The translations under genes were made by a program, and so were the position numbers. Positions 1 to 64,000 of a stretch of 64,000 nt of DNA are shown here, one piece after another (position 1 is the first letter of the stretch; every line of letters starts with the position of its first letter). Source of the stretch: an uncultured Pseudomonadota bacterium (GTDB lineage: Bacteria; Myxococcota_A; UBA796; GCA-2862545); the NCBI GenBank assembly GCA_913061235.1, contig CAJXTB010000015.1, forward strand, positions 62,001-126,000, given 5' to 3'. The notes beneath the pieces were generated by a model. It was not told the origin of the DNA, did not search any database, and saw nothing but the letters and a program-made list of their open reading frames with translations.

Positions 1-369
1 GGCCATGTCGAGGTAGCAGGCAGAGCCCGAAGTGTGCCCCGGCGTGTGCCGCACGTGCAGCTCAACCGCCCCCACAGTGAGCCGGTCGCCATGCTCAAGC
101 AGACGGTCAGCCCCTTCCACCAGTCCAGTGGACGGGTAGGCAACCTTGCAGCCGGTCGCATCACGCAGTGTTGCAGCCGCCGTCACATGGTCGGCGTGCA
201 CGTGGGTCTCGACAACCCACGCCAAGGTCAGGCCCATCTCACCCAAGATCTGTAGGTCACGGTCTGCCTGCTCGAGGACAGGGTCAATCAGCACAGCCCG
301 ACGGGTGGTCGGGTCTGCGAGCAAGTAGGTGTAGGTACTGGACGTGGCATCAAACAACTGGCGAAACAT
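1..369 (-). CDS. Persulfide dioxygenase-type MBL hydrolase, 3' end cut off by window start
   Basis: The first 123 residues of a metallo-beta-lactamase-fold protein of the ETHE1/persulfide dioxygenase type run off the left edge of the window. The Fe-binding HxHxDH motif is present as HVHADH (residues 56-61), followed by the HTPGHT loop (H108, H112). Family members oxidise glutathione persulfide to sulfite and glutathione in the cytoplasm. The ATG at 369 is preceded by a strong AGGAGG ribosome site and, about 20 bases further upstream, by a -24/-12 promoter, which fixes the start. It is the first of two such genes in this island; the other is at 5540-6406. Substrate is inferred from the family and from the sulfite dehydrogenase gene next to it. 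Confidence 0.85.
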   Translation of the reverse strand, partial: MFRQLFDATSSTYTYLLADPTTRRAVLIDPVLEQADRDLQILGEMGLTLAWVVETHVHADHVTAAATLRDATGCKVAYPSTGLVEGADRLLEHGDRLTVGAVELHVRHTPGHTSGSACYLDMA

Positions 370-389
370 GGCGCCTCCTGACCAGACTA

Positions 390-408
390 GAGCAAGGTCC
401 GTGCCACC
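390..408 (-). promoter_or_regulatory. Sigma-54 (-24/-12) promoter of the MBL gene
   Basis: Read on the minus strand the site is TGGCACG, GACC, TTGCT, an essentially perfect sigma-54 consensus. The -24 GG and the -12 GC are separated by exactly ten bases. The expected transcription start lies just before the AGGAGG of the gene starting at 369. Half-sites of an inverted repeat lie about 50-90 bases upstream, the usual place for an enhancer-binding protein. Confidence 0.85.
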
Positions 409-454
409 TCGATTCAGCGCCTTCCACCGCCTAAGCGCCAGATTCGTCTCAAAA

Positions 455-493
455 TCGGTCAGACTTCGGTCAGGACTGACCGAGCATGACCGA
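455..493. promoter_or_regulatory. Putative enhancer (UAS): four TCGGTCA/TGACCGA half-sites
   Basis: Two direct TCGGTCA heptamers (455-461 and 466-472) are followed by two TGACCGA heptamers (477-483 and 487-493). The inner pair forms a perfect inverted repeat with a 4-base spacer. The same heptamers recur at 6500-6520 between two other sigma-54 promoters, and a related palindrome overlaps the start of the sigma-54 activator gene at 10038-10057. I infer these are that activator's binding sites. Confidence 0.7.
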
Positions 494-525
494 GAGCGGA
501 ATCCCCTGTCACCAGGGTCGCGCTG

Positions 526-2091
526 CTAGCGAGTCGCTTCCACAACGTACGCCGCTACATCTGCGACTTGTTCGGGAGACAACGAGTCAAACGCGGGCAT
601 GACTCCGACGCCCTTACTGACCGCTGCCTGAACTTGGTCCACACTCGGGGCGAGAGCATTGAGGTTGGGCCCCACAGCCCCTTGCGTTCCCGCGTCCGCG
701 AGCGTGTGACAGACCCCACACGATGGAGAGGACGTGTCCGTAAAGACGGTCTTTCCTCGCTCAGCCTGAGCCGATAGCGAAAGTTCCGCCTGTGGTTCAG
801 CCGTGGGTACAGCGTCGACTGCTGTGGGAGCACTAGGCGTGACCGCGGCCAGCTCGTTCACTGCCTGAATGGTGAGCGCATGGTCTCTCCAGCCGGTGTG
901 TCGGTAGCCGCGCTCATTTTCGTCGCGCGCTTCGGGTTGCACATCACCGAGCATATCGGTCGCTCGGGTCACGACCGTGGTGGCACCCGTGGGCAGGTCC
1001 ACCTCGCACAGGAACGTACGCCACGCATTGGGCCCCAGGTCCGGCCCGGTCAGCTCTGCCGCCAGCCAGGTCACCCCGCAATCCACCGAGTACTCTACGC
1101 TTCGAATGCCGCGTTCACCAGACAGTGCCACCCCGTGAAGGCGACGTCGCCCCGCAAGAATGGCCAGGTCATCGGCCCCCGCGCCATGGAGCCAAGACTT
1201 CACCGGCATGCGCCACAGGCTGGGTTGGTCCGGGCTACCGCTCTCACCAATTGGACGGAACCGGTAGCCAGACTGCTGAATCTTTGCCGTCGTCTGCTCG
1301 GTCGTAGCGGCAAGATGCTCGATGTACTTGATCTGATTGCAGCCGTAGTACCCAGGCACCACAAGGCGCAGCGGTCCCCCGTGCGTCAGCGGCAGCGGCT
1401 CCCCGTTCATCTCCCACACCAAGAAACAGTCTGCCAGTCCCTTCTCAAGCGGAATCGAGCGCTCCACCACTACAGCATCACGGTCCACACCTTCCGGTAG
1501 GGGCTCACCACCGGTGCTGGTCACAAACGCAGCGCCTTCGACGGGTCCACCAAAATGGGTCAGGACGTCTGACACACGCACACCTGTCCACATGGCACAG
1601 CCCGCAGCGCCAGTCGCCCACGACGAGCCCGACGGCCCATGCTCGAAGAAGGCGCGGCCATTGCCCGAGCACTGAATGACGGTAGTCAGGGTCTCTGCAC
1701 CCAGCTGTTGAAGCTCAGCCAGGCGGATCTGCCCCGGTCGGACAACACCGGACACCCGGAGTGTCCAGGCCAAGCGATTGTCGAGAATCGAGTCGCTCGG
1801 ACGCGGCAGATTGTTGCGAACAAAGAAGCGGGACAGCGGTGTGATGACGCCCACGCCCATCTCCGAGCGGCGCGTCTCTAGGGCCAGTGGGCGCTTATTG
1901 TGAACATGAAAGTGCCGTCGCTGAAGACTGTCTGGAAGCGGATCTGGACCCGATGCTGTGAGCTGTGGCGCGGGCGCTGCGTCATCATCCGTGCTGGACT
2001 CAGAGGGGGCTGTGCCCGAGCAAGCGGCCAAGGTGACGACACCGGCGGTGCGCAACATGCCGTGCAAGAAGGTCCGTCGTGTGCTGCTCAT
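526..2091 (-). CDS. Sulfite dehydrogenase: molybdopterin domain fused to C-terminal cytochrome c, Tat lipoprotein
   Basis: A 521-residue exported protein. The N-terminus has a twin-arginine motif (TRRTFL) followed by a lipobox ending in Cys24, so it is probably anchored outside the cytoplasm. Residues about 50-420 are a sulfite oxidase-type Mo-cofactor and dimerisation module, with the Mo-ligand Cys141 in the context IQCSGNGR. A class I cytochrome c follows at the C-terminus, with the haem motif CGVCH at 458-462 and a candidate axial Met near 498. In SorAB enzymes these are separate subunits; here they are one chain. The reaction is sulfite to sulfate with electrons passed to the haem. I start at 2091, where ATG overlaps the upstream stop as TAATG; a start at 2208 would add 39 residues before the Tat signal. 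Confidence 0.88.
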   Translation of the reverse strand: MSSTRRTFLHGMLRTAGVVTLAACSGTAPSESSTDDDAAPAPQLTASGPDPLPDSLQRRHFHVHNKRPLALETRRSEMGVGVITPLSRFFVRNNLPRPSDSILDNRLAWTLRVSGVVRPGQIRLAELQQLGAETLTTVIQCSGNGRAFFEHGPSGSSWATGAAGCAMWTGVRVSDVLTHFGGPVEGAAFVTSTGGEPLPEGVDRDAVVVERSIPLEKGLADCFLVWEMNGEPLPLTHGGPLRLVVPGYYGCNQIKYIEHLAATTEQTTAKIQQSGYRFRPIGESGSPDQPSLWRMPVKSWLHGAGADDLAILAGRRRLHGVALSGERGIRSVEYSVDCGVTWLAAELTGPDLGPNAWRTFLCEVDLPTGATTVVTRATDMLGDVQPEARDENERGYRHTGWRDHALTIQAVNELAAVTPSAPTAVDAVPTAEPQAELSLSAQAERGKTVFTDTSSPSCGVCHTLADAGTQGAVGPNLNALAPSVDQVQAAVSKGVGVMPAFDSLSPEQVADVAAYVVEATR

Positions 2092-3029
2092 TACAGTTCG
2101 CTCGGTTGTTCGGGGGAATGAAGACGGCGCCGTAAGACGTTGCTTGCGGGGCGATGGCGGGGGGTAAAGCTGGGTTCTGTCACAGCACCCGTGCCAAACC
2201 AGTTCCACAGAAAGTGCGAGGCTGGCGGGTCTGCCTGAAGCGAGCGCAGTGCGCTGTCGATGAGGGATGCCTGGAGTCGCCCATCATAGGCCGCGCCGGT
2301 TGTCTCGTCCCAAGGGCGTTCACGGGCACTGGTCAGCGCAGGGTACCCGTACTCGGTGATGACGAGAGGTCGGTCTTGGCCCTGCGCAAAGGTCTGAAGG
2401 CGCGACAGCTCGTCGGGCCAGGTGTGGTGTCCCTCGATTGGGAAGTAGGCAGTGACCCCCACTTCATCGACAAGCGACCAAAACGGCACCTGGTCGAAGC
2501 GGTCCCAGTTTGCAGAGTACAGCACCGAGCCCGAGAAGACGCCGCGAGCCGTCTGGATGACATCCGACCAAGTCGGGTCGTCTTCCAAGCTGTTCAGCTC
2601 CGAGCCAACCACCAGACGGGTCGCGCCACCGCGCTCTGCGTCCACCGCTACGTCGCGAATGAGTCCCTGGTAGTTGGACCAGAAGATGTCGCGGTCCAGC
2701 GGAGCCAGAACACCGCGCCACTCGCCATCCGGCCGACTGTGTACGGTGATGATGGGCATGACAGACACAGCAAGGCCCGCGCTCTTCGACGCCCGCAGGA
2801 CCGCGGCGAGTGCCCCCCTTGGAACATCGCTCTTCAGCGCATGGCTATCGACATGCGGCACCGACCAAGGAACGGCAATGAGCACCTCGGTGGCACCTGT
2901 CGCACCAATTTCCTCGACCAGCGGCGCGTAGTCGTAGTCGACACGGTCCGCGAACAGCCCCAGGGCAATACCGCCGCCTGAGTTGGGCAGCGTGGCCAAT
3001 GCCTGGGCTACGACGAGCCAAAGAATCAT
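2091..3029 (-). CDS. Secreted glycoside hydrolase-like TIM-barrel protein
   Basis: A 312-residue protein with a short N-terminal signal peptide (MILWLVVAQALA). The body reads as a GH113-like (beta-mannanase-type) TIM barrel: a strand ending in VVGSELNSLE supplies a candidate acid/base Glu, and VITEYGYPA late in the chain supplies a candidate nucleophile Glu. The assignment comes from pattern similarity and no substrate can be named. The ATG at 3029 overlaps the stop of the desaturase-rhodanese gene (ATGA) and its own stop overlaps the sulfite dehydrogenase start (TAATG), so the three genes are translationally coupled. A glycosidase is an odd partner for sulfur oxidation genes. Confidence 0.65.
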   Translation of the reverse strand: MILWLVVAQALATLPNSGGGIALGLFADRVDYDYAPLVEEIGATGATEVLIAVPWSVPHVDSHALKSDVPRGALAAVLRASKSAGLAVSVMPIITVHSRPDGEWRGVLAPLDRDIFWSNYQGLIRDVAVDAERGGATRLVVGSELNSLEDDPTWSDVIQTARGVFSGSVLYSANWDRFDQVPFWSLVDEVGVTAYFPIEGHHTWPDELSRLQTFAQGQDRPLVITEYGYPALTSARERPWDETTGAAYDGRLQASLIDSALRSLQADPPASHFLWNWFGTGAVTEPSFTPRHRPASNVLRRRLHSPEQPSEL

Positions 3030-4873
3030 GGAAGACCGGTCTGCAGCGGCAGATCGAGACGACTGTACTCCGCCCAAGAGCCATCATAGTTCCACAGCTG
3101 TTGCTCAGACACACCGAGCTGAAGCGCTGCGTAGTAAATCGCTGACGACCGCGTTCCACTCTGGCAATACGTCACAATCGGGTCGTTCAGGTCGACGTCT
3201 GCAGCTGCCAAGACCTCGCGAAGGTCGTCGGGGCTTCGCAGTCGTGGCGCGTCGCCGTCCAGGTACAGCACATCCGTCCACGCCACGTGCTTGGCACCTG
3301 GGATGCGTCCTGCTCGAGCAGCTTTCGAGTTGAGTTCCACACCCGAATACTCGTCGTCACTGCGGGTATCGACAAACTGAAGGTCGGAGTACTGCTCCTG
3401 CAGTCGGGCGACGTCCTCCCACATCAGGTTGTCCGCGGAACCGCCAGGCAGTGTGATGTCCCCTCGTTCACGGGTCACACCCGACCCCATTGCAAGCCGC
3501 TCACCGAGCTGCTTGTACGCACCAAGTCCCCCATCGAGCACCCGCGATGACACGCCACCCACCTGGGTCAGCGTCCACCACAAGCGGTAGGGCTCCGGGC
3601 CGCCGTCGCCCATCAGGACCAAGGTGTCACCGTCGGACACACCGCGCTCGCGCAACATCTCCTGAAGAGCCGCACGGTCGAAGGAGACGCCGGGGACATC
3701 GCCACCGGAGTAGTCGCTGCGCTCAACGAGCTGTGCGGACGGAACATGGCCCTCCACAAACCGCTCCGAAGCGCGAACATCCAAGATCACGAGTGAGGGA
3801 GCCCGCAACGCTTCCGCGAGTTCCTTCGCGGTCAGGGCAAACTCGGGTCGGGCCCATCCCGCATCCGATGCTGTCCCGCCAAACCGCTGCATGGCCGCTG
3901 TTCCGTCGGCCGGGGTCGCTGCATGACGCACGTCCGACGCACCAGGCTCCACGGAAGGCTGGGAGCTGGCGGCAGGCTCACCGAACATGGGCGTAGGAAC
4001 GGTGGGTTGCTGACTCAACAGGTACAGCGACGCAATCACAGCGACACCCATCACAGACCCAAAGACGTTGTTTCCCTGGAGTCGCGGGAAGACCAGAGGC
4101 AGTGGCCAGACCAGCTGGCCGAAGAAGTCGTGGGGCAGCTTTTCTACACCGGGAAAACCAATGTGTTCCGGTGGCGTATCGGGCAGGTGAGCCGTTCCGA
4201 AAATCCAGTCCCAAGCACTGAAGATGATGCCGAAGTTCTGGCCCGTCCGCGGACCGGCAGCGTCGTGGTGGTACAGGTGCATTCGAGGACTGTTGAGCAC
4301 GTAGCGCAGAGGACCGTAGTCCCAGCTCAGGTTCGCGTGGTTGAGGTGACCAATGAGCGTGCCGAAGACCGCGTGAAAGAACAACGCCTCGGGAGCAAAG
4401 CCAAACCACGCCAGCGGAATGAAGGTGATGGACTTGTAGATGACCGGTTCCATCCAGGAGAACCGGAAGGAGACAATCCAGTCCATCTCCCCGTCAACGA
4501 CCGAGTGGTGCACCTGATGAATCTTCCAGAGGAACGACACCCGGTGAAGCAAGTTGTGCACCGACCACTGAACGAAGTCCACCACGACTAGGGCCACGAT
4601 GATCTGAAGGACCATCGGCCAGCTGGCCGACGCGTTGCGGTACAGCAGCGCACTCCAGCCATTCTCGGCGAGGATGCCGTCTACCCAAGGCAGCACCCGG
4701 TACACGGTAATCCCGTACAGGAACAGGCCGAGGAAGTGACCGTTGAACACCAGATGAAGCGCATCTGACCACACCCACTTGCGCAACACCTTTTGCTTGC
4801 GGGCGGCGAACAATCGTTCCAGACCAAAGACGAAGACCGACAGAGCCAGCAGCCAAAGCATGTAGTTCATCAT
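3026..4873 (-). CDS. Membrane fatty acid hydroxylase/sterol desaturase fused to tandem rhodanese domains
   Basis: A 615-residue fusion. Residues 1-300 are a polytopic membrane di-iron domain of the fatty acid hydroxylase/sterol desaturase superfamily with HNLLH (106-110), HQVHH (119-123), a HxxH near 176-179 and HLYHH (199-203). After a Pro/Ser/Ala-rich linker come two rhodanese domains arranged as in SseA-type thiosulfate or mercaptopyruvate sulfurtransferases: the first (about 345-455) has no cysteine at the loop position, while the second carries the catalytic loop CQSGTRSS with Cys570. It is the first gene of an operon with the GH-like protein and the sulfite dehydrogenase, behind its own sigma-54 promoter. 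The fusion could put sulfane sulfur transfer at the membrane; the oxygenase substrate is unknown. Confidence 0.85.
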   Translation of the reverse strand: MMNYMLWLLALSVFVFGLERLFAARKQKVLRKWVWSDALHLVFNGHFLGLFLYGITVYRVLPWVDGILAENGWSALLYRNASASWPMVLQIIVALVVVDFVQWSVHNLLHRVSFLWKIHQVHHSVVDGEMDWIVSFRFSWMEPVIYKSITFIPLAWFGFAPEALFFHAVFGTLIGHLNHANLSWDYGPLRYVLNSPRMHLYHHDAAGPRTGQNFGIIFSAWDWIFGTAHLPDTPPEHIGFPGVEKLPHDFFGQLVWPLPLVFPRLQGNNVFGSVMGVAVIASLYLLSQQPTVPTPMFGEPAASSQPSVEPGASDVRHAATPADGTAAMQRFGGTASDAGWARPEFALTAKELAEALRAPSLVILDVRASERFVEGHVPSAQLVERSDYSGGDVPGVSFDRAALQEMLRERGVSDGDTLVLMGDGGPEPYRLWWTLTQVGGVSSRVLDGGLGAYKQLGERLAMGSGVTRERGDITLPGGSADNLMWEDVARLQEQYSDLQFVDTRSDDEYSGVELNSKAARAGRIPGAKHVAWTDVLYLDGDAPRLRSPDDLREVLAAADVDLNDPIVTYCQSGTRSSAIYYAALQLGVSEQQLWNYDGSWAEYSRLDLPLQTGLP

Positions 4874-4893
4874 GGGGCCTCCTCCTCATCTAT

Positions 4894-4913
4894 GAGCAGG
4901 AATCGTGCCAATC
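4894..4913 (-). promoter_or_regulatory. Sigma-54 promoter of the desaturase-rhodanese operon
   Basis: On the minus strand: TTGGCACG, ATTC, CTGCT, with GG and GC ten bases apart. The leader would be about 12 bases and contains a GAGGAGGAGG ribosome site before the ATG at 4873, the same short-leader layout as the other sigma-54 promoters in this window. A perfect 10-bp inverted repeat lies about 65-95 bases upstream at 4975-5005. Confidence 0.82.
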
Positions 4914-4974
4914 ACCGAACCACCGATATCCCTAGGGAAAGGAGTAGAACGGCGTCTCCAGGTAGGAAGTTGAC

Positions 4975-5005
4975 CACATTGGGTTGTTGGAGATGACCCA
5001 ATGTG
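4975..5005. promoter_or_regulatory. 10-bp inverted repeat, possible operator or enhancer
   Basis: CACATTGGGT (4975-4984) and ACCCAATGTG (4996-5005) are perfect inverse copies around an 11-base spacer. There is no T-run on either side, so a terminator is unlikely. A TGACCGG (5004-5010), one base off the TGACCGA heptamer found upstream of the other sigma-54 promoters, abuts the right arm. The position fits an upstream activating sequence for the promoter at 4894-4913, but the main sequence differs from the TCGGTCA sites, so a second regulator is possible. Confidence 0.5.
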
Positions 5006-5029
5006 ACCGGATTTGAATCAACCGAGCGA

Positions 5030-5045
5030 CTGCCGCTATCGGCAG
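5030..5045 (-). terminator. Short hairpin after the Usp gene, possible weak terminator
   Basis: CTGCCG-CTAT-CGGCAG forms a 6-bp GC-rich stem with a 4-base loop, about ten bases beyond the stop of the universal stress protein gene (5055). No T-tract follows on the minus strand, so intrinsic termination would be weak. Confidence 0.3.
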
Positions 5046-5054
5046 TACAAGCGG

Positions 5055-5540
5055 CTAGCCTTCGGACTCGGCGCGCAAGGCCGCGAGGGTAGCGGACGGA
5101 TTGTGTCCTTCGCCCTGAGCCGGGACCACCACCACTGGCAGGTGAACGCGCCTGACGACACTCTCCTCAACGCTCCCGAACACCCAGCGCGACACACCAG
5201 TGCGAGCATGGGTTCCCATGACCAACATGCGTGGGTTCAGCTCTGCTACACGCTGCACAATCACCGGTTCTGGCTTGCCAAAACGCACCATGAACTGAGT
5301 GGCTACACCCGCCTTTTCCCACGGCGCCGCAAGCAGCTCAAGCGCGTGCTGGGCCTCTCGCAACACCACGTCATGGGTTGTTGAACGACGCCCAGGAAGG
5401 ACATCATCGGGCGACAGGCCGGCTGGAACCGCCACCGCCGTCATCAGCTCCAGTCCACAGTTTAGGTCGAGTGCGAGCTGTCCGGCACAGGCAACAACTT
5501 CGCCTGCACATCCTTCAATATCTAGGGCTACGAGTAGCAT
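5055..5540 (-). CDS. Universal stress protein (UspA family)
   Basis: A 161-residue single-domain Usp. The C-terminal half carries the expected MGTHARTG...FGSV...VV..VHLPVVVVP pattern, which forms the nucleotide-binding loop in ATP-binding Usp proteins. Its ATG shares a base with the stop of the persulfide dioxygenase gene (TAATG at 5538-5542), so the two are co-translated and both depend on the sigma-54 promoter at 6437-6455. Usp proteins often accompany redox or respiratory stress genes; its specific role is not visible. Confidence 0.88.
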   Translation of the reverse strand: MLLVALDIEGCAGEVVACAGQLALDLNCGLELMTAVAVPAGLSPDDVLPGRRSTTHDVVLREAQHALELLAAPWEKAGVATQFMVRFGKPEPVIVQRVAELNPRMLVMGTHARTGVSRWVFGSVEESVVRRVHLPVVVVPAQGEGHNPSATLAALRAESEG

Positions 5541-6406
5541 TATTTGGCCTCCGAGAAGATTCCGAGCGGCAGCTTAAAGTACCGCAGACCATTGGGCTCG
5601 GGCTCAGGCAACTTGCCGGCCTTCGCGTTGACCTGAAGAGACTGAAAGATGAGCTTGGGTGGCGACAGTGTCTTGTCACGCGCCGTACGCATGGCCACGT
5701 ATTCATCGCGCGTGGTGTCCTTGCGCATGTGGATGTTGTGAGTCCAACACTCTTCAAGCGTGGTCTCGTACGCAAGCTCACGGCCGCCGGGCTGGTAGTC
5801 ATGCCCAACGAAGACACGCAGCGCTCCGTCCAAGGCGTACAGGCGCTTGATCGAGTTGTACATGTCATCCGAAGACCCACCGGGGAAGTCGCAGCGCCCG
5901 GTACCGGAGTCCGGCATGAACAAGACGTCTCCAACGAACAAGGCATCGCCAATCTTATAGACGTAGCAAGCCGGTGTATGACCTGGACTGTGCATCGGTT
6001 CAATCGTCAAGCTGCCCGCCTGTAGGGCCTTGCCGTCCGACAGTAGGACGTCCCACTGAGTACCGTCCGTCTTGAACGTGTCGTCGAATCCAAACACGCC
6101 CTTGAAGGCGGCCTGAACCGCGCCAATCTCAGCACCAATGCCAATCTTGGCTCCCAGCCGTTCCTTTAGGTACTGAAACGCCGACAGGTGGTCCGCGTGC
6201 GCATGGGTGTCCAGCACGTAGTGAACGTTCAACCCGAGCGCCTCAGCCCGGTCAGCGACGTGCTTGGCCGAGGCGGTGGACACATCAACAGCCAGCGGGT
6301 CGAAGTCGAGCACTGGGTCGATGATCACAGCGTCTTTGCTGTGCGCATCAAACACAAGGTACGTCAGCGTCCAGGTGGCAGAATCGAAAAACATCTCGAC
6401 GGTCAT
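5540..6406 (-). CDS. Persulfide dioxygenase-like MBL-fold protein
   Basis: A 288-residue MBL hydrolase. The metal motif is HAHADH at residues 68-73, followed by SPGHTP, FVGDVLF, the RCDFPGGS segment characteristic of ETHE1/persulfide dioxygenase and BlhA-type proteins, and GHDYQPGGR. Its size and layout are those of a full-length family member. The predicted reaction is O2-dependent oxidation of glutathione persulfide to sulfite, which would feed the sulfite dehydrogenase at 526-2091. The start ATG at 6406 has a GAAGGAG ribosome site and lies about 30 bases from a -24/-12 promoter. It is transcribed divergently from the TsdA-like gene, with a shared operator between them. Confidence 0.88.
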   Translation of the reverse strand: MTVEMFFDSATWTLTYLVFDAHSKDAVIIDPVLDFDPLAVDVSTASAKHVADRAEALGLNVHYVLDTHAHADHLSAFQYLKERLGAKIGIGAEIGAVQAAFKGVFGFDDTFKTDGTQWDVLLSDGKALQAGSLTIEPMHSPGHTPACYVYKIGDALFVGDVLFMPDSGTGRCDFPGGSSDDMYNSIKRLYALDGALRVFVGHDYQPGGRELAYETTLEECWTHNIHMRKDTTRDEYVAMRTARDKTLSPPKLIFQSLQVNAKAGKLPEPEPNGLRYFKLPLGIFSEAK

Positions 6407-6436
6407 GGGTAGCTCCTTCGCTAATGCCCTGTCACA

Positions 6437-6455
6437 AGCAAACTACGTGCCAAGG
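6437..6455 (-). promoter_or_regulatory. Sigma-54 promoter of the persulfide dioxygenase-usp operon
   Basis: Minus strand reads TTGGCACG, TAGT, TTGCT: a full consensus match with GG-N10-GC spacing. The palindrome at 6500-6520 lies about 50 bases upstream. Confidence 0.87.
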
Positions 6456-6499
6456 AGGTGGCGGCATCCGCGGGGACGGTTCGACCGCCATGAATCAAA

Positions 6500-6520
6500 A
6501 TCGGTCAGAGAGTGACCGAT
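6500..6520. promoter_or_regulatory. Shared palindromic operator between divergent sigma-54 promoters
   Basis: ATCGGTCA-GAGAG-TGACCGAT is a perfect inverted repeat with 8-bp arms and a 5-base spacer. It sits about 50 bases from the leftward -24/-12 promoter (6437-6455) and about 60 bases from the rightward one (6577-6596), so one bound activator could serve both. A TGAGTCA half-site (6523-6529), identical to the arm of the palindrome over the activator gene start, follows directly. Confidence 0.75.
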
Positions 6521-6576
6521 AGTGAGTCATTACCATGTCCACCTCCAGCATTCGCCCGTCCACAGTAGGACTTCGC

Positions 6577-6596
6577 CTTGGCACGGATGGTGCAAA
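6577..6596 (+). promoter_or_regulatory. Sigma-54 promoter of the tsdA-like/porin/rhodanese operon
   Basis: TTGGCACG, GATG, GTGCA with GG at 6580-6581 and GC at 6592-6593. It lies inside the upstream extension of the reading frame, so the upstream ATG at 6535 cannot be the start used from this promoter; the ATG at 6619 with its GGAGG site is the real one. Confidence 0.87.
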
Positions 6597-6618
6597 ACCG
6601 AGGCTAGGAGGTCTCGAC

Positions 6619-7458
6619 ATGCGCTGGTGGTGGACAATCGGATGGCTGGTGGGTTGCGCCGGGGTGGAGATGTCGGAGGAACCGACAGCCCCTCCCGAGG
6701 CGCCACAACAGGAACAACTCGCACGTGTCGAGGCGCCCCCTCCGGCTCCGTCGGAAGACAAGGTGATGTCGCCCGCTGCCGAACGGGGGCTCGCACTCGC
6801 AACGGACACCCACCGATTGCTGCCGGACAACGTTGGTAACGACCTGGTCTGCACCAGCTGCCATCTGGAGAATGCCACGCGTCCCAAGGCCGCTCCATGG
6901 GTAGGCGTGACGGACCGCTATCCTCGGTACCGCAAGCGTTCGGGCAAGGTAGACACTCTGCAAGAGCGCATCAACGGTTGTTTTCAGCGCAGCATGAACG
7001 GCACCCCACTCGCTACGGACAGCGAGGAGATGGCGGCGTTGGTCGCGTACGCAGAGTTCGTCTCGGAGGGGGTGGACGGCGTTGACATGCCGGGTGCCGG
7101 AATGCCTCGGATTACGTCGCCCGAGCCCCCTAATGCGGCGCGTGGACAGCATGTGTACGAGACCCAATGCATGGCGTGTCACCAAGCGAATGGCGAAGGC
7201 CTCACCTTGCCAGACGGACAGTTGATGTTCCCTGCACTGTGGGGTGATGGGTCGTTTAATGTGGGCGCTGGCATGGCCCGTCTAGACACAGCGGCCGCGT
7301 TCGTGAAGTGGAACATGCCGCTGAATCAGGGCGGAACACTGACCGACCAAGAAGCGTACGACGTCGCCGCATGGTTCACCGTTCAGCAACGTCCTGACTT
7401 GGAAGGCAAAGAAGGCGACTGGCCGAACGGCGATAAGCCCGCAGATGCGAGGTACTGA
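6619..7458 (+). CDS. TsdA-like dihaem cytochrome c lipoprotein (thiosulfate dehydrogenase family)
   Basis: A 279-residue lipoprotein (lipobox LVGC, Cys13) with two c-type haem motifs, CTSCH at 78-82 and CMACH at 184-188. Between them INGCFQRSMNG (Cys121) matches the thiosulfate dehydrogenase signature, where the cysteine is an axial ligand of the active-site haem. Family enzymes join two thiosulfates into tetrathionate, or run in reverse, outside the cytoplasm. The start at 6619 is chosen because it has a GGAGG, a lipoprotein signal and a sigma-54 promoter just upstream. Its stop overlaps the porin start (TGATG), so the two are coupled. Direction of the reaction cannot be told from sequence. 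Confidence 0.82.
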   Translation: MRWWWTIGWLVGCAGVEMSEEPTAPPEAPQQEQLARVEAPPPAPSEDKVMSPAAERGLALATDTHRLLPDNVGNDLVCTSCHLENATRPKAAPWVGVTDRYPRYRKRSGKVDTLQERINGCFQRSMNGTPLATDSEEMAALVAYAEFVSEGVDGVDMPGAGMPRITSPEPPNAARGQHVYETQCMACHQANGEGLTLPDGQLMFPALWGDGSFNVGAGMARLDTAAAFVKWNMPLNQGGTLTDQEAYDVAAWFTVQQRPDLEGKEGDWPNGDKPADARY

Positions 7459-8651
7459 TGTGGCTCCTTCTGCTCGCTGCATCTCTCGCCGCCGACTGGC
7501 TGACCCTTCAGGGCTCAGAGTTCGGACGCGACGACACCCCCATTCACGCCTTCGGCTTCGTCCAACCACAGCTCGACATCTTTGTCGGCGGTGAGCGGGT
7601 CAACGGTGAGCGTCCAATATTCAACACCATCGGAGGTACGCCCACTTCGGTCCGAGTCCATCGAGCGCGCATTGGCGTCCGTGGGTCGATTCCAAAGACC
7701 GAACAACGCGTCTCCTACTACCTGCTTGCAGAGGCCGGGGAGGTCTCGCTGACCCGAGGCGCTCCCGTCGTCTTGTCCGATGCTTCCCTGACCTTATCGG
7801 CCCCTGGCGCACGTCTGCGACTGGGTCAGTTCAAGCTCCCGGTCATGGAAGAGATTGTGCAGGGTGTGGCCGTGTCACTGGAGTTCATCCACTTCTCCAA
7901 CACCCTGACCGGATTGCTGCTCGAGAACCGGGTGGACGCAACCGGCCAGTACAGCGGCCCCTCGTTTGGCTTTCGCGACGTGGGTGCCCAGGTGTTCGAG
8001 GGCTTTCAAACCGACACATTCGCAGGTTCCTACGCCATCATGTTGTCGAACGGCAATGGCATTCATGCTGGTGACAACGACCCCGCCAAAGACCTATCGG
8101 TCCGAGGAGAGGTGGCGTGGGTCTTCGAAGGGGAGCGCAAGTCGGCTCGACGGCACGAGCTGAAGGTAGGCGGATGGTGGCTCGAGGGGACTCGGTCCTC
8201 GGACGGCGACCGCGCCCGACGCGCCAGACGGGGTGCCTTTGTTCACCTTGAACAGGGCTCGTACTGGGGACTCGTGGAGTTCGCAGATGGCGTGGGCATG
8301 CTCGAGTCGGGCCGTACCACACCATTCGCGACCGGTGAGGTTGTCATTTCACCCACCGGACGCGGCTGGGGGACGGTGGCACAGGCCGGAGGACGACTGG
8401 AGTTCTCTCAAGGGTCGATAGGTCTAAAAGGAAGATACGACCGTTATCATCGACGTACAGATGACAGCGCCGCACTGCGCGTCTTCCAGACCACAACCAT
8501 CGGGGTGGAGTACAACCCGGTCCGCAAGGTCCGCATTCAGGTCAACTACGAATTTCGTGACCTAAACGCCCCCAATGCCCCAATTCCAGCCCAGCAGGTC
8601 GCCGACGCCATGGCAGACCGCATCACCACGCAAGTCACCGCATCCTTCTAA
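7458..8651 (+). CDS. Outer membrane porin, phosphate-selective OprO/OprP-like
   Basis: A 397-residue beta-barrel protein. A short signal peptide (MWLLLLAASLAA) is followed by alternating-residue strands typical of an OprO/P-type porin, such as RLRLGQFKLPVMEE near residue 120 and a C-terminal strand ending in Phe. Translationally coupled to the TsdA-like cytochrome (TGATG). Placed between a thiosulfate enzyme and a rhodanese, it may pass sulfur oxyanions rather than phosphate; that is inference from context. Confidence 0.8.
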   Translation: MWLLLLAASLAADWLTLQGSEFGRDDTPIHAFGFVQPQLDIFVGGERVNGERPIFNTIGGTPTSVRVHRARIGVRGSIPKTEQRVSYYLLAEAGEVSLTRGAPVVLSDASLTLSAPGARLRLGQFKLPVMEEIVQGVAVSLEFIHFSNTLTGLLLENRVDATGQYSGPSFGFRDVGAQVFEGFQTDTFAGSYAIMLSNGNGIHAGDNDPAKDLSVRGEVAWVFEGERKSARRHELKVGGWWLEGTRSSDGDRARRARRGAFVHLEQGSYWGLVEFADGVGMLESGRTTPFATGEVVISPTGRGWGTVAQAGGRLEFSQGSIGLKGRYDRYHRRTDDSAALRVFQTTTIGVEYNPVRKVRIQVNYEFRDLNAPNAPIPAQQVADAMADRITTQVTASF

Positions 8652-8672
8652 GGAACGCGAAAGGAACCTACT

Positions 8673-9038
8673 ATGAAAGGCTTTTTTAGGGCTATTCTAG
8701 ACGCCTGGTCAGGGAACTCCCCCTCCGCTCAACGCATGGACGTACACGACCTACATGCAGCGCTGCAGAGCAATCCCGACTTGGTCGTCGTCGATGTTCG
8801 CACGGCCGTTGAGTACGCGGCGGGACACGTCCCAAACGCCATCAATGTGCCGCTGGCCCGTATCAACAATGCCCCGGAACTCGCCGAGCTAACCGACCAA
8901 ACGGTCCATCTGATCTGCTTGTCTGGCGCCAGATCTGGGCGGGCCCAAGGGTTTCTTGCCAGCAACCCGTTCACCACCATCAACATCACCGGCGGAACGA
9001 GCGCTTGGCGACGCGCTGGCTACCCACTGGTGGAGTAG
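8673..9038 (+). CDS. Single-domain rhodanese sulfurtransferase
   Basis: A 121-residue protein with one rhodanese domain: DVRTAVEYAAGHVPNAINVPL and the catalytic loop CLSGARSGRA with the active-site cysteine. No signal peptide, so it is probably cytoplasmic. It is the third gene of the operon starting at 6619, 21 bases after the porin. Single-domain rhodaneses move sulfane sulfur between thiosulfate, glutathione and persulfides, which fits delivery of glutathione persulfide to the MBL dioxygenases. Confidence 0.9.
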   Translation: MKGFFRAILDAWSGNSPSAQRMDVHDLHAALQSNPDLVVVDVRTAVEYAAGHVPNAINVPLARINNAPELAELTDQTVHLICLSGARSGRAQGFLASNPFTTINITGGTSAWRRAGYPLVE

Positions 9039-9046
9039 CGGGTGGG

Positions 9047-10039
9047 CTAGACCAGCTCGTGCTCGCGTAGCCGACGATACAGAGTGGACCGAGAGATACC
9101 CAGCGCATCCGCCATCTTTCCGCGACTGCCGCCAAAGCGCTGCCACGCGTCAACCAGCTGCCGGCGCTCAAGCGCGTCCAGCTCATTGGTGACCGGCCGG
9201 TCTGGATGGCCGGTAGACAGCATGATGGAGTCGATGGGAGGGGCCTCGCCACGCAGCTCTGGAAGCAGGTCTTCAACGCCTAATACCGGTCCGAGTCCTA
9301 GGACAAAGGCGCCCTGGAGCATGTTGTCCAGCTCGCGAATATTGCCGGGCCACGGATAGCTCTGCATCGCGTCCCAAGCATCGGCGGAAATCCGGTGAAT
9401 CTGACGTCCTCCCTTGGCATTGAGGCGGTCGATGAGTGTCCATGTCAACAGCTCCAGATCCCCCTCACGCTCACGCAGCGGCGGCAGGCGCAAGATCACA
9501 ACGCGAAGGCGGTACATGAGGTCTTCGCGGAACTTTCGCTGCGCCACCAAGTCCCGAAGTCCGGTGTTTGTGGCCGAGATAATGCGAATGTCCACCTGTT
9601 TCTCAACCGACCCACCCAACGGCCTGAAGCGGCGCTCTTGTAGGACGCGAAGCAGACGCCCTTGAAGGTCTGCCGGGATGTCCGCGACCTCATCGAGAAA
9701 TAGTGTGCCTTTGTCGGCCTGAACCAGCAGGCCATCGCGACTCCCCACGGCTCCAGTAAACGCCCCTTTCACATGCCCAAACAGCTCACTCGCCAGCATC
9801 TCCGACGTGAAAGACGCGCAGTTGACCGCACGAAACCGAGCCGAGCGCCGAGCGCCCTCAGCGTGTAGCGCACGAGCGACCAACTCTTTTCCCGAGCCGC
9901 TCTCGCCACGCAGCAACGTGGTCACATCACTGTGCGCAGCGCGACGGATGAGCTCGAACAGCGACAGCATGCGCGGTGAGCAGGTGACCATCCCATTGAA
10001 GACGGTTTGTTTCAGATCGGGTCGCATTCGGTCGTTCAT
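9047..10039 (-). CDS. Sigma-54-dependent activator without sensor domain (AAA+ plus Fis-type HTH)
   Basis: A 330-residue enhancer-binding protein. Walker A GESGSGKE lies at 45-52, the sigma-54 contact loop GAFTGA at 92-97 and Walker B GTLFLDE near 111-117; a Fis-type helix-turn-helix is at the C-terminus (GISRSTLYRRLRE). Only about 20 residues precede the AAA+ domain, so there is no receiver, GAF, PAS or FisR-type sensor domain. That layout resembles PspF, whose activity is set by a partner protein. It lies convergent with the rhodanese gene, and a palindrome covers its start codon (10038-10057), which suggests autorepression. It is the likely activator of the four sigma-54 promoters at 390-6596. 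An alternative start is Met5. Confidence 0.9.
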   Translation of the reverse strand: MNDRMRPDLKQTVFNGMVTCSPRMLSLFELIRRAAHSDVTTLLRGESGSGKELVARALHAEGARRSARFRAVNCASFTSEMLASELFGHVKGAFTGAVGSRDGLLVQADKGTLFLDEVADIPADLQGRLLRVLQERRFRPLGGSVEKQVDIRIISATNTGLRDLVAQRKFREDLMYRLRVVILRLPPLREREGDLELLTWTLIDRLNAKGGRQIHRISADAWDAMQSYPWPGNIRELDNMLQGAFVLGLGPVLGVEDLLPELRGEAPPIDSIMLSTGHPDRPVTNELDALERRQLVDAWQRFGGSRGKMADALGISRSTLYRRLREHELV

Positions 10040-10057
10040 GAGTCAATGATGACTCAT
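10038..10057. promoter_or_regulatory. Perfect palindrome over the sigma-54 activator start codon
   Basis: ATGAGTCA-ATGA-TGACTCAT has 8-bp arms and a 4-base spacer. It shares the outer T and the GTCA core of the half-site with TCGGTCA at 455-493 and 6500-6520, and has nearly the same spacer. It overlaps the activator's ATG (10037-10039), so binding there would block its own expression. Confidence 0.65.
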
Positions 10058-10142
10058 TCGAGTGGCCTTGTCGAGCCATGGAAGACGGTGTCAGCACAAC
10101 CGCGATACCGCCCAAGGACCAACGTACAGCCTCGGGAAATAC

Positions 10143-10901
10143 ATGTCCGACTCCCTCATTCACGTCGCCGATGACTTCTGGAATATCCGAGGGTCTTTCA
10201 AGATCTTCAAGGTGGTAGACATTGGGACACACGCCTCACTGGTACGTCGTGCGAATGGGCGCTTCGTGCTGTTGGATGCCTACACCTTGTCCGGCGAGAC
10301 CGAGCAGCAGGTACGCGACCTGACCGATGGGGGTGCTGCGGTCGACGCCATCTTGAACCTCCACCCGTTCCACACCATCCACGTTCGGCGCTCCCACGAG
10401 CAATTCCCGCAGGCTCGCCTGTACGGAACCACCCGACACATCGCAAAGGCCCCCGACCTGCCCTGGCAGCCTGAACACACCGATTCCCCTGCCCTTCATG
10501 CGCTGTTCGACGAGTTCACCTTTACCGTTCCTCGTGGCGTCGACTTCATCTCCAGCAACGAGAACGTTCATTTCTCGTCCGTTCTCGCCATTCACAACGC
10601 ATCGCGAACGTTGCACGTGGACGACACCCTGATGCACACCCAGCTGCCCGTCGTGGGCGGGGTGCGCTTCCACCCCACTCTCAACAAGGCGTTGCAGCCC
10701 CGTGCCGGCGCCGCCTCCGAGTTCCGCGAGTGGGCGAAACAGTTCGCTGAGCAGTGCGCTGACGTCGACAACCTGTGTGCAGCCCACACCCGAGCACTGC
10801 TCAAGGCGGACACCCAGAGCAACACTATCTCCGCTCGTATTCTCGACGCCCTCGAACGGGTTGAAGGGGTGCTTCAGGCCCATGAGAAACGCCACGGGTA
10901 G
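10143..10901 (+). CDS. Metallo-beta-lactamase-fold-like protein without the canonical metal motif
   Basis: A 252-residue protein that reads like an MBL-superfamily member of the DUF4336 kind: N-terminal FKIFKVVDIGTHASLVRRANGRFVLLDAY, then LNLHPFHTIHV where HxHxDH would be, and a HVDDTLMH segment later. The spaced histidines could still bind metal, but the standard Asp is missing. No signal peptide. Start chosen at the ATG of MSDSLIHV (10143) because the sequence before it lacks family-like features. Divergent from the sigma-54 activator; function unknown. Confidence 0.6.
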   Translation: MSDSLIHVADDFWNIRGSFKIFKVVDIGTHASLVRRANGRFVLLDAYTLSGETEQQVRDLTDGGAAVDAILNLHPFHTIHVRRSHEQFPQARLYGTTRHIAKAPDLPWQPEHTDSPALHALFDEFTFTVPRGVDFISSNENVHFSSVLAIHNASRTLHVDDTLMHTQLPVVGGVRFHPTLNKALQPRAGAASEFREWAKQFAEQCADVDNLCAAHTRALLKADTQSNTISARILDALERVEGVLQAHEKRHG

Positions 10902-10905
10902 CCGC

Positions 10906-11526
10906 TCAGTACGTGGTCACCTGAAAGTCAGTGATACGGATAAACGGCTGGCCATCTGGTGTATCAAAGATGGTCGGCACACGAATTCCGCTCGACTCTG
11001 TCCACCCCGCTCGCGTGGTCGACAGTCGTGGCTCGTCGCTGCCGCCGGGGAAATAGCTCCAACCCACCGGAGCCCCCTCTTCCCCCACATACACAACGTA
11101 GCGGTCGCCCGGTGTGTACCCGCCACCCACCGGGTAGCGAACTTCATACGCCGCTGATGCCGTGTCGAACGGCCCCGACGCCGACACTTCCGCCCGAGTG
11201 ACCGTGTCCGTGATGGCCTTGAACTCAAACAACAGCCAGTAGCTATCGTTGACGAAGGCCTGGTGGGCGTCGAGCTGTTCCCCGTCCAAGTCCGTCCCGA
11301 AGACCGGCACGGTGAGCGACTGAGCGCCGGGTTCCATGGTCACCTCGACCATTCCCGCAGGCACGTTCCAGTCGTAGGTCCGCGCACGCGAGGACGGAAC
11401 ATGGCTCCAGGTGAACTGAACATGGTCGACGGTTCGCCACGTTGGTTGTCCAGAGGCCATTGCAACTTGGTCCCACAGCGGAACAGGGTCCTGTGCCAGC
11501 GCTACGCCCATCATCCACAACAGCAT
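10906..11526 (-). CDS. Secreted protein of unknown function
   Basis: A 206-residue protein with a signal peptide (MLLWMMGVALAQ). The ATG at 11526 has an AGGAGG six bases upstream, while a start at 11571 has none. The mature part is rich in aromatic and beta-strand-like segments (FTWSHVPSSRARTYDW, YWLLFEFKAITD) and ends in FQVTTY. I recognise no family. It is convergent with the MBL-like gene at 10143, with 4 bases between the stops. Confidence 0.7.
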   Translation of the reverse strand: MLLWMMGVALAQDPVPLWDQVAMASGQPTWRTVDHVQFTWSHVPSSRARTYDWNVPAGMVEVTMEPGAQSLTVPVFGTDLDGEQLDAHQAFVNDSYWLLFEFKAITDTVTRAEVSASGPFDTASAAYEVRYPVGGGYTPGDRYVVYVGEEGAPVGWSYFPGGSDEPRLSTTRAGWTESSGIRVPTIFDTPDGQPFIRITDFQVTTY

Positions 11527-11609
11527 GCGGCCTCCTGCAATGGTGTAGCGCAAAGTCAGGGCCACGTACATGCATCCGACAGGGTCAGAGGGTCGGGCGC
11601 GAACACTAG

Positions 11610-11639
11610 TTGGACAGATTCGTACAAAGACTGTAATAC
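11610..11639 (+). promoter_or_regulatory. Sigma-70-type promoter giving a near-leaderless paaX-like transcript
   Basis: TTGGAC (11610-11615), an 18-base spacer and TAATAC (11634-11639) lie immediately before the ATG at 11646. Transcription would begin at or next to the start codon. The -10 sits in a small palindrome, CTGTA-A-TACAG (11631-11641), which may be an operator for the regulator itself. Confidence 0.55.
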
Positions 11640-11645
11640 AGGCTC

Positions 11646-12479
11646 ATGCATCCCCATCTGACCGCCTCCGATCTCATCCTCTCCGTTCTGCAGATTGCCG
11701 AGCGAAACGCGGTCAGCGTCGCCCTTCTCATAGAGGTCGCCGGTCGTTTCGAGGTGACCTCCAACAACGTTCGTGTGGCACTGACCCGCCTGGTCAAGCG
11801 CGGCCTGATTCACACACCAACAACGGCCAGCTACCGACTAGCAGACGCCGCAGATCCGGTGCGCGCCTACCTAGAGACCTGGCGCCTTGGCGAGAACCGA
11901 CTGCGGGAGTGGAACGGCACCTGGCTCGCCATTCACCTGCCCGCCAAGCCCTTCAGTCGCAGCGTACGGCGTCAGAGCGTAAATGCGCTAACCAAGCTCG
12001 GGCTGCGAGAAGCACGCTCACTGCTCTGGGTCCGACCGGACTGCCTCAGCGATGCAATGAAGCCCATCGAAGCCCTTGCCGGACTGGGGCTGGAGAGCCA
12101 GGCGGAGCCCCTGTGGATTGAGGCACGGACCGAGCTGGCGCAGATGTGGTCGTCGGCATTGTGGGACCGTCAGGCCCTGGCCGAGCAGTACGCCGACGGC
12201 CTGCAGGCACTGCATGACAGCCACGAGCAACTGCAAACCCTCGATTCGGAAGCGACGTTGGTCCACGCATTTCATGTGGGACGCAGGGTCATTCGTCAGC
12301 TCGGCCTAGACCCGTTGCTGCCCCCATCCATCGTGGACGCAGACGCTCGTGCAGCACTCACCCGCGCCATGCTCGCCTACGACGACAACGCACGTCGGCT
12401 GTGGCGCGACGCCCTGGCCAGCGCCAACCTGTCTCTTCCCGGCATCGACAAGAACGCGGAGCCCACCCATGTTGCGTGA
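11646..12479 (+). CDS. PaaX-family transcriptional regulator
   Basis: A 277-residue GntR-like winged-helix regulator of the PaaX type. The N-terminal wHTH (residues 1-75) contains VTSNNVRVALTRLVKRGLI, and the C-terminal part carries the family pattern RQLGLDPLLPPSIVD. PaaX proteins repress aromatic (phenylacetate) or fatty-acid genes in response to CoA esters. Here its last 11 bases overlap the desaturase gene, so it probably controls membrane-lipid desaturation and not phenylacetate breakdown; that is inferred from the overlap. Confidence 0.85.
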   Translation: MHPHLTASDLILSVLQIAERNAVSVALLIEVAGRFEVTSNNVRVALTRLVKRGLIHTPTTASYRLADAADPVRAYLETWRLGENRLREWNGTWLAIHLPAKPFSRSVRRQSVNALTKLGLREARSLLWVRPDCLSDAMKPIEALAGLGLESQAEPLWIEARTELAQMWSSALWDRQALAEQYADGLQALHDSHEQLQTLDSEATLVHAFHVGRRVIRQLGLDPLLPPSIVDADARAALTRAMLAYDDNARRLWRDALASANLSLPGIDKNAEPTHVA

Positions 12480-13425
12480 AGAAGACGGCGGCTTGTCACC
12501 CACGGAGCTGCGTGGCCTGAGCCAGCTCTCTGGGACCCGGACCTGGCTGCGCATTGCCGAGATTTACCTGGCCATCACACTGCTCTTTGCCGCCGTCACC
12601 GTCATTGGGACCTGGTGGGCCTGGCTCATCGCGGTGCCAGTCGTCGCCCGCTACCAGATGGCAATGGGCGCGCTGATGCATGACGCTGCTCACCGGCGTC
12701 TATTCCGCAGCCGCCCCCTCAACGACGTCGTCAGTCAGCTGTTCGTCTCAGGTCCCTTGCTGCTGGTCTCCGACGGCTACCGGCGCACTCACCTCAAGCA
12801 TCACCGAGCCCCACTCGCCGACGACGACCCGGACATTGGCATTACCGGTGGCTACCCCATCTCACGTAGACGACTCGCCAAGCGCTTCTTCCGCGACATG
12901 ACGGGGCAGACCTACATCAAGTTCATCCGCCACTTCATCGCACCGCACCGCCGGACCGCGGCCGTCGCCAACAAAGCCTTGGCCCCAAAAAAACGACGTA
13001 CCCAACGACACGACGGCGTGCCGATGTGGTTGGTACTCGCCGGTATTGTGGTCTTTCACTCAAGCTTGATTGCGTTGCTCTTCGCGCTGAGCAGCGTCTG
13101 GCTGTACCCGTTGTTGTGGCTTGTGCCGCAGATGACCGCCCTGCAGGTCTACCTTCGCATCCGGGGCATCTCCGAGCATGCGGGCTTCAAACAAGGAGAC
13201 GACCAGCGTATGAATACCCGCACCGTGCGGTCACGCTGGCAAGCCTGGTGGGTGGCTCCAGGCCAGCTCAACTACCACATCACCCATCATCTATACCCGA
13301 GCATCCCCTGGTATCGCACACGGCAAACCTACCGAATGCTCCAGGACCGAGGCGCGCTGGATGGGGCTCCGGTGTACGACAACTACGGTCAAGTGCTTCG
13401 CGAACTGACAGCATCCACGCCATGA
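12469..13425 (+). CDS. Membrane fatty acid desaturase / CrtR-type hydroxylase
   Basis: A 318-residue polytopic membrane enzyme with the three di-iron histidine boxes: HDAAH (box 1), HLKHH (box 2) and HITHH (box 3). Hydrophobic segments lie at about 28-60 and 185-225. The last box followed by LYPSIPWY is typical of acyl-lipid desaturases and beta-carotene hydroxylases. The ATG at 12469 lies inside the end of the PaaX-like gene, in a different frame, so the pair is one transcription unit. Substrate unknown. Confidence 0.85.
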   Translation: MLREEDGGLSPTELRGLSQLSGTRTWLRIAEIYLAITLLFAAVTVIGTWWAWLIAVPVVARYQMAMGALMHDAAHRRLFRSRPLNDVVSQLFVSGPLLLVSDGYRRTHLKHHRAPLADDDPDIGITGGYPISRRRLAKRFFRDMTGQTYIKFIRHFIAPHRRTAAVANKALAPKKRRTQRHDGVPMWLVLAGIVVFHSSLIALLFALSSVWLYPLLWLVPQMTALQVYLRIRGISEHAGFKQGDDQRMNTRTVRSRWQAWWVAPGQLNYHITHHLYPSIPWYRTRQTYRMLQDRGALDGAPVYDNYGQVLRELTASTP

Positions 13426-13461
13426 CGCCATGCGTTAGACGGGCCGAGACCCGGAGTTCTT

Positions 13462-15252
13462 GTGAAGCCCGTTCAGCTTGTGACGATTCAGCCCCCGCCC
13501 AAAGACCAGCAATACGGCCGTGATGCCCGGTTTGCAGACGACGGGGAGCGCCGCAATCGCTACCACCTGCCGAGCAAGCTGACGTCATCGTCGCCAGTCG
13601 GCTACCGCACACGCATCTCGCTGTCCGCCGCACAGACCCAAGAAGCGCTCGGCCTGCTCTCTATGGACCGCCCCACTGGCTTTGGTCCAGCGACCGACAT
13701 TACCGACCAGATGCTGTTCGAAGAGAGCGCTCTTGGCGTGCTCTCAGCACGTCAGTCCACCAACTTCCGCGGCCACAAGCAGGTCACGCTGGGACCGGCG
13801 GACAGCTCCAAGCTCGCGAGTCTGATGGGCGGCCTGTCGCACCGTGACGCCGCGATTCTCACCGGCGCTAGCCACACCAACGTGGTGCTGTGTCGGCCCT
13901 ACCGCACGCCGTTCACCATGCTGCTCACCTTCATTGGGCACAAGGCATTCCGCAGCCTGGTGACCGTCCCTCGCCGCGCCTTCCGCAAGAAGGTGCACCA
14001 CACAGACGACATCCCGACCATCGGCTACCTGACGGAGCTTCACGTCGGCATCCTGGCAGACGCCATGGAGCGCGCCTCGGTCATCGCGAGTGCCGGAGCC
14101 CTTCGTGCCCAGGTCCACATGGCCCCGTTCTCCGGCGACCACTTGGCGGACAACAAGAAGGCACTAGAGCCAATCTACGAGCTGTGCGGTGTGTCGCGCT
14201 CAGACCGCCGCGCTGGGTGGCGGATTGCCATTGTTGCGCAGGTCGGCACCGCTCTGAAGGACGAGCGTGTGGCCCTCAGCAAGGCCACCGCACGTAAGCT
14301 CGGCGCCAACCTGCTCGCCCTGCGTTCGGAGCGCATTCAGCCCGGCGTGAACCAAGAAGAGCGTGCGCCAGCGTCCTACCAAGGCCGCCAAGACATGTCG
14401 GTCGACGACGAGCTCACGGTCATGTGCGGACGCGCCGCATACAACGCCTTCTCTCACTGGACCGGCGTCAACCGTGAGCGCGCCAAAGACCTGCTGCTCC
14501 TCGAGCGCGTAGACGTGCTGCACCCCGAAGGAAAGCGTCGGCTGCGCGAGATTCGTGGCGAGCTCGGAGACATCACCGACACCGTGGTCGCAAACATCCC
14601 CAAGTGGGCCGACTACGCCATGGGCAAGGCGCTCACCCGCAATGCTGCCAAAGGAAAGAAGGCCTTCGCCCTGGCCGGCCAGCGCATCTACATCGTGGGT
14701 GCGGACAAGTCCGAGTGCAAGGCCGAAGGCGTTGACTGGCAGCTCGCCGTACGCGCTGTGGGAGCCGCCTGTTCACGCAGCTCGCTCGTGGCAGAGCTGT
14801 CCGGCTGCACCAACATCCCGGAAGGCTGTGACCTGCTCGCTGGTATCTGCCTGATGGCCGGACCGGTCAACCAGAATGACGTGGGCAAGACCTTCTTCGG
14901 CTTCCGCGACATGCTCTCCGGCGCCCATCCGTCGAAGGACCCGACCTCGCTGCTCATGTGGACGCTCAAGGCAAAGACTGTCGGCGACCCCATCGGCAAC
15001 GAAGAACAGCTGATGAACCCAGCACGCAAGGGAGCCCTTGTCGACCTACGCTGTGGACCTCATGAAGCGTGTTTTGTTCGCCGCGGTGGCGGTGTGGTTC
15101 CCTTCCGTCAGAGCGGAGAACAGACCAGCGAAGAGCGCGCGTTTAGCGACGTCGGCAACTTCGTCACCGACTCCCACGGCACGGACATTCCAGGCAATCG
15201 CGGGGCCGAGTGGTCAGGACGCGACACGGTGCTGTGGCCGGGTGTTCTGTAA
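13462..15252 (+). CDS. Large cytoplasmic protein of unknown function
   Basis: A 596-residue protein that I do not recognise. It has no signal peptide and no membrane segment, an even amino acid composition and sustained coding character, so it is a real gene. The first codon is GTG with only a weak CGGAG upstream. Cys residues cluster in the second half (KSECKAEG, AACSRSS, SGCTNIPEGCDLLAGICL, LRCGPHEACF), which could bind metal or form a redox site. Its stop shares a base with the trmO start (TAATG), so the two are translationally coupled, which hints at RNA-related work; nothing more can be said. Confidence 0.75.
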   Translation: MKPVQLVTIQPPPKDQQYGRDARFADDGERRNRYHLPSKLTSSSPVGYRTRISLSAAQTQEALGLLSMDRPTGFGPATDITDQMLFEESALGVLSARQSTNFRGHKQVTLGPADSSKLASLMGGLSHRDAAILTGASHTNVVLCRPYRTPFTMLLTFIGHKAFRSLVTVPRRAFRKKVHHTDDIPTIGYLTELHVGILADAMERASVIASAGALRAQVHMAPFSGDHLADNKKALEPIYELCGVSRSDRRAGWRIAIVAQVGTALKDERVALSKATARKLGANLLALRSERIQPGVNQEERAPASYQGRQDMSVDDELTVMCGRAAYNAFSHWTGVNRERAKDLLLLERVDVLHPEGKRRLREIRGELGDITDTVVANIPKWADYAMGKALTRNAAKGKKAFALAGQRIYIVGADKSECKAEGVDWQLAVRAVGAACSRSSLVAELSGCTNIPEGCDLLAGICLMAGPVNQNDVGKTFFGFRDMLSGAHPSKDPTSLLMWTLKAKTVGDPIGNEEQLMNPARKGALVDLRCGPHEACFVRRGGGVVPFRQSGEQTSEERAFSDVGNFVTDSHGTDIPGNRGAEWSGRDTVLWPGVL

Positions 15253-15785
15253 TGGGAGATGTGCGCGACTACCGAGATGCCGTCCCCTTTCCGCTGTCGA
15301 TTGAAGCGGTCACCATTGGACGCGTGCACAGCGAGTTCTCCGAGCGCTTTGGCACACCCCGCCAACCCCGCGCACGTGGCCTACGCCAAGAAGGCAACTT
15401 CTCGGGCAAGGGACGCATTGAGCTTCTGCGAAATCAGGTACAGGTCGAAGCGCTACGAGACCTTGAAGGCTTCGAGTACATCTGGCTCATCAGCTGGTTT
15501 CACCTGAACGGACCGCGCAAGAAACCCCTGGTCAGCCCACCCCGAGGCGGCCCCAAGCGCGGGGTGTTCTCGACGCGTGCGCCGCATCGTCCCAATCCGA
15601 TTGGCTTGTCCTGTGTGCGACTGCTCAAGATTGAGGGGCGCACCGTGTTTGTCGACGACCTTGACCTGATCGACGGCACCCCCATCCTAGACATCAAGCC
15701 CTACATTCCCGACTACGACGCGCTTCCCAATGCCTCGCGCGGCTGGCTGGAAGAGGTACCGGTCATCCCCAAGCCCAGCGAGTGA
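15252..15785 (+). CDS. trmO: TrmO, tRNA (adenine37-N6)-methyltransferase
   Basis: A 177-residue protein of the YaeB/TsaA/UPF0066 family. Diagnostic segments are present: IGRVHSEF at the start, RAPHRPNPIGLS in the middle and IDGTPILDIKPYIPDYD near the end. TrmO adds the N6-methyl group to t6A37 of certain tRNAs using S-adenosylmethionine. The ATG at 15252 overlaps the upstream stop; the start at 15210 is rejected because it precedes the family N-terminus. Confidence 0.93.
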   Translation: MGDVRDYRDAVPFPLSIEAVTIGRVHSEFSERFGTPRQPRARGLRQEGNFSGKGRIELLRNQVQVEALRDLEGFEYIWLISWFHLNGPRKKPLVSPPRGGPKRGVFSTRAPHRPNPIGLSCVRLLKIEGRTVFVDDLDLIDGTPILDIKPYIPDYDALPNASRGWLEEVPVIPKPSE

Positions 15786-15867
15786 CGTCTCCCTAAGCGC
15801 AGGCCCGGAACCGGTGAAAAATCCTCGACATTGAGCCGTGCATTATCCCTGCTGTACGCTCCCGAGC

Positions 15868-16425
15868 ATGTACCGTTTTCTGCTTTGCTCTGTGCTTGTC
15901 GCCTGTGCGACTCCCGATGAACTCCCCGTCGACACCGACGCTGCCGTGCCGCTATCGGTCCAGCGCGTAGCCGACAGTCCCACTGACCTTCCGGTCGATG
16001 CAGACTTCACCGGGCCCCAAGACCCGGTCGGGCCGGCCGTGTTCGACGCCTCCGGCAGCCGACGTGCCCTGTCCCGGCGCAGTGCCGACGAGATGTCTAC
16101 CGAGCTGGTGGTGGCCGAGCGGTCGGACACCGGCTGGCACGAGCGCGTCCTGAACATCGACGGAAACCCAGACCGCGTCGCCATCTCCCAAAGCGGTGAG
16201 CACGTCGCTTTTTGCTCGGCGGCAAGCGGGTTTGCGAGCCTGTATGTGCAGCGCTTTGCCGGTGGTGAGGCGATTCAGGTCACCAACATCGGACTTGTTC
16301 AGGAGAAGCGAGGCGGACCGCCACAGGGATGGACACCTCCACCAACAACCGATGACCTAGCGTTCGACGGCGACTTCTTGGTGTGGACCTCCGAAGAAGG
16401 CGCCCACAAGGTGGCGTGGCGATGA
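15868..16425 (+). CDS. Lipoprotein with TolB-like beta-propeller fragments
   Basis: A 185-residue lipoprotein (lipobox LVAC) whose body reads like one or two WD40/TolB-like blades (RVAISQSGEHVAFCSAASGFASLYVQRFAGGEAIQVT). A TACGCT seven bases before the ATG, with TTGAGC 18 bases further up, could be a leaderless promoter. Its stop overlaps the M23 peptidase gene (ATGA), so both are made together. Too short for a whole propeller. Confidence 0.75.
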   Translation: MYRFLLCSVLVACATPDELPVDTDAAVPLSVQRVADSPTDLPVDADFTGPQDPVGPAVFDASGSRRALSRRSADEMSTELVVAERSDTGWHERVLNIDGNPDRVAISQSGEHVAFCSAASGFASLYVQRFAGGEAIQVTNIGLVQEKRGGPPQGWTPPPTTDDLAFDGDFLVWTSEEGAHKVAWR

Positions 16426-19400
16426 GGACGGTACTCACGCTACTGCTCGGCATTCTGTGGGCGTGTGTTGCGCAGGCGCAGAGCTACAGCTTTCCAACCT
16501 CCGCCGCCGACTATGGCTCCTTCTACCCCACCGCCTACATGGACCACTCGGGGCGTGACTGGTCGTGTGGCAGCGTGCGCTACTACAATCACCGCGGCAG
16601 CGACTACGGCGTGGGCGGCTTTGCAGGAATGGACGCCGGCCGGGATGTGGTGGCCGCCGCAGCCGGCACCGTCATTCGACGCAACGACGGCATCTCGGAC
16701 CGCTGTACCTCTGGAGAGTGCGGCGGGGGCGGCGGTTTCGGCAACTACGTGTACATCCAGCACGCCAACGGACGGGTGACCATCTACGCGCACCTCAAGC
16801 GCTGGAGCGTGATTCCCAATGTGGGAACCGTCGTCTCCTGCGGCCAAAAGCTCGGGGAGGTCGGCTCCAGCGGCAACTCCACCGGTCCGCACCTCCACTT
16901 TCAGGTGAACAGTCCCTCGGGTGGCGCCGTCGACCCCTTCGACGGACCGTGCTCTGGTCCCCCCACGTATTGGGTCAGCCAGGGCGCGTACCGAGGTCGT
17001 CCTGGGCGGTCGTGTCCGTCCAGCGGAAGCTGTCATCCTGTCGGAACCTTGAGCTGCGGCCAGTCCTTCACCGCGTCCAACAATGGTTCTGGCAGTCGCA
17101 GCGAGGTCGCCTCGTACGGGTGTAGTCCGTGGCAGACGACCGGCCGAGAGAAGAGCTGGACCTTTCGAACTCCAGTTCGCGAGGCCGTTACCCTGCGCAT
17201 GACCGGCCTGTCCGCGGACATCGATCTGTTCGTGACCAGCAGCTCGTCGTGCAATGGCAGCAACTGTGTGACCAGTTCCTACAACGGCGACAACGAGAAC
17301 GAGACGGTGACCTTCACCGCTGCTGCAAACGCCACCTACACCGTTGTGGCGGACGGCTACTCGGGCGCAAACAGCAGCTTCACCCTATCTGCACAGTGCA
17401 CTGGGGGTGTCCCCAACTACCGGGCACAGCTCGTCTCCCAGACTGGTTTCCCCACAGGCACGTGGACCGTCGCACCCGGCGAAGTCGTGACCGGGACCGT
17501 ACGGCTCAAGAACACCGGACGGGCCACGTGGAACAGCGGCAACGTGCGTATTGGCACCACAGGTCCGCGAGACCGGAGCAGCCCGTTCCGGCATTCGTCG
17601 TGGCTGGGGGCCTCTCGCGTGGCCTCAAACAGTGGCAGCGTCGGCCCCAACGCCTCGCGCGACTACACCGTTCGCCTACAGGCACCGCTTCAGGAGGGCC
17701 GCTATACCGAGCAGTTTGGCCTCGTCGCTGAAGGCATCACCTGGTTCGCCAATCAAGGCGGTCCGGCCGACAACATGCTGCGCTGGACCATCGATGTGGT
17801 CGACCCCACTCCCGACTACCGCGCTGAGCTTGTGACGGTTGACGGCGTTGTTGCTGGAGGCTCGACCGTCGACCCCAATCAAGAGCTCGCGGGAACCGTC
17901 ACCGTGCGAAACACCGGGGCACTCACCTGGCAGCCCGGCGACGTGTTTCTCGCAACCGCCGAGCCACGCGACCACCCCAGCGTGTTGGGCCATCCGGACT
18001 GGCTGACGGGTGCGCGAGTTGCCAGCAACGAAGCGGTCGCTGCCCCCGGAGAGACCGTCACCTTCGATGTCTCAGCATGGGCCCCCCCGACCGAAGGCGT
18101 CTTCAGCGAAGCCTTCGCCCTCGTCGCTGGTGAGGCCACGTGGTTTGCCGACCAAGGCGAGACGCCAGAGCCTCTTGTGGAGTGGGATGTCACCGTCGCG
18201 GAGCCCTACCGAGCCGAGCTGATTTCGGTGTCCGGACTTCCGGTACACGGCGATGTGAGCATGATTCCGGGGGAGACGCGGACCGCCTTGGTCACTGTAG
18301 AAAACCGTGGCACGGCGACATGGCAACCCGGCCAGCTTCGCCTCGCGACCACCGCCCCTCGCGGCCACATCAGCCCCTTCGCCAACGCGTCATGGCTGGA
18401 CACCACGACCCCCGCTGCCAATGACGCAGCCGTTGGTCCTGGCGCCACAACCACCTTGTCGCTGTCTCTCACCGCGCCGCAGACCGAAGCACTGTACAGC
18501 GAGACCCTAGGATTCGCCTTGGGAACAGGCGCCTGGTTCGCGGACGCCGGTGGCCCCACAGACGACCAACTGCACTGGGACATCACCGTCATGGAGCGCC
18601 TTCGTGCCGAGGTCATCTCCACAGCGGGCGTGCCGGAGTCGGGTCGGGTGCGTGTCCAGGCTGGTGAAGACGCCATCATCCGGCTGGACGTCCGCAACAC
18701 CGGCAGTGAGACCTGGGACCTAGGCGCCCTACACCTCGTGACCAGCAACCCACGACGCATGGTCAGCCCGGTCGCCCACCCCACTTGGGACCAGCCTGAC
18801 AGCCCGCAAGCCAACATCAGTCAGGTGACAACCGGCGGCGAAACTTCGTACTCCTTCTTGCTCCGAGGCCCGCAGACCCCAGGGACCTACCCCGTTCAGC
18901 TCGAGCTCATGGCGGACTCCGAGCGCTACCTCTCCGACCATGGCGGCCCCGTCGCACCGGTCATCGACATTGACGTTGTTGTTCCCGACCCACGTCCTGT
19001 CTTGGCCGCCGAGGTGGTGTCGGTGACGGGCCTTGAGCCCTGGCAAGCGACTGCGGGCGAGACACGAATCGCTGAGGTGACGCTGCGAAACATTGGCGTT
19101 GGAGACTGGCAACCGGGCGACGTCCGCATTGCCACAACCGCGCCACGATACCGTCAGAGTGCCCTTGTCAGCCCTAGCTGGATTGCCCCGAGTCGCGTGA
19201 CCGCAGTCGACGGGACCGTAGCAGTAGGCGAGACCTGGACCGTCGAGCTCGACTTCACCGCCCCAACAACACCCGGTTCCTACCAAGAGGCGTTCGGCCT
19301 TCTGTCCGAGTCACTCGGTTGGTTCGCAGACCACCAGGGACCGTCAGACGACGCCCTTGTCTTCGACGTTCAGGTCCGCGAAATCGAGCACGACACCGAA

Positions 19401-19592
19401 CGTGAAGATGACGACACCGAGCCCGCTGTAGACGACGACAGCGACACCACAACAACCGCAAGCGACGCCCCGGATGCCAGCCAGACGGTGACGTCCTGCG
19501 GGTGTGGCCATACCCCGACAGGCAGCGGCTCGGCCCTCCTCCTAGTGCTCGGTGTGCTGGCGGTTCGGCGGAGGCGCGCCGGGCCGACCTGA
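16422..19592 (+). CDS. Secreted M23 metallopeptidase with PPC domain, five FW-like repeats and MYXO-CTERM tail
   Basis: A 1056-residue exported protein. After the signal peptide comes an M23/LytM peptidase domain (about 50-185) with complete zinc ligands: HRGSD (about 56-60) and HLH (157-159). A pre-peptidase C-terminal domain (about 200-325) follows, then five repeats of about 130 residues starting near 332, 465, 595, 726 and 860, each with NTG..TWQPGD, (T)APR, WL and WFAD landmarks, resembling the four-tryptophan FW (NBR1-type) domain. The end has an acidic Thr/Asp linker, Cys-Gly-Cys-Gly, a hydrophobic helix and RRRR, a MYXO-CTERM-like surface-sorting signal. Likely cuts peptidoglycan cross-links or prey walls at the cell surface. 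Confidence 0.88.
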   Translation: MRTVLTLLLGILWACVAQAQSYSFPTSAADYGSFYPTAYMDHSGRDWSCGSVRYYNHRGSDYGVGGFAGMDAGRDVVAAAAGTVIRRNDGISDRCTSGECGGGGGFGNYVYIQHANGRVTIYAHLKRWSVIPNVGTVVSCGQKLGEVGSSGNSTGPHLHFQVNSPSGGAVDPFDGPCSGPPTYWVSQGAYRGRPGRSCPSSGSCHPVGTLSCGQSFTASNNGSGSRSEVASYGCSPWQTTGREKSWTFRTPVREAVTLRMTGLSADIDLFVTSSSSCNGSNCVTSSYNGDNENETVTFTAAANATYTVVADGYSGANSSFTLSAQCTGGVPNYRAQLVSQTGFPTGTWTVAPGEVVTGTVRLKNTGRATWNSGNVRIGTTGPRDRSSPFRHSSWLGASRVASNSGSVGPNASRDYTVRLQAPLQEGRYTEQFGLVAEGITWFANQGGPADNMLRWTIDVVDPTPDYRAELVTVDGVVAGGSTVDPNQELAGTVTVRNTGALTWQPGDVFLATAEPRDHPSVLGHPDWLTGARVASNEAVAAPGETVTFDVSAWAPPTEGVFSEAFALVAGEATWFADQGETPEPLVEWDVTVAEPYRAELISVSGLPVHGDVSMIPGETRTALVTVENRGTATWQPGQLRLATTAPRGHISPFANASWLDTTTPAANDAAVGPGATTTLSLSLTAPQTEALYSETLGFALGTGAWFADAGGPTDDQLHWDITVMERLRAEVISTAGVPESGRVRVQAGEDAIIRLDVRNTGSETWDLGALHLVTSNPRRMVSPVAHPTWDQPDSPQANISQVTTGGETSYSFLLRGPQTPGTYPVQLELMADSERYLSDHGGPVAPVIDIDVVVPDPRPVLAAEVVSVTGLEPWQATAGETRIAEVTLRNIGVGDWQPGDVRIATTAPRYRQSALVSPSWIAPSRVTAVDGTVAVGETWTVELDFTAPTTPGSYQEAFGLLSESLGWFADHQGPSDDALVFDVQVREIEHDTEREDDDTEPAVDDDSDTTTTASDAPDASQTVTSCGCGHTPTGSGSALLLVLGVLAVRRRRAGPT

Positions 19593-19648
19593 CGCGGCCA
19601 GCAACGTCGACTTATTGCAACGAATCTGCCACCAAATATTTCTATCAT

Positions 19649-19666
19649 AGACCAGCATGCTGATCT
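19649..19666. promoter_or_regulatory. Near-perfect palindrome before the sigma-54 promoter of the SH3b gene
   Basis: AGACCAGCATGCTGATCT has 9-bp arms with one mismatch. It ends about 15 bases before the -24 element at 19681, which is too close for a usual enhancer but suited to a repressor. Confidence 0.35.
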
Positions 19667-19678
19667 GGGCCCAAAAAG

Positions 19679-19698
19679 ATGGCACGAAAGCTGCTTTA
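19679..19698 (+). promoter_or_regulatory. Sigma-54 promoter of the SH3b protein gene
   Basis: TGGCACG, AAAG, CTGCT with GG at 19681-19682 and GC at 19693-19694, ten bases apart. The predicted start lies just before the GGAGG at 19707-19711, the same short-leader architecture as in the sulfur island. No TCGGTCA element is visible upstream. Confidence 0.7.
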
Positions 19699-19720
19699 GG
19701 GGCAACGGAGGATGGATCTC

Positions 19721-20800
19721 ATGCTGTTGCTACTTTTGGCTGCCTTTTCGAACGCAGAACCCCAGTGGGTGGACGCCGATGTGCTCAATGTGCGGGAGGC
19801 GCCAGGCGGTGACATCGTTGCCCGGCTTGTTTCCAACGACCAGGTAGATGTCACCGAGCGCAACGGAGCGTACGCACACGTTCGCCATCAATCGCACGAC
19901 GGCTGGGTGGATGGATGGGTTGATTCGACGTTTCTCTCCGAAGGTAAGGTCCAAAACTACGACACCCTGAGGTCCGAGACAGCCCCAACTGCCGACCGAG
20001 TCCGCGCCGCGAGCCGAATGCTGATCGAGTACGGCCACTCCCCTGGGGACCGGGCACAGTTCGCCCAGCAGCTACTCGACATGGGAGAAGCCGACGCGGC
20101 AGCGGTAATCGCCGTGCCACCTCCGGTCTACGTTGCGGTGTGCGACGGCAACGACCTCATCGTCGCAGGCACCATTCCCCAAACTGGCCCCTTTGAGTCG
20201 TGGGAAGGCGCTGACGACTTGCGGGCTCACTTGTCCGAAGTCGTGACCCAGCGCTGGTACACCGAGCACTCCATCAACGGTCCGCGCTTCCCTGCCGCAC
20301 GCCTGGACGCACAGGCCATGATTTTCCGCGGGGAGGGGCACGAAGAGGTCATCGTCTTGGGCTCGTGTCATGACCCGGGCGCGCTGTACCTCAGTCGGTA
20401 CGACGTTGGCCTGCAGCCGACTCCACAGCCCCCCGCTGCCCTCCTTGCCCGTGCCTCGGAGTCCATCCACTCACTCGCTTCGGTGACCGAGCTTGCGCTG
20501 CACGAAGTCGCTGGAGTCGTACACATTCAGGCGACCTCAGCGACCGTGTGCGAGGAGGGCTCAGCCGGGTATTCGCAACCCTGCGACGCGGCGTACTTCC
20601 ATCGCTTCGTACTGGAAAATGGGACAGAGCTGGCACCGACAAAGTCGATGCAGATCGAGCGGACAGCGTGGATAGCAGCCGGGGATAGCGCCCTGGGTCC
20701 AATCGTCTTGGGGACCAACGCCTCAACGCTAATGGTGCTGTACCCAACCGCAAGCCCAGTGGTGGAGTACCGGGTGGATGTGAGCTTTGGCGGGTGCTGA
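19721..20800 (+). CDS. Secreted SH3b-domain protein
   Basis: A 359-residue protein with a Leu-rich signal peptide. An SH3b/SH3_3-like domain occupies about residues 15-75 (VLNVREAPGGDIVARLVSNDQVDVTERNGAYAHVRH). The rest has no family I can name and ends in Cys. The ATG at 19721 is preferred over that at 19712 because GGAGG lies about nine bases before it and directly against the other. A sigma-54 promoter drives it alone. SH3b domains usually bind peptidoglycan or peptides, so a cell-envelope stress role is plausible. Confidence 0.8.
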   Translation: MLLLLLAAFSNAEPQWVDADVLNVREAPGGDIVARLVSNDQVDVTERNGAYAHVRHQSHDGWVDGWVDSTFLSEGKVQNYDTLRSETAPTADRVRAASRMLIEYGHSPGDRAQFAQQLLDMGEADAAAVIAVPPPVYVAVCDGNDLIVAGTIPQTGPFESWEGADDLRAHLSEVVTQRWYTEHSINGPRFPAARLDAQAMIFRGEGHEEVIVLGSCHDPGALYLSRYDVGLQPTPQPPAALLARASESIHSLASVTELALHEVAGVVHIQATSATVCEEGSAGYSQPCDAAYFHRFVLENGTELAPTKSMQIERTAWIAAGDSALGPIVLGTNASTLMVLYPTASPVVEYRVDVSFGGC

Positions 20801-20827
20801 TACGCTCATTCGGCGCGTACAGACCGC

Positions 20828-21727
20828 CTATTCCAGCGTAAACGACAGCCGGAACCACGCCTCTCCGAGCGAGCGGCAGTTCGCGTCATGCCAGACCCAC
20901 TCAGCCCCGTCGTCCGTCAATGAGGTGGGACGGTTGCCCCACGCGGACGGGTCGGCACACAGGTTGGGAACGGCCCAAGCACTGTCGTCAAAGCCGGGGA
21001 CGTCCCAACCCGTCGCCGGAGCCACCGTCGACACTGTCCATCCGCTTCCGCCGCTCACAGCAATCGGCTCACCGTCTACGCGAACGACCGCCATAAATCC
21101 GGCGATGACGCGTGCAACGTCCCAGGCGTGAACGGCGACAACGTGCTCGCCGCGCTCTAGATCAAAGACAAGAACGTCCGCCGAGCTCCACGCGTTCTGG
21201 TTCGTTCCCCCAATGGGGTCGCCGTCCAGCGTGGCACTCCACGAGTCGTCTGCAGTCAGCTGCATGTCCACGTCGAACTGGGTTCGTAGACCGTTGCCTG
21301 TCAGCGGTACGCGCCAGCTTGGGTCCACCGTAGCGGTCGACTCAACGACCACACTGCTCTCGTGTTCAATGCCCTGAACCGGTGAGTAGGTCACTACAAC
21401 CTCGGCCACGTCATCCGGCGCAAGCTCACCGTCGCTGGCTGGCCCCACCGTGAACGGCGTGCCGTCCGAAATGAGGTCAATGTCCGTCAGATCCAAGGGA
21501 ATCGACCCCTCGTTTCGCAGCGTGACAACGGCCGACGCGGAGTCGCCTAGCTCGACCTCACCGAAGTCCACGCGCTCGGGACTCACCACCAAGATGGACT
21601 GGGGAATGCCCGTGTCGGTGATGCTTGTATCGAGCGGCTCCACTCCGGGTTCGGTACCCGGACTGAATCCGTAGTCTACGCAAGCGGAGAGAAGGAGCGG
21701 CAACAGATAGACGGATCGAGTGTTCAT
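20828..21727 (-). CDS. Lipoprotein with choice-of-anchor-D (ASH-like) domain
   Basis: A 299-residue lipoprotein (lipobox LLSAC). Residues about 45-140 form an immunoglobulin-like domain of the choice-of-anchor D/ASH type (VSPERVDFGEVELGDSASAVVTLRNEGSIPLDL). The remainder resembles a jelly-roll ligand-binding domain, with W..PGFDDSAWAV as in galactose-binding modules. A TTGATT-N17-TATACG promoter ends six bases before its ATG, suggesting a leaderless message. Convergent with the SH3b gene. Confidence 0.78.
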   Translation of the reverse strand: MNTRSVYLLPLLLSACVDYGFSPGTEPGVEPLDTSITDTGIPQSILVVSPERVDFGEVELGDSASAVVTLRNEGSIPLDLTDIDLISDGTPFTVGPASDGELAPDDVAEVVVTYSPVQGIEHESSVVVESTATVDPSWRVPLTGNGLRTQFDVDMQLTADDSWSATLDGDPIGGTNQNAWSSADVLVFDLERGEHVVAVHAWDVARVIAGFMAVVRVDGEPIAVSGGSGWTVSTVAPATGWDVPGFDDSAWAVPNLCADPSAWGNRPTSLTDDGAEWVWHDANCRSLGEAWFRLSFTLE

Positions 21728-21733
21728 CCGCCA

Positions 21734-21762
21734 CGTATACTGCACCACGGCCAAGCAATCAA
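21734..21762 (-). promoter_or_regulatory. Sigma-70-type promoter six bases before a start codon
   Basis: On the minus strand TTGATT, a 17-base spacer and TATACG are followed by TGGCGG and the ATG at 21727, so the transcript would begin at the start codon with no room for a ribosome site. Confidence 0.55.
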
Positions 21763-21782
21763 TCGATTGAAGCCGCTGTACG

Positions 21783-22103
21783 CTAGTTGACCAGCTCGCC
21801 AATACGGTCGAGGGTCTCGCCCGTGCTGCCCTCAAACATGGTCTTGCACGAGTCCGAGCACATGTGCACCTGGTACTCGCCAACCGTCACTGCATGCGCA
21901 GCGTCACCAGGCATGCCCAGACCACAGCTCGCACATTCGCTGACAACGTGATCAACGGTGCCATCGTGGGCGTCTGCCGCGGCGAGAACCGCCTCGTGGG
22001 CGTCGGTCAAGACGTAGGCTGCGTCCGAGGGAGTCGCTTCACCCTCAGTCGTTGCCGTTCCACCACATGCTGCCAAAGCCAGAGCCATCCAAACTGTACG
22101 CAT
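21783..22103 (-). CDS. Small lipoprotein with TRASH/YHS-like cysteine pairs
   Basis: A 106-residue lipoprotein (lipobox LAAC) whose C-terminal half carries CASCG and, 21 residues on, MCSDSC within GEYQVHMCSDSCKTMFEGS. This spacing resembles TRASH/YHS or NosL-like metal-binding modules, usually for copper or zinc. The ATG at 22103 has GGAGGT upstream. A role in periplasmic metal sensing or delivery is inferred only. Confidence 0.7.
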   Translation of the reverse strand: MRTVWMALALAACGGTATTEGEATPSDAAYVLTDAHEAVLAAADAHDGTVDHVVSECASCGLGMPGDAAHAVTVGEYQVHMCSDSCKTMFEGSTGETLDRIGELVN

Positions 22104-22227
22104 CGTACCTCCAAGGTCTGCTGCGTATCCTTGTTGCACGACACAGCACGTCTTCACTCACCATGTGCCACCAATTGCTCCTCGCGTCCGGCCGCTGTCG
22201 CGATAAGCGGTCATCCCTGGAGGCACG

Positions 22228-22635
22228 GTGAACTGGCCGGAAACGCTGGAAGTCGTTGTAGAGATTCCCAAAGGTACGCACCGTAAGCGCAAGGCCGACG
22301 GGACCATTGACTTTGTGTCCCCTCTTCCGTCTCCGTTCAACTACGGCAGCGTGCTCGGCTCTCTCGCCGGAGACGGTGACCCCGAAGACGTCATCATTCT
22401 CGGTCCGAAGCTGCCGCTAGGCACCCGTGCCCAGATGACCGTGCGCGGTCGCATTCAGTTCACAGATGCTGGAGTGACGGACGACAAATGGGTGGTCGGC
22501 ATGTGGCCGGCGTCGCAAGACACCTGGATGTCAGTGCGCGCCTTCTTCACTATCTACGCCCGGTTCAAGCGCGTTCTCTACCGCGCCCGCAGGGTCCGTG
22601 GCGAGACCCGGTTCCACGGCGTCATCATTCGCTGA
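22228..22635 (+). CDS. Divergent, short inorganic pyrophosphatase (family I)
   Basis: A 135-residue protein matching the soluble pyrophosphatase core: VVVEIPKGTHRKRK, SPFNYGSV, the metal motif DGDPEDV (all three Asp present) and TDAGVTDDK. The Glu that usually follows the metal Asp of the last motif is Ala here. Family I enzymes hydrolyse pyrophosphate and are about 175 residues, so this one is short. GTG start with CTGGAGG upstream. Its last 105 bases overlap the convergent esterase gene. Confidence 0.75.
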   Translation: MNWPETLEVVVEIPKGTHRKRKADGTIDFVSPLPSPFNYGSVLGSLAGDGDPEDVIILGPKLPLGTRAQMTVRGRIQFTDAGVTDDKWVVGMWPASQDTWMSVRAFFTIYARFKRVLYRARRVRGETRFHGVIIR

Positions 22636-23511
22636 CGGCGTGGTCATGACCACTCTCGCAGCATCGAGCCAGTCGTAGCCGTTGGGTGTGGCCTGGCCGA
22701 GGACCATCTCCGTGACCACCGGCATGTCCTGGGCACCCGGCCATCCGTGAAAACCACCTTCTACGGTGCAGTAGGTCACTGGAGCTGTTCCAGTCCACGA
22801 CTGACAAGACAGCTCACCGTCCGACGTCACCGTAGGCTCACCGGTCACGCCGTTGATGTCGCGCCACAGCGCCAAGCCGTACTCAGCAGTGCGGTGGCCC
22901 ATAGAGCCATCTGCAGGCGCGTAGCCGTCCTCAGTGCCGTGGTAGTGCAGGACAGGAAGCGGACGCGTGCGTGAGCAGCTCTCCGCTTGAAGGGTCCCGC
23001 CCGCCGTAATCAGCGCGTCCGGTGCATCCGACTCACAGGCCCAACGGTGCGCCATAAACGCGCCATTGCCCAGGCCACTGGCTGTCACTTCACCGGTAGT
23101 ACACGCCACAGACTCCACATGCGCAATGACGGTGTCGAGGAACTCGACGTCCGGATAGTCGCGGTCCTTGGCCTTGCCGCAGCACTCGCCAGCGTTCCAC
23201 GTCGCGGTCTTACCGTCTGCCCCAATAATGATGATGGGCTTGTCTTTCGCCCACTCGACCAAACCCATGTAGTGAGCAACGCGACGCGGCTCGCTGCGGA
23301 ACGAGTGCAGGTTCATCACAATGCTGTAGGGCCCATCTACCTCCGGCATCCAGATCAACGCCTGGCGAGTCTTGCCGGCGACATCAATCCGCAGCAGCTG
23401 CTCTCCTGACTGAATGGCGCCAGCGACACAGGCGTTTTCCGGCGCCGTCTCGGGGAACTGGGGAGCCGTAGGACAGGCCGTGAGAACAAGCAGAGGGAGT
23501 AGTCGTTTCAT
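22531..23511 (-). CDS. LpqC/PHB depolymerase-like lipoprotein with catalytic Ser replaced by Gly
   Basis: A 326-residue lipoprotein (lipobox VLTAC) of the LpqC, feruloyl-esterase or polyhydroxybutyrate depolymerase type. Family landmarks are present: MNLHSFRSEP, the oxyanion region, YHGTEDGYAP (acid) and GGFHGWPG (His). The nucleophile elbow that should read GLSNG reads GLGNG; the codon at 23068-23070 is GGC where AGC would restore serine. The acidic C-terminal tail overlaps the pyrophosphatase gene. It may be a non-catalytic binder, or the base may be an error. Confidence 0.78.
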   Translation of the reverse strand: MKRLLPLLVLTACPTAPQFPETAPENACVAGAIQSGEQLLRIDVAGKTRQALIWMPEVDGPYSIVMNLHSFRSEPRRVAHYMGLVEWAKDKPIIIIGADGKTATWNAGECCGKAKDRDYPDVEFLDTVIAHVESVACTTGEVTASGLGNGAFMAHRWACESDAPDALITAGGTLQAESCSRTRPLPVLHYHGTEDGYAPADGSMGHRTAEYGLALWRDINGVTGEPTVTSDGELSCQSWTGTAPVTYCTVEGGFHGWPGAQDMPVVTEMVLGQATPNGYDWLDAARVVMTTPSANDDAVEPGLATDPAGAVENALEPGVDSEEGAH

Positions 23512-23588
23512 GCAGCGCGCCTAGCGTGAAACCGTAGGGTTGTCGCGGCAACGAATCGTCCTGTTCGGACAACGGCGTATCCAAGCGT

Positions 23589-25259
23589 CTACCGTCTCGG
23601 ACGCAACCGCATCGGGTAGACACCAAACCCAGACTTCGGACGAAACACGCCGCGCCCAATGAGCACCTGACCTGCACCATAGCGCCGGTCAATGCTCTCA
23701 TCTAAGCCCTTTGATAGCTCTCGATTTCCCTCAAGAATGTACGTCCAGTGCTGGTCTGTCACAGCGTCGTCCATCATCTGCGCGGAGCCCGGCCACGGTC
23801 CCCGTGCATGCGCCACATCCCACAGAGCAATCAGGTGCCAGCCAGGCTCTTCGTGTCCAGCGAGCACCAATAGCCAGGGATTAAACGGCGACAGCACAGG
23901 CTCTGGCAGCCCCGTCAACGCCTCAACCAGGGCGTCGCCTGCGGCAACGTCTGCCTCTGTTGGAGTGAGCTTTTCACCGTCAATCCAGCTGTCCGCCCAC
24001 CACAGCTGACCCATGAGCAGGACGGCGACTCCAGCGGTGGCAGCTGTGCCTTTCCACGACGCCGACAGCGCCGTAGGATTGCCGAGAGCCCCTGCGGCAG
24101 CCAGACACAACACCCAGTGTGCTGGGATGTTGACGTTGACGAATCCACCAACGTGTCCGCGCATCAGCATGCACATCAGCAGTGTGCTCGTGGCGACACC
24201 CACGCCGAGAGTGAACCGCCACGACGGACTGCGCAGCTGCCTCGCGAGCAGTCCCACGACGACCAACAAGCCGCTGAACACCACCGTCAGACCGCTGACG
24301 AGCTCAGCCATCTTCACCGTCTTGTCCAAGCGCTCTCGGTACACAATGGCCGTTGAGATCACAGCCGCAGCGACCGCAATGGCCAAGATCACCTTCGCCT
24401 TCTTCACATCACGCAGCCACCACAGCAACGCACCCGTTGCCGCAATGCATCCAAGAAGCATGGCATGACCGTGGTCCTGACCAATGCCTGGAAAGATGCG
24501 CTTTGGGGCCCAGTTGTGCGACGACGGAACGGTCAGCAACCAGGTCAGGTAGTTGCCGTCGTTCACCACGTCCAAGTACACCGTGACCGCTAACGCCGGT
24601 ATTGCCGCCCACAACGCGAAGGTCAGTGCCTCTCGTCGCCCGCCGCGCTGCCACAGCGCAATCACAATCGGAAAACCGGTGAGCGCCACGTTGTGTTTGA
24701 CTAGGTACGCCGCGGCTAGGAGTAGACCTGCCGCCGGAATCGTCCCCTTTCGACCGTCGACTGCGAACGCCAACGACCACGCCCACAGGCCCACCATCAG
24801 CCCATCGAGTCGGACCAAGTCATAGAACGCACCGCTGAACGGGTAGCAGGCAATGAACAGTGTGGCGGCAATGGCACCCGGAATTGCAGACCGCCCAGCT
24901 CGGTGAGTGATGTACGGCATGGCGAGCGCTGCCATGACCGTCCCCAAGGTGCTGACCGTTCGGGCCATAGACATGGACAGACCGAAGACCTTGCCGAGTG
25001 CTGCGAGCACGGATGCGTACCCAGTCGGGTACAAGTACGGAACCCAGTCGACCTGTGGCTCGGTGTGGGTCAGCTTGCCCTGCATCAACCGCCAAGCGTG
25101 GGTGAGCATGCCGCCTTCCATCCACTCCAGGTCATAGGGATAGGCGTTGCGAGCCGACCAAATTCCTACAATGCCTGCGACCACAACGACGCCGACCAAC
25201 AGGGTTGGCACGGTGCTGAGGACGCGTAGGACGCGCCATGTTCGGGGATCAAGGCTCAT
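23589..25259 (-). CDS. Polytopic membrane glycosyltransferase-like protein (ArnT/GT39-like)
   Basis: A 556-residue integral membrane protein with many hydrophobic helices (about 18-40, 90-145, 165-215, 230-250, 280-350, 375-440). An early acidic loop, YDLEWMEGG, is characteristic of the GT-C dolichyl or polyprenyl-phosphate sugar transferases, where the acidic residue acts in the first external loop. A soluble C-terminal part follows. Likely transfers a sugar from a lipid carrier outside the membrane; acceptor unknown. Start at 25259 is chosen over 25451 because the extension is Arg-rich and lacks a membrane-protein N-terminus. Confidence 0.7.
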   Translation of the reverse strand: MSLDPRTWRVLRVLSTVPTLLVGVVVVAGIVGIWSARNAYPYDLEWMEGGMLTHAWRLMQGKLTHTEPQVDWVPYLYPTGYASVLAALGKVFGLSMSMARTVSTLGTVMAALAMPYITHRAGRSAIPGAIAATLFIACYPFSGAFYDLVRLDGLMVGLWAWSLAFAVDGRKGTIPAAGLLLAAAYLVKHNVALTGFPIVIALWQRGGRREALTFALWAAIPALAVTVYLDVVNDGNYLTWLLTVPSSHNWAPKRIFPGIGQDHGHAMLLGCIAATGALLWWLRDVKKAKVILAIAVAAAVISTAIVYRERLDKTVKMAELVSGLTVVFSGLLVVVGLLARQLRSPSWRFTLGVGVATSTLLMCMLMRGHVGGFVNVNIPAHWVLCLAAAGALGNPTALSASWKGTAATAGVAVLLMGQLWWADSWIDGEKLTPTEADVAAGDALVEALTGLPEPVLSPFNPWLLVLAGHEEPGWHLIALWDVAHARGPWPGSAQMMDDAVTDQHWTYILEGNRELSKGLDESIDRRYGAGQVLIGRGVFRPKSGFGVYPMRLRPRR

Positions 25260-25322
25260 GGCGCCACGACTATCACGAGGCACCACTACCGGGTTACCCG
25301 CTCTTACTGTTCGGGAGTTTCC

Positions 25323-27050
25323 ATGCGCTACCTGTCTGCCCTGACCCTCATCACCTTGTTCAGCTGTACCAAGCCTGTTCCGCCGGCACAGCCCGAAGCA
25401 CCGGTCACCATCACGATTGTGGCCATGAATGACTTCCATGGTGCGATCCACTCACAGACCCCACGCGGCCAAGACGACATGCGCATGGGCGGACTGCCGT
25501 GGCTAGTGGGTGCAGTCGAAGCCATTCGCGCTGAGAGCCCAGACATGGTGCTGTTGGACGGCGGCGACGTGTTCCAGGGCGACTGGGAAGTCAACGCGAC
25601 CGAAGGCAGAGGCGCTGTCGACGCACTGAACATGCTCGGCCTAGACGCCGCTGCGGTCGGCAACCACGACTTTGACTACGGCCCCCTCGAAGACGGCGAC
25701 CCCGAGAACCTTCGCGGTGCCCTCGAAGCGGGTGCCAAGCGGTCGAACTTCCAGTGGTTGTCCGCCAACATCGAAAACAGTGATGGAAGCGTCTGGGCAC
25801 CAGAAGGCATTGCGCCATGGACCATCATCGAGCGCAAAGGCAAGCGTATTGGTGTGATTGGCCTGTCCACGCAAGACACGCCGCAGACCACACTTCTGCG
25901 CAACGTCGCCGACCTCGCCTTCACGGACATCGTCGAGACCGTGCAAGAGCTGCTTCCGGTCATCCACGCGGAAGGGGTAGACGCCATGGTGCTCGTCGCC
26001 CACCTCACCGGTAGCTGCGAGCCCGAGGGCTACTTTGAAGTGGGTGCCCCGTGTACACCAGACGACGAAATCGGTCGCTTGCTGAACGAGCTGCCCGTCG
26101 GCACGTTCGACGTCATGGTCCTCGGTCACGCTCACACCATCATGGCCCACCGCGTGGGAGACACCTTCCTGATGGAACAGCGCGCCAAGGGCCACGCCCT
26201 GGGACAGCTCGAGCTGGTCTTCGGACCCGACGGCGTAGACGCAGATGCCAGCCACATTCGGGAGCCATGGCCCCTTCTGCACACGCAGGCTGACCCAGGC
26301 TGTGAGGAAGGCGAATACGACATGACGCCTCAGGCAATCGGCCCGCGTACTGTCACGCCTAATGCCGAAGCCGTCGCCCTCGTCGATGCCCTTGAAGAGG
26401 AAGCTGGCAGCATGTGCCAGGCCCTCGGCTGCGCAGACCACTACCTGGGTCGCACCCGAACCGCTGAGAGCGAAGCCGGAAACTTCATGGCGGATGCGAT
26501 GCTCAGCCACTTCCCGCAAGCCGACTTCGCTATCCAGAACAGCGGCGGAGTTCGCGCCAACCTTCCCGAAGGCGTGGTTCGTCGCGGAAGTCTGCAAGCG
26601 ATGATGCCGTTCGACAACCGCGTCTTCCTCGTCGAAATGACTGGCGAGCAGGTCAATGAGCTGTTCCGTCTAGGCAGCAGTGGCGCCCACGGCATCCTGC
26701 AGGTGGCAGGTGCCAACTACCACTTCGACCCCGAGCAAACCGGCGGGAGCGACCTGGACGGAGACGGTGAGACCGCCGACTGGGAGACCAACCGCCTGTG
26801 CTCAGTGAGCGTTGCAGACGCACCAGTGTCCGACGAAGCCACCTACAAAATCGTCACCACCGACTTCCTGTTCGACGGCGGCGACCACCTTGGCCATGTC
26901 TTTGAACACACCACCTTGCTCGAAGAAGGCCCGCTCCTTCGTGAGGTTCTGTACAGCGCGACCAGCAGTCTTGGAGACGAATGTATTGGCGCCGCTGGGC
27001 CGCTGGTCAATCCCGAAGCACCGCGGATTGCGCAAGGTACCTGCGAGTAG
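25323..27050 (+). CDS. 5'-nucleotidase / 2',3'-cyclic phosphodiesterase, UshA-like lipoprotein
   Basis: A 575-residue lipoprotein (lipobox TLFSC). The N-terminal calcineurin-like metallophosphatase domain shows NDFHG, GGDVFQGD, GNHDFDYG and GHAHT, the standard di-metal ligands. The C-terminal half (from about 360) is the 5'-nucleotidase substrate domain, with QNSGGVRANLPEG and FDNRVF. It would free nucleosides and phosphate from nucleotides in the periplasm or at the surface. CGGGAG precedes the ATG. Confidence 0.9.
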   Translation: MRYLSALTLITLFSCTKPVPPAQPEAPVTITIVAMNDFHGAIHSQTPRGQDDMRMGGLPWLVGAVEAIRAESPDMVLLDGGDVFQGDWEVNATEGRGAVDALNMLGLDAAAVGNHDFDYGPLEDGDPENLRGALEAGAKRSNFQWLSANIENSDGSVWAPEGIAPWTIIERKGKRIGVIGLSTQDTPQTTLLRNVADLAFTDIVETVQELLPVIHAEGVDAMVLVAHLTGSCEPEGYFEVGAPCTPDDEIGRLLNELPVGTFDVMVLGHAHTIMAHRVGDTFLMEQRAKGHALGQLELVFGPDGVDADASHIREPWPLLHTQADPGCEEGEYDMTPQAIGPRTVTPNAEAVALVDALEEEAGSMCQALGCADHYLGRTRTAESEAGNFMADAMLSHFPQADFAIQNSGGVRANLPEGVVRRGSLQAMMPFDNRVFLVEMTGEQVNELFRLGSSGAHGILQVAGANYHFDPEQTGGSDLDGDGETADWETNRLCSVSVADAPVSDEATYKIVTTDFLFDGGDHLGHVFEHTTLLEEGPLLREVLYSATSSLGDECIGAAGPLVNPEAPRIAQGTCE

Positions 27051-27078
27051 GCGGAACGTTCAGGAGTTCTTTCCAGCT

Positions 27079-27134
27079 CAGACGTCAGACGTCAGACGTC
27101 AGACGTCAGACGTCAGAAGTCTGAAGTCTGAAGT
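27079..27134. repeat. 7-bp tandem repeat (CAGACGT) with degenerate end
   Basis: Five exact head-to-tail CAGACGT units (27079-27113) are followed by CAGAAGT, CTGAAGT and CTGAAGT. The run lies 29 bases after the nucleotidase stop in the only long non-coding stretch of the window (27051-27345). GTCAGAAGTC within it (27112-27121) is complementary to GACTTCTGAC at 27269-27278. I see no gene in this interval; slippage could change repeat number. Confidence 0.9.
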
Positions 27135-27332
27135 CAGAGCAACCGGCTGGCGCCAGGTGCATGTTCTCCACGTGCCGACACCCCAGGACCATCCGCTGCC
27201 CCACAGCGTGCCTACTCCAACAGCCCACCTCTAAACTGCTGTAGCTGTAGGCGTCCGCTCTGATACCTGACTTCTGACCTCCAAAACAACCGCGATTCGG
27301 CAGTCCCGGTCCCCCGACTCCACGGTTCCGGG

Positions 27333-27338
27333 TATTAT
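27333..27338 (+). promoter_or_regulatory. -10-like TATTAT seven bases before the kinase start codon
   Basis: TATTAT at 27333-27338 precedes the ATG at 27346 with no ribosome site between, as for 11646 and 21727. No convincing -35 is visible. Confidence 0.4.
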
Positions 27339-27345
27339 CGCGCTA

Positions 27346-30300
27346 ATGGCCCTCTCTTTTCCCGACTGCGACATCCTCTCTCGGCTGCCGGCCAACACCA
27401 GCAATGCCGTCTGCGTACGCTGTTCGCGTACTCTCGCCGGCGGGCCAGGACCGCGCCAGTGGGTGTATTGCGACCGTCAGACGACGCAGAAGGGTCCACA
27501 GCCCGGCGCCGTTCCGTCCGCGACCGCCGAGATTCTGCAAGGTCTCGGTCGCTACGAAATCGGTGAGGAGCTTGGCCGCGGAGGCATGGGGTTGGTGCTC
27601 GCAGCACACGACCGTGTTCTCGACCGCGCCGTAGCGCTGAAGGTCCAGATCGGCGGTAAACGGGCGAGCGAGACCGCTAAAATGCGGTTCGCGCAAGAGT
27701 TAAAGACTCTTGCGAATCTACGAATCGAAGGATTGGCGCGCTTACTGGACGGCGGTGTCACCGATGACGGCATGGCCTGGTACGTCATGGAGCGCGTACA
27801 CGGCCCTACGCTTGAACACGTACTCATTGATGCGCTGATGTTGCCGAGGGACGAGGCCTTGCGCATGGTCAGCACACTCGCTCGCACGCTGGCAAAAGTG
27901 CACGCCCAAGGCATTGCCCACCGGGACATCAAGCCCAGCAACATCCTGCTGGCATTGGACGGCAGCCCCGTGCTTGTCGACTTTGGCCTGGTCACCTCGC
28001 TGCGGCGAGACGAGGACTCGCCGCGAATCACCCTCGATGTCGTGGGCACTCCGCTGTACATGGCCCCTGAGCAGAACACCGAGTCCTGGGACACCATCGA
28101 CTGGGTCAAGGTGGATGTCTACGCCCTCGGAATGGTGCTCACAGAGGCACTGACCGGCTCACTTCCCCCCGGCGCACTACCGGCGCTCGAGATGCAGTCA
28201 GAGGCCATCCGAGCGCTGTGTGCACGTGCCACCCACCGCGACCCACGACACCGCTTCGAGTCCCCCACCGCTCTAGCAGAGGCCATCGATGCGGCCAGAA
28301 ATCCGCGCTGGTGGCGGTCGACGCAGCGCTCCCGCATGGCCATTGCCGCCGTGGGCATCGTCGCCATGGCCCTGCTCATCCCGGCAGCCATGCTTGTGTC
28401 CTCCGCACTCGCTCAGCAGGAACGCGAGGTGCAAGCTGCGGAGCGTCTTGAAGCGACTTGGGCGCGCATTGAAGGCCTATCCGCAGACAATCCAGACATA
28501 GACCCTACCTTTCAGGCCTTCGTCGACGACCCTAAGACCCAGCATACCGCCGCGTGGCGTGAAGCCTGGCGCCGACGTGCGACCACCAGCACCGACCCAG
28601 ACGTCGTCATTGAGTCCTGGGCGACCGCCTGGATTTTCGCAGAAGCGGCGGCAGAAAGAGATGAGGCTCTGACCGGTCTCGTACAGTCCTTCATGCGAGC
28701 AGGCCGATGGGACGCAATCGACGCGCTGGTGGTCGATACCCCGGACGACGCCTTCATTCGAGCCGGGTTGGACCCCGACCAACTGCGTATTCAGCTGGAC
28801 CTTCAGGCCCTCCGGATGGACGCTGCACTCGCTCGCATGACCCCAGACGACCCCCGTCGCCCCATCGCCGCGCTCTATGGCCAGGTTCGATACTACGATG
28901 ACATGGGGCCTCACCTTCACCCAGGCTCCCATGATGGATGGTTCTGCGACCCGGACCACTGCCGCAACGTCGACGGCAGGGAGCTCGCAGGGCCCGTGTC
29001 TGCCATCATTGACGGCGGTCCTATGGGCATACTGTTCTACAAAACGGACGTTGGTATCATTCGCCCCGACGGTGGACTCGTCTGCGAACTCCCATTTCAC
29101 CGAATCGTAAGTGCAACCCATTGGAATGGCACTCTCGCCGTGTCGGCCAGTGATCAGGACCATGGCCTTGTGATTCTTGACCCAGAATCCTGCGAACTCA
29201 CCCCGGCTCCACTCGCGGATGGCGGCCTGAACAACTGGGTCACATCACTTCACGCCATCGATCTGGACGACGATGGCTCTGACGAGCTCGTCCTGACTAC
29301 CGGCTCCTCGTTCGGCTACGAACTACGCGCGATATCGTCGGACGGCAACACCGTGCTGGACCAGACCACCGTTGGCGATTTCCGCAACATGTATCCACTC
29401 GCCGGTAGCGATGGCAAACGCGTGATTACGGCAATCTCCAACTACCATATCAGCCCCTACTTCTTCCCCGAAGGCGGCAGGTCGGGTTTTGCAGTGTTCG
29501 ATTGGACCGCAAACGGATTCAGCGAGCCGACCTTCCTACACCACCCCATCGTCGACACCGTGGACGCATGGATGGTCACATCCGGAGACATCGACAACGA
29601 CGGCGACATAGACATCATTGGCACCCACAACAGCCCATCCGGCCAGCTGACCATCTGGCTAGATGACGAGGGTACATGGCTCCCCATCGAGCTCGGGGAG
29701 CTCGCCAATGCGACGCTACTGCAGCTCGACGAGGACCCAGAACTGGAGATTGTCGCCACCCAAAACGGGCGAGCTGTGGTCTTGGGTCTTGGCGAGGACC
29801 TTCTGGTGGCCCGCCAAGCCCCGCCCCCGACCGTCGACGACCCTCGCGAAGCCTTCTCCTCTAGCCAAAGTCTACGCCGCTTGGGCCTGCACCGTCGCAG
29901 CGCTGAGGAAGCAGAACGAACCGCAAGAACTCTCGCAAGCTCCGAGGCCTTGGATGCGTGGAATGCTGCGGGCCAAGCATGGTTGGACGCCGACGAACCT
30001 GTGGCTGCTGCGCGAGCATACCAAGAGGCGGCAGCGCTTGGAGACACCGATGCCGTCGCACGAGCGTTGGACGCGTTCATGGCGGGCTGGGCCCTGGAAG
30101 AAGCGGGCAGCTACAGCACGCGGACTGGCTTGCCAACACGCGCGCCTGATGATGTGACGCGCTTCGATTTTTCAGTCCCATTGTCCGAAGCTACGTGGAC
30201 AAATCCGCAGGCGGTCCACTGGGACCCCACTCGCCAAGGCGTTTCCATTCAAGGAACCTCGGGCATGGCCACCGTTCTGCGATTCGAGGTGGAGCGGCGG

Positions 30301-31215
30301 TCAGACGTGTTCGCAATTGACCTTGGCATGGTCGTTGATCGACTGGAATGGGCGGCGAGCATCGAGGTTCACCTCATAAATCCACAGACCGGCCAAAGCC
30401 TTGAGATGGGAGAATCTGCGCATGGCGGCGACGGCGAGCTGTACCGCAGTCCCCATGTTGGTGGATTCATCGAATATCGGCGCGACGACAATCCACAAGG
30501 CCCCCACCGTGAACGCCTCTTTTTGGCCTACGACCGCCAACAAGACCAACTACACGCAGAGGCTTGGTCGGAAGGTGAGAGGATACTGCGTCACGACCGC
30601 CACATCGTCTTCGACACGAACACCGCCATTATCGAGGTAGTTATACCTTTTCATGCCGAGGCAGATGCAGCGGTTGCCCGGGTAATGCTCACCGACCTCA
30701 CCCTACATGGACTCATCCCGACAAACCGCCCTGTAGAAGGTCCCCCAGTGACCGAGCGAGCCCAAGAGGCACAGCGAATGTGGCAGATACGCCAGAATCC
30801 TTCGTCCGCATTCGACGGCGAAGATGGCCTTGCACTTGTGAGACGTACCTTCGAGACGGCTCTACACATGCACCCAACGGACCCCGAACTACGACAACTC
30901 TCGCTCGACCAACTCTCCGAGTTGATCGATGGTGATGCACTAAACACCGCGCCGTATTTCGTTCTCCTCGTTGCCGACCAACTCGTCGCAGGTGGCCAAT
31001 ACGAGTCGGCTAAGGCTATCTACTACCGAGCCAGCCTGCTCAACGAGCCCCACACACGGGTCCTCGCCTACGCTGGCCTATCCGATATCGCCGACATCCT
31101 CGGAGAGGACCCCGAGCCGTATATTCGTGAGGCCCTGGACGCAGCCCCCAGCCTCGCGGTGGGACAAGCGTGGATACGCCGCCGCCGCGTTGGACACCTC
31201 TTACCCGCTGAGTAG
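27346..31215 (+). CDS. Transmembrane Ser/Thr protein kinase with FG-GAP beta-propeller ectodomain and TPR-like tail
   Basis: A 1289-residue receptor-type kinase. The N-terminal 60 residues hold CVRC and further Cys that may bind zinc. The kinase domain (about 70-315) is complete: GRGGMG loop, ALKV lysine, HRDIKPSN, DFG and GTPLYMAPE. One membrane helix lies at about 331-353. The outer part contains FG-GAP/VCBS-like calcium-loop repeats (DLDDDGSDE near 640, DIDNDGDID near 748), an Ala-rich helical part near 850-910, a beta-rich part, and TPR-like helices at the end. Such Hanks-type kinases couple outside ligand binding to phosphorylation inside. Confidence 0.88.
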   Translation: MALSFPDCDILSRLPANTSNAVCVRCSRTLAGGPGPRQWVYCDRQTTQKGPQPGAVPSATAEILQGLGRYEIGEELGRGGMGLVLAAHDRVLDRAVALKVQIGGKRASETAKMRFAQELKTLANLRIEGLARLLDGGVTDDGMAWYVMERVHGPTLEHVLIDALMLPRDEALRMVSTLARTLAKVHAQGIAHRDIKPSNILLALDGSPVLVDFGLVTSLRRDEDSPRITLDVVGTPLYMAPEQNTESWDTIDWVKVDVYALGMVLTEALTGSLPPGALPALEMQSEAIRALCARATHRDPRHRFESPTALAEAIDAARNPRWWRSTQRSRMAIAAVGIVAMALLIPAAMLVSSALAQQEREVQAAERLEATWARIEGLSADNPDIDPTFQAFVDDPKTQHTAAWREAWRRRATTSTDPDVVIESWATAWIFAEAAAERDEALTGLVQSFMRAGRWDAIDALVVDTPDDAFIRAGLDPDQLRIQLDLQALRMDAALARMTPDDPRRPIAALYGQVRYYDDMGPHLHPGSHDGWFCDPDHCRNVDGRELAGPVSAIIDGGPMGILFYKTDVGIIRPDGGLVCELPFHRIVSATHWNGTLAVSASDQDHGLVILDPESCELTPAPLADGGLNNWVTSLHAIDLDDDGSDELVLTTGSSFGYELRAISSDGNTVLDQTTVGDFRNMYPLAGSDGKRVITAISNYHISPYFFPEGGRSGFAVFDWTANGFSEPTFLHHPIVDTVDAWMVTSGDIDNDGDIDIIGTHNSPSGQLTIWLDDEGTWLPIELGELANATLLQLDEDPELEIVATQNGRAVVLGLGEDLLVARQAPPPTVDDPREAFSSSQSLRRLGLHRRSAEEAERTARTLASSEALDAWNAAGQAWLDADEPVAAARAYQEAAALGDTDAVARALDAFMAGWALEEAGSYSTRTGLPTRAPDDVTRFDFSVPLSEATWTNPQAVHWDPTRQGVSIQGTSGMATVLRFEVERRSDVFAIDLGMVVDRLEWAASIEVHLINPQTGQSLEMGESAHGGDGELYRSPHVGGFIEYRRDDNPQGPHRERLFLAYDRQQDQLHAEAWSEGERILRHDRHIVFDTNTAIIEVVIPFHAEADAAVARVMLTDLTLHGLIPTNRPVEGPPVTERAQEAQRMWQIRQNPSSAFDGEDGLALVRRTFETALHMHPTDPELRQLSLDQLSELIDGDALNTAPYFVLLVADQLVAGGQYESAKAIYYRASLLNEPHTRVLAYAGLSDIADILGEDPEPYIREALDAAPSLAVGQAWIRRRRVGHLLPAE

Positions 31216-31219
31216 TACG

Positions 31220-31576
31220 CTACCCTCCGCGTTGTTGCGTACAGATGAGGCAGAACGGGGCTTCAGGACGGGCGTTTAGACGCTTGAACCCAATCGCCTC
31301 TCCACAGTCGGGACACCAGCCATAATCGTCCGTCTCAATCCGTCGTAGCGCGCCTTGTACCGTCTTCAAGCGCTGCTTTGCCTGCCTCGCTTGAGCCAGA
31401 GCCATCTCCTGCTGCTGCAACGCATCCATGCGGGACAGGCGTCCCATCGACCCATCCAGTTCAACGGTACCCGAACGGTCATCTGCCCCTTTGAGACCTG
31501 CACTAAGCGTGTCTTGCTCATGCGTCAGGCGCGCAGACAGCAGTGTCAGTTGGTCCTGCGTCAGTTCTTCCGACAT
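31220..31576 (-). CDS. DksA/TraR-family zinc-finger protein
   Basis: A 118-residue protein with a long N-terminal coiled coil (residues about 1-80) and a C4 zinc finger (CPDCG and CLIC) near the end, the layout of DksA/TraR proteins that enter the RNA polymerase secondary channel. The usual coiled-coil-tip acidic pair is not clear. CGGAG precedes the ATG. Convergent with the kinase gene, 4 bases apart. Confidence 0.85.
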   Translation of the reverse strand: MSEELTQDQLTLLSARLTHEQDTLSAGLKGADDRSGTVELDGSMGRLSRMDALQQQEMALAQARQAKQRLKTVQGALRRIETDDYGWCPDCGEAIGFKRLNARPEAPFCLICTQQRGG

Positions 31577-31600
31577 GGGGTCTCCGGGTTAGCCAGCCGT

Positions 31601-32113
31601 ATGCGTATTGTTCTGACATTCACCGGCCGCGACCAGCCCGGTATCGTACACCAACTCGCCGATGTTGTTCGCGCCCATGGCGGAAACTGGCAAGACAGCC
31701 GTATGGCTCGATTGGCAGGTCGGTTCGCCGGAATCCTAGACGTGCTCATCGCAGATGAACACGAGGCCAGCTTCCGGTCCGGCTTAGCCACCCTCGAAAA
31801 ACAAGGGGTCCGGTTCCTACTAGACGCCGGTGACGACTCCCTGCTGCCCGCACAGCGCCGCATCCGTCTGGAGTGCACGGCCATGGACCGGCCAGGAATT
31901 GTTCAGGCCCTCACCGAAGTCATGGTCGGGCACAACATCACCATCACCGAGCTGTCGACGACATCCTTGGAGACCCCGATGACAGGAGGCTTCCTGTTTC
32001 GGGCCACGGCCATTCTGGCCATCGCAGACGACCTCGACACCTCCCAGCTCCACCAGGACCTTGAGGCCATCGCCAGCGACTTGCTGGTTGAGCTTCACGA
32101 GGACCACAGCTAA
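31601..32113 (+). CDS. Double ACT-domain protein, GcvR-like
   Basis: A 170-residue protein with two ACT domains (about 1-75 and 85-165), each opening with TFTGRDQPGIVHQLADVV or CTAMDRPGIVQALTEVM and containing the conserved DRPGIV-type turn. GcvR of enteric bacteria has this architecture and controls glycine cleavage genes. The ATG at 31601 is selected because the 82 residues before it run antisense through the DksA-like gene. TAATG overlap with the next gene. Confidence 0.85.
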   Translation: MRIVLTFTGRDQPGIVHQLADVVRAHGGNWQDSRMARLAGRFAGILDVLIADEHEASFRSGLATLEKQGVRFLLDAGDDSLLPAQRRIRLECTAMDRPGIVQALTEVMVGHNITITELSTTSLETPMTGGFLFRATAILAIADDLDTSQLHQDLEAIASDLLVELHEDHS

Positions 32114-32655
32114 TGCCCACACCACACGTCACCGCACGCTGCTCCACATGCTTTAGAACCGAGCGATGGACAGCCGACGGCACCCAAGTTGTAGACATGG
32201 AAGGCGGGCGTCGGCGGCCGTCAGACCCTGCTTACCGAGACGCCTGGAAGACGCTACGCGCCTGGCAAGAAGGCGGGCCGGTCGTCGTGGGAGTGTGCGA
32301 CATGTGCGCGCAGCCCATGGTCAGCACCGACCCGCACGCCACCCCCATCACCGGCTGGACGCTAGAGCTACCCGAAGCGCGTGTGCTCGTGGGCGAGTGG
32401 CTGAGCATTGACCGAGGCGATGGCCCTGCCGTCAAGGCCACCATTGAGCAGGTCGACACGCTGGTCGGACACCGCACAACCAGCGAGCGAGTGCGAAGCT
32501 TCGTTGGGCCCATCTCGACACTGCCCTTCGTCGCATTCTGCGTGGCTCTCGTGTTGGCCATGACCCTACTGTGGCTGTTCACGTCGAACTTCTTCATGAG
32601 CTTCATCTGGTTCGGCTTCAGCTCCGGCGGCTTCGTCGGCGGTGGATACGGCTGA
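32113..32655 (+). CDS. Zinc-ribbon-like protein with C-terminal membrane segment
   Basis: A 180-residue protein. Two Cys pairs, CSTC near residue 10 and CDMC near 62, could form a zinc ribbon. A long hydrophobic stretch (about 133-165) and a Gly-rich tail follow. Coupled to the ACT-domain gene by TAATG. No family recognised; possibly a membrane-tethered adaptor. Confidence 0.7.
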   Translation: MPTPHVTARCSTCFRTERWTADGTQVVDMEGGRRRPSDPAYRDAWKTLRAWQEGGPVVVGVCDMCAQPMVSTDPHATPITGWTLELPEARVLVGEWLSIDRGDGPAVKATIEQVDTLVGHRTTSERVRSFVGPISTLPFVAFCVALVLAMTLLWLFTSNFFMSFIWFGFSSGGFVGGGYG

Positions 32656-32769
32656 CCGAACAGCGGTACCGCTCATGCACAAACGTCCCCGGCACAACGC
32701 CCTGTGTCCCAACACAATCGCGTAGCCGGAGCCGGAGAGCTCGTCCCCACTCACTCATCCAGTGTCACG

Positions 32770-33120
32770 CTACCGCGGGGCCTCGTTGAACGGCGTTGTA
32801 GACACAACGCCCCAGTCGGCCAGCGTGCCCGACAGAGTCGCTGCGGCATGGGTCGCAGCCGCCTCGTCTGCGTAGGTGAGCACCGGCAGACCCATCACCA
32901 TTGGACGGGTAGACCCGAACACAAACCACGCGTCCTGTGCGGCAATCCACGGCCTAGGAGCCAGGTCCGTGGACGTTGGGTCGAACGACGCCTCCAGTCC
33001 CTCAACGTACACCCCGGTCGGAACGCCTCTGGACGACGGCGCAGCCACTAGGGCCAAAGAGTCACAGTGTGGGTCACGTGGACCTCTCCGCCCTGTGTTG
33101 AATAGGCTCCAGTCCATACG
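32770..33120 (-). CDS. NosL-like protein lacking the Cys metal motif
   Basis: A 116-residue reading frame whose C-terminal half (PWIAAQDAWFVFGSTRPMVMGLPVLTYADEAAA) resembles NosL copper-chaperone proteins. The lipobox and CPxCGM motif of NosL are missing; the N-terminus starts directly upstream of the divergent gene at 33149, leaving 28 bases. It could be a shortened relative, a decayed gene, or begin at GTG 33138. The 113 bases before it (32656-32769) hold nothing I can identify. Confidence 0.45.
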   Translation of the reverse strand, partial: RMDWSLFNTGRRGPRDPHCDSLALVAAPSSRGVPTGVYVEGLEASFDPTSTDLAPRPWIAAQDAWFVFGSTRPMVMGLPVLTYADEAAATHAAATLSGTLADWGVVSTTPFNEAPR

Positions 33121-33148
33121 CCACTGACTCGTCACATCGGAGACCCGC

Positions 33149-34852
33149 GTGAATCGTATTGTACCGGTCGTTGTAGGGTTGTCCCTCGCAGCCACCGCCG
33201 CCGCCGTGGACATGGACACCCTGCCCGAGCCATACCGCCTCGTCGACATTGAGACCGGTAGCGGCTTTCAGTACGGCGTCCATCCCGTGCCAGGCATGAC
33301 GCTGCCGATTCTCCTGCGACACACTCGGGACTGCACACAGACCCCCACAGCTCTCATCTCCGTTCCGCCCGATGGTAGCTCTGCTGTCGTAGAGCAGCTG
33401 GGCGGAGACGGCGGAGCGGTCGTGTTCGCAGATGCTAGCCTTGCCTTAAGCGAGGTTCTCGCAGCGGTTCCCGAGGGAATGCCGATTCGTGCTGCCGCCC
33501 TGTATTCGGCGGAGCGCCCACAGTCCGGCACCTGGTGCGGCCCTCTTCTGCCAATCGCAGATGCCAGAGCGAGAGGTCCCAAGTTCCAAGCCGGCGACCT
33601 CGCCGAGACCTCCTCACTCTATGATGCCATTCGTAAGTCGGGAAACAAGGGCCACGTTGTGATGACCATCCCACCGACAGCACCCTGGGCAGACGTTGCG
33701 CTGTGGACATCCCGAATGCACTTCGAGCTGACCGGTCTGCAGGTCTTGCTCGACGCTGAGGCGAGCCCCCCGCCGTCATTTCAGCCTGCCCTGCCCGCTC
33801 TCGACCCGCCGGATGGGACCTACGCCACCGCTACTCAGGACGGCGTGACCATCGCCCGATTCGAGACCCCTACCCGCTTGGCCCATGCGTCCGGTCAGGT
33901 CCTGGCCACCTACGACAACGGCGGCATCTCCGTGCTGTTCACCCCACAGGCAGGACCGCCGCAGACCCGCGTCTTCGAGGTCGAGATGATGGGACTCGAC
34001 CATTGGAAGCCCGAGCGTCCGTCCATTCCGTATCTTGAGGTGGACGGCTCGCGGCTCATGCGCGGTCGTGACGAGGTCGGCGCCATTCAAGGCGAGCCGT
34101 ACGCAGTGCAGACCGCAATGATTCAGCTGGGCCTGGCCAGCAAGGAACTGTCGAGCGTTACGATTGCAGGACTCGCAGAGGCGCACTGGGACGGTCGACT
34201 CACGCTTGCCTATGACGAGGCTGCTCGTTGGAGTGCCCAGGGCATTCGCGTGGCAGAGACGGAGCACACGTTGGCCGAGCTGTCCGCCGTCGAACAGACC
34301 GACGACGGTCCACGACTCGCCTGCAAGGCCAGCCCAGACGTCCCCGCCACCGTCTTTATGACCGCCGACACGGCCACGTTCACCGGCGTTGACGACACGT
34401 CAGCTGTACGCGCCGGCACCTTGCCGCTCGGCGAGCTCGACCATGCCCAGGTCCGCGCTGCATGTGTGGGTGCAGCCATCACCTTCCAGACGCAGCAACA
34501 ACGCGCCGCTGACCAACCAAACGTCGCGGTGACCGGCGGAGTTATTGGCGGCCAGCTCGGCCTCGGCGTCACACGCGTCCACCAAAACGAGGTGGAGCGG
34601 AAGCGACTGCGCACCCCAAGCTACCCCGAGGGTGACGTGGGTGAGTTCACCGGCCGACAGGACTGCGTGGTCGAAATTAGTATTGATGCCGAGGGAGTAC
34701 CGAGCTCGGTGAAGATCGTCCGCTGTCCGGTGCCCTTCCAGGCAGTGACCGAAGACGCCGTCATGCGCAGTCGCTGGTACCCGTACAAAGTGGGTCGTCA
34801 ACCAGTGCCGGTCCAGTTTCTACTGAAGTTCGTGTTCGTTCCGGAAAGCTAG
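33149..34852 (+). CDS. Periplasmic protein with TonB C-terminal-like domain
   Basis: A 567-residue protein with a signal peptide (VVVGLSLAATAAA). The last 70 residues (CVVEISIDAEGVPSSVKIVRCPVPFQAVTEDAVMRSRWYPY) match the TonB/energy-transducer C-terminal fold, including the turn and the RW at the end. The large middle part has no family I can name. GTG start. Without an N-terminal membrane anchor it is unlikely to be a classical TonB and may be a periplasmic adaptor. Confidence 0.7.
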   Translation: MNRIVPVVVGLSLAATAAAVDMDTLPEPYRLVDIETGSGFQYGVHPVPGMTLPILLRHTRDCTQTPTALISVPPDGSSAVVEQLGGDGGAVVFADASLALSEVLAAVPEGMPIRAAALYSAERPQSGTWCGPLLPIADARARGPKFQAGDLAETSSLYDAIRKSGNKGHVVMTIPPTAPWADVALWTSRMHFELTGLQVLLDAEASPPPSFQPALPALDPPDGTYATATQDGVTIARFETPTRLAHASGQVLATYDNGGISVLFTPQAGPPQTRVFEVEMMGLDHWKPERPSIPYLEVDGSRLMRGRDEVGAIQGEPYAVQTAMIQLGLASKELSSVTIAGLAEAHWDGRLTLAYDEAARWSAQGIRVAETEHTLAELSAVEQTDDGPRLACKASPDVPATVFMTADTATFTGVDDTSAVRAGTLPLGELDHAQVRAACVGAAITFQTQQQRAADQPNVAVTGGVIGGQLGLGVTRVHQNEVERKRLRTPSYPEGDVGEFTGRQDCVVEISIDAEGVPSSVKIVRCPVPFQAVTEDAVMRSRWYPYKVGRQPVPVQFLLKFVFVPES

Positions 34853-34860
34853 AGCCATCT

Positions 34861-37422
34861 CTACGGCCTCGGCGGCGTCCATTGCACGGTGAACGGCTCA
34901 AGCGAGTAGGACTGCCCTCCAGTGTCGAGACGCCACCTAGCGATGAGCCCCCGGGTCATGTCTCGGAAGGGCCAGTCACAGCCGATGTTGAGCTCTTCAA
35001 CGGGAATGCGACCCGACGCATCTACGTGAACGAAGCTCACATCGCAGGCCGTAGCGGTCTTGTCATCGAGGGTCGGCCACTCGGGCCACACAGGCTCCGA
35101 CTTGTAGATCGGCGTGAACTCGTTGATGTTCCGCTGTCCGGAAGACTCGGGACGAGCCGGCGTGATGTCTACGAGAACCTGAAGCGGCAGGACCTCAGGA
35201 AACACCAACAGTTCGTCACCGTCGCCCAGCTGCTGCATCACATCAGCGATGCGCTGGTCCGTAGGCGACGCTTGCGCCACGCGGTCAACGCGCCGCCGCC
35301 CCACGCCTGCGTCCACAATGACCGGGTCCGATAGCGATGCCAGAGTGGGTGCCATGGCCTGCCACGTGGCGTCCGGGTCCACAAAGACCTGAGTCTCTTC
35401 CGCAAGCAGGTCCAGACGGCTCAGCATCGAGCCGTTGGAGTTTAGGTAGATGACCGAGCCTGTGGCCTCATTGCGCAGAACGGGCAGCGGGACGAGCACG
35501 CCCTCGGACACAGCAGGAGCGGCGCCCATCAGAGGCTCAACCGCCGGTCTGGACCGGCTGGTGTGCAGCGACACCGACGGCACCCAGACACGTCGTGGCG
35601 AGCCTGTCGCCTCAAAACGCCAGTCTTCAATCACCGGCCACCACAAGGCCATGTCCACCGTACGGGCCTCGGTCGCAGCGCCGTTGACAAGGCTCACCTG
35701 TTGACGTGACTCCTGGTCGAAGACGTTCTGGCTGGTCAGAGAGACGGGCACACCGTGAGCGTCGACCACCATGGACAGCGGCCAGTCCACACGACGAATC
35801 ATTCCGCTGGGAATCTCCGTGGTGTAGGGCCCCAGCGCATTGACGCGGGTTCCGTACTCCCCGCTGACCACCTGTGGACTGTCTGTTGGGGCGAATACCT
35901 GCACAAAGGTCTCGGGCCGCAGCGGAGTCTGCACACCCCCCACCAGCAGCGACGGCCACGACGTGCCCACCCACTGCTCTGCCGCCGCGATGGTTAGCGC
36001 TACTGGACAGTCTCCCGGCGCGTGGAGCGCACGAACGGTGCTCCCGCCGAGCACGGGTGTGAAGGCACACTGAACGGCTGCCGGTAGATCCGGCACCACA
36101 ATGACACTCGGCTCGAGCTGCGGCGCCGCATCTACGATGGCCTGTGGGCGCAGCGCAGACACGCCATCCTGCTCAAAGAACAGCCGCCACCACGTTGCCG
36201 GTGCCGCTCGGGCAAAGCGCTGCGTTCGCATCCAGTCCGCTGTCTGCTCTCCGCATGAGCCCGGCGCCACCGCTCTTGGACGCGTATCCAGCCACTCCTG
36301 ACCCATTCCAGCGATACAAGGGGACCGCCGCCACTGCGTCTCGGGCACAACCAGAGTCATAGGGTTGATGTCCAGTGAGTAGCCATCTGGGCGCTCTTCG
36401 ACGGTGCGCACCGGCTCTGCCGGTAGGTCGCCCTCGCAGCGCCACGCAAACCACGAGTGGGAGACGCCATTGCGGCCGAGAGTGGAGCCTGCCTGCATGC
36501 GCCCCTGGGCGTCGTACGTGCGTGTCACAATCCTATCGGGGCCGTCGACCACCAACGATTGAGGGACGCCTTCTCCCGATAGTGTTGCGGTGCGAGTGGC
36601 GACCAGACGCTCTGACGTCAGAGTCGTGTAGGTGTCCCCTTCCCAGCCAATCGTGACACCCCCTCGCGCGACGGTCACGCGGCCGTCTTCTTCGGTCCAG
36701 TCCCGAAACCGGCGGTCCCCATCAACTCTGTACCAGCCGTCTGCCGTCTTGATGGCCGACGATGTCGCTGTGCGACCTCCCGGGTGCGTGTTCGTCTGCG
36801 TCCACACGTCGCCTTCGCGCGTTGTGGTGCGCTGAACCTTACGACCGGTCGACGACAGCTCGTAGATGGGGTCTTCCCCCGCGCCGTCGTAGAAGCGCTC
36901 AATCCGCTCTGGCGTGGAGCCCGTCACCCACTCTGTCTGCACGCAGTTCGCCTGTGCAGCGGAGGCGCGCTTGTCGAAGGTGTCACGCGGAGCGCCCACG
37001 ACAATACCGTCCACCTCGCTGCGCTCGGGCTGTGCATCTGGGGCCAGTGGGTCGAAGCTGAGAGCGTCATCAGGACTACGGGCCAGCCAAGCCAGAGACG
37101 ACACGTTCACGGTGTCTGTCCGTTGATGCCAATCGACCATCGCAGGTGTCTGCGGCACTGTCGGGTCGGCACCGTCAAGAACCGCCAGAAGCTCAACGAA
37201 TGCGCCAAATAGCGTGTATCCACCTGGGTCCTGGGCCCACTTCACAGTGCCTGTGCCGTTCGCAATGGTGATGTCCACGGCTACGGAGCCCGGCCACAAG
37301 GCGTCCGCGTCTGCGTGAAAGTCGACCGTGTCTACCAGAGCGACACCAGGGGGTGTCCACTCGCGAATCCCGCAGCTCGCTGTTGAAAGAATCGCGGCAA
37401 CCATGCCCCATCGAAGATTCAT
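34861..37422 (-). CDS. Large lipoprotein with YD-like repeats
   Basis: An 853-residue lipoprotein (lipobox TASC; GGAG before the ATG at 37422). The central part contains strands like RIVTRTYDAQGRMQAGSTLG and the preceding TTTREGDVWTQTN region, resembling YD/RHS-type beta repeats, though few in number. No toxin tail or processing site is visible at the C-terminus. Function unknown. Convergent with the TonB-like gene, 8 bases apart. Confidence 0.7.
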   Translation of the reverse strand: MNLRWGMVAAILSTASCGIREWTPPGVALVDTVDFHADADALWPGSVAVDITIANGTGTVKWAQDPGGYTLFGAFVELLAVLDGADPTVPQTPAMVDWHQRTDTVNVSSLAWLARSPDDALSFDPLAPDAQPERSEVDGIVVGAPRDTFDKRASAAQANCVQTEWVTGSTPERIERFYDGAGEDPIYELSSTGRKVQRTTTREGDVWTQTNTHPGGRTATSSAIKTADGWYRVDGDRRFRDWTEEDGRVTVARGGVTIGWEGDTYTTLTSERLVATRTATLSGEGVPQSLVVDGPDRIVTRTYDAQGRMQAGSTLGRNGVSHSWFAWRCEGDLPAEPVRTVEERPDGYSLDINPMTLVVPETQWRRSPCIAGMGQEWLDTRPRAVAPGSCGEQTADWMRTQRFARAAPATWWRLFFEQDGVSALRPQAIVDAAPQLEPSVIVVPDLPAAVQCAFTPVLGGSTVRALHAPGDCPVALTIAAAEQWVGTSWPSLLVGGVQTPLRPETFVQVFAPTDSPQVVSGEYGTRVNALGPYTTEIPSGMIRRVDWPLSMVVDAHGVPVSLTSQNVFDQESRQQVSLVNGAATEARTVDMALWWPVIEDWRFEATGSPRRVWVPSVSLHTSRSRPAVEPLMGAAPAVSEGVLVPLPVLRNEATGSVIYLNSNGSMLSRLDLLAEETQVFVDPDATWQAMAPTLASLSDPVIVDAGVGRRRVDRVAQASPTDQRIADVMQQLGDGDELLVFPEVLPLQVLVDITPARPESSGQRNINEFTPIYKSEPVWPEWPTLDDKTATACDVSFVHVDASGRIPVEELNIGCDWPFRDMTRGLIARWRLDTGGQSYSLEPFTVQWTPPRP

Positions 37423-37568
37423 CTGGACTCCACACAGCATACCCCCTGTATGGGCCTACACGCCGGGTATCCAGCCGTTGTTCCGCTTCGTTCCATCGCC
37501 TCCACATGGGGCTCAAACAAAGCGAGGGCGCCCAACACATGGCCAGGCGCCCTCTCATCTGTGACTGA

Positions 37569-39641
37569 CTACGCGGCTGGGGTCAATTCCTGGATGGCAC
37601 GAGCGACGTCTGCGCCCTCATCGCCGGTCCAGCCAATGGGGTCGGCCCCACCGGTGCTTCGCCACCAGGACAGCAGGTCGCCGTCGAGCGAGACAACGAC
37701 AACACGAGGACTGTCACCGGTCAGCAAGCGAGTGGCTGCGACACGGCCTTCTGGGGTCAGGTCGGTGAGCACAGCAACCTCAACGTCTCCGACCATCAGT
37801 CGCCACAAGCCGCCGTACGGTGCGTCCATTGGGGCCAACACGGGGTCTTCACGACGCTCGCGCTTGCTGGCTCCGACCTGTACGCGTTCCACGGACAGGT
37901 TCGAGGCAGCGAGGCCTGTCGCAACGGCAACGACGGTGTCGATTCCAGGTCCGCCAAAGCGAGACGTGTCCGACAGCATCCCAGTGTCCACACCAGCGGC
38001 AGACAGACGGACAGCCCAGGACGTTCCTTCCGGAATGCGTACGTGTTCGGGAGCAATCCGGTCGACGGACTTCAAGAAGGCCAACCGGGCAGCCCCAGCT
38101 TCACCGTCTGTCCGCTCGTCCAACACAGGCCGAGCCGCGCGGAACGCTTGGTATGCGCGTCCGAAGGTGTCTACGGCCTTGTCCAACTCAGCGTCATCTG
38201 GCACACCCTGTGCGAGCAGCGCCTTCAGTGCATCCGCGGGAGATGGCGGTGCTGTGGAGACTGCAAGCGTCTCAAACGAGGCTACCAACGCATCTGTCGA
38301 TATGTCGGTGACCACGTGGATTCCCAGCTTCTCGGCGGCGGCACGTAGGGCGTCGTTTCCAGAGCCTGGAGCGTACAGAGCCACGCGCGAGCACAACTCG
38401 GGCAGTCGATTGGCAATGCGCACGGCTAGGTCCTTCTCCCACGGCACGTCGCTCTCGGGCGCCCGTGCGTACAGAAGTTCGACGCCGTCTTTCTCGGCGC
38501 GGAAGGTCCACACACGGCGTTCGGCCGGCTCACCACGGGACAACACGCCACGACGCAGGCTGATCACGCTGTATCCAGCGGCCTCAGAAGCGCGGCGAAG
38601 ATCTACGAGTTCGTCAAATGCGGACTCTGCGTACAGGGACACCGCGAAGGCGCCCTTGGCTGTGAGTGCGTCCATGGCCGACTTGACCGCGGTTCCACCG
38701 GCTGCCAACGCGGTACTGACCAGGTTGGCCAACCACGGAGCAGGGCTGCGGTCGCCAGACACGGCCACGTGGTGGTCGAGTGCCATTGCCGCAATCTCGT
38801 CAACGCGCTCGGGAGAGGCCAAGACAGCCTCTTCGAGCAGACGCAGGCGGTCGCGCCAGCGCTTCGGGGTCAGCGTCCCAAGAACGTCATCGAGCGGGTG
38901 CTCAATGGGCGGCGCCTTCTCTCTCGGAGCACGAGGCTCCTTGGCAGCACGAGGCTCCTTGGCAGCACGAGGCTCCTTGGCGTCTGCTTGGTCGTCATTG
39001 CGACCGCGTCCACCGCGCTCCAACAAGTCAGCGAGCGACGATTCTACTTCACGAATGCCGGCAACCCGTGCGGCATCATCTGGAGCAGAGAGTGCCCAGG
39101 ACAGGCGAATCCAGGTGCGGACGAGCTGTGTGCTCGGTCCACGGCCACCAGCGAGTGCCTGATTGGCGTCTTCCCACTTGCCCCTGCGTGCAAGGGACAT
39201 GGCCTGTGCAACGCGGCTTCCACGGTCCTCACGAGTAGGCTTTGCACCGCGCTCGCGACGTTCCTTGCCACCGCGATTTCCGTCGCGACCGCCGTCACGA
39301 GGATTGCGCTCGCGGCGGTTTTCCGAAGCCCGGGGGCCTACAATCGCCTTCTCAGCGCCGAGTCCTGCGAGCAGCGCCTGTGCATCGCGAAGGTCCTCTT
39401 TCGGTGCTGCTGGATGCGTTTGGCACAGCGAGATCAACGACCGCGCCTCTTGCTCCGCACCCGCAGAGTTGCCCAACAACGCGTGCAGTCGGGAAATGGC
39501 CCCAGCCGCTTGCCGTTGTGCCACCATGTCGCCGAGCTTCGTTGCCCGCCACACACTGATTCGTCCCAAGAGTGCCCGCTGTGCGGCTTCATCCGTCGCC
39601 GCCGCAATCTCGCCGGACCATTGCTTCATTACCGAACCCAT
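37569..39641 (-). CDS. Unknown protein with basic repeat linker
   Basis: A 690-residue protein, apparently cytoplasmic, without a known family. An N-terminal helical part (about 1-95) is followed by a strongly basic, disordered Arg/Gly stretch (about 103-145), a second helical part and three exact copies of KEPRAA-type hexapeptide (see 38928-38981); the larger C-terminal part (about 245-690) alternates helices and strands and may be Rossmann-like. Start placed at 39641, where GGGAG precedes the ATG; upstream in-frame ATGs at 39653 and 39710 lack one. A long frame on the opposite strand is its shadow. Confidence 0.65.
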   Translation of the reverse strand: MGSVMKQWSGEIAAATDEAAQRALLGRISVWRATKLGDMVAQRQAAGAISRLHALLGNSAGAEQEARSLISLCQTHPAAPKEDLRDAQALLAGLGAEKAIVGPRASENRRERNPRDGGRDGNRGGKERRERGAKPTREDRGSRVAQAMSLARRGKWEDANQALAGGRGPSTQLVRTWIRLSWALSAPDDAARVAGIREVESSLADLLERGGRGRNDDQADAKEPRAAKEPRAAKEPRAPREKAPPIEHPLDDVLGTLTPKRWRDRLRLLEEAVLASPERVDEIAAMALDHHVAVSGDRSPAPWLANLVSTALAAGGTAVKSAMDALTAKGAFAVSLYAESAFDELVDLRRASEAAGYSVISLRRGVLSRGEPAERRVWTFRAEKDGVELLYARAPESDVPWEKDLAVRIANRLPELCSRVALYAPGSGNDALRAAAEKLGIHVVTDISTDALVASFETLAVSTAPPSPADALKALLAQGVPDDAELDKAVDTFGRAYQAFRAARPVLDERTDGEAGAARLAFLKSVDRIAPEHVRIPEGTSWAVRLSAAGVDTGMLSDTSRFGGPGIDTVVAVATGLAASNLSVERVQVGASKRERREDPVLAPMDAPYGGLWRLMVGDVEVAVLTDLTPEGRVAATRLLTGDSPRVVVVSLDGDLLSWWRSTGGADPIGWTGDEGADVARAIQELTPAA
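38928..38981. repeat. Three exact 18-bp tandem repeats within a coding region
   Basis: The unit AGCACGAGGCTCCTTGGC occurs three times head to tail (38928, 38946, 38964). On the coding strand it gives a repeated hexapeptide AKEPRA, forming a charged linker. Being in frame, copy-number change would not break the gene. Confidence 0.95.
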
Positions 39642-39744
39642 AAAGTCTCCCATCGTCAGAGCCAGCGCTCGTAACGCAGGTAGGGATGCCCGCATTGCTA
39701 CCAATGTCAATCCATGCTTGAGTACTACGTCTCAAGGAGTCCTC

Positions 39745-41190
39745 ATGCGTGTTGCTCATCTCGGTCTTGCCGCCCTCGTCCTCACCGCTTGTAGGGGGAC
39801 CACTGAAGACCAACTCGCCGCCCTGCAGGCAGAGAATGACGCACTCACAAGCGAGCTTGCAACACTGACAGAGACCGTAGACAGCTTGGCTGCAGCGGCC
39901 GAAGCGCAGCAAGGTCAGGTCACTTCTTTGAATGACGAAATCGATGCACTGACCGGCCTAGAGCTGACCGATCTGCTCGCAGACGTCGCCGCCATTGACA
40001 CGCGACTCACGGATATCGAAGCCATCGATCTCGCCAGCGAAGGATGGGTCACCGACCAAGGCTTCGGATTGGACAGCGACATTGCCGGCAACACTGCGCG
40101 TCTGGATGCTCTAGACGTCGAGCAAGAGCAACAAGACGCTTCAATCGCCAGTAATACATCCATCGCTAGCGGCAACAGCTCGGCCCTCGTCGAACAATCA
40201 ACGGCGATTGATGGCGTCTCGGCCGCCGTCAGCGACCTCGAAGCCACCGTGGGCACCGTTCAGTCCAGTGTCAGCGGCAACACCCAATCCGCCGCAACAA
40301 ACGCCTCGGCCATCAGCGACCTACAATCCGCCACACAAGGTAATCAGACAGCAATCAGCGACGCCCAAGATAGCTTCGAGCAGGCGCTCGCCGCAGCACA
40401 AGACGACCTCAACACGGACATTGCCAGCCTTGCCTCGCGCTTGGATACCGCAGAGAGCGAACTCGGTGGGAGCACGGAAGCTCTGGCTGCCCTCAATCAG
40501 CGCGTCGACGACCTTCAAGCGAGCACCAGCTCCGACGTAGACACCTTGGTGGACCTCATTGGCGAGGTCGAAGCCGACGCTCAAGCAGGTCGAGACGGCC
40601 TGAGCACCGCCATCGGCGACAACGGAAGCCGCATAGACACCCTAGAGAGCGAGCTGTCCGACACCTTCGACGTCCTGGCACAAGCCATCGATGACGTGGA
40701 CGAAAAGGTCCTCGGCGGCTACCCGGCACTCTTTGAATACCAAGGGGTAGGCGCCAACTACGACGCCCGTATTGCCCAGGGTCGTGGCGGGCTTCTGCTC
40801 CAGACGAGCGGCGGCGGATTCAGCTTCTCCGGATACTCTGGGCTCGACTACACCGGCGGTATCAGCCGCGTGTGGACGGTCACTTGGTACATCGAAAACC
40901 CAAGCTCAAGTCCAGTTGTGGTCGACTGGACCATGTGCCGTGGAGACAGCCCGACAGTGCTGCTAGATGGTGTTGGCGTGGCCAGCCCGAACGACCTGGA
41001 CGGCCGCTGCGAGGACCTCAATGCACTGTTCACCGTGTCACCCGGGTTCCACACCGTCCAGATTCGCTACATCGACAGCAACAACTGGCTCGAAGGCATG
41101 GGCGTGACCAATGCTTGGATGGTTGAGAACGGCCTGAACACAGACTGGACCGGCCTTAAGGCTGCCCTTGAGCTTGGCGTAGACCGCTAA
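39745..41190 (+). CDS. Coiled-coil lipoprotein
   Basis: A 481-residue lipoprotein (lipobox LTAC) with AAGGAG before its ATG. Residues about 20-330 are an almost continuous Ala/Ser/Asp/Gln-rich helical region with heptad spacing, like a long periplasmic stalk. The C-terminal 150 residues (from YPALFEYQGVGANYDA) are beta-rich with two Cys (MCRGD, RCEDL) that may form a disulfide. It looks like a trimeric or dimeric fibre with a globular tip, possibly spanning the periplasm. Partner unknown. Confidence 0.75.
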   Translation: MRVAHLGLAALVLTACRGTTEDQLAALQAENDALTSELATLTETVDSLAAAAEAQQGQVTSLNDEIDALTGLELTDLLADVAAIDTRLTDIEAIDLASEGWVTDQGFGLDSDIAGNTARLDALDVEQEQQDASIASNTSIASGNSSALVEQSTAIDGVSAAVSDLEATVGTVQSSVSGNTQSAATNASAISDLQSATQGNQTAISDAQDSFEQALAAAQDDLNTDIASLASRLDTAESELGGSTEALAALNQRVDDLQASTSSDVDTLVDLIGEVEADAQAGRDGLSTAIGDNGSRIDTLESELSDTFDVLAQAIDDVDEKVLGGYPALFEYQGVGANYDARIAQGRGGLLLQTSGGGFSFSGYSGLDYTGGISRVWTVTWYIENPSSSPVVVDWTMCRGDSPTVLLDGVGVASPNDLDGRCEDLNALFTVSPGFHTVQIRYIDSNNWLEGMGVTNAWMVENGLNTDWTGLKAALELGVDR

Positions 41191-41250
41191 GACTTGTCCT
41201 CGACGACGCCTCCACCGGCTCTAAACAGCGCCAGGACGCGCCCTTAGCGC

Positions 41251-42063
41251 CTAGCTGGGACCGCTAAGGATTCTGGCGACGACACGCTCTCGGGCCACAA
41301 CCGCGTGGGCGTCGAGGGGGACGTTGAACAGCCCGTGCGTGCCGCCGTCGTAGGTATGCAGCTCAACGGTCACACCGCGGTCTCGAAGGGCCGCGACAAC
41401 CCGCTTCACCACGTCTGCCTGCACCAACATGTCGGCGGTTCCTTGGTGAATGGTCATCGGCGTCTGAGACCTACACACAAACGAGGGGGACCACCGCGCC
41501 CGGTCTCCCTTCGGAAACAAGGCTCGGGCCAAGATTCCGACTCCGCGTCCGGACAGCGCGGTCACATCCAACAGCGGAAAGCCAAGAACGAGCTGACGTA
41601 CACTCCCTGTGGGAACAGCCTCATTCGCCAGACAGGCCAAGGTACCGCCAGCAGACAAGCCTACGACGTCCACAGCATCTGGGTCGAGCCCCCTTCGCCG
41701 GACCTCGTCCAACCACCAAAACAGGGCCAGAACGGCGTCATCGCGCATACCCGGCACGCGTGCCCGCGGCAGCAAGCGATAGTCAACGGAACACACCGTA
41801 ACGCCAGCATTCACAAGGTCTGTAGCCAACACTCGTATAGGCTTCATGTCACGCGAGCCCAAGACGAAGCCACCACCGTGAATCAACACCGCAGACGTGC
41901 CATTGGGCTTGGCCGGCCGGTACACATCTGCGACACGCTTGTAGCGATTCGCAGGTCCCGCGTACGCAAGGGTCTCGGTCGGACGTGCCGTTGGGTACGG
42001 AATGTCTCCACCAAGGCTGCGAACCACCGTTCCGACTGCTTTGAGGCGCTTCAGATTGGGCAT
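41251..42063 (-). CDS. Alpha/beta hydrolase, hormone-sensitive lipase type
   Basis: A 270-residue hydrolase. The oxyanion motif HGGGF (near 62), nucleophile elbow GLSAG (near 144) and a late THGL histidine identify the HSL/acetyl-esterase family. It lies 4 bases after the D-aminoacylase stop, in the same operon, so it may hydrolyse an ester or amide related to that enzyme's substrates. Confidence 0.85.
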   Translation of the reverse strand: MPNLKRLKAVGTVVRSLGGDIPYPTARPTETLAYAGPANRYKRVADVYRPAKPNGTSAVLIHGGGFVLGSRDMKPIRVLATDLVNAGVTVCSVDYRLLPRARVPGMRDDAVLALFWWLDEVRRRGLDPDAVDVVGLSAGGTLACLANEAVPTGSVRQLVLGFPLLDVTALSGRGVGILARALFPKGDRARWSPSFVCRSQTPMTIHQGTADMLVQADVVKRVVAALRDRGVTVELHTYDGGTHGLFNVPLDAHAVVARERVVARILSGPS

Positions 42064-42067
42064 CGAA

Positions 42068-43825
42068 CTACCGCCCTGCCCGCACCACGCGTCCCGGGCG
42101 AGTACCGGTCAGCTCATCGTTGCGCAGAGTCACAACACCGTTGACCAGCGTAGCTAAGTAGCCTGTCGCTGGCTGCAGCAAGCGCTTTCCCCCTGCCGGA
42201 AGGTCTGCAGTCAACCGCGGACGACCGAGCTGTAGCCGCTCAAAGTCAATGACGTTGATGTCTGCGCGGCGGCCTACTTCGAGAAGGCCCCGGTCGGTCA
42301 GTCCCATGAAGTTGGCCGTGTCGAAGGTCTGCTTCTTCACGAGCTGTTCGAGAGCAATGCGACCGGTTGGACGGTCGCGGCCCCAGTAGGACAACAGCGT
42401 TGTCGGGAAGGTCGCGTCACACACTGTGCCAACGTGTGCGCCACCATCGGACAGCCCACACAGGGACATGGGATGGGTGAGCATCTCCCGAACACTGTCC
42501 AGGTTCATGTGTGTGTAGTTGTACAGCGGGAAGTAGATGAGCTGCTCGCCGTCGTTCTCCAGCATCATGTCGTACAGCATGGCCATTGGCGTGATGCCGC
42601 GGGCTTGTGCCTCCATGTAGGCACTGTCTTCCACCTTCGGCTCGTAGTCCGGTGGACTTCCTAGGCGGAACATCCGCATGGACAGCATGTCGATGGCTGC
42701 CAAGAGCTGGTCCGCCAAGGCAGGGAGCTTGCTGCCATCTCCGGCGACGGGCTCATGCGTCTCGGACAGAATGGCTGCCTTGATCTCATCACGCTTCAGC
42801 TCGGCAACCAGCTCGCTCGGCGGCAGGTGAGAGAGCTTCTTGAAGGTCGGGAAGCCCATGAACGGATGGAAGGTGGCTTGAAGGCCCAGCAGCACGCCAA
42901 TCGGACGTGGAGCGACCTGAACATGCATGTTCAAGCCCTTGGCATTCGCCGCTTCTACCCGTCGCAAAATCTGCTTCCACTGGCCCGGCGCTTGGTCGCG
43001 CTGCATCAGTGAGATGGACATCTTGTGCCCGTCTGCATGGGCGGCCATGGCCTCCAGCATGTCGAACTCAGGGTCGAAACGGTCCCAGGAGTCCTGAAGG
43101 TCAAAGTCGCTAACTGCCTGAATGACGCCATGACCCAGGCCCTTGAGGGACTCGGCTAGGCCAATCAGCTCACGCAAGGAGGCTTCACTGGCTGGGGTGA
43201 AGTCGCCATCTGCGGTGCGGTGGTTGTCTGAGCGACCGGTGCTGACGCCAAAGGCTCCCGCAATGATGCCCTCACGAGTGAGCTTGCGCATCATGTCGAC
43301 GTCTGCTTCGGTAGCATCTTCGCCAGCAACCGCTCGGTCGCCCATTACGTAGACTCGCAGCGCATCATGCGGGACGTGAGTGCCGAGATCGATGGTGTGC
43401 GGCAGCGCATCGAGTGCGTCCATGTACTCGGGGAAAGACTCCCAGGTCCACGGAATGCCCTCGGCAAGGGCCGTACCGGGGATGTCTTCCACGCCTTCCA
43501 TCAGCCGAACGAGGCGGTCTCTGTCCGTGGGTCGAACCGGGGCGAACCCTACGCCACAGCTGCCCATGATGGCGGTGGTGACACCGTGCATGGACGACGG
43601 CGCCATCTCCTCGTCCCAGCTCGCTTGGCCGTCGTAGTGGGTGTGAATGTCCACGAAGCCCGGGGTGACCAGCGCTCCGTCTGCATTGATGACCTGGTCA
43701 GCGGTGTCCGGCACCTCGCCCATGGCCACAATGCGGCCGTCCTTGATGCCGATGTCCGCACGCACACTGGCGTTGCCGCTGCCGTCGACAACTGTGCCCC
43801 CAACAATCTTCAGGTCCAGTCCCAT
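42068..43825 (-). CDS. N-acyl-D-amino-acid deacylase (D-aminoacylase) family amidohydrolase
   Basis: A 585-residue amidohydrolase. The N-terminal beta sandwich (KIVGGTVVDGSGN, VTPGFVDIHTHYDGQ) and the metal site HTHYD are typical, with GLSDGGAHVG near 450 supplying the catalytic Asp and ADINVID in the C-terminal sandwich. The family removes acyl groups from N-acyl-D-amino acids, though many members act on other cyclic amides. Forms a unit with the hydrolase at 41251. Confidence 0.85.
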   Translation of the reverse strand: MGLDLKIVGGTVVDGSGNASVRADIGIKDGRIVAMGEVPDTADQVINADGALVTPGFVDIHTHYDGQASWDEEMAPSSMHGVTTAIMGSCGVGFAPVRPTDRDRLVRLMEGVEDIPGTALAEGIPWTWESFPEYMDALDALPHTIDLGTHVPHDALRVYVMGDRAVAGEDATEADVDMMRKLTREGIIAGAFGVSTGRSDNHRTADGDFTPASEASLRELIGLAESLKGLGHGVIQAVSDFDLQDSWDRFDPEFDMLEAMAAHADGHKMSISLMQRDQAPGQWKQILRRVEAANAKGLNMHVQVAPRPIGVLLGLQATFHPFMGFPTFKKLSHLPPSELVAELKRDEIKAAILSETHEPVAGDGSKLPALADQLLAAIDMLSMRMFRLGSPPDYEPKVEDSAYMEAQARGITPMAMLYDMMLENDGEQLIYFPLYNYTHMNLDSVREMLTHPMSLCGLSDGGAHVGTVCDATFPTTLLSYWGRDRPTGRIALEQLVKKQTFDTANFMGLTDRGLLEVGRRADINVIDFERLQLGRPRLTADLPAGGKRLLQPATGYLATLVNGVVTLRNDELTGTRPGRVVRAGR

Positions 43826-43860
43826 TCGTACTCCAAGTCAAGCGATTGTTTGCGCGCCAT

Positions 43861-44778
43861 TCAGGCAGCAGAAGGTAGCGCACTGGGCGGGTTTCGGCGC
43901 CAAATCCCGGCCAAGATGAGGCCCGCAATAATGTGCCAGATACCCCACCACGCCGCAACAACGGCCATTCCACCGAGACCGCCGAAGAAGCCAAAGATGA
44001 GGACCAGCCCTAAGCCCGAGTTCTGGATCCCAACTTCGATCGACAGAGCCCGTCGGTCCGCTTCCGGCAGCCGCAGCAGACGTCCTGCCGAGTACCCCAG
44101 TGTGAGTCCAACAGCGTTGAGCACGGCAACGGGCACAAAGACATCGCCAATGACGGTAAAAAAGGCGTCTATGTTGGACGAAAAAGCAAGTGCAATCAGC
44201 GCAACAAAGAAGACTAGCGACAGCACTGTCATGATGGGCTTGAGTCGCTTGGCCACCTTCGGCAACCACTGGCGGGTCGACATTCCCAGAGCGACGGGCA
44301 CCACCAACAGCAGCGCCACGGTCCCAGCCATGTCGCTTGGGCTCAACGAAAAGTCCTGCAACAGTGCCGCGGTTTCAGGGCTTCGGCTGCCCCAAAAAGC
44401 AAGATTAAACGGGGTGGTCACGACTGCTGCCAGCGTGGAGATGGCGGTCATGCCTACGCTGACCTCGACTCGGCCCCGCGCGAACTGGGTCAGCCAGTTG
44501 CTGACGTTGCCCCCAGGACACGCCGCAACGAGCATCATGCCGAGAGCCATGCTGGGTGTCGGCGCCAACCAGAGGGCGAGCGGACAGGCCAGCGCGGGCA
44601 GAATGAGGAACTGGCACACCATGCCAATGAGCGGCGCCTTCGGGTCCTTGACCAGCCGTACAAAGTCCGCCGGTCGCAGCTCAAGAGCCACGCCGAACAT
44701 GATGATGGCAAGCGCGATGTTGAGCGCTTGAAGAGACCCTGCATCGAACTGCAGAGTGAGGGTGTCAACGGGGTGCAA
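43861..44778 (-). CDS. Bile acid:sodium symporter (BASS) family transporter
   Basis: A 305-residue membrane protein with about nine hydrophobic helices. Landmarks are IIMFGVALEL in helix 1-2, ACPGGNVSN in the crossover region and EVGIQNSGLG late in the chain, as in BASS transporters that move organic anions with sodium. I place the start at TTG 44778 (GGAG six bases before); the ATG at 44847 would extend 28 bases into the neighbouring gene and add residues that do not look like a membrane-protein N-terminus. Follows the D-aminoacylase operon on the same strand. Confidence 0.78.
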   Translation of the reverse strand: MHPVDTLTLQFDAGSLQALNIALAIIMFGVALELRPADFVRLVKDPKAPLIGMVCQFLILPALACPLALWLAPTPSMALGMMLVAACPGGNVSNWLTQFARGRVEVSVGMTAISTLAAVVTTPFNLAFWGSRSPETAALLQDFSLSPSDMAGTVALLLVVPVALGMSTRQWLPKVAKRLKPIMTVLSLVFFVALIALAFSSNIDAFFTVIGDVFVPVAVLNAVGLTLGYSAGRLLRLPEADRRALSIEVGIQNSGLGLVLIFGFFGGLGGMAVVAAWWGIWHIIAGLILAGIWRRNPPSALPSAA

Positions 44779-44819
44779 GGCGGCTCCAGGGGGCCACCCT
44801 ACCAGGGATGCGCAGACCC

Positions 44820-45691
44820 TTAGGGCAACACAGCGCCAATCTGCCAATGAATGGCGGCCACATCGTTTGTGATGCCGTCACCCGCCGAGCCCGTTCCGTT
44901 GGAGACGTTGCCGACCTCGACCACCGTGTACGCGGCTGTCGCCAACGACGGCAGGTCGTCCAAGGTCAGTGAGAAGAAGTCACTACCGCTCGTGACACCG
45001 CAGTAGATGCTGTCCAAGACATCCCCGTTCTCGCCGACGGTCGTGAACCCGAGGATTACGGCGTTTGCCTGGTTTGTCCAGGACAAGCGCATGCCTGACC
45101 GTCCGACGGATGGTGGCTGGCTGCCCGTCATGTCTGGGTCGGTGATGGTGAGGCGGCTGGGCGTGCTGAACAGCTCAACGCCTCCCATCGTTCCAAAGTC
45201 GGTCTCGACGGTGTTCATGTCGTAGCCACCGGCGTGCCCAAGAGACGTTCCCGCCGGAATGGACATGCCCCAAAAGGGCTCATCCGCCTGGTATGCCAGA
45301 GACAGTTCGGTGCGGCCAGACAAGACAATGGCAGCGGCATCGGGAGACTCTAGGCCGTTGTCGATGCCGCTGTTCACCAGCTCGCTTGCCTGGCAGTTGC
45401 CATCCCCACCCGCGAATCGCGCCAACGCTGAGCGCGCTCCACCATCGATGACGAAGAGAATAGCCGTGCCACCTGTGAGTTCGCCGTCGACCGACCCTTC
45501 CCCCAATAGGTGCCGCGTTGCTCGCCCCACATGACCTGGCCGACAAGGTTCAGCTCGCCTTGGTCAACGTCAGACGAGTCCGACCCGGAAGAACCGTCCA
45601 CGTACGACTCGTAGGGGTCACCCAGGTACGGCCAACAGGCCGACAGCGACAAGGTAAACAGAACAGCGGACAGGGAGCGGAGGTGTGTCAT
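44820..45691 (-). pseudogene. Lipoprotein gene broken by a single-base frameshift
   Basis: The gene starts with a lipoprotein signal peptide (MTHLRSLSAVLF..LSAC) at 45691 and reads in frame to ...QRGTYWG. The rest of the protein (EGSVDGELTGGTAILFVIDGG to the stop at 44820) is in another frame. Adding one G to the G5 run (CCCCC at 45500-45504 on the plus strand) joins both parts into YWGEGSVDG, one uninterrupted lipoprotein of about 290 residues. The body is beta-rich and unassigned. A homopolymer sequencing error and a true frameshift cannot be told apart here. Confidence 0.75.
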
Positions 45692-45724
45692 GGCTCCCGC
45701 ATACCCTGTCATTTGGTCGGTTGT

Positions 45725-46990
45725 CTAACCCTTGTCTGACGTCATCCAGGACCGCACTTTGCTGTGCAGGTCTGTGGCCTCTTGCAGGGCCTTAAGTCGA
45801 CCTAGCACTACATCAACCGCACTGTGAAGGCGCCGAAGTTCGTCCTCAGAACCGACCAATGGCACCGACAGATCGAGCTGTAGCAGCGCAGTGGGGTCTG
45901 GGTTGGCTTCCAGTTGCGAAGCGAGTCCGGCAACGTCCAAGGCACCGTCTTCAACCGGGAGCCACAGGTCCGCGAGCGGTGACACATCGATCTTGGGCTC
46001 GGCGAACTCACAGACAAAGATGCTGCCCTCTTCGGTGGGTTGCACAGCGACCGACCCGCCAGATGCGCGCGCCACAGCAGACAACACAAACAGGTTGGTG
46101 GGAAGCGTAATGCCGTCTGAGGGCGTGTCCGAGACCAGCAGCGCTTGCAGGTCGTCACTGCCGCCCTCTTCCGCAATCAGCAACAGCCGGTCATTCGCGA
46201 GTCCACGCAGACGGTCCAGCGCATGCACAGCCCCAACCGGGATGGGCAGCGCGCCAAGGTCAAGGTCCTCGGCAATCTCCTCGACAGACGCTCGAACGCG
46301 GTCGTCTTGGTAGTAGACGGTATCCGTGTCACGCCAGCGCCACTCAAGCTCCAACCGATGCAGGTGGTGGGGTCGAGGGGGGTCGGGAATCGACGTAGGT
46401 CCGGTGAGCATGACGAGTGCTTCACGCAGATTGCCCATGTCAAAGCGAACGAGGTCGGCGGGTCTGCGCCCAAGGTCCCCATGAGTGCACACGACGAGCG
46501 GGTTGCGGGTTGCCCCAGGAAAGACGTTGTCACCCTTCGTGAGGGTCACCACAAGGGGGTCCAGCGCGGGGTCGTAGCAAGCCACGTCAACGAGGCCCTT
46601 GCGAATGTAAGGCCGCAACACCGAGTCTCGCGCAAGCAGCTGTGCCGTCCGTTTGTCCGGATCGGTGACGACGACACGGAAACGAACCGGGCTCGAGGCT
46701 TCCAGCAAGGTGGTGCACAGCTCCCGCGAATACTCGCCAGATCCCGCGGAGAGCTCAACAACGTCCACTGTATCCGTCAGATCCAGCTCGCGACTCTTTG
46801 CCCACACCAGCAACGCCTTGGCGGCACGTGTTCCTGCACCAGGCGGTGTGCCTACAGCATCGGGCGGAACCAGACGCCAGAGGATGGAACCGGACAACGC
46901 GGCACCGGCCTCCACCGTCCGGATGGAGGCACGGTAGTCACCAGAGGAGCCCGCTTTGGGCCCGGAAACGCGAAGGCGAATGGTCAGCAT
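45725..46990 (-). CDS. SAM-dependent methyltransferase-like protein
   Basis: A 421-residue protein. VDVVELSAGSGEYSREL (near 75-90) looks like methyltransferase motif I, with VVVTDPDKRTAQLLARD as the motif II acidic strand, and a later VVCTHGDLG. The C-terminal 150 residues have no clear match. Cytoplasmic, no signal peptide. Substrate unknown; the methyltransferase reading rests on motif I. Confidence 0.6.
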   Translation of the reverse strand: MLTIRLRVSGPKAGSSGDYRASIRTVEAGAALSGSILWRLVPPDAVGTPPGAGTRAAKALLVWAKSRELDLTDTVDVVELSAGSGEYSRELCTTLLEASSPVRFRVVVTDPDKRTAQLLARDSVLRPYIRKGLVDVACYDPALDPLVVTLTKGDNVFPGATRNPLVVCTHGDLGRRPADLVRFDMGNLREALVMLTGPTSIPDPPRPHHLHRLELEWRWRDTDTVYYQDDRVRASVEEIAEDLDLGALPIPVGAVHALDRLRGLANDRLLLIAEEGGSDDLQALLVSDTPSDGITLPTNLFVLSAVARASGGSVAVQPTEEGSIFVCEFAEPKIDVSPLADLWLPVEDGALDVAGLASQLEANPDPTALLQLDLSVPLVGSEDELRRLHSAVDVVLGRLKALQEATDLHSKVRSWMTSDKG

Positions 46991-47030
46991 CGTTCAGCCC
47001 TAACGTGCTAGAGCGCGCGCGGAGGTATGG

Positions 47031-48113
47031 ATGGACCCGTCAAGCTTCGAGGCATTCAGCGAAGACCTACAGACCGAGTCCGGGCGCCAAGCTCGCTTGG
47101 ATAGGCGCGGTCAACCCTTCCACGTTCTGCGCAGCCAGCAGTTCAGCCGACCGGTCATTGAGCGACTATGTCAGACGGCAACGGCGATTCGTCGGCTCGA
47201 CCGCGATGTGACAGGACGCGCCTTCCTGCGCGGCATTCTGCCCGGTCACCGGGTCTTGTGCCTGTTCGCACAGCCGTCCACGCGCACAGCAGAGAGCTTT
47301 GTTGCCGCCAGCGAGAAGCTGGGCGCCACAGCACGGGTCATCAACGACCTGCGCTTGTCGAGCTTTGCCAAGGGCGAGACCGTCGAAGATGCCGTCCGAG
47401 TGCTGTCGAGCTTCTACGACACCCTCGTCACCCGCCATGGAGATGACGCCTTCGCTGAGCGCGCCGCATGGGCACTGTCCGCGTCGGGCAGACCCATTCC
47501 AGTGGTCTCAGGCGGAAGTGGAACCACACAACATCCGACCCAAGCTCTGCTGGACGTGTACACGCTTCAGCGCACCCTGGAGCGCCGCGGCGGCATTGAC
47601 GGAAAGCGAATCTTGCTCGTGGGAGACATTGGTCGCAACCGAACAGCGCGGTCATTAGCCATGCTGCTGTCACGGTTCGACATCACGGATATTGATGTGG
47701 CCTGTGTGCCCAAGCACCAACCCGAGCCCGCCTTCCGCCAGCATTTTGATGACTGTGGCATCCGTCTGAATCGCCACAACTCGCTGGACGATGCCATCCG
47801 CACACTCGGCCACAACCTAGACGCGCTGTACATGACTCGGTTGCAGCAGGAGTGGGACGGTGAAGGTCAGCCCCTAGGCACCCACCCAGACTTTGTGCTT
47901 GAGCCACGCTTTCGCTCGCTTCTACGCGACGACTGCGCAATCTTGCACCCGCTGCCACGCGTCAACGAGCTTCCCGATTCGTGGGAAGACCATGCTGGCT
48001 TTGTGGTCTGGCGCCAGGTTCGCAACGGCATGTGGCTACGCGCGGCGTTGCTCGCCACCATCCACGGGGCTGACGCTGAGATCTTGGCCCGCTCCGGCAG
48101 ACAAGCGGTCTGA
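47031..48113 (+). CDS. Aspartate carbamoyltransferase-like enzyme
   Basis: A 360-residue transcarbamylase. Carbamoyl-phosphate site PSTRTAESF (STRT intact; the second Arg of the usual STRTR is Ala), KGET, then GGSGTTQHPTQALLDVYTL and HPLPRVNEL match ATCase rather than ornithine transcarbamylase. It would make N-carbamoyl-aspartate, the first step of pyrimidine synthesis. GGAGG six bases before the ATG. No other pyr gene lies near, and the altered second Arg leaves open a different amino substrate. Confidence 0.82.
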   Translation: MDPSSFEAFSEDLQTESGRQARLDRRGQPFHVLRSQQFSRPVIERLCQTATAIRRLDRDVTGRAFLRGILPGHRVLCLFAQPSTRTAESFVAASEKLGATARVINDLRLSSFAKGETVEDAVRVLSSFYDTLVTRHGDDAFAERAAWALSASGRPIPVVSGGSGTTQHPTQALLDVYTLQRTLERRGGIDGKRILLVGDIGRNRTARSLAMLLSRFDITDIDVACVPKHQPEPAFRQHFDDCGIRLNRHNSLDDAIRTLGHNLDALYMTRLQQEWDGEGQPLGTHPDFVLEPRFRSLLRDDCAILHPLPRVNELPDSWEDHAGFVVWRQVRNGMWLRAALLATIHGADAEILARSGRQAV

Positions 48114-48374
48114 CCATTCCGGGTGCCGCTCAAAGGCGTACTCAACATACGAGCAGTCCGGCACCACAACCCAGTCTCGATTCCGAGCAACCCGAACGGC
48201 AGACGCGACCAAGGTCTCCGCAACGCCGCGCCCGCGCAGACGGGGCTCGACCCACGTTTGGTTCACGACGACCTGCCGGTCCTGACGGGTGTAGGTCAAC
48301 TCTCCAACGCGACGGCCGCCGCGCTGCACCACAAACGCTCCCCCATTGTCTGTTCCGATGTGTGCAATATCCAT
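48036..48374 (-). CDS. Small GNAT-like N-acetyltransferase (NATD1/YidJ type)
   Basis: A 112-residue protein with RLRGRGVAETLV as acetyl-CoA loop and VPDCSYVEYAFERHPEW near the end, the pattern of the short NATD1/DUF GNAT family. GGAGG lies before its ATG. Its 3' end overlaps the carbamoyltransferase gene by 78 bases on the opposite strand; both frames look coding. Confidence 0.82.
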   Translation of the reverse strand: MDIAHIGTDNGGAFVVQRGGRRVGELTYTRQDRQVVVNQTWVEPRLRGRGVAETLVASAVRVARNRDWVVVPDCSYVEYAFERHPEWSDRLSAGAGQDLSVSPVDGGEQRRA

Positions 48375-48511
48375 AGGAGGGTCCTCCAGTTTCCGCCGAT
48401 TTGGAGTGTACCGAAAGTGGTGCTTCGGAGGAGAAAGAAAATGTCGCCACTGGTCATTGAGCGACGGAGAGACGGCTCGGCGTTAAGACCGCCCACTTTC
48501 GGGAGTCGGAC

Positions 48512-50362
48512 GTGCTGATCGCGGCAATCATCGCCCTATTCGTTGGGGTCGCCATTGTTCCGCTGGTCCGCGGGCGACGCCTTGCACTCGCCGCACTCGA
48601 CGGATTCGTCCTGACAGCGCTCGCTGGGCTGTTGCTGGTTCATGTGATCCCCGAGAGCATCCATGAGGCCGGTTTTTGGGCCGTCATCATGGTGGTCGCC
48701 GGCGTCTTCTTGCCACGACTGCTCGAAGGCGGAACCCACTCGCATGAGGCCAATCACAAAGAACCGTGGAGCATCCTGACCGTCGCATCCCTGGGCTTGT
48801 TGGTCCATGCATTCTTAGACGGAGGAGCGCTGTCAATTGATGCGCTGCATCTCCACGACTCGGATGCGCTGACGCTCGGCGTGGTCCTTCATCGTCTGCC
48901 TATGGGCATGATTATCGGCCTTTTGGGTTCGAAGGGCCGCCGCTGGCTGCCGTGGGCTGTCGCTAGTGCTGTGGGTGTCGCCACCATCGGCGGCTACCAA
49001 GCGGGTCTCGAAGCCCTTCCAGCAATGGGCATCACGGGTCTGGCCCTGATGCAAGCGTTGGTCGCAGGCACCCTCGGCCACGTTGTTCTAGAGCGCGCCC
49101 CAGACCTGTCGGACAACACCCAATCGGGGAGACGAGCATCCGCACTCGGAGCGCTGGCGGGAATCGGCCTTAGCGTCGGCCTCTTGTTCGTTCACGGACA
49201 CAGCGGCGGTCCGACTCTGGCCATGCAGGCGGCGACAGCGTTGCTCGACTTGCTGTTGGAGTCCGCCCCTGCCCTGCTCATCGCCTTTGCCGGTGCTGGC
49301 CTGCTGACAGCCACTCTACGCGGTGAGCCCTTGAAGTGGATTGCACGCGGCTCGGCACCGACCCAAGCGCTCAAGGGTATGGCTGTCGGACTGCCTGTAC
49401 CGGTCTGCTCCTGCGGTGTATTGCCCATCTACCAGACCCTGATTGCACGGGGTGTCCCGGCGTCAGCGGCACTCGCGTTCTTGGTGGCCACACCAGAGCT
49501 CGGGATCGATGCTCTACTCATCTCCATTCCACTGCTCGGCGGCTCTCTGACCCTCGCCCGACTGCTTGCGGCCGCCGTTGTCGCGTGGTTGACGGGTGTG
49601 CTGTTGGGGGCGTGGTTACCGGCCAAGCACTCTCATGCAGAGGCAAAGCCCGAAGACGACCGTCCCCTCGCAGTCCGCATGCGGGCTGGAATGGTCTGGT
49701 CCGTCACCGAGCTCGCTGACCACCTGCTGCCGTGGATGGCTGTGGGACTCGCGGTCGCCGCAATCGCAACCCCGCTTCTCGCAACCGACGCTCTGGTTGG
49801 TCTGCCGCGGTGGGCACAAGTCCCAGCAGCCGTGCTCATTGGACTGCCAGTGTACGTGTGTGCGTCAGGGTCCACGCCTATCGCTGCGGTTCTGCTCCAC
49901 AAGGGCTTGTCGCCCGGCGCCGCCCTCGCATTCTTACTCGCCGGACCCGCCACCAACGCCACGACCTTTGGTGTGCTGCGCGGCGAGTTCGGTACCCGGG
50001 CAGCCATTGCATTCGGCGTTGTCGTTGGCGGTGGCGCCATGCTCGCAGGCTTCGCCGTAGACGCCATTTTCGTCCGCTTTACCCTAGACGTTGCAGCCGC
50101 AGCAGACACGCATGCACACGGTTGGGTGTCGTGGACTGCACTCGGTGGACTCGCTCTGTTGGCTCTCGGCTCTCTGTTCCGCCAGGGTCCCCGAGGATGG
50201 CTCGGCCAACTTTGGGGAGACGGTCACAGTCACGACCATGGCGACCACGACCACAGCCACCACGACCATGCGCACGAACACGACCATGCGCACGAACACG
50301 ACCATACGCACGAACACGACCATGCGCACGAACACGACCATGCGCACGAGCACGACCACTAG
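48512..50362 (+). CDS. ZIP-like / ArsP-SO_0444-type permease fusion with His-repeat tail
   Basis: A 616-residue membrane protein in three parts. Residues about 1-225 are a ZIP-like unit (VIPESIHE, a THSHEANH loop, VVLHRLPMGMIIG, HVVLERAPD). Residues about 235-560 are a permease of the DUF318/ArsP and SO_0444 Cu/Zn efflux type, with GLPVPVCSCGVLPIYQ and its second-half counterpart VYVCASGSTPIAAVLL. The C-terminus is a tail of HDHAHE-type repeats encoded by 18-bp DNA repeats. GTG start with GGGAG. Probably exports or balances zinc, copper or cobalt, with the tail buffering metal. Confidence 0.82.
   Translation: MLIAAIIALFVGVAIVPLVRGRRLALAALDGFVLTALAGLLLVHVIPESIHEAGFWAVIMVVAGVFLPRLLEGGTHSHEANHKEPWSILTVASLGLLVHAFLDGGALSIDALHLHDSDALTLGVVLHRLPMGMIIGLLGSKGRRWLPWAVASAVGVATIGGYQAGLEALPAMGITGLALMQALVAGTLGHVVLERAPDLSDNTQSGRRASALGALAGIGLSVGLLFVHGHSGGPTLAMQAATALLDLLLESAPALLIAFAGAGLLTATLRGEPLKWIARGSAPTQALKGMAVGLPVPVCSCGVLPIYQTLIARGVPASAALAFLVATPELGIDALLISIPLLGGSLTLARLLAAAVVAWLTGVLLGAWLPAKHSHAEAKPEDDRPLAVRMRAGMVWSVTELADHLLPWMAVGLAVAAIATPLLATDALVGLPRWAQVPAAVLIGLPVYVCASGSTPIAAVLLHKGLSPGAALAFLLAGPATNATTFGVLRGEFGTRAAIAFGVVVGGGAMLAGFAVDAIFVRFTLDVAAAADTHAHGWVSWTALGGLALLALGSLFRQGPRGWLGQLWGDGHSHDHGDHDHSHHDHAHEHDHAHEHDHTHEHDHAHEHDHAHEHDH
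50261..50359. repeat. 18-bp tandem repeats encoding His-rich tail
   Basis: Five copies of CACGACCATGCGCACGAA (third copy has ATACGC, last ends GAG) plus a partial unit run to the stop codon. Each encodes HDHAHE. The number of copies, and so of metal-binding histidines, could vary by slippage without shifting the frame. Confidence 0.92.
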
Positions 50363-51423
50363 GCCGAGGCGGCACCCAGCTCTACAAGTTGGTGAGCGAC
50401 TTCCACAACAAGCGCCAACGATGCCCCAACTGATGCGGCAATCTCGTCCAGGCTTCGCTTGCCGTCCAGAGAGTGCAACACTTCGACTGCGGCGGGATGA
50501 ACGTAGACCGCGCGGTAAGGGCCGTCCCACACAAGAACACCCCGTTCCACAACGTTTTCGTCTGCGTCAAGCTTGGGAATGATGAGCCCGTCAGCAACAG
50601 CTTTCGGGAACGGACCGGCCACGCCAGGAGGGGCATCCCCTAGCAGCGTGGACCAGTTTGGAACCTGTCCAGCGACCAATCCAGCCAGTCCATAGGTGTC
50701 CATGGCGGTCTGATTCGGCAGCAGGTTGCGCAGCTGGTCGTGGGCAGCAAGGCCATCTGCCCCTGTCGGGACGAAGCTCTCAAACTCGACTGCCACAATG
50801 CCGTCGCTGTCCACCAGCGCCAGAACGTCATCCAGGGTGGCGGCGAGCTTGTCTCCCGGCATGCGGCAGTAGCATGGCAAGTCAACCGGCTCTGCGGGGG
50901 CCATCGGCTGTCCCGTTGCCACACAGACCGCAGGTGCCCCATCCCGTGGCCCACGAGCCACCACACCGTAATTCACCTGCGGGTCGAGCTGTTGCCGCAT
51001 CCACTCCTCATCCGGCAGCGGCCATCGCCGATCTACCGTGCGCGGCCAGCCCAAGACCGGGGCCAAGACTTCCGTTGCCCGCGACAACACCGCAAGTGCA
51101 TCGCCATTGGGGCCCCGCTTCCAGGCCTCACGCGCATCCTCAATGAGGGCGCCCAGCGGGTAAGTGTCGAGCAATGCGATGACATGTTCGGCGGCAGCAG
51201 CGACCTGGTAGGGCGTCTTACCGGCTCGCAAGACGGCATCCGCCAACACTCGGCGTACCGGCCCCACGTACATGCTGCGCACGTACAAGGCATCTCGAAG
51301 CCGGATTCCAAGGTCTACGGTCCCAATCGGCTCGGTTCCGTGCGGCGGAAACGGTCCCGGCGGATACAGCGGTGTCCAGTCGGCGCTAGAAATGGTGACC
51401 TCTACAATGCAACCCCATACCAC
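50359..51423 (-). CDS. Protein of unknown function with PqqD-like C-terminus
   Basis: A 354-residue cytoplasmic protein. The end (YVHPAAVEVLHSLDGKRSLDEIAASVGASLALVVEVAHQLVELG) resembles a PqqD-like winged-helix module that binds peptides. The middle has CYCRMPGDKLAATLDDVLALVDSDG. No family for the rest. Its stop shares CTAG with the stop of the transporter gene. The start ATG at 51423 has only a weak ribosome site. Confidence 0.6.
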   Translation of the reverse strand: MVWGCIVEVTISSADWTPLYPPGPFPPHGTEPIGTVDLGIRLRDALYVRSMYVGPVRRVLADAVLRAGKTPYQVAAAAEHVIALLDTYPLGALIEDAREAWKRGPNGDALAVLSRATEVLAPVLGWPRTVDRRWPLPDEEWMRQQLDPQVNYGVVARGPRDGAPAVCVATGQPMAPAEPVDLPCYCRMPGDKLAATLDDVLALVDSDGIVAVEFESFVPTGADGLAAHDQLRNLLPNQTAMDTYGLAGLVAGQVPNWSTLLGDAPPGVAGPFPKAVADGLIIPKLDADENVVERGVLVWDGPYRAVYVHPAAVEVLHSLDGKRSLDEIAASVGASLALVVEVAHQLVELGAASA

Positions 51424-51455
51424 GCGCAGCCGGTCGGGCGCGCACAGAGGTCATC

Positions 51456-52871
51456 ATGGACGGCTTTTCTACGGCGGTACCGCCGGCACGACGGATCTAC
51501 GCCAATCGAACGTTGAACCTCCGCGACATCGGCGCCATCGGGTTCGACATGGACTACACCTTGGTCCACTACGATGTCGCGGCCTGGGAAGGTGCGGCGT
51601 TCGCAGCGGCAAAGTCGATTCTTCTGCAGGAAGGGCTCGCAGTTGAGGACCTTAGCTTCGACCACACCGCCTTTTCGCGCGGTCTTGTACTGGACTTGGA
51701 GTGCGGAAACGTCGTCAAAGCCAACCGATTTGGCTACCCCAAGCGGGCGTCACATGGCACGGAGATGCTGCCGTGGCGTCAACAGCGTGACCTGTACGCT
51801 CGCACCTTTGTCGACCTTCGAGACAACCGATGGGTCTTTCTCAACACGCTGTTCTCCCTGTCCATGGCCAGCCTCTTCGCCCAGCTCGTCGACCGACTAG
51901 ACCGCAAAGCACTGCCCGGGGTCGCTTCCTACCGCGCCGCCTTCGAGCGCGTGTCTCACGCATTGTTCCGAGTGCACACCGAAGGACACATCAAAGACGC
52001 GGTCATCGCAGACCCGTCAGCCTTCATTGCCCCAGACCCAGAGACTCCCCTCGCCTTGCTCGACTTGCGACACGCCGGCAAAAAGCTAGCCCTCATCACG
52101 AATAGCGGGTGGACGTACACCCGAGCCATCATGGAACACACCTTTGACCCCTACCTATCGGGAGCATCTTGGCGTAGTCTCTTCGATGTCGTGATTGTGG
52201 CCGCGCGCAAGCCAACCTTCTTCACCCGCGAAGACCAAGTCTACCGTGTGGTGGATGCCGACCAAGGCCTGCTGCAGGAGCACATGGGACCCCTTGCTGC
52301 AGACGAGGCCTACCATGGCGGAAATGCAAGCCTCGTAGAGGACGCCTTCGGGTTGACCGGTCAGTCCATTCTGTACGTAGGCGACCATGTCTTCGCGGAC
52401 GTGAACGTCAGCAAGAAGCTCCTGCGCTGGCGAACCGGCCTAGTGGTTCGTGAGCTGGAAGAAGATGTGTTGGACGCTGGCGGAAATACCGGTGCCATCG
52501 CAGCGCTCATGCACGAAAAACGCGCCATTGAGCACCACATGAGTGTGATTCGACTCAAACAACAGCGACTCTCCAAGGCGTACGGTCCACAGCCCACAGA
52601 GTCCGCCGAGTCATTGACCGCCCAGCTCACCGGCTACTACCAGCACATTGAAGAACTGGACGCCAAGGTCAGCCCGCTAGTGGCCGCTCAAGGCACCCAT
52701 GGCAACGCGCGCTGGGGGTCCCTGTTCCGAGCCGGCAATGACAAGAGCCACTTGGCGCGTCAGGTCGAGCGATACGCCGACTTCTACACCTCGCGGGTCA
52801 GCAACCTGTTGTGGGCTACGCCGCACGCCTATCTTCGGTCCGAACGCGGCAGCCTACCGCACGATGAGTAG
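51456..52871 (+). CDS. HAD-superfamily 5'-nucleotidase (cytosolic purine type, HAD-IG)
   Basis: A 471-residue protein of the 5'-nucleotidase family related to eukaryotic cytosolic purine nucleotidase. The HAD motif I is IGFDMDYTLVHY (about 29-40, Asp nucleophile and acid), motif II LALITNSGWT, motif IV ILYVGDHVFADV. A helical cap with coiled-coil C-terminus follows. Family enzymes dephosphorylate IMP/GMP. Cytoplasmic. Confidence 0.9.
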   Translation: MDGFSTAVPPARRIYANRTLNLRDIGAIGFDMDYTLVHYDVAAWEGAAFAAAKSILLQEGLAVEDLSFDHTAFSRGLVLDLECGNVVKANRFGYPKRASHGTEMLPWRQQRDLYARTFVDLRDNRWVFLNTLFSLSMASLFAQLVDRLDRKALPGVASYRAAFERVSHALFRVHTEGHIKDAVIADPSAFIAPDPETPLALLDLRHAGKKLALITNSGWTYTRAIMEHTFDPYLSGASWRSLFDVVIVAARKPTFFTREDQVYRVVDADQGLLQEHMGPLAADEAYHGGNASLVEDAFGLTGQSILYVGDHVFADVNVSKKLLRWRTGLVVRELEEDVLDAGGNTGAIAALMHEKRAIEHHMSVIRLKQQRLSKAYGPQPTESAESLTAQLTGYYQHIEELDAKVSPLVAAQGTHGNARWGSLFRAGNDKSHLARQVERYADFYTSRVSNLLWATPHAYLRSERGSLPHDE

Positions 52872-52883
52872 CGGTAGACCGCC

Positions 52884-53198
52884 TCAGAGTGACCCGTCGA
52901 CCGCATCGGGTTTCGGAACGGGGTCGTACCCGCCGGCGTGAAACGGATGGCAGCGCAGAATCCGCTTGAAACCCATCCACGCGCCGACTGGGCCCCACAC
53001 TTCAATCGCCTCAAGCGTGTACGCCGAACACGTAGGCTGGTACCGGCAGGACGGCGGGGTCATTGGAGAGATGACCTTGCGGTAGAACAGAATCGGCAGG
53101 ATGAGCACCGTCACCACCCACGAGCGCTTCGCAGGGAGATGTTGGTGGTCATGTGCGGGATCCGCGCAGTCGTGCTCTGTTGGTAGTTCCTCGTTCAT
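52884..53198 (-). CDS. yidD: YidD, membrane protein insertion efficiency factor
   Basis: A 104-residue protein with the compact YidD core: an amphipathic N-terminal helix ([17 protein letters not shown]), [19 protein letters not shown] and [20 protein letters not shown]. YidD helps the YidC insertase. The ATG at 53198 overlaps the upstream stop (ATGA); a start at 53237 would lie inside the neighbour. It has an unusual acidic/His N-terminal extension ([12 protein letters not shown]). Not next to rnpA/yidC here. Confidence 0.93.
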
Positions 53199-54178
53199 CG
53201 TGCCTTGCACGCCAGCGAATGCGCCAAGTTCTCCCAAAAGGCGGCAGCACCGCCGAGCTTCTTCTCAGCAGCAAGTGCGCGGTCAATCGCGTCATCAAAG
53301 GGCACTGCAGTGCGCTCTGGCATCTCGTTCCAGTAGCCCGCATCGTCCGCAACCAAGTCCTGGGTCAGTCCGTGTACCAGTCGCTTGGCAATCTCGTAGT
53401 CGGCACGGCTCACCAGTCGAATCCAGTGACTCGACAGAGACGGTGTGAGCACCGGCACCTTAATCATCAGCGGACGAATGCCTCTCCGAGCCGCAATCCG
53501 AATCAAGATGTTCTGCGCAGTGAGGGTCTCGGGGCCTGGCAGGTCGAAGGCCTGTGACGTGGTCATCTCGTGGCTCAGCGCGTGATTCAGCGCATCGACA
53601 ACGTCTCCAACCCAGATGGGCTGGCTGCGGTTCTTCAACCACTTCGGCAGAATCATCACAGGCAAACGCAGCGCGAGGTCACGCACAATCAGCCAGCTCT
53701 CGGATCCCGCTCCGACCACCATTCCAGCGCGTAGTTCGATAGTGGAGACCTTCGTAGACGACCGCAGAACCTCGCCCGTCTTCAGGCGCGCGCGCAGGTG
53801 TTCGCTGACATCAGCGTCCTCACCGTTGTCCTTTGGTGCCGGCCCCCCCAAGTAGACAATACGACGGATTCCTGCACGTTCTGCGCACTCTAAAACCCGT
53901 CTAGCTGCGGCTTCCTCGGCATCTTCGAGGTGATCTCCGCCGTCTCGCATTCGGTGAACCAGGAAGACCAGAGCGTCTGCGCCTTCAAAGGCGCTGTTGA
54001 GCGTCTCTTCACGGTCAACATCCAGCTCCACCCAGTTGAATCCAGGCCGAACTGAGCCGGCCCGAACGGTATTGCGCGTGCCACAGCGGACTCGGAAGCC
54101 TTCGGTCTGCAGCCGGTCTACAAGGTGACGCCCGACAAAGCCGCTCGCTCCTGCAACAACAACGGTTTTACTGCTCAT
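53195..54178 (-). CDS. Atypical SDR / NmrA-like NAD(P)-binding protein
   Basis: A 327-residue protein with the Rossmann motif GASGFVG (9-15) and later GAGMVVG-type strands typical of complex I NDUFA9-like or NmrA-like atypical SDRs ([13 protein letters not shown]). The Y-x-x-x-K catalytic pair of classical SDRs is not obvious. In an operon with the DUF1990 and yidD genes through 4-base overlaps. Confidence 0.8.
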
Positions 54179-54804
54179 GATTGCACCGCCCGCTTTACTG
54201 TGAGTACTGCATCTTCCGAGAACTTTCGCTGAATCGAGCGGGCTATCGGCGCCACCATCCGTACCAGCGGATGACGTGGCAGAGAGAACTTGAAGACCTC
54301 AAAGTCCACAATGTCCGACTGTTTATCCCACGTTGCAAGGAAACGTTCTTCACCCGCAACCGCATGATTGGCCAGAGTGCCGTACGCGAAGCCGAACTGT
54401 GCGCGGTCAGCATCCTCTTCATCAATGACGTAGACGACCCGACAGGCGTTCAGCGTCCACATGCCGAACTGGTGGGACGCGAACACAACCTCCGCCCCCT
54501 CCGCAAGCGTGTCGGCATGGATGAGATCGATCCAACTCTGGTGAAACATCCGGTAGGCGGAGATGGCCTGTTTCGCACGCTCAAAGGCTTCGCGCCCCAC
54601 CCCCACGTCATCCACCAGTCGGTCAACGGCCCACCCGCTAGGCGGCGCAGTACGCGTAGCGCCAACGTCTGGGTACGAGTAGGGCTCGCGGCTTGGCACG
54701 TGCGAGCCGCCAATTCGACGAGCCGGTTTACGTAGGTGAAAAAAGCGTTGCTTAGACAATGACTCGGCTCCACTGCGCTCCGAGTAACGCACCCTTCCCA
54801 ACAT
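54175..54804 (-). CDS. DUF1990 family protein
   Basis: A 209-residue protein whose central part (YPDVGATR...FERAKQAISAYRMFHQSW...FGFAYGTLANHAVAGEERF) matches the DUF1990 family, a START-like fold of unknown function. The start at 54804 leaves 25 bases to the divergent gene; the upstream ATG at 54963 would run 134 bases into that gene. ATGA overlap with the SDR gene. Confidence 0.8.
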   Translation of the reverse strand: MLGRVRYSERSGAESLSKQRFFHLRKPARRIGGSHVPSREPYSYPDVGATRTAPPSGWAVDRLVDDVGVGREAFERAKQAISAYRMFHQSWIDLIHADTLAEGAEVVFASHQFGMWTLNACRVVYVIDEEDADRAQFGFAYGTLANHAVAGEERFLATWDKQSDIVDFEVFKFSLPRHPLVRMVAPIARSIQRKFSEDAVLTVKRAVQS

Positions 54805-54829
54805 CGGACGCGCAGCGTACTGTGACACT

Positions 54830-55603
54830 GTGAACGAGACCGAACCCGACGAAATCGCCCTCGCTGCTGAGGCCCGAAGTGTAGCCCATAGTGCGGCCAC
54901 CATCGCGACCTCGTGGGCCGCGACCCACCTCCAGGCGTCATCGAAGCACCGACTGCTCAACATGGGCTGGAATACGGCGGTCGGCGCTCTTGTCGGAAGG
55001 CCCGCTCATGGCCTGTCCGCAGGTGTGCGACTCGCAGATCTGAACTTGGTCCTCGTTCGCGACGACACCCTGCTGCGCAATCGACCGGTGAGCGGCACCT
55101 CTCCTGCCGATTTGGTCACCTGGCTGCGCACCACGGCCGCAGCTCTGGGCGGACGCGACTCTCGCTTGTCCCTGCCCCCCTACGACCCTCCTGCAGGATT
55201 CTCGGCCACAACGCCGCTTCCAGTGGTGAGCCCGGACGCTTCCACCCAACTCAACACATACTTTGCGAGGGCTGCGGCCATTCTCGACGACTTGAGCCGG
55301 GAGCATGAGACCGACGACGACCCACGATGTTGGCCGCGCGACTTTGACCTGTCCTTAAGGATTCCGCTCGCCCAAGCCGAGGACCGCTACGTCGACGTTA
55401 GCTACGGCGAGTTCGACGGTGCAGTGTGCTGGGGAGTCTGGCCGTCCGACGAGACAGAAGCCCCCACCCTACGCCAAGGCAGCTGGGTTGAAGGCGACCG
55501 ACCCGGCGCCATCCTGCTGGAGTCCGAGCTGCCTGAGTTCGGCGGCGAGCGTGCCATCCGGGAATGGCTGTCGAGCATCTTGCCCCCGCTACTTCACGGC
55601 TAA
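54830..55603 (+). CDS. Unknown cytoplasmic protein
   Basis: A 257-residue protein with GTG start, no signal peptide or membrane segment, and no family recognised. It is rich in acidic residues and Trp near the end (CWPRDFDLSLRIPLAQAEDRYVDVSYGEFDGAVCWGVWP). A TACTGT lies six bases before the GTG. It is divergent from the DUF1990 gene. Confidence 0.6.
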   Translation: MNETEPDEIALAAEARSVAHSAATIATSWAATHLQASSKHRLLNMGWNTAVGALVGRPAHGLSAGVRLADLNLVLVRDDTLLRNRPVSGTSPADLVTWLRTTAAALGGRDSRLSLPPYDPPAGFSATTPLPVVSPDASTQLNTYFARAAAILDDLSREHETDDDPRCWPRDFDLSLRIPLAQAEDRYVDVSYGEFDGAVCWGVWPSDETEAPTLRQGSWVEGDRPGAILLESELPEFGGERAIREWLSSILPPLLHG

Positions 55604-55647
55604 CCTTAGATTGGTTGACCAAGGCGAGGCGCCGCGAGAGCCAGTCC

Positions 55648-56631
55648 CTAAGCGTCGACTGTCTCGTCCGCGTCTGCCTCGGTGGCCACTACATCCGCGT
55701 CGTACGCTTCTTGCAGGGCGTCCAGAACGTCGTCTGGCAGCTGACTCGGTAGCTTGACTTGAAGCACAGCCAGTAGGTCACCGGTCTGCTTACGACGTGT
55801 CACGCCCTTACCAGACAAGCGCATCTTCTGGCCCGACTGAACACCTGGCTTGATGGTGAGTTTGACGTCACCTTGCAGCGTTGGGACCACGACCTTCCCG
55901 CCGCGCATGGCGTCAACGACCGTGATGTCCACGTCGACCAAAAGGTTGAGGCCGTCACGCCGGAATCGGGCGTGGGGCTGCACCTGAATGGTGAGGCGCA
56001 GGTCACCATTGCGCCCGCCCTGTTGTCCACGACCACCCTGGCCACGCAGCTTGAGCGACTCCCCGTCTTTGACACCCGCAGGAATGCGAATCTTGATGTT
56101 TCGCCCATCACTCAAGACGAGCGGACGTTCACCACCGAGCACCGACATGTCGAACGGAACCACAACATTCGCGGTGATGTCCTGGCCGGGAGATGGGCCA
56201 AAGCCACTGCTGAATCCAGATCCACCAAATCCACCACCGGCACCCGGACCGAATCCAGAGTTGACGCCGGGCCGACCGCCACCACCCATGCCAAACATGC
56301 CGCCGAGCAGGTCTCCAAGGTCCACGTTTCCGCCGCCCATGTTCACGCTGCGACCGCGACCGCTTGTTGCGGACCGGTAGGCACGGGCCTGGTTGGCGTC
56401 AAACCCTGGCTTGGTCGACACATCACCGAAGGCATCGTACAGTTCGCGCTTTTCCTTGTCTCCCAAGGTGTCCCACGCCGAGCTGACTTCCTTGAACCGC
56501 TTCTCCGCTCGAGGGTTGTCCTTGTTGCGGTCAGGATGCGTCTGTCGGGCCAGCTTACGGTAGGCCTTCTTGATGACGTCGTGGTCGTCCGTCTTGCGAA
56601 CTCCGAGAACGTCGTAGAGGTCTTGAGCCAT
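55648..56631 (-). CDS. DnaJ/CbpA-type J-domain chaperone without zinc finger
   Basis: A 327-residue protein: J domain (residues 1-70, HPD present in QTHPDRNKD), a Gly/Phe-rich region (about 95-150) and two client-binding beta domains (VVVPFDMSVLGGERPLVL, IKIRIPAGVKDGESLKLRGQG). No CxxCxGxG zinc-finger repeats, so it is of the CbpA class. It helps DnaK. AGGAGG precedes the ATG at 56631. Confidence 0.92.
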   Translation of the reverse strand: MAQDLYDVLGVRKTDDHDVIKKAYRKLARQTHPDRNKDNPRAEKRFKEVSSAWDTLGDKEKRELYDAFGDVSTKPGFDANQARAYRSATSGRGRSVNMGGGNVDLGDLLGGMFGMGGGGRPGVNSGFGPGAGGGFGGSGFSSGFGPSPGQDITANVVVPFDMSVLGGERPLVLSDGRNIKIRIPAGVKDGESLKLRGQGGRGQQGGRNGDLRLTIQVQPHARFRRDGLNLLVDVDITVVDAMRGGKVVVPTLQGDVKLTIKPGVQSGQKMRLSGKGVTRRKQTGDLLAVLQVKLPSQLPDDVLDALQEAYDADVVATEADADETVDA

Positions 56632-56699
56632 GGTGGCCTCCTGCGAATGGCTCACAGATGACCACGTAGACCGTGATGACAACCCCTACACTGAGACGA

Positions 56700-58406
56700 C
56701 TACCGACGACGTCGCAGGCCGAACAAGACCGGGAGCAACACGCCCGCCATCCATGGCGTCGGAGCACTGCTACAGCCACAGGCATCGAGCTCGCCGTCGC
56801 CGTCGCCGTCACCAGCGTTGGGGGTTGTGTCGTCTTCTACATCCCCGGTGTCGTCGATGACAACGTCTGTTCCCTCGTCCTCAACCGGCTCGTCCGCCAA
56901 CACCCGCTCCACCCAGCCAAGAGCATCCGCTTGAATGTAGCGCTCACCGAAGGCCTGCATCCACGGGCGACCGTCCTCCTCTTCGGACGCATCAATGAGC
57001 AGCTGGCCCGTGATGGTGCTCGCGTACAGCAGGTCCAAGTGCGACAGGTTCACAATTTGGACTTCTTCGACGCGCGCGCCGCGAGCGGTCAGTGCGTCAG
57101 TATTCGTGGCGCTGGTGACAAAGACCACGCCATCAGATTCACCAGTGATTTCGCCTAGGACCAAGTCCCCACGAGCGATTCCAGTGACTTCCGCAGTCGT
57201 GAGTCCTTCACCGAGCAGGCCGTCTCCGACCAAGCTGCCGACGAACTCGGACCACGTATCGGCGCTAGCCCCAATCTCGCCTGCGTAGGCTTCGTCGTAC
57301 AGGGCTGTGACCCAGTCCACACCGTTGGACAGTACGGCACTTCGGCCAGCGAGGATGAACAGCTCAACGTCAGGGTCCACGCCGGTAGCCGCAATGCGCG
57401 AAATGACGTCTCCGCCGTCCGCAATCGCCGCATCAATGCCAGCGGAGCTAGAGAAGAAGCCAACGCCGCCTTCATAGGTGGTGTACCAGTCTTGCTGTAG
57501 GGCGTACGCCCCCAAGGTCGGGTTTTCACCGGGAAGGGTGTACGGCTGGCGGGCCAAGATCTGGCGTTGCCCTGGGAACAAGTCGCCATCCGCAGACAGG
57601 TGGTCTTGGGCCGAGAGGTCCACGCTATTCCACCAGCTTGCCGCCCCTGCCGGGTAGTAGGTCGACCACGATGACGGCGTCAGCGCGGTGTCTGAGTCCA
57701 GCGCCGCGTAGTTGTTGGCGGTCCAGCGGAACGTGGTGTCGGTACCCGCGAGCGGCGTAGCAATGAACACAGCCCGTCGGACATCTCCCCGGTAGACGGT
57801 TCCGGCAGACGCGTAGTCGGGGCGACCCCAGTCGGTGTTCGCGGCGTTCGACAGGTAGATGGACGCGGAAGTACCGCCCTTGCTGTGGGCCACCAAGTCC
57901 ACCTGCTCGGCACCGGTCCGGTGACGAATGCGGGCAATGGCATCTGCAATGAGCTCGGCCTGCTTGAAGACGTCTCCGTGCGGGTGCGCGAAGGTCAAGG
58001 CGTAGACGGGGCGTCCGGTGCGGTCTAGGCGCGAGGCCATGGTCACAAAGGAACGGCTGCCGTTGTCTCCGGCACCGTGAACCATCAGGATGGGCGTTCC
58101 GTTGGCAACCGTCTCACTAAGCCCCATGTGCAGCAAGGCACTGTGTGAGCCGGGTCTTGCCGTCCCGAAGCTCTGACGGATGAACGGCGCGTAGTTGATG
58201 TTCTCCGGCCACTCCGTCGCCGTATTGAACGTATCCGCCGACAGCAGCGTCCGATCCGGGTCTTCGAGGCGCTCAATGGCTGACCAGAGCTTAATCACAC
58301 CATCCGAGGTGTAGGTCTCATCGCCGGTCAGACGCTCAGCGGGTGTTGTCGCGTCGAATCCTGGGGTCGCGAAGGCCACGCCCATGCAAAGCAACCAAGC
58401 AATCAT
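56700..58406 (-). CDS. Secreted lipase/esterase-like protein with MYXO-CTERM-like tail
   Basis: A 568-residue exported alpha/beta hydrolase. Signal peptide (MIAWLLCMGVAFA), MVHGAGDNGSR as oxyanion loop, nucleophile elbow AHSKGG (near 180) as in lipases, and SHLDLLY holding a candidate His. The tail is Asp/Gly-rich, then CGCSS, a hydrophobic helix and RRRR, a MYXO-CTERM-like anchor. Last gene of the polyhydroxyalkanoate operon (ATGA overlap with the gene before), so a surface polyester or lipid hydrolase is possible. Confidence 0.82.
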   Translation of the reverse strand: MIAWLLCMGVAFATPGFDATTPAERLTGDETYTSDGVIKLWSAIERLEDPDRTLLSADTFNTATEWPENINYAPFIRQSFGTARPGSHSALLHMGLSETVANGTPILMVHGAGDNGSRSFVTMASRLDRTGRPVYALTFAHPHGDVFKQAELIADAIARIRHRTGAEQVDLVAHSKGGTSASIYLSNAANTDWGRPDYASAGTVYRGDVRRAVFIATPLAGTDTTFRWTANNYAALDSDTALTPSSWSTYYPAGAASWWNSVDLSAQDHLSADGDLFPGQRQILARQPYTLPGENPTLGAYALQQDWYTTYEGGVGFFSSSAGIDAAIADGGDVISRIAATGVDPDVELFILAGRSAVLSNGVDWVTALYDEAYAGEIGASADTWSEFVGSLVGDGLLGEGLTTAEVTGIARGDLVLGEITGESDGVVFVTSATNTDALTARGARVEEVQIVNLSHLDLLYASTITGQLLIDASEEEDGRPWMQAFGERYIQADALGWVERVLADEPVEDEGTDVVIDDTGDVEDDTTPNAGDGDGDGELDACGCSSAPTPWMAGVLLPVLFGLRRRR

Positions 58407-59338
58407 GGCGTCTCCAAAAAGCGCATCATCGCGCGGTTGAACCCAGTCGGGTCATCGTGATGGGCGGTGTGACCCGCGGTATCGAGCCAACACAAGTGTG
58501 CGTTGGGCAGCTGAGCAATGCCGTCATCCGCTACTTGGCGAGTGGTCGAGCGGGTAAAGACGCGGTTCGGAATGAGCGTGTCGCGGCCGCCAAAGACCAC
58601 GAGGGTCGGTGCGTGCACCTGCGATAGCTGCTCAAAGACGGGCTCATCCAACATACCGGCGACGCTGCGAGAGACGGCGCGGCTCGTGTTGTAGAACAAT
58701 GGATGCAGGCCGATTCGCACACGCTGCTCAACCAACAGCTCCACATGGGAGTCATTGCGGGCAAACACCGCGGTATTGAAGTTCGTACGAATGGCGGGCT
58801 CTTTCGACTGCTGAGCGCGGTCTCGTGTCCAATACGCCTTCATCACGGACGCCGCAGCGGGGACGAACTGCTCGAATCCGGCCGGCGCCGACAACACCAG
58901 CCGACGTACGCGGTCGGGAAAGCGAGCCGCCAAGTTCAACGCGACCTGTCCGCCCATGCTGTGGGCAACGATGTCCACCTGCTCCACTCCAAGAGAATCG
59001 AGCCAAGCCACCACAATGTCCGCGAACCACGACGGCGTGTACGGCGCATCCGGTGCGTCAGAGCTTCCGTATCCAGGCAGGTCGAGTGCGAGTACCCGCC
59101 GCTTCTCAGCGACGGGAGCCAGCTGCAGACGCCAAAAATCCATCCACGCAGACAGACCGTGAAGGAACACAACGGGCGTGCCGTCCCGCTCACCGCTGTC
59201 GATTGTGTTGATGTCCATGCCAGACACGCGAACGCGACGGGACGGCATGGGAGTGACCAGATCTCGCGGAGATAGCGGCCCTTTAGCGGTGCTCGGTGTA
59301 GGTTCCGGGCGAACCAGGGACAACCAGCTGGCCATCAT
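58403..59338 (-). CDS. Alpha/beta hydrolase
   Basis: A 311-residue hydrolase with FLHGLSAW, nucleophile elbow AHSMGG, acid strand VVFGGRDTLIP and catalytic TAGHTAHHDDP. No signal peptide. Overlaps its neighbours by ATGA on both sides, in the operon led by the PhaE-like gene, and so may act as an intracellular polyhydroxyalkanoate- or CoA-ester-related hydrolase. Confidence 0.85.
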   Translation of the reverse strand: MMASWLSLVRPEPTPSTAKGPLSPRDLVTPMPSRRVRVSGMDINTIDSGERDGTPVVFLHGLSAWMDFWRLQLAPVAEKRRVLALDLPGYGSSDAPDAPYTPSWFADIVVAWLDSLGVEQVDIVAHSMGGQVALNLAARFPDRVRRLVLSAPAGFEQFVPAAASVMKAYWTRDRAQQSKEPAIRTNFNTAVFARNDSHVELLVEQRVRIGLHPLFYNTSRAVSRSVAGMLDEPVFEQLSQVHAPTLVVFGGRDTLIPNRVFTRSTTRQVADDGIAQLPNAHLCWLDTAGHTAHHDDPTGFNRAMMRFLETP

Positions 59339-60795
59339 GATGCACCCACTGCGCGGCGAATGAGCGCGGGCTTGTCGATCTTGCCGCTTCCCGTTCGCGG
59401 GAGCATCGCCACCACTTCGATACGCTTGGGTTGCTTGAACTTGGCCAATCTGCCGGCCAAAAAACCACGAATCGCGTCCGTGCCAAGCTCAGCCCCGGGC
59501 CTGCCCTCAATGTAGGCCACGCCAACTTCGCCCCAGCGCACGTCGGGAATACCGACCACGGCTGCGAGCGCCACACCGGGACAATCGGCAATCACCGCCT
59601 CGACTTCGGCTGGGTACACATTCTCGCCCCCAGAGATGAACATCTCCTTCTTGCGACCGCTCACCGTGAAGAAGCCGTCGGCATCCCGGGTGAGAACGTC
59701 TCCGGTGTGAAACCAGCCGTTGGTGATGCTCTTGGCGGTTGCCTCTGGGTCATTCCAGTAGCCGCCGCAGACCACGGGCCCTTTGAGCCAGAGTTCACCA
59801 GGCTCGCCAACGTCGCACTCCGAGCCATCATCACGCACGAGCTTCGCGGCAACATGATGGATGGGAAGGCCGACCGTTCCTGCTTTGCTGCGGATATGCG
59901 TCGGCGGCAATGAGAAGCAGTTCGGCCCCACTTCGGTCAGGCCAAAGCCCTGACGAAGCGGAATGTTTCGCGCGGCGTACCGCTCAAGAAGCGCATTCGG
60001 CAACGCAGCGCCGCCGCACAGGGCATCTCGCACCCGTGTGAGGTCGGTCGTCTCAAAGTCTTCATGATCCGCCATCATTTGGTAGATGGTCGGAACGCCC
60101 ATGAGCAAGGTGATGCCCTCCCGCGCAATGGTCGCCAGGCTCTCTGCCACGTCAAGCCGAGGGGTCAATACCACCCGTCCGCCGCGGTGCAGCAACGGGG
60201 TGGTGAGGCAGTTCAGGCCACCGGTGTGAAAGAGCGGGGCAAACGTGAGGGTGGCGTCGTCTGCGGTCAGGTTGCACGCCAGCGTGGTGTTGACCGCATT
60301 CCAGTGCAGCTGCTGATGTGTCAGCATCGCTCCCTTCGGACGCCCGGAACTGCCCGAGGTGTACATCAGCACCCAAGGGTCGCTCATGTGAAGGCTGACC
60401 GGCTTTACGGCTGCTGCGGGTGCAGGTGTGGTGAGGGGCTCGGCTCCCTCTAGGCGACCGGCGTGTCTGTCATCGCAAAAGACCACCTTCGGACTTGCAT
60501 GCCCGCACTGCCAGTTGAGCTCGGCATCCGCGAGACGCCAGTTCATCGGAAAGAGGACAGCGCCAATGTCCGCAACGGCAAACAGCAATGCGAGGGTCTC
60601 TCCGCGGTTCTCCGCCAGAACCGCAACACGGTCTCCTCTACAGACATCGCGCTCTCGCAGCAGCGCAGCCCACGCGTTGGCCTCATCTCGGAGTTGTGCG
60701 TAGGTCCAACGCCGCCCTGTTCCCAGGTCGTAGACCGCTTCACGGTTGGGCGAGAAGCGACTCCACACGTCTAGCCAGTTGCTGACGGCCCTCAT
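59335..60795 (-). CDS. AMP-dependent acyl-CoA synthetase/ligase
   Basis: A 486-residue ANL-superfamily enzyme. AMP-binding motif YTSGSSGRPKGAMLTH, then GWFHTGDVL and the C-terminal SGKIDK lysine are all present. It activates a carboxylic acid as an acyl-CoA. Between phaC and a hydrolase (ATGA overlaps), it could supply hydroxyacyl-CoA or fatty acyl-CoA for polymer synthesis. Confidence 0.9.
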   Translation of the reverse strand: MRAVSNWLDVWSRFSPNREAVYDLGTGRRWTYAQLRDEANAWAALLRERDVCRGDRVAVLAENRGETLALLFAVADIGAVLFPMNWRLADAELNWQCGHASPKVVFCDDRHAGRLEGAEPLTTPAPAAAVKPVSLHMSDPWVLMYTSGSSGRPKGAMLTHQQLHWNAVNTTLACNLTADDATLTFAPLFHTGGLNCLTTPLLHRGGRVVLTPRLDVAESLATIAREGITLLMGVPTIYQMMADHEDFETTDLTRVRDALCGGAALPNALLERYAARNIPLRQGFGLTEVGPNCFSLPPTHIRSKAGTVGLPIHHVAAKLVRDDGSECDVGEPGELWLKGPVVCGGYWNDPEATAKSITNGWFHTGDVLTRDADGFFTVSGRKKEMFISGGENVYPAEVEAVIADCPGVALAAVVGIPDVRWGEVGVAYIEGRPGAELGTDAIRGFLAGRLAKFKQPKRIEVVAMLPRTGSGKIDKPALIRRAVGAS

Positions 60796-61823
60796 GGCTG
60801 GACCCGCCGGAACCAGCCGTCGAGCAGCGGCAACAAATGCCGCGATGCAGCAGAGCCGACCACACAGCCAATGTGTCCGGTCGGAATCACCTCGACCGTG
60901 ACGTCGTCGCTGCCAGTCGCCTCTGCAACAGGAAGACAGGCTTCTTTGGGGGCAATGAAGTCGCGTTCCGACGCTACGACCAACACCGGACAGGTGATGT
61001 TGCGCAGGTCGATTTCTTTTCCACGAACCACCCAGCCGCCGTCCAGCAGAGCGTCTTTTTGGTAGGCGTTGCGGATGAATTCTCTTGCAAACACAGCGGG
61101 CAGCGGCACATTTTCTTCAAGCCAGCGTTCGCGGGCCATCACACGAGCCATTCGGGCGGGGTCACCGCTCGCCTTTTCGATGCCGATGTACTTGGTCCAG
61201 TTGCCCATGGGGTCCAACAGCTTGAAGCCCGCCGACATACTCTCCACCGAGACCAATCCGCCGGTCAACGCCTTGTCTACGTCCATGACCTCGGGTGCAA
61301 CAAGGTCGCGGAATCGCCCACCTTCGGAGAAGCGAAATGGCGCGTTCAAGAGCACGAGACCGGCGAATCGCTCGGGAGCTAGCGCTGCAAGCATGGCTGC
61401 AAGCACGCCGCCCTGACAGTAGCCAAACACCAGTGCTTTCGGCTGACCGGCATGACGACAGATGCGATCAATGCTGCGCGACAGCAATTCATGGAGGACG
61501 TACCCAGTGTCCTCAGCGGCATCTTCCTCGCCGGGAATGCCCCAGTCGACCAGGTAGACCGGATGCCCCATCGCCGACAGGGAGGCTACAACAGAGCGGT
61601 CCGGTTCAAGGTCCAGAATGTAGGCCCGATTGATCAGCGATGGGACCAGGATAACGGGCGTTTTCTGAATAGATTCGCCGGTTGGTGCATAGTAACGAAC
61701 CGCCAGCTTGTCGTGTTGATGCACCACAACATGCGCTGTCTGCCCGACTGGGGGCCTAGCCACGGTGGCGTGCAACAACCAACCACGCTGGACCTGCGAC
61801 GTTGCGTCCGCTCCCGGAATCAC
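60792..61823 (-). CDS. phaC: Polyhydroxyalkanoate synthase subunit PhaC (class III/IV)
   Basis: A 343-residue alpha/beta-fold synthase. The lipase-like box is GYCQGG (Cys nucleophile), with ASERDFIAP holding the Asp and TGHIGCVVG the His. Length of about 350 fits class III or IV, which need a PhaE or PhaR partner; the gene just upstream encodes a likely one (ATGA overlap). It polymerises hydroxyacyl-CoA into storage polyester granules. Confidence 0.92.
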   Translation of the reverse strand: MIPGADATSQVQRGWLLHATVARPPVGQTAHVVVHQHDKLAVRYYAPTGESIQKTPVILVPSLINRAYILDLEPDRSVVASLSAMGHPVYLVDWGIPGEEDAAEDTGYVLHELLSRSIDRICRHAGQPKALVFGYCQGGVLAAMLAALAPERFAGLVLLNAPFRFSEGGRFRDLVAPEVMDVDKALTGGLVSVESMSAGFKLLDPMGNWTKYIGIEKASGDPARMARVMARERWLEENVPLPAVFAREFIRNAYQKDALLDGGWVVRGKEIDLRNITCPVLVVASERDFIAPKEACLPVAEATGSDDVTVEVIPTGHIGCVVGSAASRHLLPLLDGWFRRVQP

Positions 61824-62257
61824 TTGGATTCTCCGCCGCCTAGCGCACGTTCAAGAGCTAGCTCAATCCTGGACAAGCGCTCGTTCAACTCCAGACGCAT
61901 CTCCGCCGACTCAATGCGTGAGACCAACAGGGCCTTCTCCATCTCCACCAGCCGGTCATTGGAGTTGAGCAGCTGATCTTCCACCTTCATCAGCTTGTCT
62001 TCGAGCAGCGACACAATCGAAGCCAGTCGAATCATGTCCTTGCGCGTTGGCATGCGAGCCCGCTCCAAGCCTTGGTCAATAGCGTCGTCCCATGCCGTTC
62101 GCATCTGCGTCATGCTGGCCATGTTGTCGCCGAGGGATCCCAGAAAGGCGGGGTTCTGCATCATGCTCTCCCACCACTCGGTCATGCCCTTTTCCCACTG
62201 TTCATACAGCTGATTGCTCGCCTCATTTCCAGCAAAACCAAACGGTGGTATCGACAT
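61820..62257 (-). CDS. Short PhaE/PhaR-like PHA synthase subunit
   Basis: A 145-residue, largely helical protein with an aromatic N-terminus (YEQWEKGMTEWWESMM) and a C-terminal coiled coil (about 75-140). This resembles the PhaE/PhaR partner of class III/IV synthases, but family members are usually about 200 (PhaR) to 360 (PhaE) residues. Start at 62257 has GGGAG five bases before; the GTG two codons up is less likely. First gene of the five-gene operon; its identity rests on position and composition. Confidence 0.7.
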   Translation of the reverse strand: MSIPPFGFAGNEASNQLYEQWEKGMTEWWESMMQNPAFLGSLGDNMASMTQMRTAWDDAIDQGLERARMPTRKDMIRLASIVSLLEDKLMKVEDQLLNSNDRLVEMEKALLVSRIESAEMRLELNERLSRIELALERALGGGESK

Positions 62258-62292
62258 GCACACTCCCAGTCACCCCAAGAGCTTACTGAAAA

Positions 62293-62303
62293 TGCTGCAA
62301 TGC
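62293..62303. promoter_or_regulatory. TGC-rich motif between the PHA operon and phaR
   Basis: TGCTGCAATGC lies midway in the intergenic region between the two divergent units. TGC-rich sites are known targets of PhaR in Paracoccus. Weak evidence; the only such element I see there. Confidence 0.25.
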
Positions 62304-62369
62304 GTCAACCTCGAAAGCTGACCCCCGATGGGTAAGAAACGACATACACACCGCCGAGCGGAGGACAGG

Positions 62370-62894
62370 ATGCGCCACATCAAAAAGTACGGAAACCGGC
62401 GCCTCTACTGTACGAAGTCGTCTGCCTACGTAAATCTGGCCCAGCTGTCGGACTTCATTCGTTCGGGAGAAACCCTACAAGTGACGGACGCCAAGTCCGG
62501 CGAGGACCTGACCCGAGGCGTCCTGCTGCAGCTGCTCATGGAACAGCAAGGGTCAGACCTCATCCCCATGGGTCTGCTTCACCGATTGCTACGTTTCCAG
62601 CTCGACGCCCCCCTCCATGCTGCTGCGCTGCAACAACTGTCCCTGGGCCTGAGCCTTCTGGACCAGCAGCTTGCCCAAGCCGAGCGTCAGTGGCCATGGA
62701 TGCGAAGTGCCGGCGCCTCGGCCCCAGCGTCAGCGCCAGAACAGTCGCCGAGCACGCCCGCCACAGCTCCACCAGAGACCGCCGATGTCCCAGAGCAGTC
62801 GCCTTCTGACGACAGCTCACCAAGTGAAGACCCCGAGCTGGACGCTCTGCGCGAACGACTCGCCGCACTTGAGACGCGCCTGCGAGGCTCGTAG
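62370..62894 (+). CDS. phaR: Polyhydroxyalkanoate synthesis regulator PhaR
   Basis: A 174-residue protein opening with the PHB/PHA accumulation regulator DNA-binding domain (IKKYGNRRLYCTKSSAYVNLAQLSDFIRSGETLQVTDAKSGEDLTRGVLL). A Pro/Ser/Ala-rich linker and a short coiled coil follow. In this family the protein represses phasin or pha genes and is released by binding polymer. GGAGGA sits before the ATG at 62370, so I prefer it to the ATG at 62328. Divergent from the phaC operon. Confidence 0.88.
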   Translation: MRHIKKYGNRRLYCTKSSAYVNLAQLSDFIRSGETLQVTDAKSGEDLTRGVLLQLLMEQQGSDLIPMGLLHRLLRFQLDAPLHAAALQQLSLGLSLLDQQLAQAERQWPWMRSAGASAPASAPEQSPSTPATAPPETADVPEQSPSDDSSPSEDPELDALRERLAALETRLRGS

Positions 62895-62991
62895 AGGCGG
62901 CTCTCAGCAGTCGACTACGTGAAAAGAAACGTAGGTGGGCGGTTGTCGACGCCCCACTCGCGCGATTGCACCAGACGCCGTATGCTGGCGT

Positions 62992-63351
62992 ATGACACAC
63001 CTTCGCCTCCTTGCCCTTGCCCTACTGCTCCCTCTTTCGGCCAGCGCCGATGTCCCAGAAGGCAGCTCCCTTGAGATCCGCCAGGCCGCCCGAGCGTTCG
63101 CCTCGGACATGGTCAAGTGCTTCGGCAAGGCCCACAAGAAGCAGCCTGAAGCACGCGGTTCTGTGACGATGACCTTCGATATCTTCGAGCAGTACGCCAC
63201 CCACACCGAGGCTACCGCAGACACCGTCGGCATCCGCTCGCTCAGCCGGTGCATGGAACGACGCACCCAGAAGTGGTTTTACCAAGACGTCGCAGACGGG
63301 ACCTACACTTGGCGGTTCGACTTCCGCGTTGGGACCGACGCCAACGAGTAG
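62992..63351 (+). CDS. Small secreted protein, AgmX/PglI-like C-terminal domain
   Basis: A 119-residue protein with a signal peptide (LLALALLLPLSASA). MVKCFGKAHKKQPEARGSVTMTFDI...RSLSRCMERRTQKWFYQ fits the AgmX/PglI domain pattern frequent in Myxococcota, a TonB C-terminal-like fold with two Cys that may pair. Function unknown. Confidence 0.7.
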   Translation: MTHLRLLALALLLPLSASADVPEGSSLEIRQAARAFASDMVKCFGKAHKKQPEARGSVTMTFDIFEQYATHTEATADTVGIRSLSRCMERRTQKWFYQDVADGTYTWRFDFRVGTDANE

Positions 63352-63371
63352 TCGAACGCAAGCTGTCCGCC

Positions 63372-64000
63372 CTAGCGTCCCAGCTTTGCCGCACCGCGTT
63401 GCTTGAGGCGACGCAGCAGACGTGAGGGCAGCAGGCGGCTCGCAATGTCGAGCTGCCACGACTCGCCGTACACGTGCACGAGCAAGGAACGCTTCTCAAT
63501 GGCGCCAATGATGGCCGCCGCTACGTCATCGGGTCCGCGACCGTCCTTCGCAATGATGCGCTTGACGCGGTTCTGCCGCTTTTCGCCCTGGAACTTGCCG
63601 GCGTAGTCACCGTCTTCGCCAATGCGGGTGGGCAGGAAGCCGGGACAGATAGCCGCCACATGCAGGGTGTCGTCTTCCCACTCGGCTTGCACAGACTGAC
63701 TGTACGCCACGACCGCACACTTACTCACGGAGTAGGCGGACATCAGAGGCATGCCGGTGAAGCCCGCTGCCGACGCAATATTGATGATGGAGGCAGGCCC
63801 CGCAGCCGCGGCCATCTCCGGACCGAACAGCTGGGCGCCATAGATCACGCCCATCAGGTTCACGCCAAGCTGCTTGTCCCACTGGTCGAGCGTGGTCTCA
63901 AAGGCACTGCCAATGACAGCATATCCAGCGTTGTTCAACAGGATCGACAGGGGTCCGACGTCTGCATGGACCTCGTCACGCAGGGCGGTCATGGCGTCCC
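63372..64000 (-). CDS. Short-chain dehydrogenase/reductase, 5' end cut off by window end
   Basis: The last 207 or so residues of a classical SDR. NNAG, the catalytic Ser strand IINIASAAG and Y-S-V-S-K (Tyr/Lys pair) are present; the N-terminal Rossmann glycine motif lies beyond the window. Followed by CPGFLPT and a basic C-terminal tail. Substrate unknown. Confidence 0.85.
   Translation of the reverse strand, partial: DAMTALRDEVHADVGPLSILLNNAGYAVIGSAFETTLDQWDKQLGVNLMGVIYGAQLFGPEMAAAAGPASIINIASAAGFTGMPLMSAYSVSKCAVVAYSQSVQAEWEDDTLHVAAICPGFLPTRIGEDGDYAGKFQGEKRQNRVKRIIAKDGRGPDDVAAAIIGAIEKRSLLVHVYGESWQLDIASRLLPSRLLRRLKQRGAAKLGR

Follow-up and report, generated by a model that had tools for sequence, protein, structure and literature searches.

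Persulfide oxidation under sigma-54 control has been described in Cupriavidus and Acinetobacter, where an activator with AAA+ and Fis-type domains, FisR, acts at a sigma-54 promoter over persulfide dioxygenase (PDO) genes; FisR carries a regulatory domain at its N-terminus, and SQR is part of its operon (PMC7315123). In the BigR-regulated yeeE-yedE-pdo2 operon, a PDO is accompanied by a YeeE/YedE transporter pair (PMC7315123). Myxococcota carry many PDO genes and were the source of the sole Sor sequences in one sediment survey (PMC12345210).

The island described here, at the start of the window (the whole stretch of DNA analysed, 64,000 nucleotides), resembles the FisR regulon in its sigma-54 promoters, AAA+/Fis-type activator and PDO genes, but its activator is sensor-less and it comprises four units, with SorTU, TsdA, a porin and a fatty-acid-hydroxylase (FAH)-rhodanese fusion in addition. 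The PDO with a YeeE/YedE transporter pair is shared with the BigR operon, from which the island differs in its sigma-54 control, the fusion of the PDO to a rhodanese and the addition of SulP. Judged from its sequence, it is a real and apparently jointly controlled gene set for the oxidation of persulfide and thiosulfate to sulfate, and would represent a complete path, independent of Sox, by which Myxococcota could convert sulfane sulfur to sulfate, made testable by its regulator and operators.

Gene content and extent of the island

The following features were identified.

1..369, minus strand: persulfide dioxygenase-rhodanese fusion (PRF/ETHE1-type), 5' part, cut by the window edge
391..406, minus strand: sigma-54 promoter of unit A (PDO-Rhd/YeeE1/YeeE2/SulP), TGGCACGGACCTTGCT, 12/12, 22 bp from the start codon
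455..494, no strand: predicted operator for the activator in front of unit A, with half-sites TCGGTCAG and TGACCGAG, two of each
526..2091, minus strand: predicted sulfite dehydrogenase (SorTU), SorT-type Mo subunit and SorU-type cytochrome c fused, twin-arginine-like N-terminus
2091..3029, minus strand: GH113-type glycosidase, signal peptide-like N-terminus, Pfam GH113 88 bits
3026..4873, minus strand: membrane FAH (di-iron) domain and tandem rhodanese fusion (FAH-Rhd), from Pfam
4895..4910, minus strand: sigma-54 promoter of unit B (FAH-Rhd/GH113/SorTU), 11/12
4971..5008, no strand: probable operator of unit B, three TGACC copies and inverted repeat CACATTGGGT/ACCCAATGTG
5055..5540, minus strand: universal stress protein (UspA family), Pfam Usp 78 bits
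5540..6406, minus strand: second persulfide dioxygenase-type MBL protein, 4efz E 1e-89, 4ysk E 4e-86
6437..6452, minus strand: sigma-54 promoter of unit C (PDO/Usp), 12/12
6490..6530, no strand: predicted shared operator of divergent units C and D, TCGGTCA-gagag-TGACCGA within outer ATGAATCA/TGAGTCAT arms
6579..6594, plus strand: sigma-54 promoter of unit D (TsdA/porin/rhodanese), 11/12
6619..7458, plus strand: TsdA-type dihaem thiosulfate dehydrogenase/tetrathionate reductase, 4wqc E 7e-55, lipoprotein-like N-terminus
7458..8651, plus strand: outer-membrane porin, weak OprO/P match, Porin_O_P 24.6 bits against a cut-off of 20.9
8673..9038, plus strand: single-domain rhodanese with active-site Cys (ICLSGARS), Pfam Rhodanese 56 bits
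9047..10039, minus strand: sigma-54 activator with AAA+ and Fis-type HTH and no N-terminal sensor domain, Sigma54_activat 206 bits, HTH_8
10041..10054, no strand: palindrome before the activator start, AGTCAatgaTGACT

All ten genes listed for positions 1-10057 in a preliminary description of this DNA are present, but that list had overlooked the GH113 gene, the FAH domain and the genes past the window edge. The island extends approximately 3 kb beyond the left edge of the window, where genes for YeeE1, YeeE2 (DUF6691) and SulP follow the PDO-rhodanese gene in this order and orientation. P0011 (10143-10901) was considered as an extra member and rejected, as it has no Pfam or NCBIfam match; its orthologues lie on contigs other than those of the sulfur loci, and near an FAH-Rhd gene only in locus L080.

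The earlier observation that no SQR, Sox or Dsr gene is visible held within the island, but another contig of the same genome encodes a type III SQR, from which polysulfide may be supplied. SoxB, taken as the marker of a Sox system, was absent from this genome in a genome-wide profile search (top score 59 bits, cut-off 550). Annotated plasmid records were also inspected for a ready-made PDO-SQR context; PDO-rhodanese was present, with no sulfur operon in the two examined.

Predicted enzymes of sulfur oxidation

The PDO-rhodanese gene encodes 345 amino acids in full, continuing left to G000:C15:61332, and its product, with Pfam Lactamase_B and Rhodanese domains, aligns with PRF of Burkholderia phytofirmans across both domains (E 1e-95 over 1-337), differing from that system in genomic setting and regulation. 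The second PDO-type protein scored 338 bits to the dioxygenase half of the Blh model. An MBL fold nearest to solved PDO-type proteins and a GR(T/C)DF motif were found, and the prediction that both MBL proteins are persulfide dioxygenases, forming sulfite from persulfide, is well supported. The start of the Usp gene overlaps the stop of the second PDO gene.

The nearest solved relatives of both parts of SorTU are SorT (4pw3, E 6e-108, 365 bits) and SorU (4pw9_B, E 2e-16, 63 bits) of Sinorhizobium, from which the island version differs in being a single chain of 521 amino acids. The Mo part scored 481 bits with the SorT NCBIfam model, below the cut-off of 570, and was thus filed as SorT-like, its nearest solved relative nevertheless being SorT; the SorU part, with a CGVCH haem motif, reached 97 bits against an NCBIfam cut-off of 100. 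The Mo-binding Cys of the sulfite oxidase superfamily (SorT/SorA/SUOX) is present as C141 in QCSGNGR, and both C141 and R5-R6 are invariant in 22 sequences. Prediction of the fusion as a sulfite dehydrogenase is well supported.

The dihaem cytochrome aligns across both haem domains with TsdA of Allochromatium and Campylobacter, with its Cys and Met ligands kept, differing from the known enzymes in its lipoprotein-like N-terminus. Its start was placed at the ATG at 6619; a start at 6535 would enclose the promoter at 6579-6594 within the reading frame. Two CxxCH haems (CTSCH, CMACH), the catalytic haem 1 ligand Cys149 and a conserved Met in an Asn-Met haem 2 site were found (numbering of the 6535 frame). 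A Cys intermediate has been described for TsdA (PMC4423706), as have Met ligation and the Asn-Met arrangement for the Campylobacter enzyme (PMC5146829); the residue before the Met ligand is Asn in both the island protein and Campylobacter and Lys in Allochromatium. Interconversion of thiosulfate and tetrathionate is a well supported prediction for this protein. Homologues of the porin adjoin TsdA in seven loci (L095, L098, L115, L116, L118, L121, L122).

These matches to solved structures of TsdA, SorT, SorU and persulfide dioxygenases bear out the gene identities first proposed. The path drawn from them, from persulfide through sulfite to sulfate with a thiosulfate/tetrathionate branch, is likewise well supported as a prediction by homology and active-site residues.

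Sigma-54 promoters, operators and the activator

Sigma-54 sites were searched for with TGGCACG-N4-TTGCW, the GG and GC being invariant and the spacing correct. The promoters reported earlier ahead of the four units are present, each matching 11-12 of 12 consensus positions, and only one further site of equal quality was found elsewhere in 81 kb, with 0.63 such sites expected per shuffled 64 kb window. The orthologue of unit B in genome G028 has a 12/12 site at the equivalent position.

TGACC-type half-sites are common to the upstream operators of the four units, with GGTCA-N4/5-TGACC at 468 and at 6503 and, ahead of the activator, AGTCA-N4-TGACT at 10041, where the palindrome may possibly serve autoregulation. 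The earlier proposal of shared operators was upheld for units A, C and D and the activator, but not fully for unit B, which has no strict palindrome. Its TGACC copies are in the forward orientation only and the inverted repeat at 4975-5005 is a separate, different one, making this operator weaker evidence. Across the 7.2 Mb genome, an operator followed by N40-70-GGCACG has three occurrences, each of them within the island, and none when read backwards; as the pattern was derived from the island sites, only its uniqueness is informative.

The activator possesses the AAA+ domain, GAFTGA loop and Fis-type HTH of a bEBP. Its Sigma54_activat match (Pfam) begins at residue 18 and the N-terminal regulatory domain of FisR is missing, so it was not assigned as FisR. 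In L118, from another family of the order, an activator of 67% identity, likewise sensor-less, lies approximately 3.5 kb from a PDO-YeeE-YeeE-SulP-TsdA-porin-rhodanese module with the same GGTCA/TGACC half-sites. L116 encodes a related activator whose N-terminus looks PAS-like by eye; it is oriented divergently to PDO-TsdA-porin-rhodanese, and a 12/12 sigma-54 site is present. The gene order comparison suggested in the preliminary description thus found activator and module together in other genera, lending independent support to the single regulon that it had inferred, and these relatives suggest that the island would likewise form one.

The missing sensor domain counts against the regulon model, as it leaves the route of the sulfur signal unexplained.

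The FAH-rhodanese fusion and its conserved neighbourhood

The FAH domain of the fusion (PF04116, 92 bits vs 31) keeps the conserved His motifs, with H106, H110, H119, H122, H123, H176, H179, H199, H202 and H203 invariant in 11 and then in 28 sequences. The Pfam family and histidine motifs are shared with the FAH/sterol desaturase superfamily (e.g. OlsE), from which the fusion differs as a subfamily of its own (89 bits with the OlsE model, cut-off 475), with a tandem rhodanese and a sulfur-gene context. In the tandem rhodanese a catalytic Cys is found in the second domain only (YCQSGTR, C570), and the rhodanese half matches thiosulfate sulfurtransferases; the AF2 model of the protein has a pLDDT of 86. 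A single origin of the fusion was rejected, as the FAH tree requires several changes between fused and single labels, some of the "single" rows being possibly truncated contigs.

A scan of 85,000 genomes returned 28 fusion loci, nearly all from Myxococcota. GH113 follows the fusion in 25 of these, and a SorT-family enzyme is nearby in 21, of which 15 have SorTU at 48-65% identity and the other 6 a more remote member of the family at 30-36%. FAH-Rhd, GH113 and SorTU form a conserved sub-operon. The GH113 protein keeps the catalytic acid/base and nucleophile Glu positions, E160 and E242 being invariant in 25 sequences and aligning with mannanase glutamates that we take to be the catalytic residues. 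A DsrE-like gene adjoins the fusion in L078, L080, L082 and L083.

PDO is present in 23 of 27 fusion-carrying genomes and in 47 of 74 relatives, an excess too modest to prove that PDO is coupled to the trio; the association is weak because PDO is common in relatives anyway. TsdA was found in only 4/27 of the fusion-carrying genomes, which marks the thiosulfate branch as a module separable from the trio.

No paper joining "fatty acid hydroxylase" with "rhodanese" was found, nor a role in the literature for the fusion with its neighbouring glycosidase. The fusion joins a lipid hydroxylase to a rhodanese, both of them well-known domains, and is conserved with sulfite oxidation in many genomes. 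It could be a new sulfur-oxidising membrane di-iron oxygenase, converting to sulfite the sulfur that its own rhodanese, or one encoded nearby, supplies, with sulfate then formed by the sulfite dehydrogenase, but this is doubtful. In the topology predicted from hydropathy and charge, the FAH histidines cluster towards the cytosol while the rhodaneses are periplasmic, on opposite sides of the membrane rather than face to face, which weakens direct oxygenation of a rhodanese persulfide.

Proposed pathway and alternative explanations

We consider it likely that the island is a dedicated sigma-54 regulon for complete sulfane sulfur oxidation, with substrates flowing as follows. A sulfur signal would cause induction, the sensor-less activator turning on the four units from TCGGTCA/TGACCGA sites. 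The porin possibly admits sulfur oxyanions to the periplasm, TsdA would interconvert thiosulfate and tetrathionate, and the YeeE/YedE transporters and rhodaneses would import sulfane sulfur and hand it on. Sulfite formed from persulfide by the two persulfide dioxygenases would be oxidised to sulfate by the periplasmic SorT-SorU fusion, with electrons passing to cytochrome c. The rhodaneses of FAH-Rhd, predicted to be periplasmic, in all likelihood cleave thiosulfate or load sulfane sulfur, giving sulfite to SorTU, and the hydroxylase domain of FAH-Rhd may act either on a sulfur species or on a lipid of the membrane.

The island could instead serve mainly to detoxify sulfide, persulfide or sulfite without yielding energy, like the Acinetobacter FisR regulon. 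PDO is under sigma-54 there too (PMC7315123), a Usp gene lies within the PDO unit and PDO reactions conserve no energy (PMC12345210), but TsdA and SorTU, both linked to cytochrome c, would deliver electrons to a respiratory chain, and in L083 and L095 the module comes with genes for cytochrome oxidase subunits, leaving this explanation possible but on the unlikely side. Use of TsdA as a tetrathionate reductase for anaerobic respiration, in the manner of Campylobacter, is suggested by the Asn-Met haem 2 site as in CjTsdA (PMC5146829), but seems improbable given that TsdA is bidirectional and that its co-regulation with oxygen-using PDOs and a sulfite dehydrogenase points to oxidation.

Unit B might by itself degrade an organic sulfur compound, the exported glycosidase freeing a sulfonated or thio-sugar head group, the hydroxylase attacking the carbon beside the sulfur so that sulfite leaves, and SorTU removing the sulfite. 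Known desulfonation proceeds in this manner, hydroxylation beside the sulfonate releasing sulfite. In favour of such a function, GH113 keeps both glutamates and is an enzyme with no obvious role in inorganic sulfur oxidation, and SorTU would account for the sulfite. Against it, unit B is in the same regulon as the PDO, TsdA and YeeE genes, its hydroxylase is fused to a rhodanese, a handler of sulfane sulfur and not of sulfonates, and a standalone FAH occurs within PDO/TsdA/porin/Rhd modules with no GH113 (L095, L098), so we regard it as having little likelihood. Coincidence as the origin of both the gene grouping and its four promoters can practically be dismissed: the chance rate of sigma-54 consensus sites, low as it is, would supply some one-mismatch sites (2.6 expected per window, 7 found), but all four unit starts have an 11-12/12 site within approximately 45 bp, with a chance of approximately 2e-4 at each, and the arrangement is conserved in other genera.

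Organisation of the island and its sulfur enzymes

All ten genes of the preliminary description proved to be real. Four transcription units, delimited by gene direction and overlap, and an activator gene were recognised (window positions):

Unit A: persulfide dioxygenase (PDO)-rhodanese, 5' part at 1-369; then, beyond the left edge of the window, YeeE1, YeeE2 and SulP
Unit B: 3026-4873, fatty-acid-hydroxylase (FAH)-tandem rhodanese; 2091-3029, GH113; 526-2091, SorT-SorU
Unit C: 5540-6406, PDO; 5055-5540, Usp
Unit D: 6619-7458, TsdA; 7458-8651, porin; 8673-9038, rhodanese
Activator gene: 9047-10039

The genes of unit B are joined by stop/start codon overlaps. As it comprises units A to D and the activator, including the unit A genes left of the window, the island covers about 13 kb (C15:58907-72039) of a genome of 7.18 Mb in 72 contigs. 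Divergent from the activator gene lies a conserved protein (10143-10901, + strand) with no Pfam or NCBIfam match and with orthologues (55-60% identical) in eight other relatives.

With roles that we take from family knowledge, PDO would convert persulfide to sulfite and SorTU sulfite to sulfate, TsdA would perform a thiosulfate/tetrathionate step, and the rhodaneses and YeeE transporters would act in sulfur transfer. The two MBL proteins of the island match PRF/ETHE1-type and 4ysk/4efz-type structures. The SorT-SorU product is labelled SorT-like because its scores fall under the curated cut-offs. TsdA aligned to that of A. vinosum over both haem domains (E 7e-55), and possesses two CxxCH motifs, the cysteine that carries the reaction intermediate (PMC4423706) and a methionine ligand preceded by asparagine, as in Campylobacter TsdA (PMC5146829). 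The haem motifs, cysteine and methionine were present in all homologues compared, and the asparagine in the closer ones. The island is in agreement with a sediment survey that reports PDO for the majority of Myxococcota MAGs and Sor for this phylum alone (PMC12345210).

Promoters, operators and the proposed regulon in relatives

The four sigma-54 promoters proposed earlier were borne out, with every unit having, no further than about 45 bp from its start codon, a site that matches at 11 or 12 of 12 positions; the chance of such a site per start is approximately 2e-4 (shuffled sequence). Only one equally good site was found beyond these in 81 kb (19680-19695, + strand, 11/12), 16 bp ahead of a gene (19712-20800) whose product, 362 aa long and secreted, has an SH3-like N-terminus; this site and its gene are not linked to the sulfur genes.

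The shared operators held for units A and C/D, which carry GGTCA-N4/5-TGACC (that of C/D between two divergent promoters). Unit B lacks the strict palindrome; its probable operator has the TGACC half-site in three copies, together with a different inverted repeat. A similar palindrome, AGTCA-N4-TGACT, precedes the activator gene. The pattern GGTCA-N4/5-TGACC-N40-70-GGCACG occurs three times genome-wide, all in the island (reversed control: 0 in the whole genome), a count that shows uniqueness and is no independent test, since the sites themselves were the source of the pattern.

Gene order in relatives gave independent support to the inference of a single regulon. Locus L118 belongs to a different family of the order, and its activator shares 67% identity with that of the window along almost the entire protein. 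This activator, too, starts directly at the AAA+ domain, and it lies near PDO-rhodanese, YeeE1, YeeE2, SulP, TsdA, porin and tandem rhodanese, with GGTCAgcTGACC, GGGTCA repeats and a sigma-54-like TGGCACAGCCCCTGCA upstream of the PDO gene. At locus L116 the activator gene (4000-4749) runs divergently to a PDO, TsdA, porin and rhodanese module with a 12/12 sigma-54 site, and its product has an extra N-terminal PAS-like region, which points to sensor gain or loss in this activator group. Promoter upstreams of L095, L098, L083 and L116 bear TGAAAC/GTTTCA motifs instead (read by eye). Judged from these comparisons of activators, modules and motifs, the predicted regulon is conserved while its operator sequence changes. 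In L083 and L095, YeeE1/YeeE2 near the PDO/TsdA module are adjoined by a COX1-family protein (subunit I of haem-copper oxidase) and by a P-type ATPase; the COX1 placement suggests a linked terminal oxidase.

The FAH-tandem rhodanese fusion

The fusion consists of a membrane hydroxylase (PF04116) and a tandem rhodanese in which there is a single catalytic cysteine; no report of it was found in open-licence papers. Its di-iron histidines are invariant. The structure model is fairly confident (pLDDT 86, pTM 0.72), its rhodanese half matching thiosulfate sulfurtransferases, and a sixth membrane helix, suggested by hydropathy and charge, would leave the rhodaneses periplasmic, opposite the histidine cluster.

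Scanning 84,980 species (one genome each) with two hydroxylase peptide patterns yielded 45 loci. Myxococcota-type MAGs supplied nearly all of them; one is labelled Planctomycetota and one Klebsiella pneumoniae. The latter contig (CAMAWH010000030.1) bears a Myxococcota-subfamily hydroxylase, and its bin is probably mislabelled or contaminated. Among 28 fusion loci (counted by eye), the fusion was followed by GH113 in 25 and accompanied by a SorTU fusion in 15, with a more distant SorT-family Mo protein nearby in six further loci; the pairing with sulfite oxidation is retained, while the partner enzyme changes. GH113 is probably an active, exported glycosidase, its activity being predicted because the catalytic-site glutamates are kept. 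Standalone hydroxylases occur in two PDO/TsdA/porin/rhodanese modules (L095, L098) and, in L091, beside a separate tandem rhodanese; about a dozen others had no sulfur gene detected nearby, and the subfamily is therefore not exclusively sulfur-linked.

Among MAGs of varying completeness, PDO was present in 23 of 27 fusion-bearing genomes versus 47 of 74 relatives, and TsdA in 4 of the 27; the trio of fusion, GH113 and SorTU thus accompanies PDO more than TsdA, the excess being modest.

Sox and sulfide:quinone reductase (SQR) genes

SoxB was absent in a whole-genome search, in keeping with the preliminary description, which had also seen no SQR; a type III SQR is nevertheless encoded on another contig, C9 (579 bits, cut-off 525). 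In this locus (L149:5287-8466; G000:C9:73287-76466), three genes come after that for the SQR; named by eye, their products are a protein whose C-terminus resembles TusE/DsrC, then a DsrE-like and a DoxX-like protein. The island palindrome was not found upstream of the SQR on C9; a sigma-54-like site (11/12, TGGCATGGTTGTTGCT) directly precedes it. Within the window, a 575-aa protein (25323-27050, + strand) weakly matching the SoxB model (59 bits, cut-off 550) is probably a 5'-nucleotidase-type enzyme.

Follow-up and report, generated by a model that had tools for sequence, protein, structure and literature searches.

A bacterial protein that joins a divergent ZIP-like half to an ArsP-type permease half and a repeat-coded histidine-rich tail

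Introduction

The metal ligands of the ZIP transporter BbZIP are given as H177, E181, Q207 and E211 (PMC9278863). In human ZIP2 (SLC39A2) a lysine, Lys203, is reported to replace the second ion, single-metal transport has been proposed, and the exchange K203R is reported to have lowered transport by about 72% (PMC6527156). ZIP proteins described as working in efflux include rice OsZIP1 (PMC6598308) and fly ZIP13 (PMC4130162). Among permeases, SO_0444 is described as needed for growth of Shewanella under zinc or copper stress (PMC3219624), and a relative of SO_0444 in Nitratiruptor as induced by cadmium and copper (PMC10092412).

Here we analyse a gene that carries a half of each kind in a single chain. 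It lies in a 64,000-nucleotide stretch of DNA (hereafter the window) from an uncultured bacterium with a genome of 7.18 Mb. A preliminary description had read the product as a ZIP-like half joined to an ArsP/SO_0444-like half, with a metal-binding tail coded by 18-bp repeats, and had ascribed opposite transport directions to the two halves. The architecture is borne out by our analysis, both for the two halves and for the tail (Table 1); the directions are a different matter and are taken up in the Discussion.

Table 1. Features of the fusion gene and of its product in the window.
Feature	Position	Strand	Remarks
Fusion gene	48512..50362	+	GTG start, TAG stop, 616 aa; single open frame; full-length relatives
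ZIP-like half, residues 1-232	48512..49207	+	8 membrane helices (predicted); N-terminus placed outside by the charge pattern; hhalign, Foldseek, VIA
HAFLDG motif (H99, D103)	48806..48823	+	counterpart of ZIP helix-4 HNxPEG
HRLPMG motif (H127, R128, P130)	48890..48907	+	counterpart of ZIP helix-5 (Q/H)(N/D)xPEG; Arg at second-metal position
ArsP_1 / SO_0444-sister permease half, residues 234-568	49211..50215	+	CSCG, TPELG and GPATN motifs; Pfam; ArsB-like structure
His-rich C-terminal tail	50219..50359	+	contains 23 His; disorder and a cytosolic location predicted; pLDDT about 45
18-bp tandem array	50261..50358	+	TRF: 5.4 copies, 96% match; codes HDHAHE

Results

The gene and its full-length relatives

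A missed stop between the two halves, which the preliminary description had considered, was looked for: the 616 codons run through with zero in-frame stops. The AlphaFold model of the whole protein has a pLDDT of 86.4 and a pTM of 0.85. At its end the gene shares four bases (50359-50362) with the stop of a convergent gene on the minus strand (50359-51423). None of the genes beside the fusion gene in the window is a metal gene; they specify a carbamoyltransferase, a GNAT acetyltransferase, a 5'-nucleotidase and YidD. Tandem repeats also occur elsewhere in the window. A 7-bp unit, TCAGACG, is present in 8.7 copies at 27078-27138, just past the open reading frame 25323-27050, with the final copies inverted, and a perfect threefold repeat of an 18-bp unit at 38928-38981 is read as an AAKEPR-type linker in a minus-strand open reading frame of 713 aa.

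When the same fusion was searched for, relatives that match over the full length, with identities of about 35-47%, turned up across Myxococcota and in no fewer than eight further groups of phylum level. The carriers belong to Myxococcota, Planctomycetota, Acidobacteriota, Gemmatimonadota, Latescibacterota, Neomarinimicrobiota, Bdellovibrionales, Rhodothermaceae, Binatia and Gammaproteobacteria; those in Acidobacteriota include two named strains, Acanthopleuribacter pedis and, with two copies, Sulfidibacter corallicola. Alteromonadaceae bacterium M269 is a further carrier of the fusion. GTDB contigs yielded 499 confirmed relatives, and almost all of the 80 that were kept span both halves. Within the host's phylum, 168 of 282 genomes have some match to the fusion, unfused permeases and ZIPs included, and a model of the N-terminal half finds a match in 160. 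No plasmid-borne relative was found when the N-terminal half was compared with plasmids by tblastn.

An assembly or gene-calling artefact that joins two adjacent genes has virtually no probability left. Besides the uninterrupted frame, 76 of the best 80 matches from the 282 genomes (E up to 2.5e-45) lie in frames of at least 595 aa, the other four are three permease pieces at contig ends and one ZIP half alone, and the fusion is also present in the complete genome NZ_CP071793.1. Since full-length relatives exist, chance and assembly artefact are ruled out.

The N-terminal half

Standard family models pass over this half. A Pfam and NCBIfam scan of the window protein gave no ZIP match in the N-terminal half, where the PF02535 gathering score of 35.1 bits was not reached; the sole Zip match in the protein (E 3.8) was strongest over the His tail rather than over the N-terminal half. 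By sequence comparison there was no ZIP among the PDB sequences that match the window protein. A weak Pfam match to Sugar_transport (20.3 bits, under its own cut-off) was set aside as an identity for this half. When 57 genomes were searched with Pfam Zip, fusion frames (601, 619 and 614 aa, and others) were matched at E 3e-8 to 7e-5, every one of them short of the curated cut-off, with 34.2 bits as the best score outside the window.

An alignment of 28 fusion N-terminal halves was compared by hhalign with ten canonical ZIPs from the host's phylum; it aligned over 214 columns with a probability of 98.3 and an E of 2.5e-14, so the failure to align with ZIP families envisaged in the preliminary description did not occur. 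The same 28 sequences gave a probability of 0.5 against the permease half, and a view of the two halves as mutual duplicates is thus unsupported. Modelled alone, the N-terminal half reaches a pLDDT of 88.7 and a pTM of 0.83. Foldseek placed BbZIP at ranks 1-9, all with probability 1.00, and the next match at 0.12; VIA placed eight BbZIP entries at Z 12.0-13.9 (the top match at rmsd 4.3 over 208 residues) and the next entry, a non-ZIP, at 6.6. As the tool itself warns, a Z of about 13-14 is insufficient by itself for helical proteins, and our claim therefore builds on sequence profile and fold together. By both of these, what stands at the N-terminus is a whole eight-helix ZIP, though a divergent one. 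The view that it is not a ZIP is rejected by the hhalign result, by the Zip matches on fusion frames of other genomes and by the BbZIP-like fold.

The orientation was read from positive charges. Over 67 fusions, with helix limits taken from the model, the mean numbers of Lys plus Arg in successive loops of the ZIP half are 1.88/0.07/2.70/0.33/2.24/0.09/2.79, followed by 0.22 in the linker, 2.37 after the first permease helix and 0.40 in the last outside loop. Read from these charges, the ZIP half lies in the membrane as ZIPs usually do, N-out. Positive charge is sparse in the last outside loop, and the last helix finishes with Arg557 and Arg561, conserved in 90% or more; a cytosolic tail is therefore expected. 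Neither the fold nor the positive-inside rule fixes a direction of transport.

The metal site

In the hhalign alignment H99, D103 and H127 fall at the places of the canonical helix-4 His, helix-4 Glu and helix-5 Gln; matched through these shared motifs, they would correspond to H177, E181 and Q207 of BbZIP. Among fused proteins, H99 is conserved in 107/109 and both D103 and H127 in 109/109. The fourth place of the M1 site (position 131, equivalent to E211) holds Met in the window protein and Glu in 29/109 fused proteins, so that the window protein keeps three of the four BbZIP ligands. On the cytosolic side, the polar residue E72 is kept, and most relatives have His at 194.

The second metal site of the binuclear centre is not kept in the fused ZIP halves. 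In comparison with the second-metal ligands of canonical ZIPs, N has become A/T/S/G, N/D has become R, and the helix-6 E has become A/G/S/V; the residues listed at position 157 include no acid. Arg at 128 occurs in 105/109 fused proteins with an intact permease, in 4/12 with a degraded permease and in 19/40 lone ZIP halves. These are raw counts, and a tie of Arg128 to an intact permease is not established, the tree yielding only two independent pairs on supported branches.

The permease half

Residues 238-515 match Pfam ArsP_1 at E 8e-38 (130.7 bits against a cut-off of 32.3). The NCBIfam model of SO_0444 (NF033936) matches at E 9.9e-61 with 205.8 bits, under its equivalog cut-off of 300. Four other fusions score 202-227 bits, which puts 5/5 fused permeases below 300, and 5/6 unfused permeases tested lie above it. 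By these scores the half is a predicted ArsP_1-fold permease, near SO_0444 but outside this Cu/Zn family by NCBI's cut-off. The best structural match of its model is the ArsB of Leptospirillum ferriphilum (10tp; VIA Z 14.2, 266 residues, rmsd 4.8), and the model also resembles sodium-coupled carboxylate carriers. In a tree of a sample of 45 of the 109 fused permeases with 20 unfused ones, all of the latter from one phylum, a single branch splits the two groups (SH-aLRT 100). The fused permeases of this tree are thus one side of a branch, by which a single origin is not proved.

The tail

The first approximately 40 bases of the tail precede the 18-bp array, which codes for most of the 23 His. 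Tails were surveyed in 106 of the 109 fused proteins, the other three having no recognisable boundary. Eight or more His are found in 57/106, fewer His together with a CC pair in 25/106, and neither eight His nor CC nor CxC in 19/106; the remainder have CxC only. Tandem arrays are present in 49/106 tails, with a unit length that is nearly always a multiple of three bases. The preliminary description had suggested that tail length may differ between strains; between species, tail length, repeat unit and metal-binding residue (His or Cys) all vary. As the repeat unit differs between lineages, we infer that the tail has probably been rebuilt many times. A Cys version of a repeat-coded tail is seen in the relative L078, where 36-bp repeats code for SCCGTETAPKE-like units. 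In the relatives L019 and L009, ZIP helices 3 and 4 are linked by a loop, predicted to be cytosolic, that holds a large insert rich in His.

Unfused SO_0444-like permeases of the host's phylum have a C-terminal HMA domain in nine of the ten tested (L232, L234, L236-L239, L243, L248 and L251). Because this domain sits at the end that bears the tail in fused proteins, the analogy suggests that the His/Cys tail and the HMA domain may share the job of catching cytosolic metal.

Probable loss of the permease half

Among 171 distinct N-terminal halves in the fetched loci, 109 are joined to an intact permease, 16 to a degraded C-terminal half and 43 to none, and 3 are cut at contig ends; these counts are no frequencies, short forms having been deliberately oversampled. 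A C-terminal half was called degraded when it was without the CSCG and GPATN motifs, and four of the 16 lie on cut or broken contigs. The 43 without a permease include three canonical or distant ZIPs, leaving 40 lone forms. Degraded C-terminal halves are nonetheless recognisable, as twelve of them jointly match the permease profile with a probability of 98.1 (E 1.4e-13). Examples of a ZIP half with a motif-less degraded permease are L182, L183, L187, L188, L185, L057 and L205, some of which keep a His tail.

The ZIP tree intermingles fused, degraded and lone forms and sets canonical ZIPs apart (support 99); the row closest to the window protein is a lone ZIP half (support 98). The ligands H99, D103 and H127 are kept in 16/16 degraded forms; in the lone forms H99 and H127 are kept in 40/40 and position 103 is D or E in 40/40. 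We read this as a probable repeated loss of the permease while the ZIP half stayed in use. With a basal group made up mostly of lone forms (support 95), it may also be that lone ZIP halves came first. Since relatives with a degraded permease or with none keep the ZIP site, the ZIP half probably functions by itself.

The same counts bear on the view that the ZIP half, without transporting anything, senses metal or acts as a scaffold for the permease. The loss of the second-metal site, the absence of Glu131 in 80/109 and the lack of an acid among the listed helix-6 residues fit such a role, but the ligands persist in 16 proteins with a degraded permease and in 40 lone ones, where sensing for a permease would be pointless, and human ZIP2 is reported to transport with a comparable site (PMC6527156). 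We consider a sensor or scaffold quite improbable.

Genes next to the relatives

At 80 loci 141 neighbours within 1200 bases were called by a home-made codon-usage heuristic; 100 of these are under 420 aa, and 74/100 were scanned after near-duplicate lineages had been dropped. Metal-linked genes accompany a handful of these 80 loci. ArsR lies beside L081 and L127, PCu(A)C precedes L133, CobW follows L079 and L106, and DtxR-FeoA is divergent from L117. They hint at a metal role and are suggestive only. Outside the window, the majority of the neighbours are housekeeping genes or genes specific to a lineage.

Discussion

We tentatively favour, with slightly less than an even chance of its being right, a two-module protein of the inner membrane for homeostasis of metals of the Zn/Cu class, in which the permease would export metal loaded by the tail and the ZIP half would be active. 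The first module would be a divergent ZIP of single-metal type, with most of the M1 site kept and Arg128 at the BbZIP second-metal place; the second would be an ArsB-fold permease, a sister of the SO_0444 Cu/Zn exporters. The cytosolic tail, rich in His or Cys, would gather metal by the cytosolic face and load the permease, through which excess metal of the Zn/Cu class would leave the cytosol. By itself, the ZIP half would move metal of this class too, in the manner of an adjustable leak or of a second exit. The architecture, the homologies, the conserved ligands, the predicted topology and the disappearance of the permease from relatives that keep the ZIP site come from sequences or models; the identity of the metal, the direction of transport and a cooperation of the two modules are what we infer.

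Export with tail loading is favoured because of the role reported for SO_0444 under zinc and copper stress and the cadmium and copper induction reported in Nitratiruptor (PMC3219624, PMC10092412). The non-metal genes next to the window gene and most of the neighbours elsewhere count against Zn/Cu homeostasis. Moreover, the substrate need not be copper or zinc, because all five fused permeases tested score below the SO_0444 cut-off, and the tail is not essential everywhere, because some tails (19/106) are without the His or Cys features surveyed.

The opposite directions of the preliminary description were an assumption drawn from family names. As ZIP exporters have been reported (PMC6598308, PMC4130162), and with a permease that falls outside SO_0444, opposite directions are a question and not a finding. 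If the ZIP half also works outward, both halves export and there is no clash of direction. This arrangement of two exporters in tandem draws on the efflux reported for OsZIP1 and fly ZIP13, and a cytosolic His/Cys tail with an HMA analogue favours capture of metal from the cytosol; we nevertheless hold it to be unlikely, if credible, as the ZIP half has the ordinary ZIP orientation and no residue that would couple export was recognised.

The ordinary orientation, with the M1 ligands and the cytosolic-side residues kept, is in turn what would be expected of a ZIP half that imports while the permease exports, the pair setting the metal level with the tail as a shared buffer or switch. Relatives that retain the ZIP half alone, where an importer role is possible, agree with such a pair. 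However, two opposing routes within a single chain, be they passive or coupled, would waste energy unless gated, and no gating element was found; this reading seems rather unlikely to us. A more far-reaching version, which we regard as distinctly improbable, would be a dual-elevator metal exchanger, that is, two unrelated elevator-type transporters with opposite net direction and a shared cytosolic His/Cys store. If it were true, a single protein would set the metal level of the cytosol without help from a transcriptional regulator, and lineages would tune it by the number of tail repeats or by discarding the permease.

Whichever direction applies, family searches read the fused protein as a permease only, and our analysis adds a second, testable half. 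A further gain is a divergent ZIP subfamily that escapes the standard models. Annotation of bacterial metal tolerance that rests on a single Pfam match would benefit from this. As each half has lone relatives, the direction of ZIP and of ArsP-type transport can be compared cleanly.

Comparison with known systems

No description of a ZIP-ArsP/SO_0444 fusion was found among the papers listed by searches of an open-access library, and in comparisons with PDB structures no entry among the matches listed has the fused architecture. With the ZIP family (BbZIP of Bordetella; PF02535) the N-terminal half shares the eight-helix fold, HxxxDG/HxxPxG in helices 4 and 5, and the N-out orientation; it differs in its score below the Pfam cut-off, in the replaced second-metal ligands and in its separate branch (support 99). 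Human ZIP2 likewise has a single-metal site with a basic residue at the BbZIP second-ion place (Lys203 in ZIP2, Arg128 here) but is unfused, and because K203R is reported to have cut ZIP2 transport by so much (PMC6527156), Arg128 is not simply equal to Lys203. ArsB (10tp), an arsenite transporter by name, has 9% identity with the permease half and is without ZIP half or His tail. From the SO_0444 family (NF033936) the present protein differs by a score under the cut-off, by the extra ZIP half and by a His tail in place of the HMA domain. The fusion of a ZIP with an ArsP-type permease looks like an undescribed arrangement of two known kinds of transporter.
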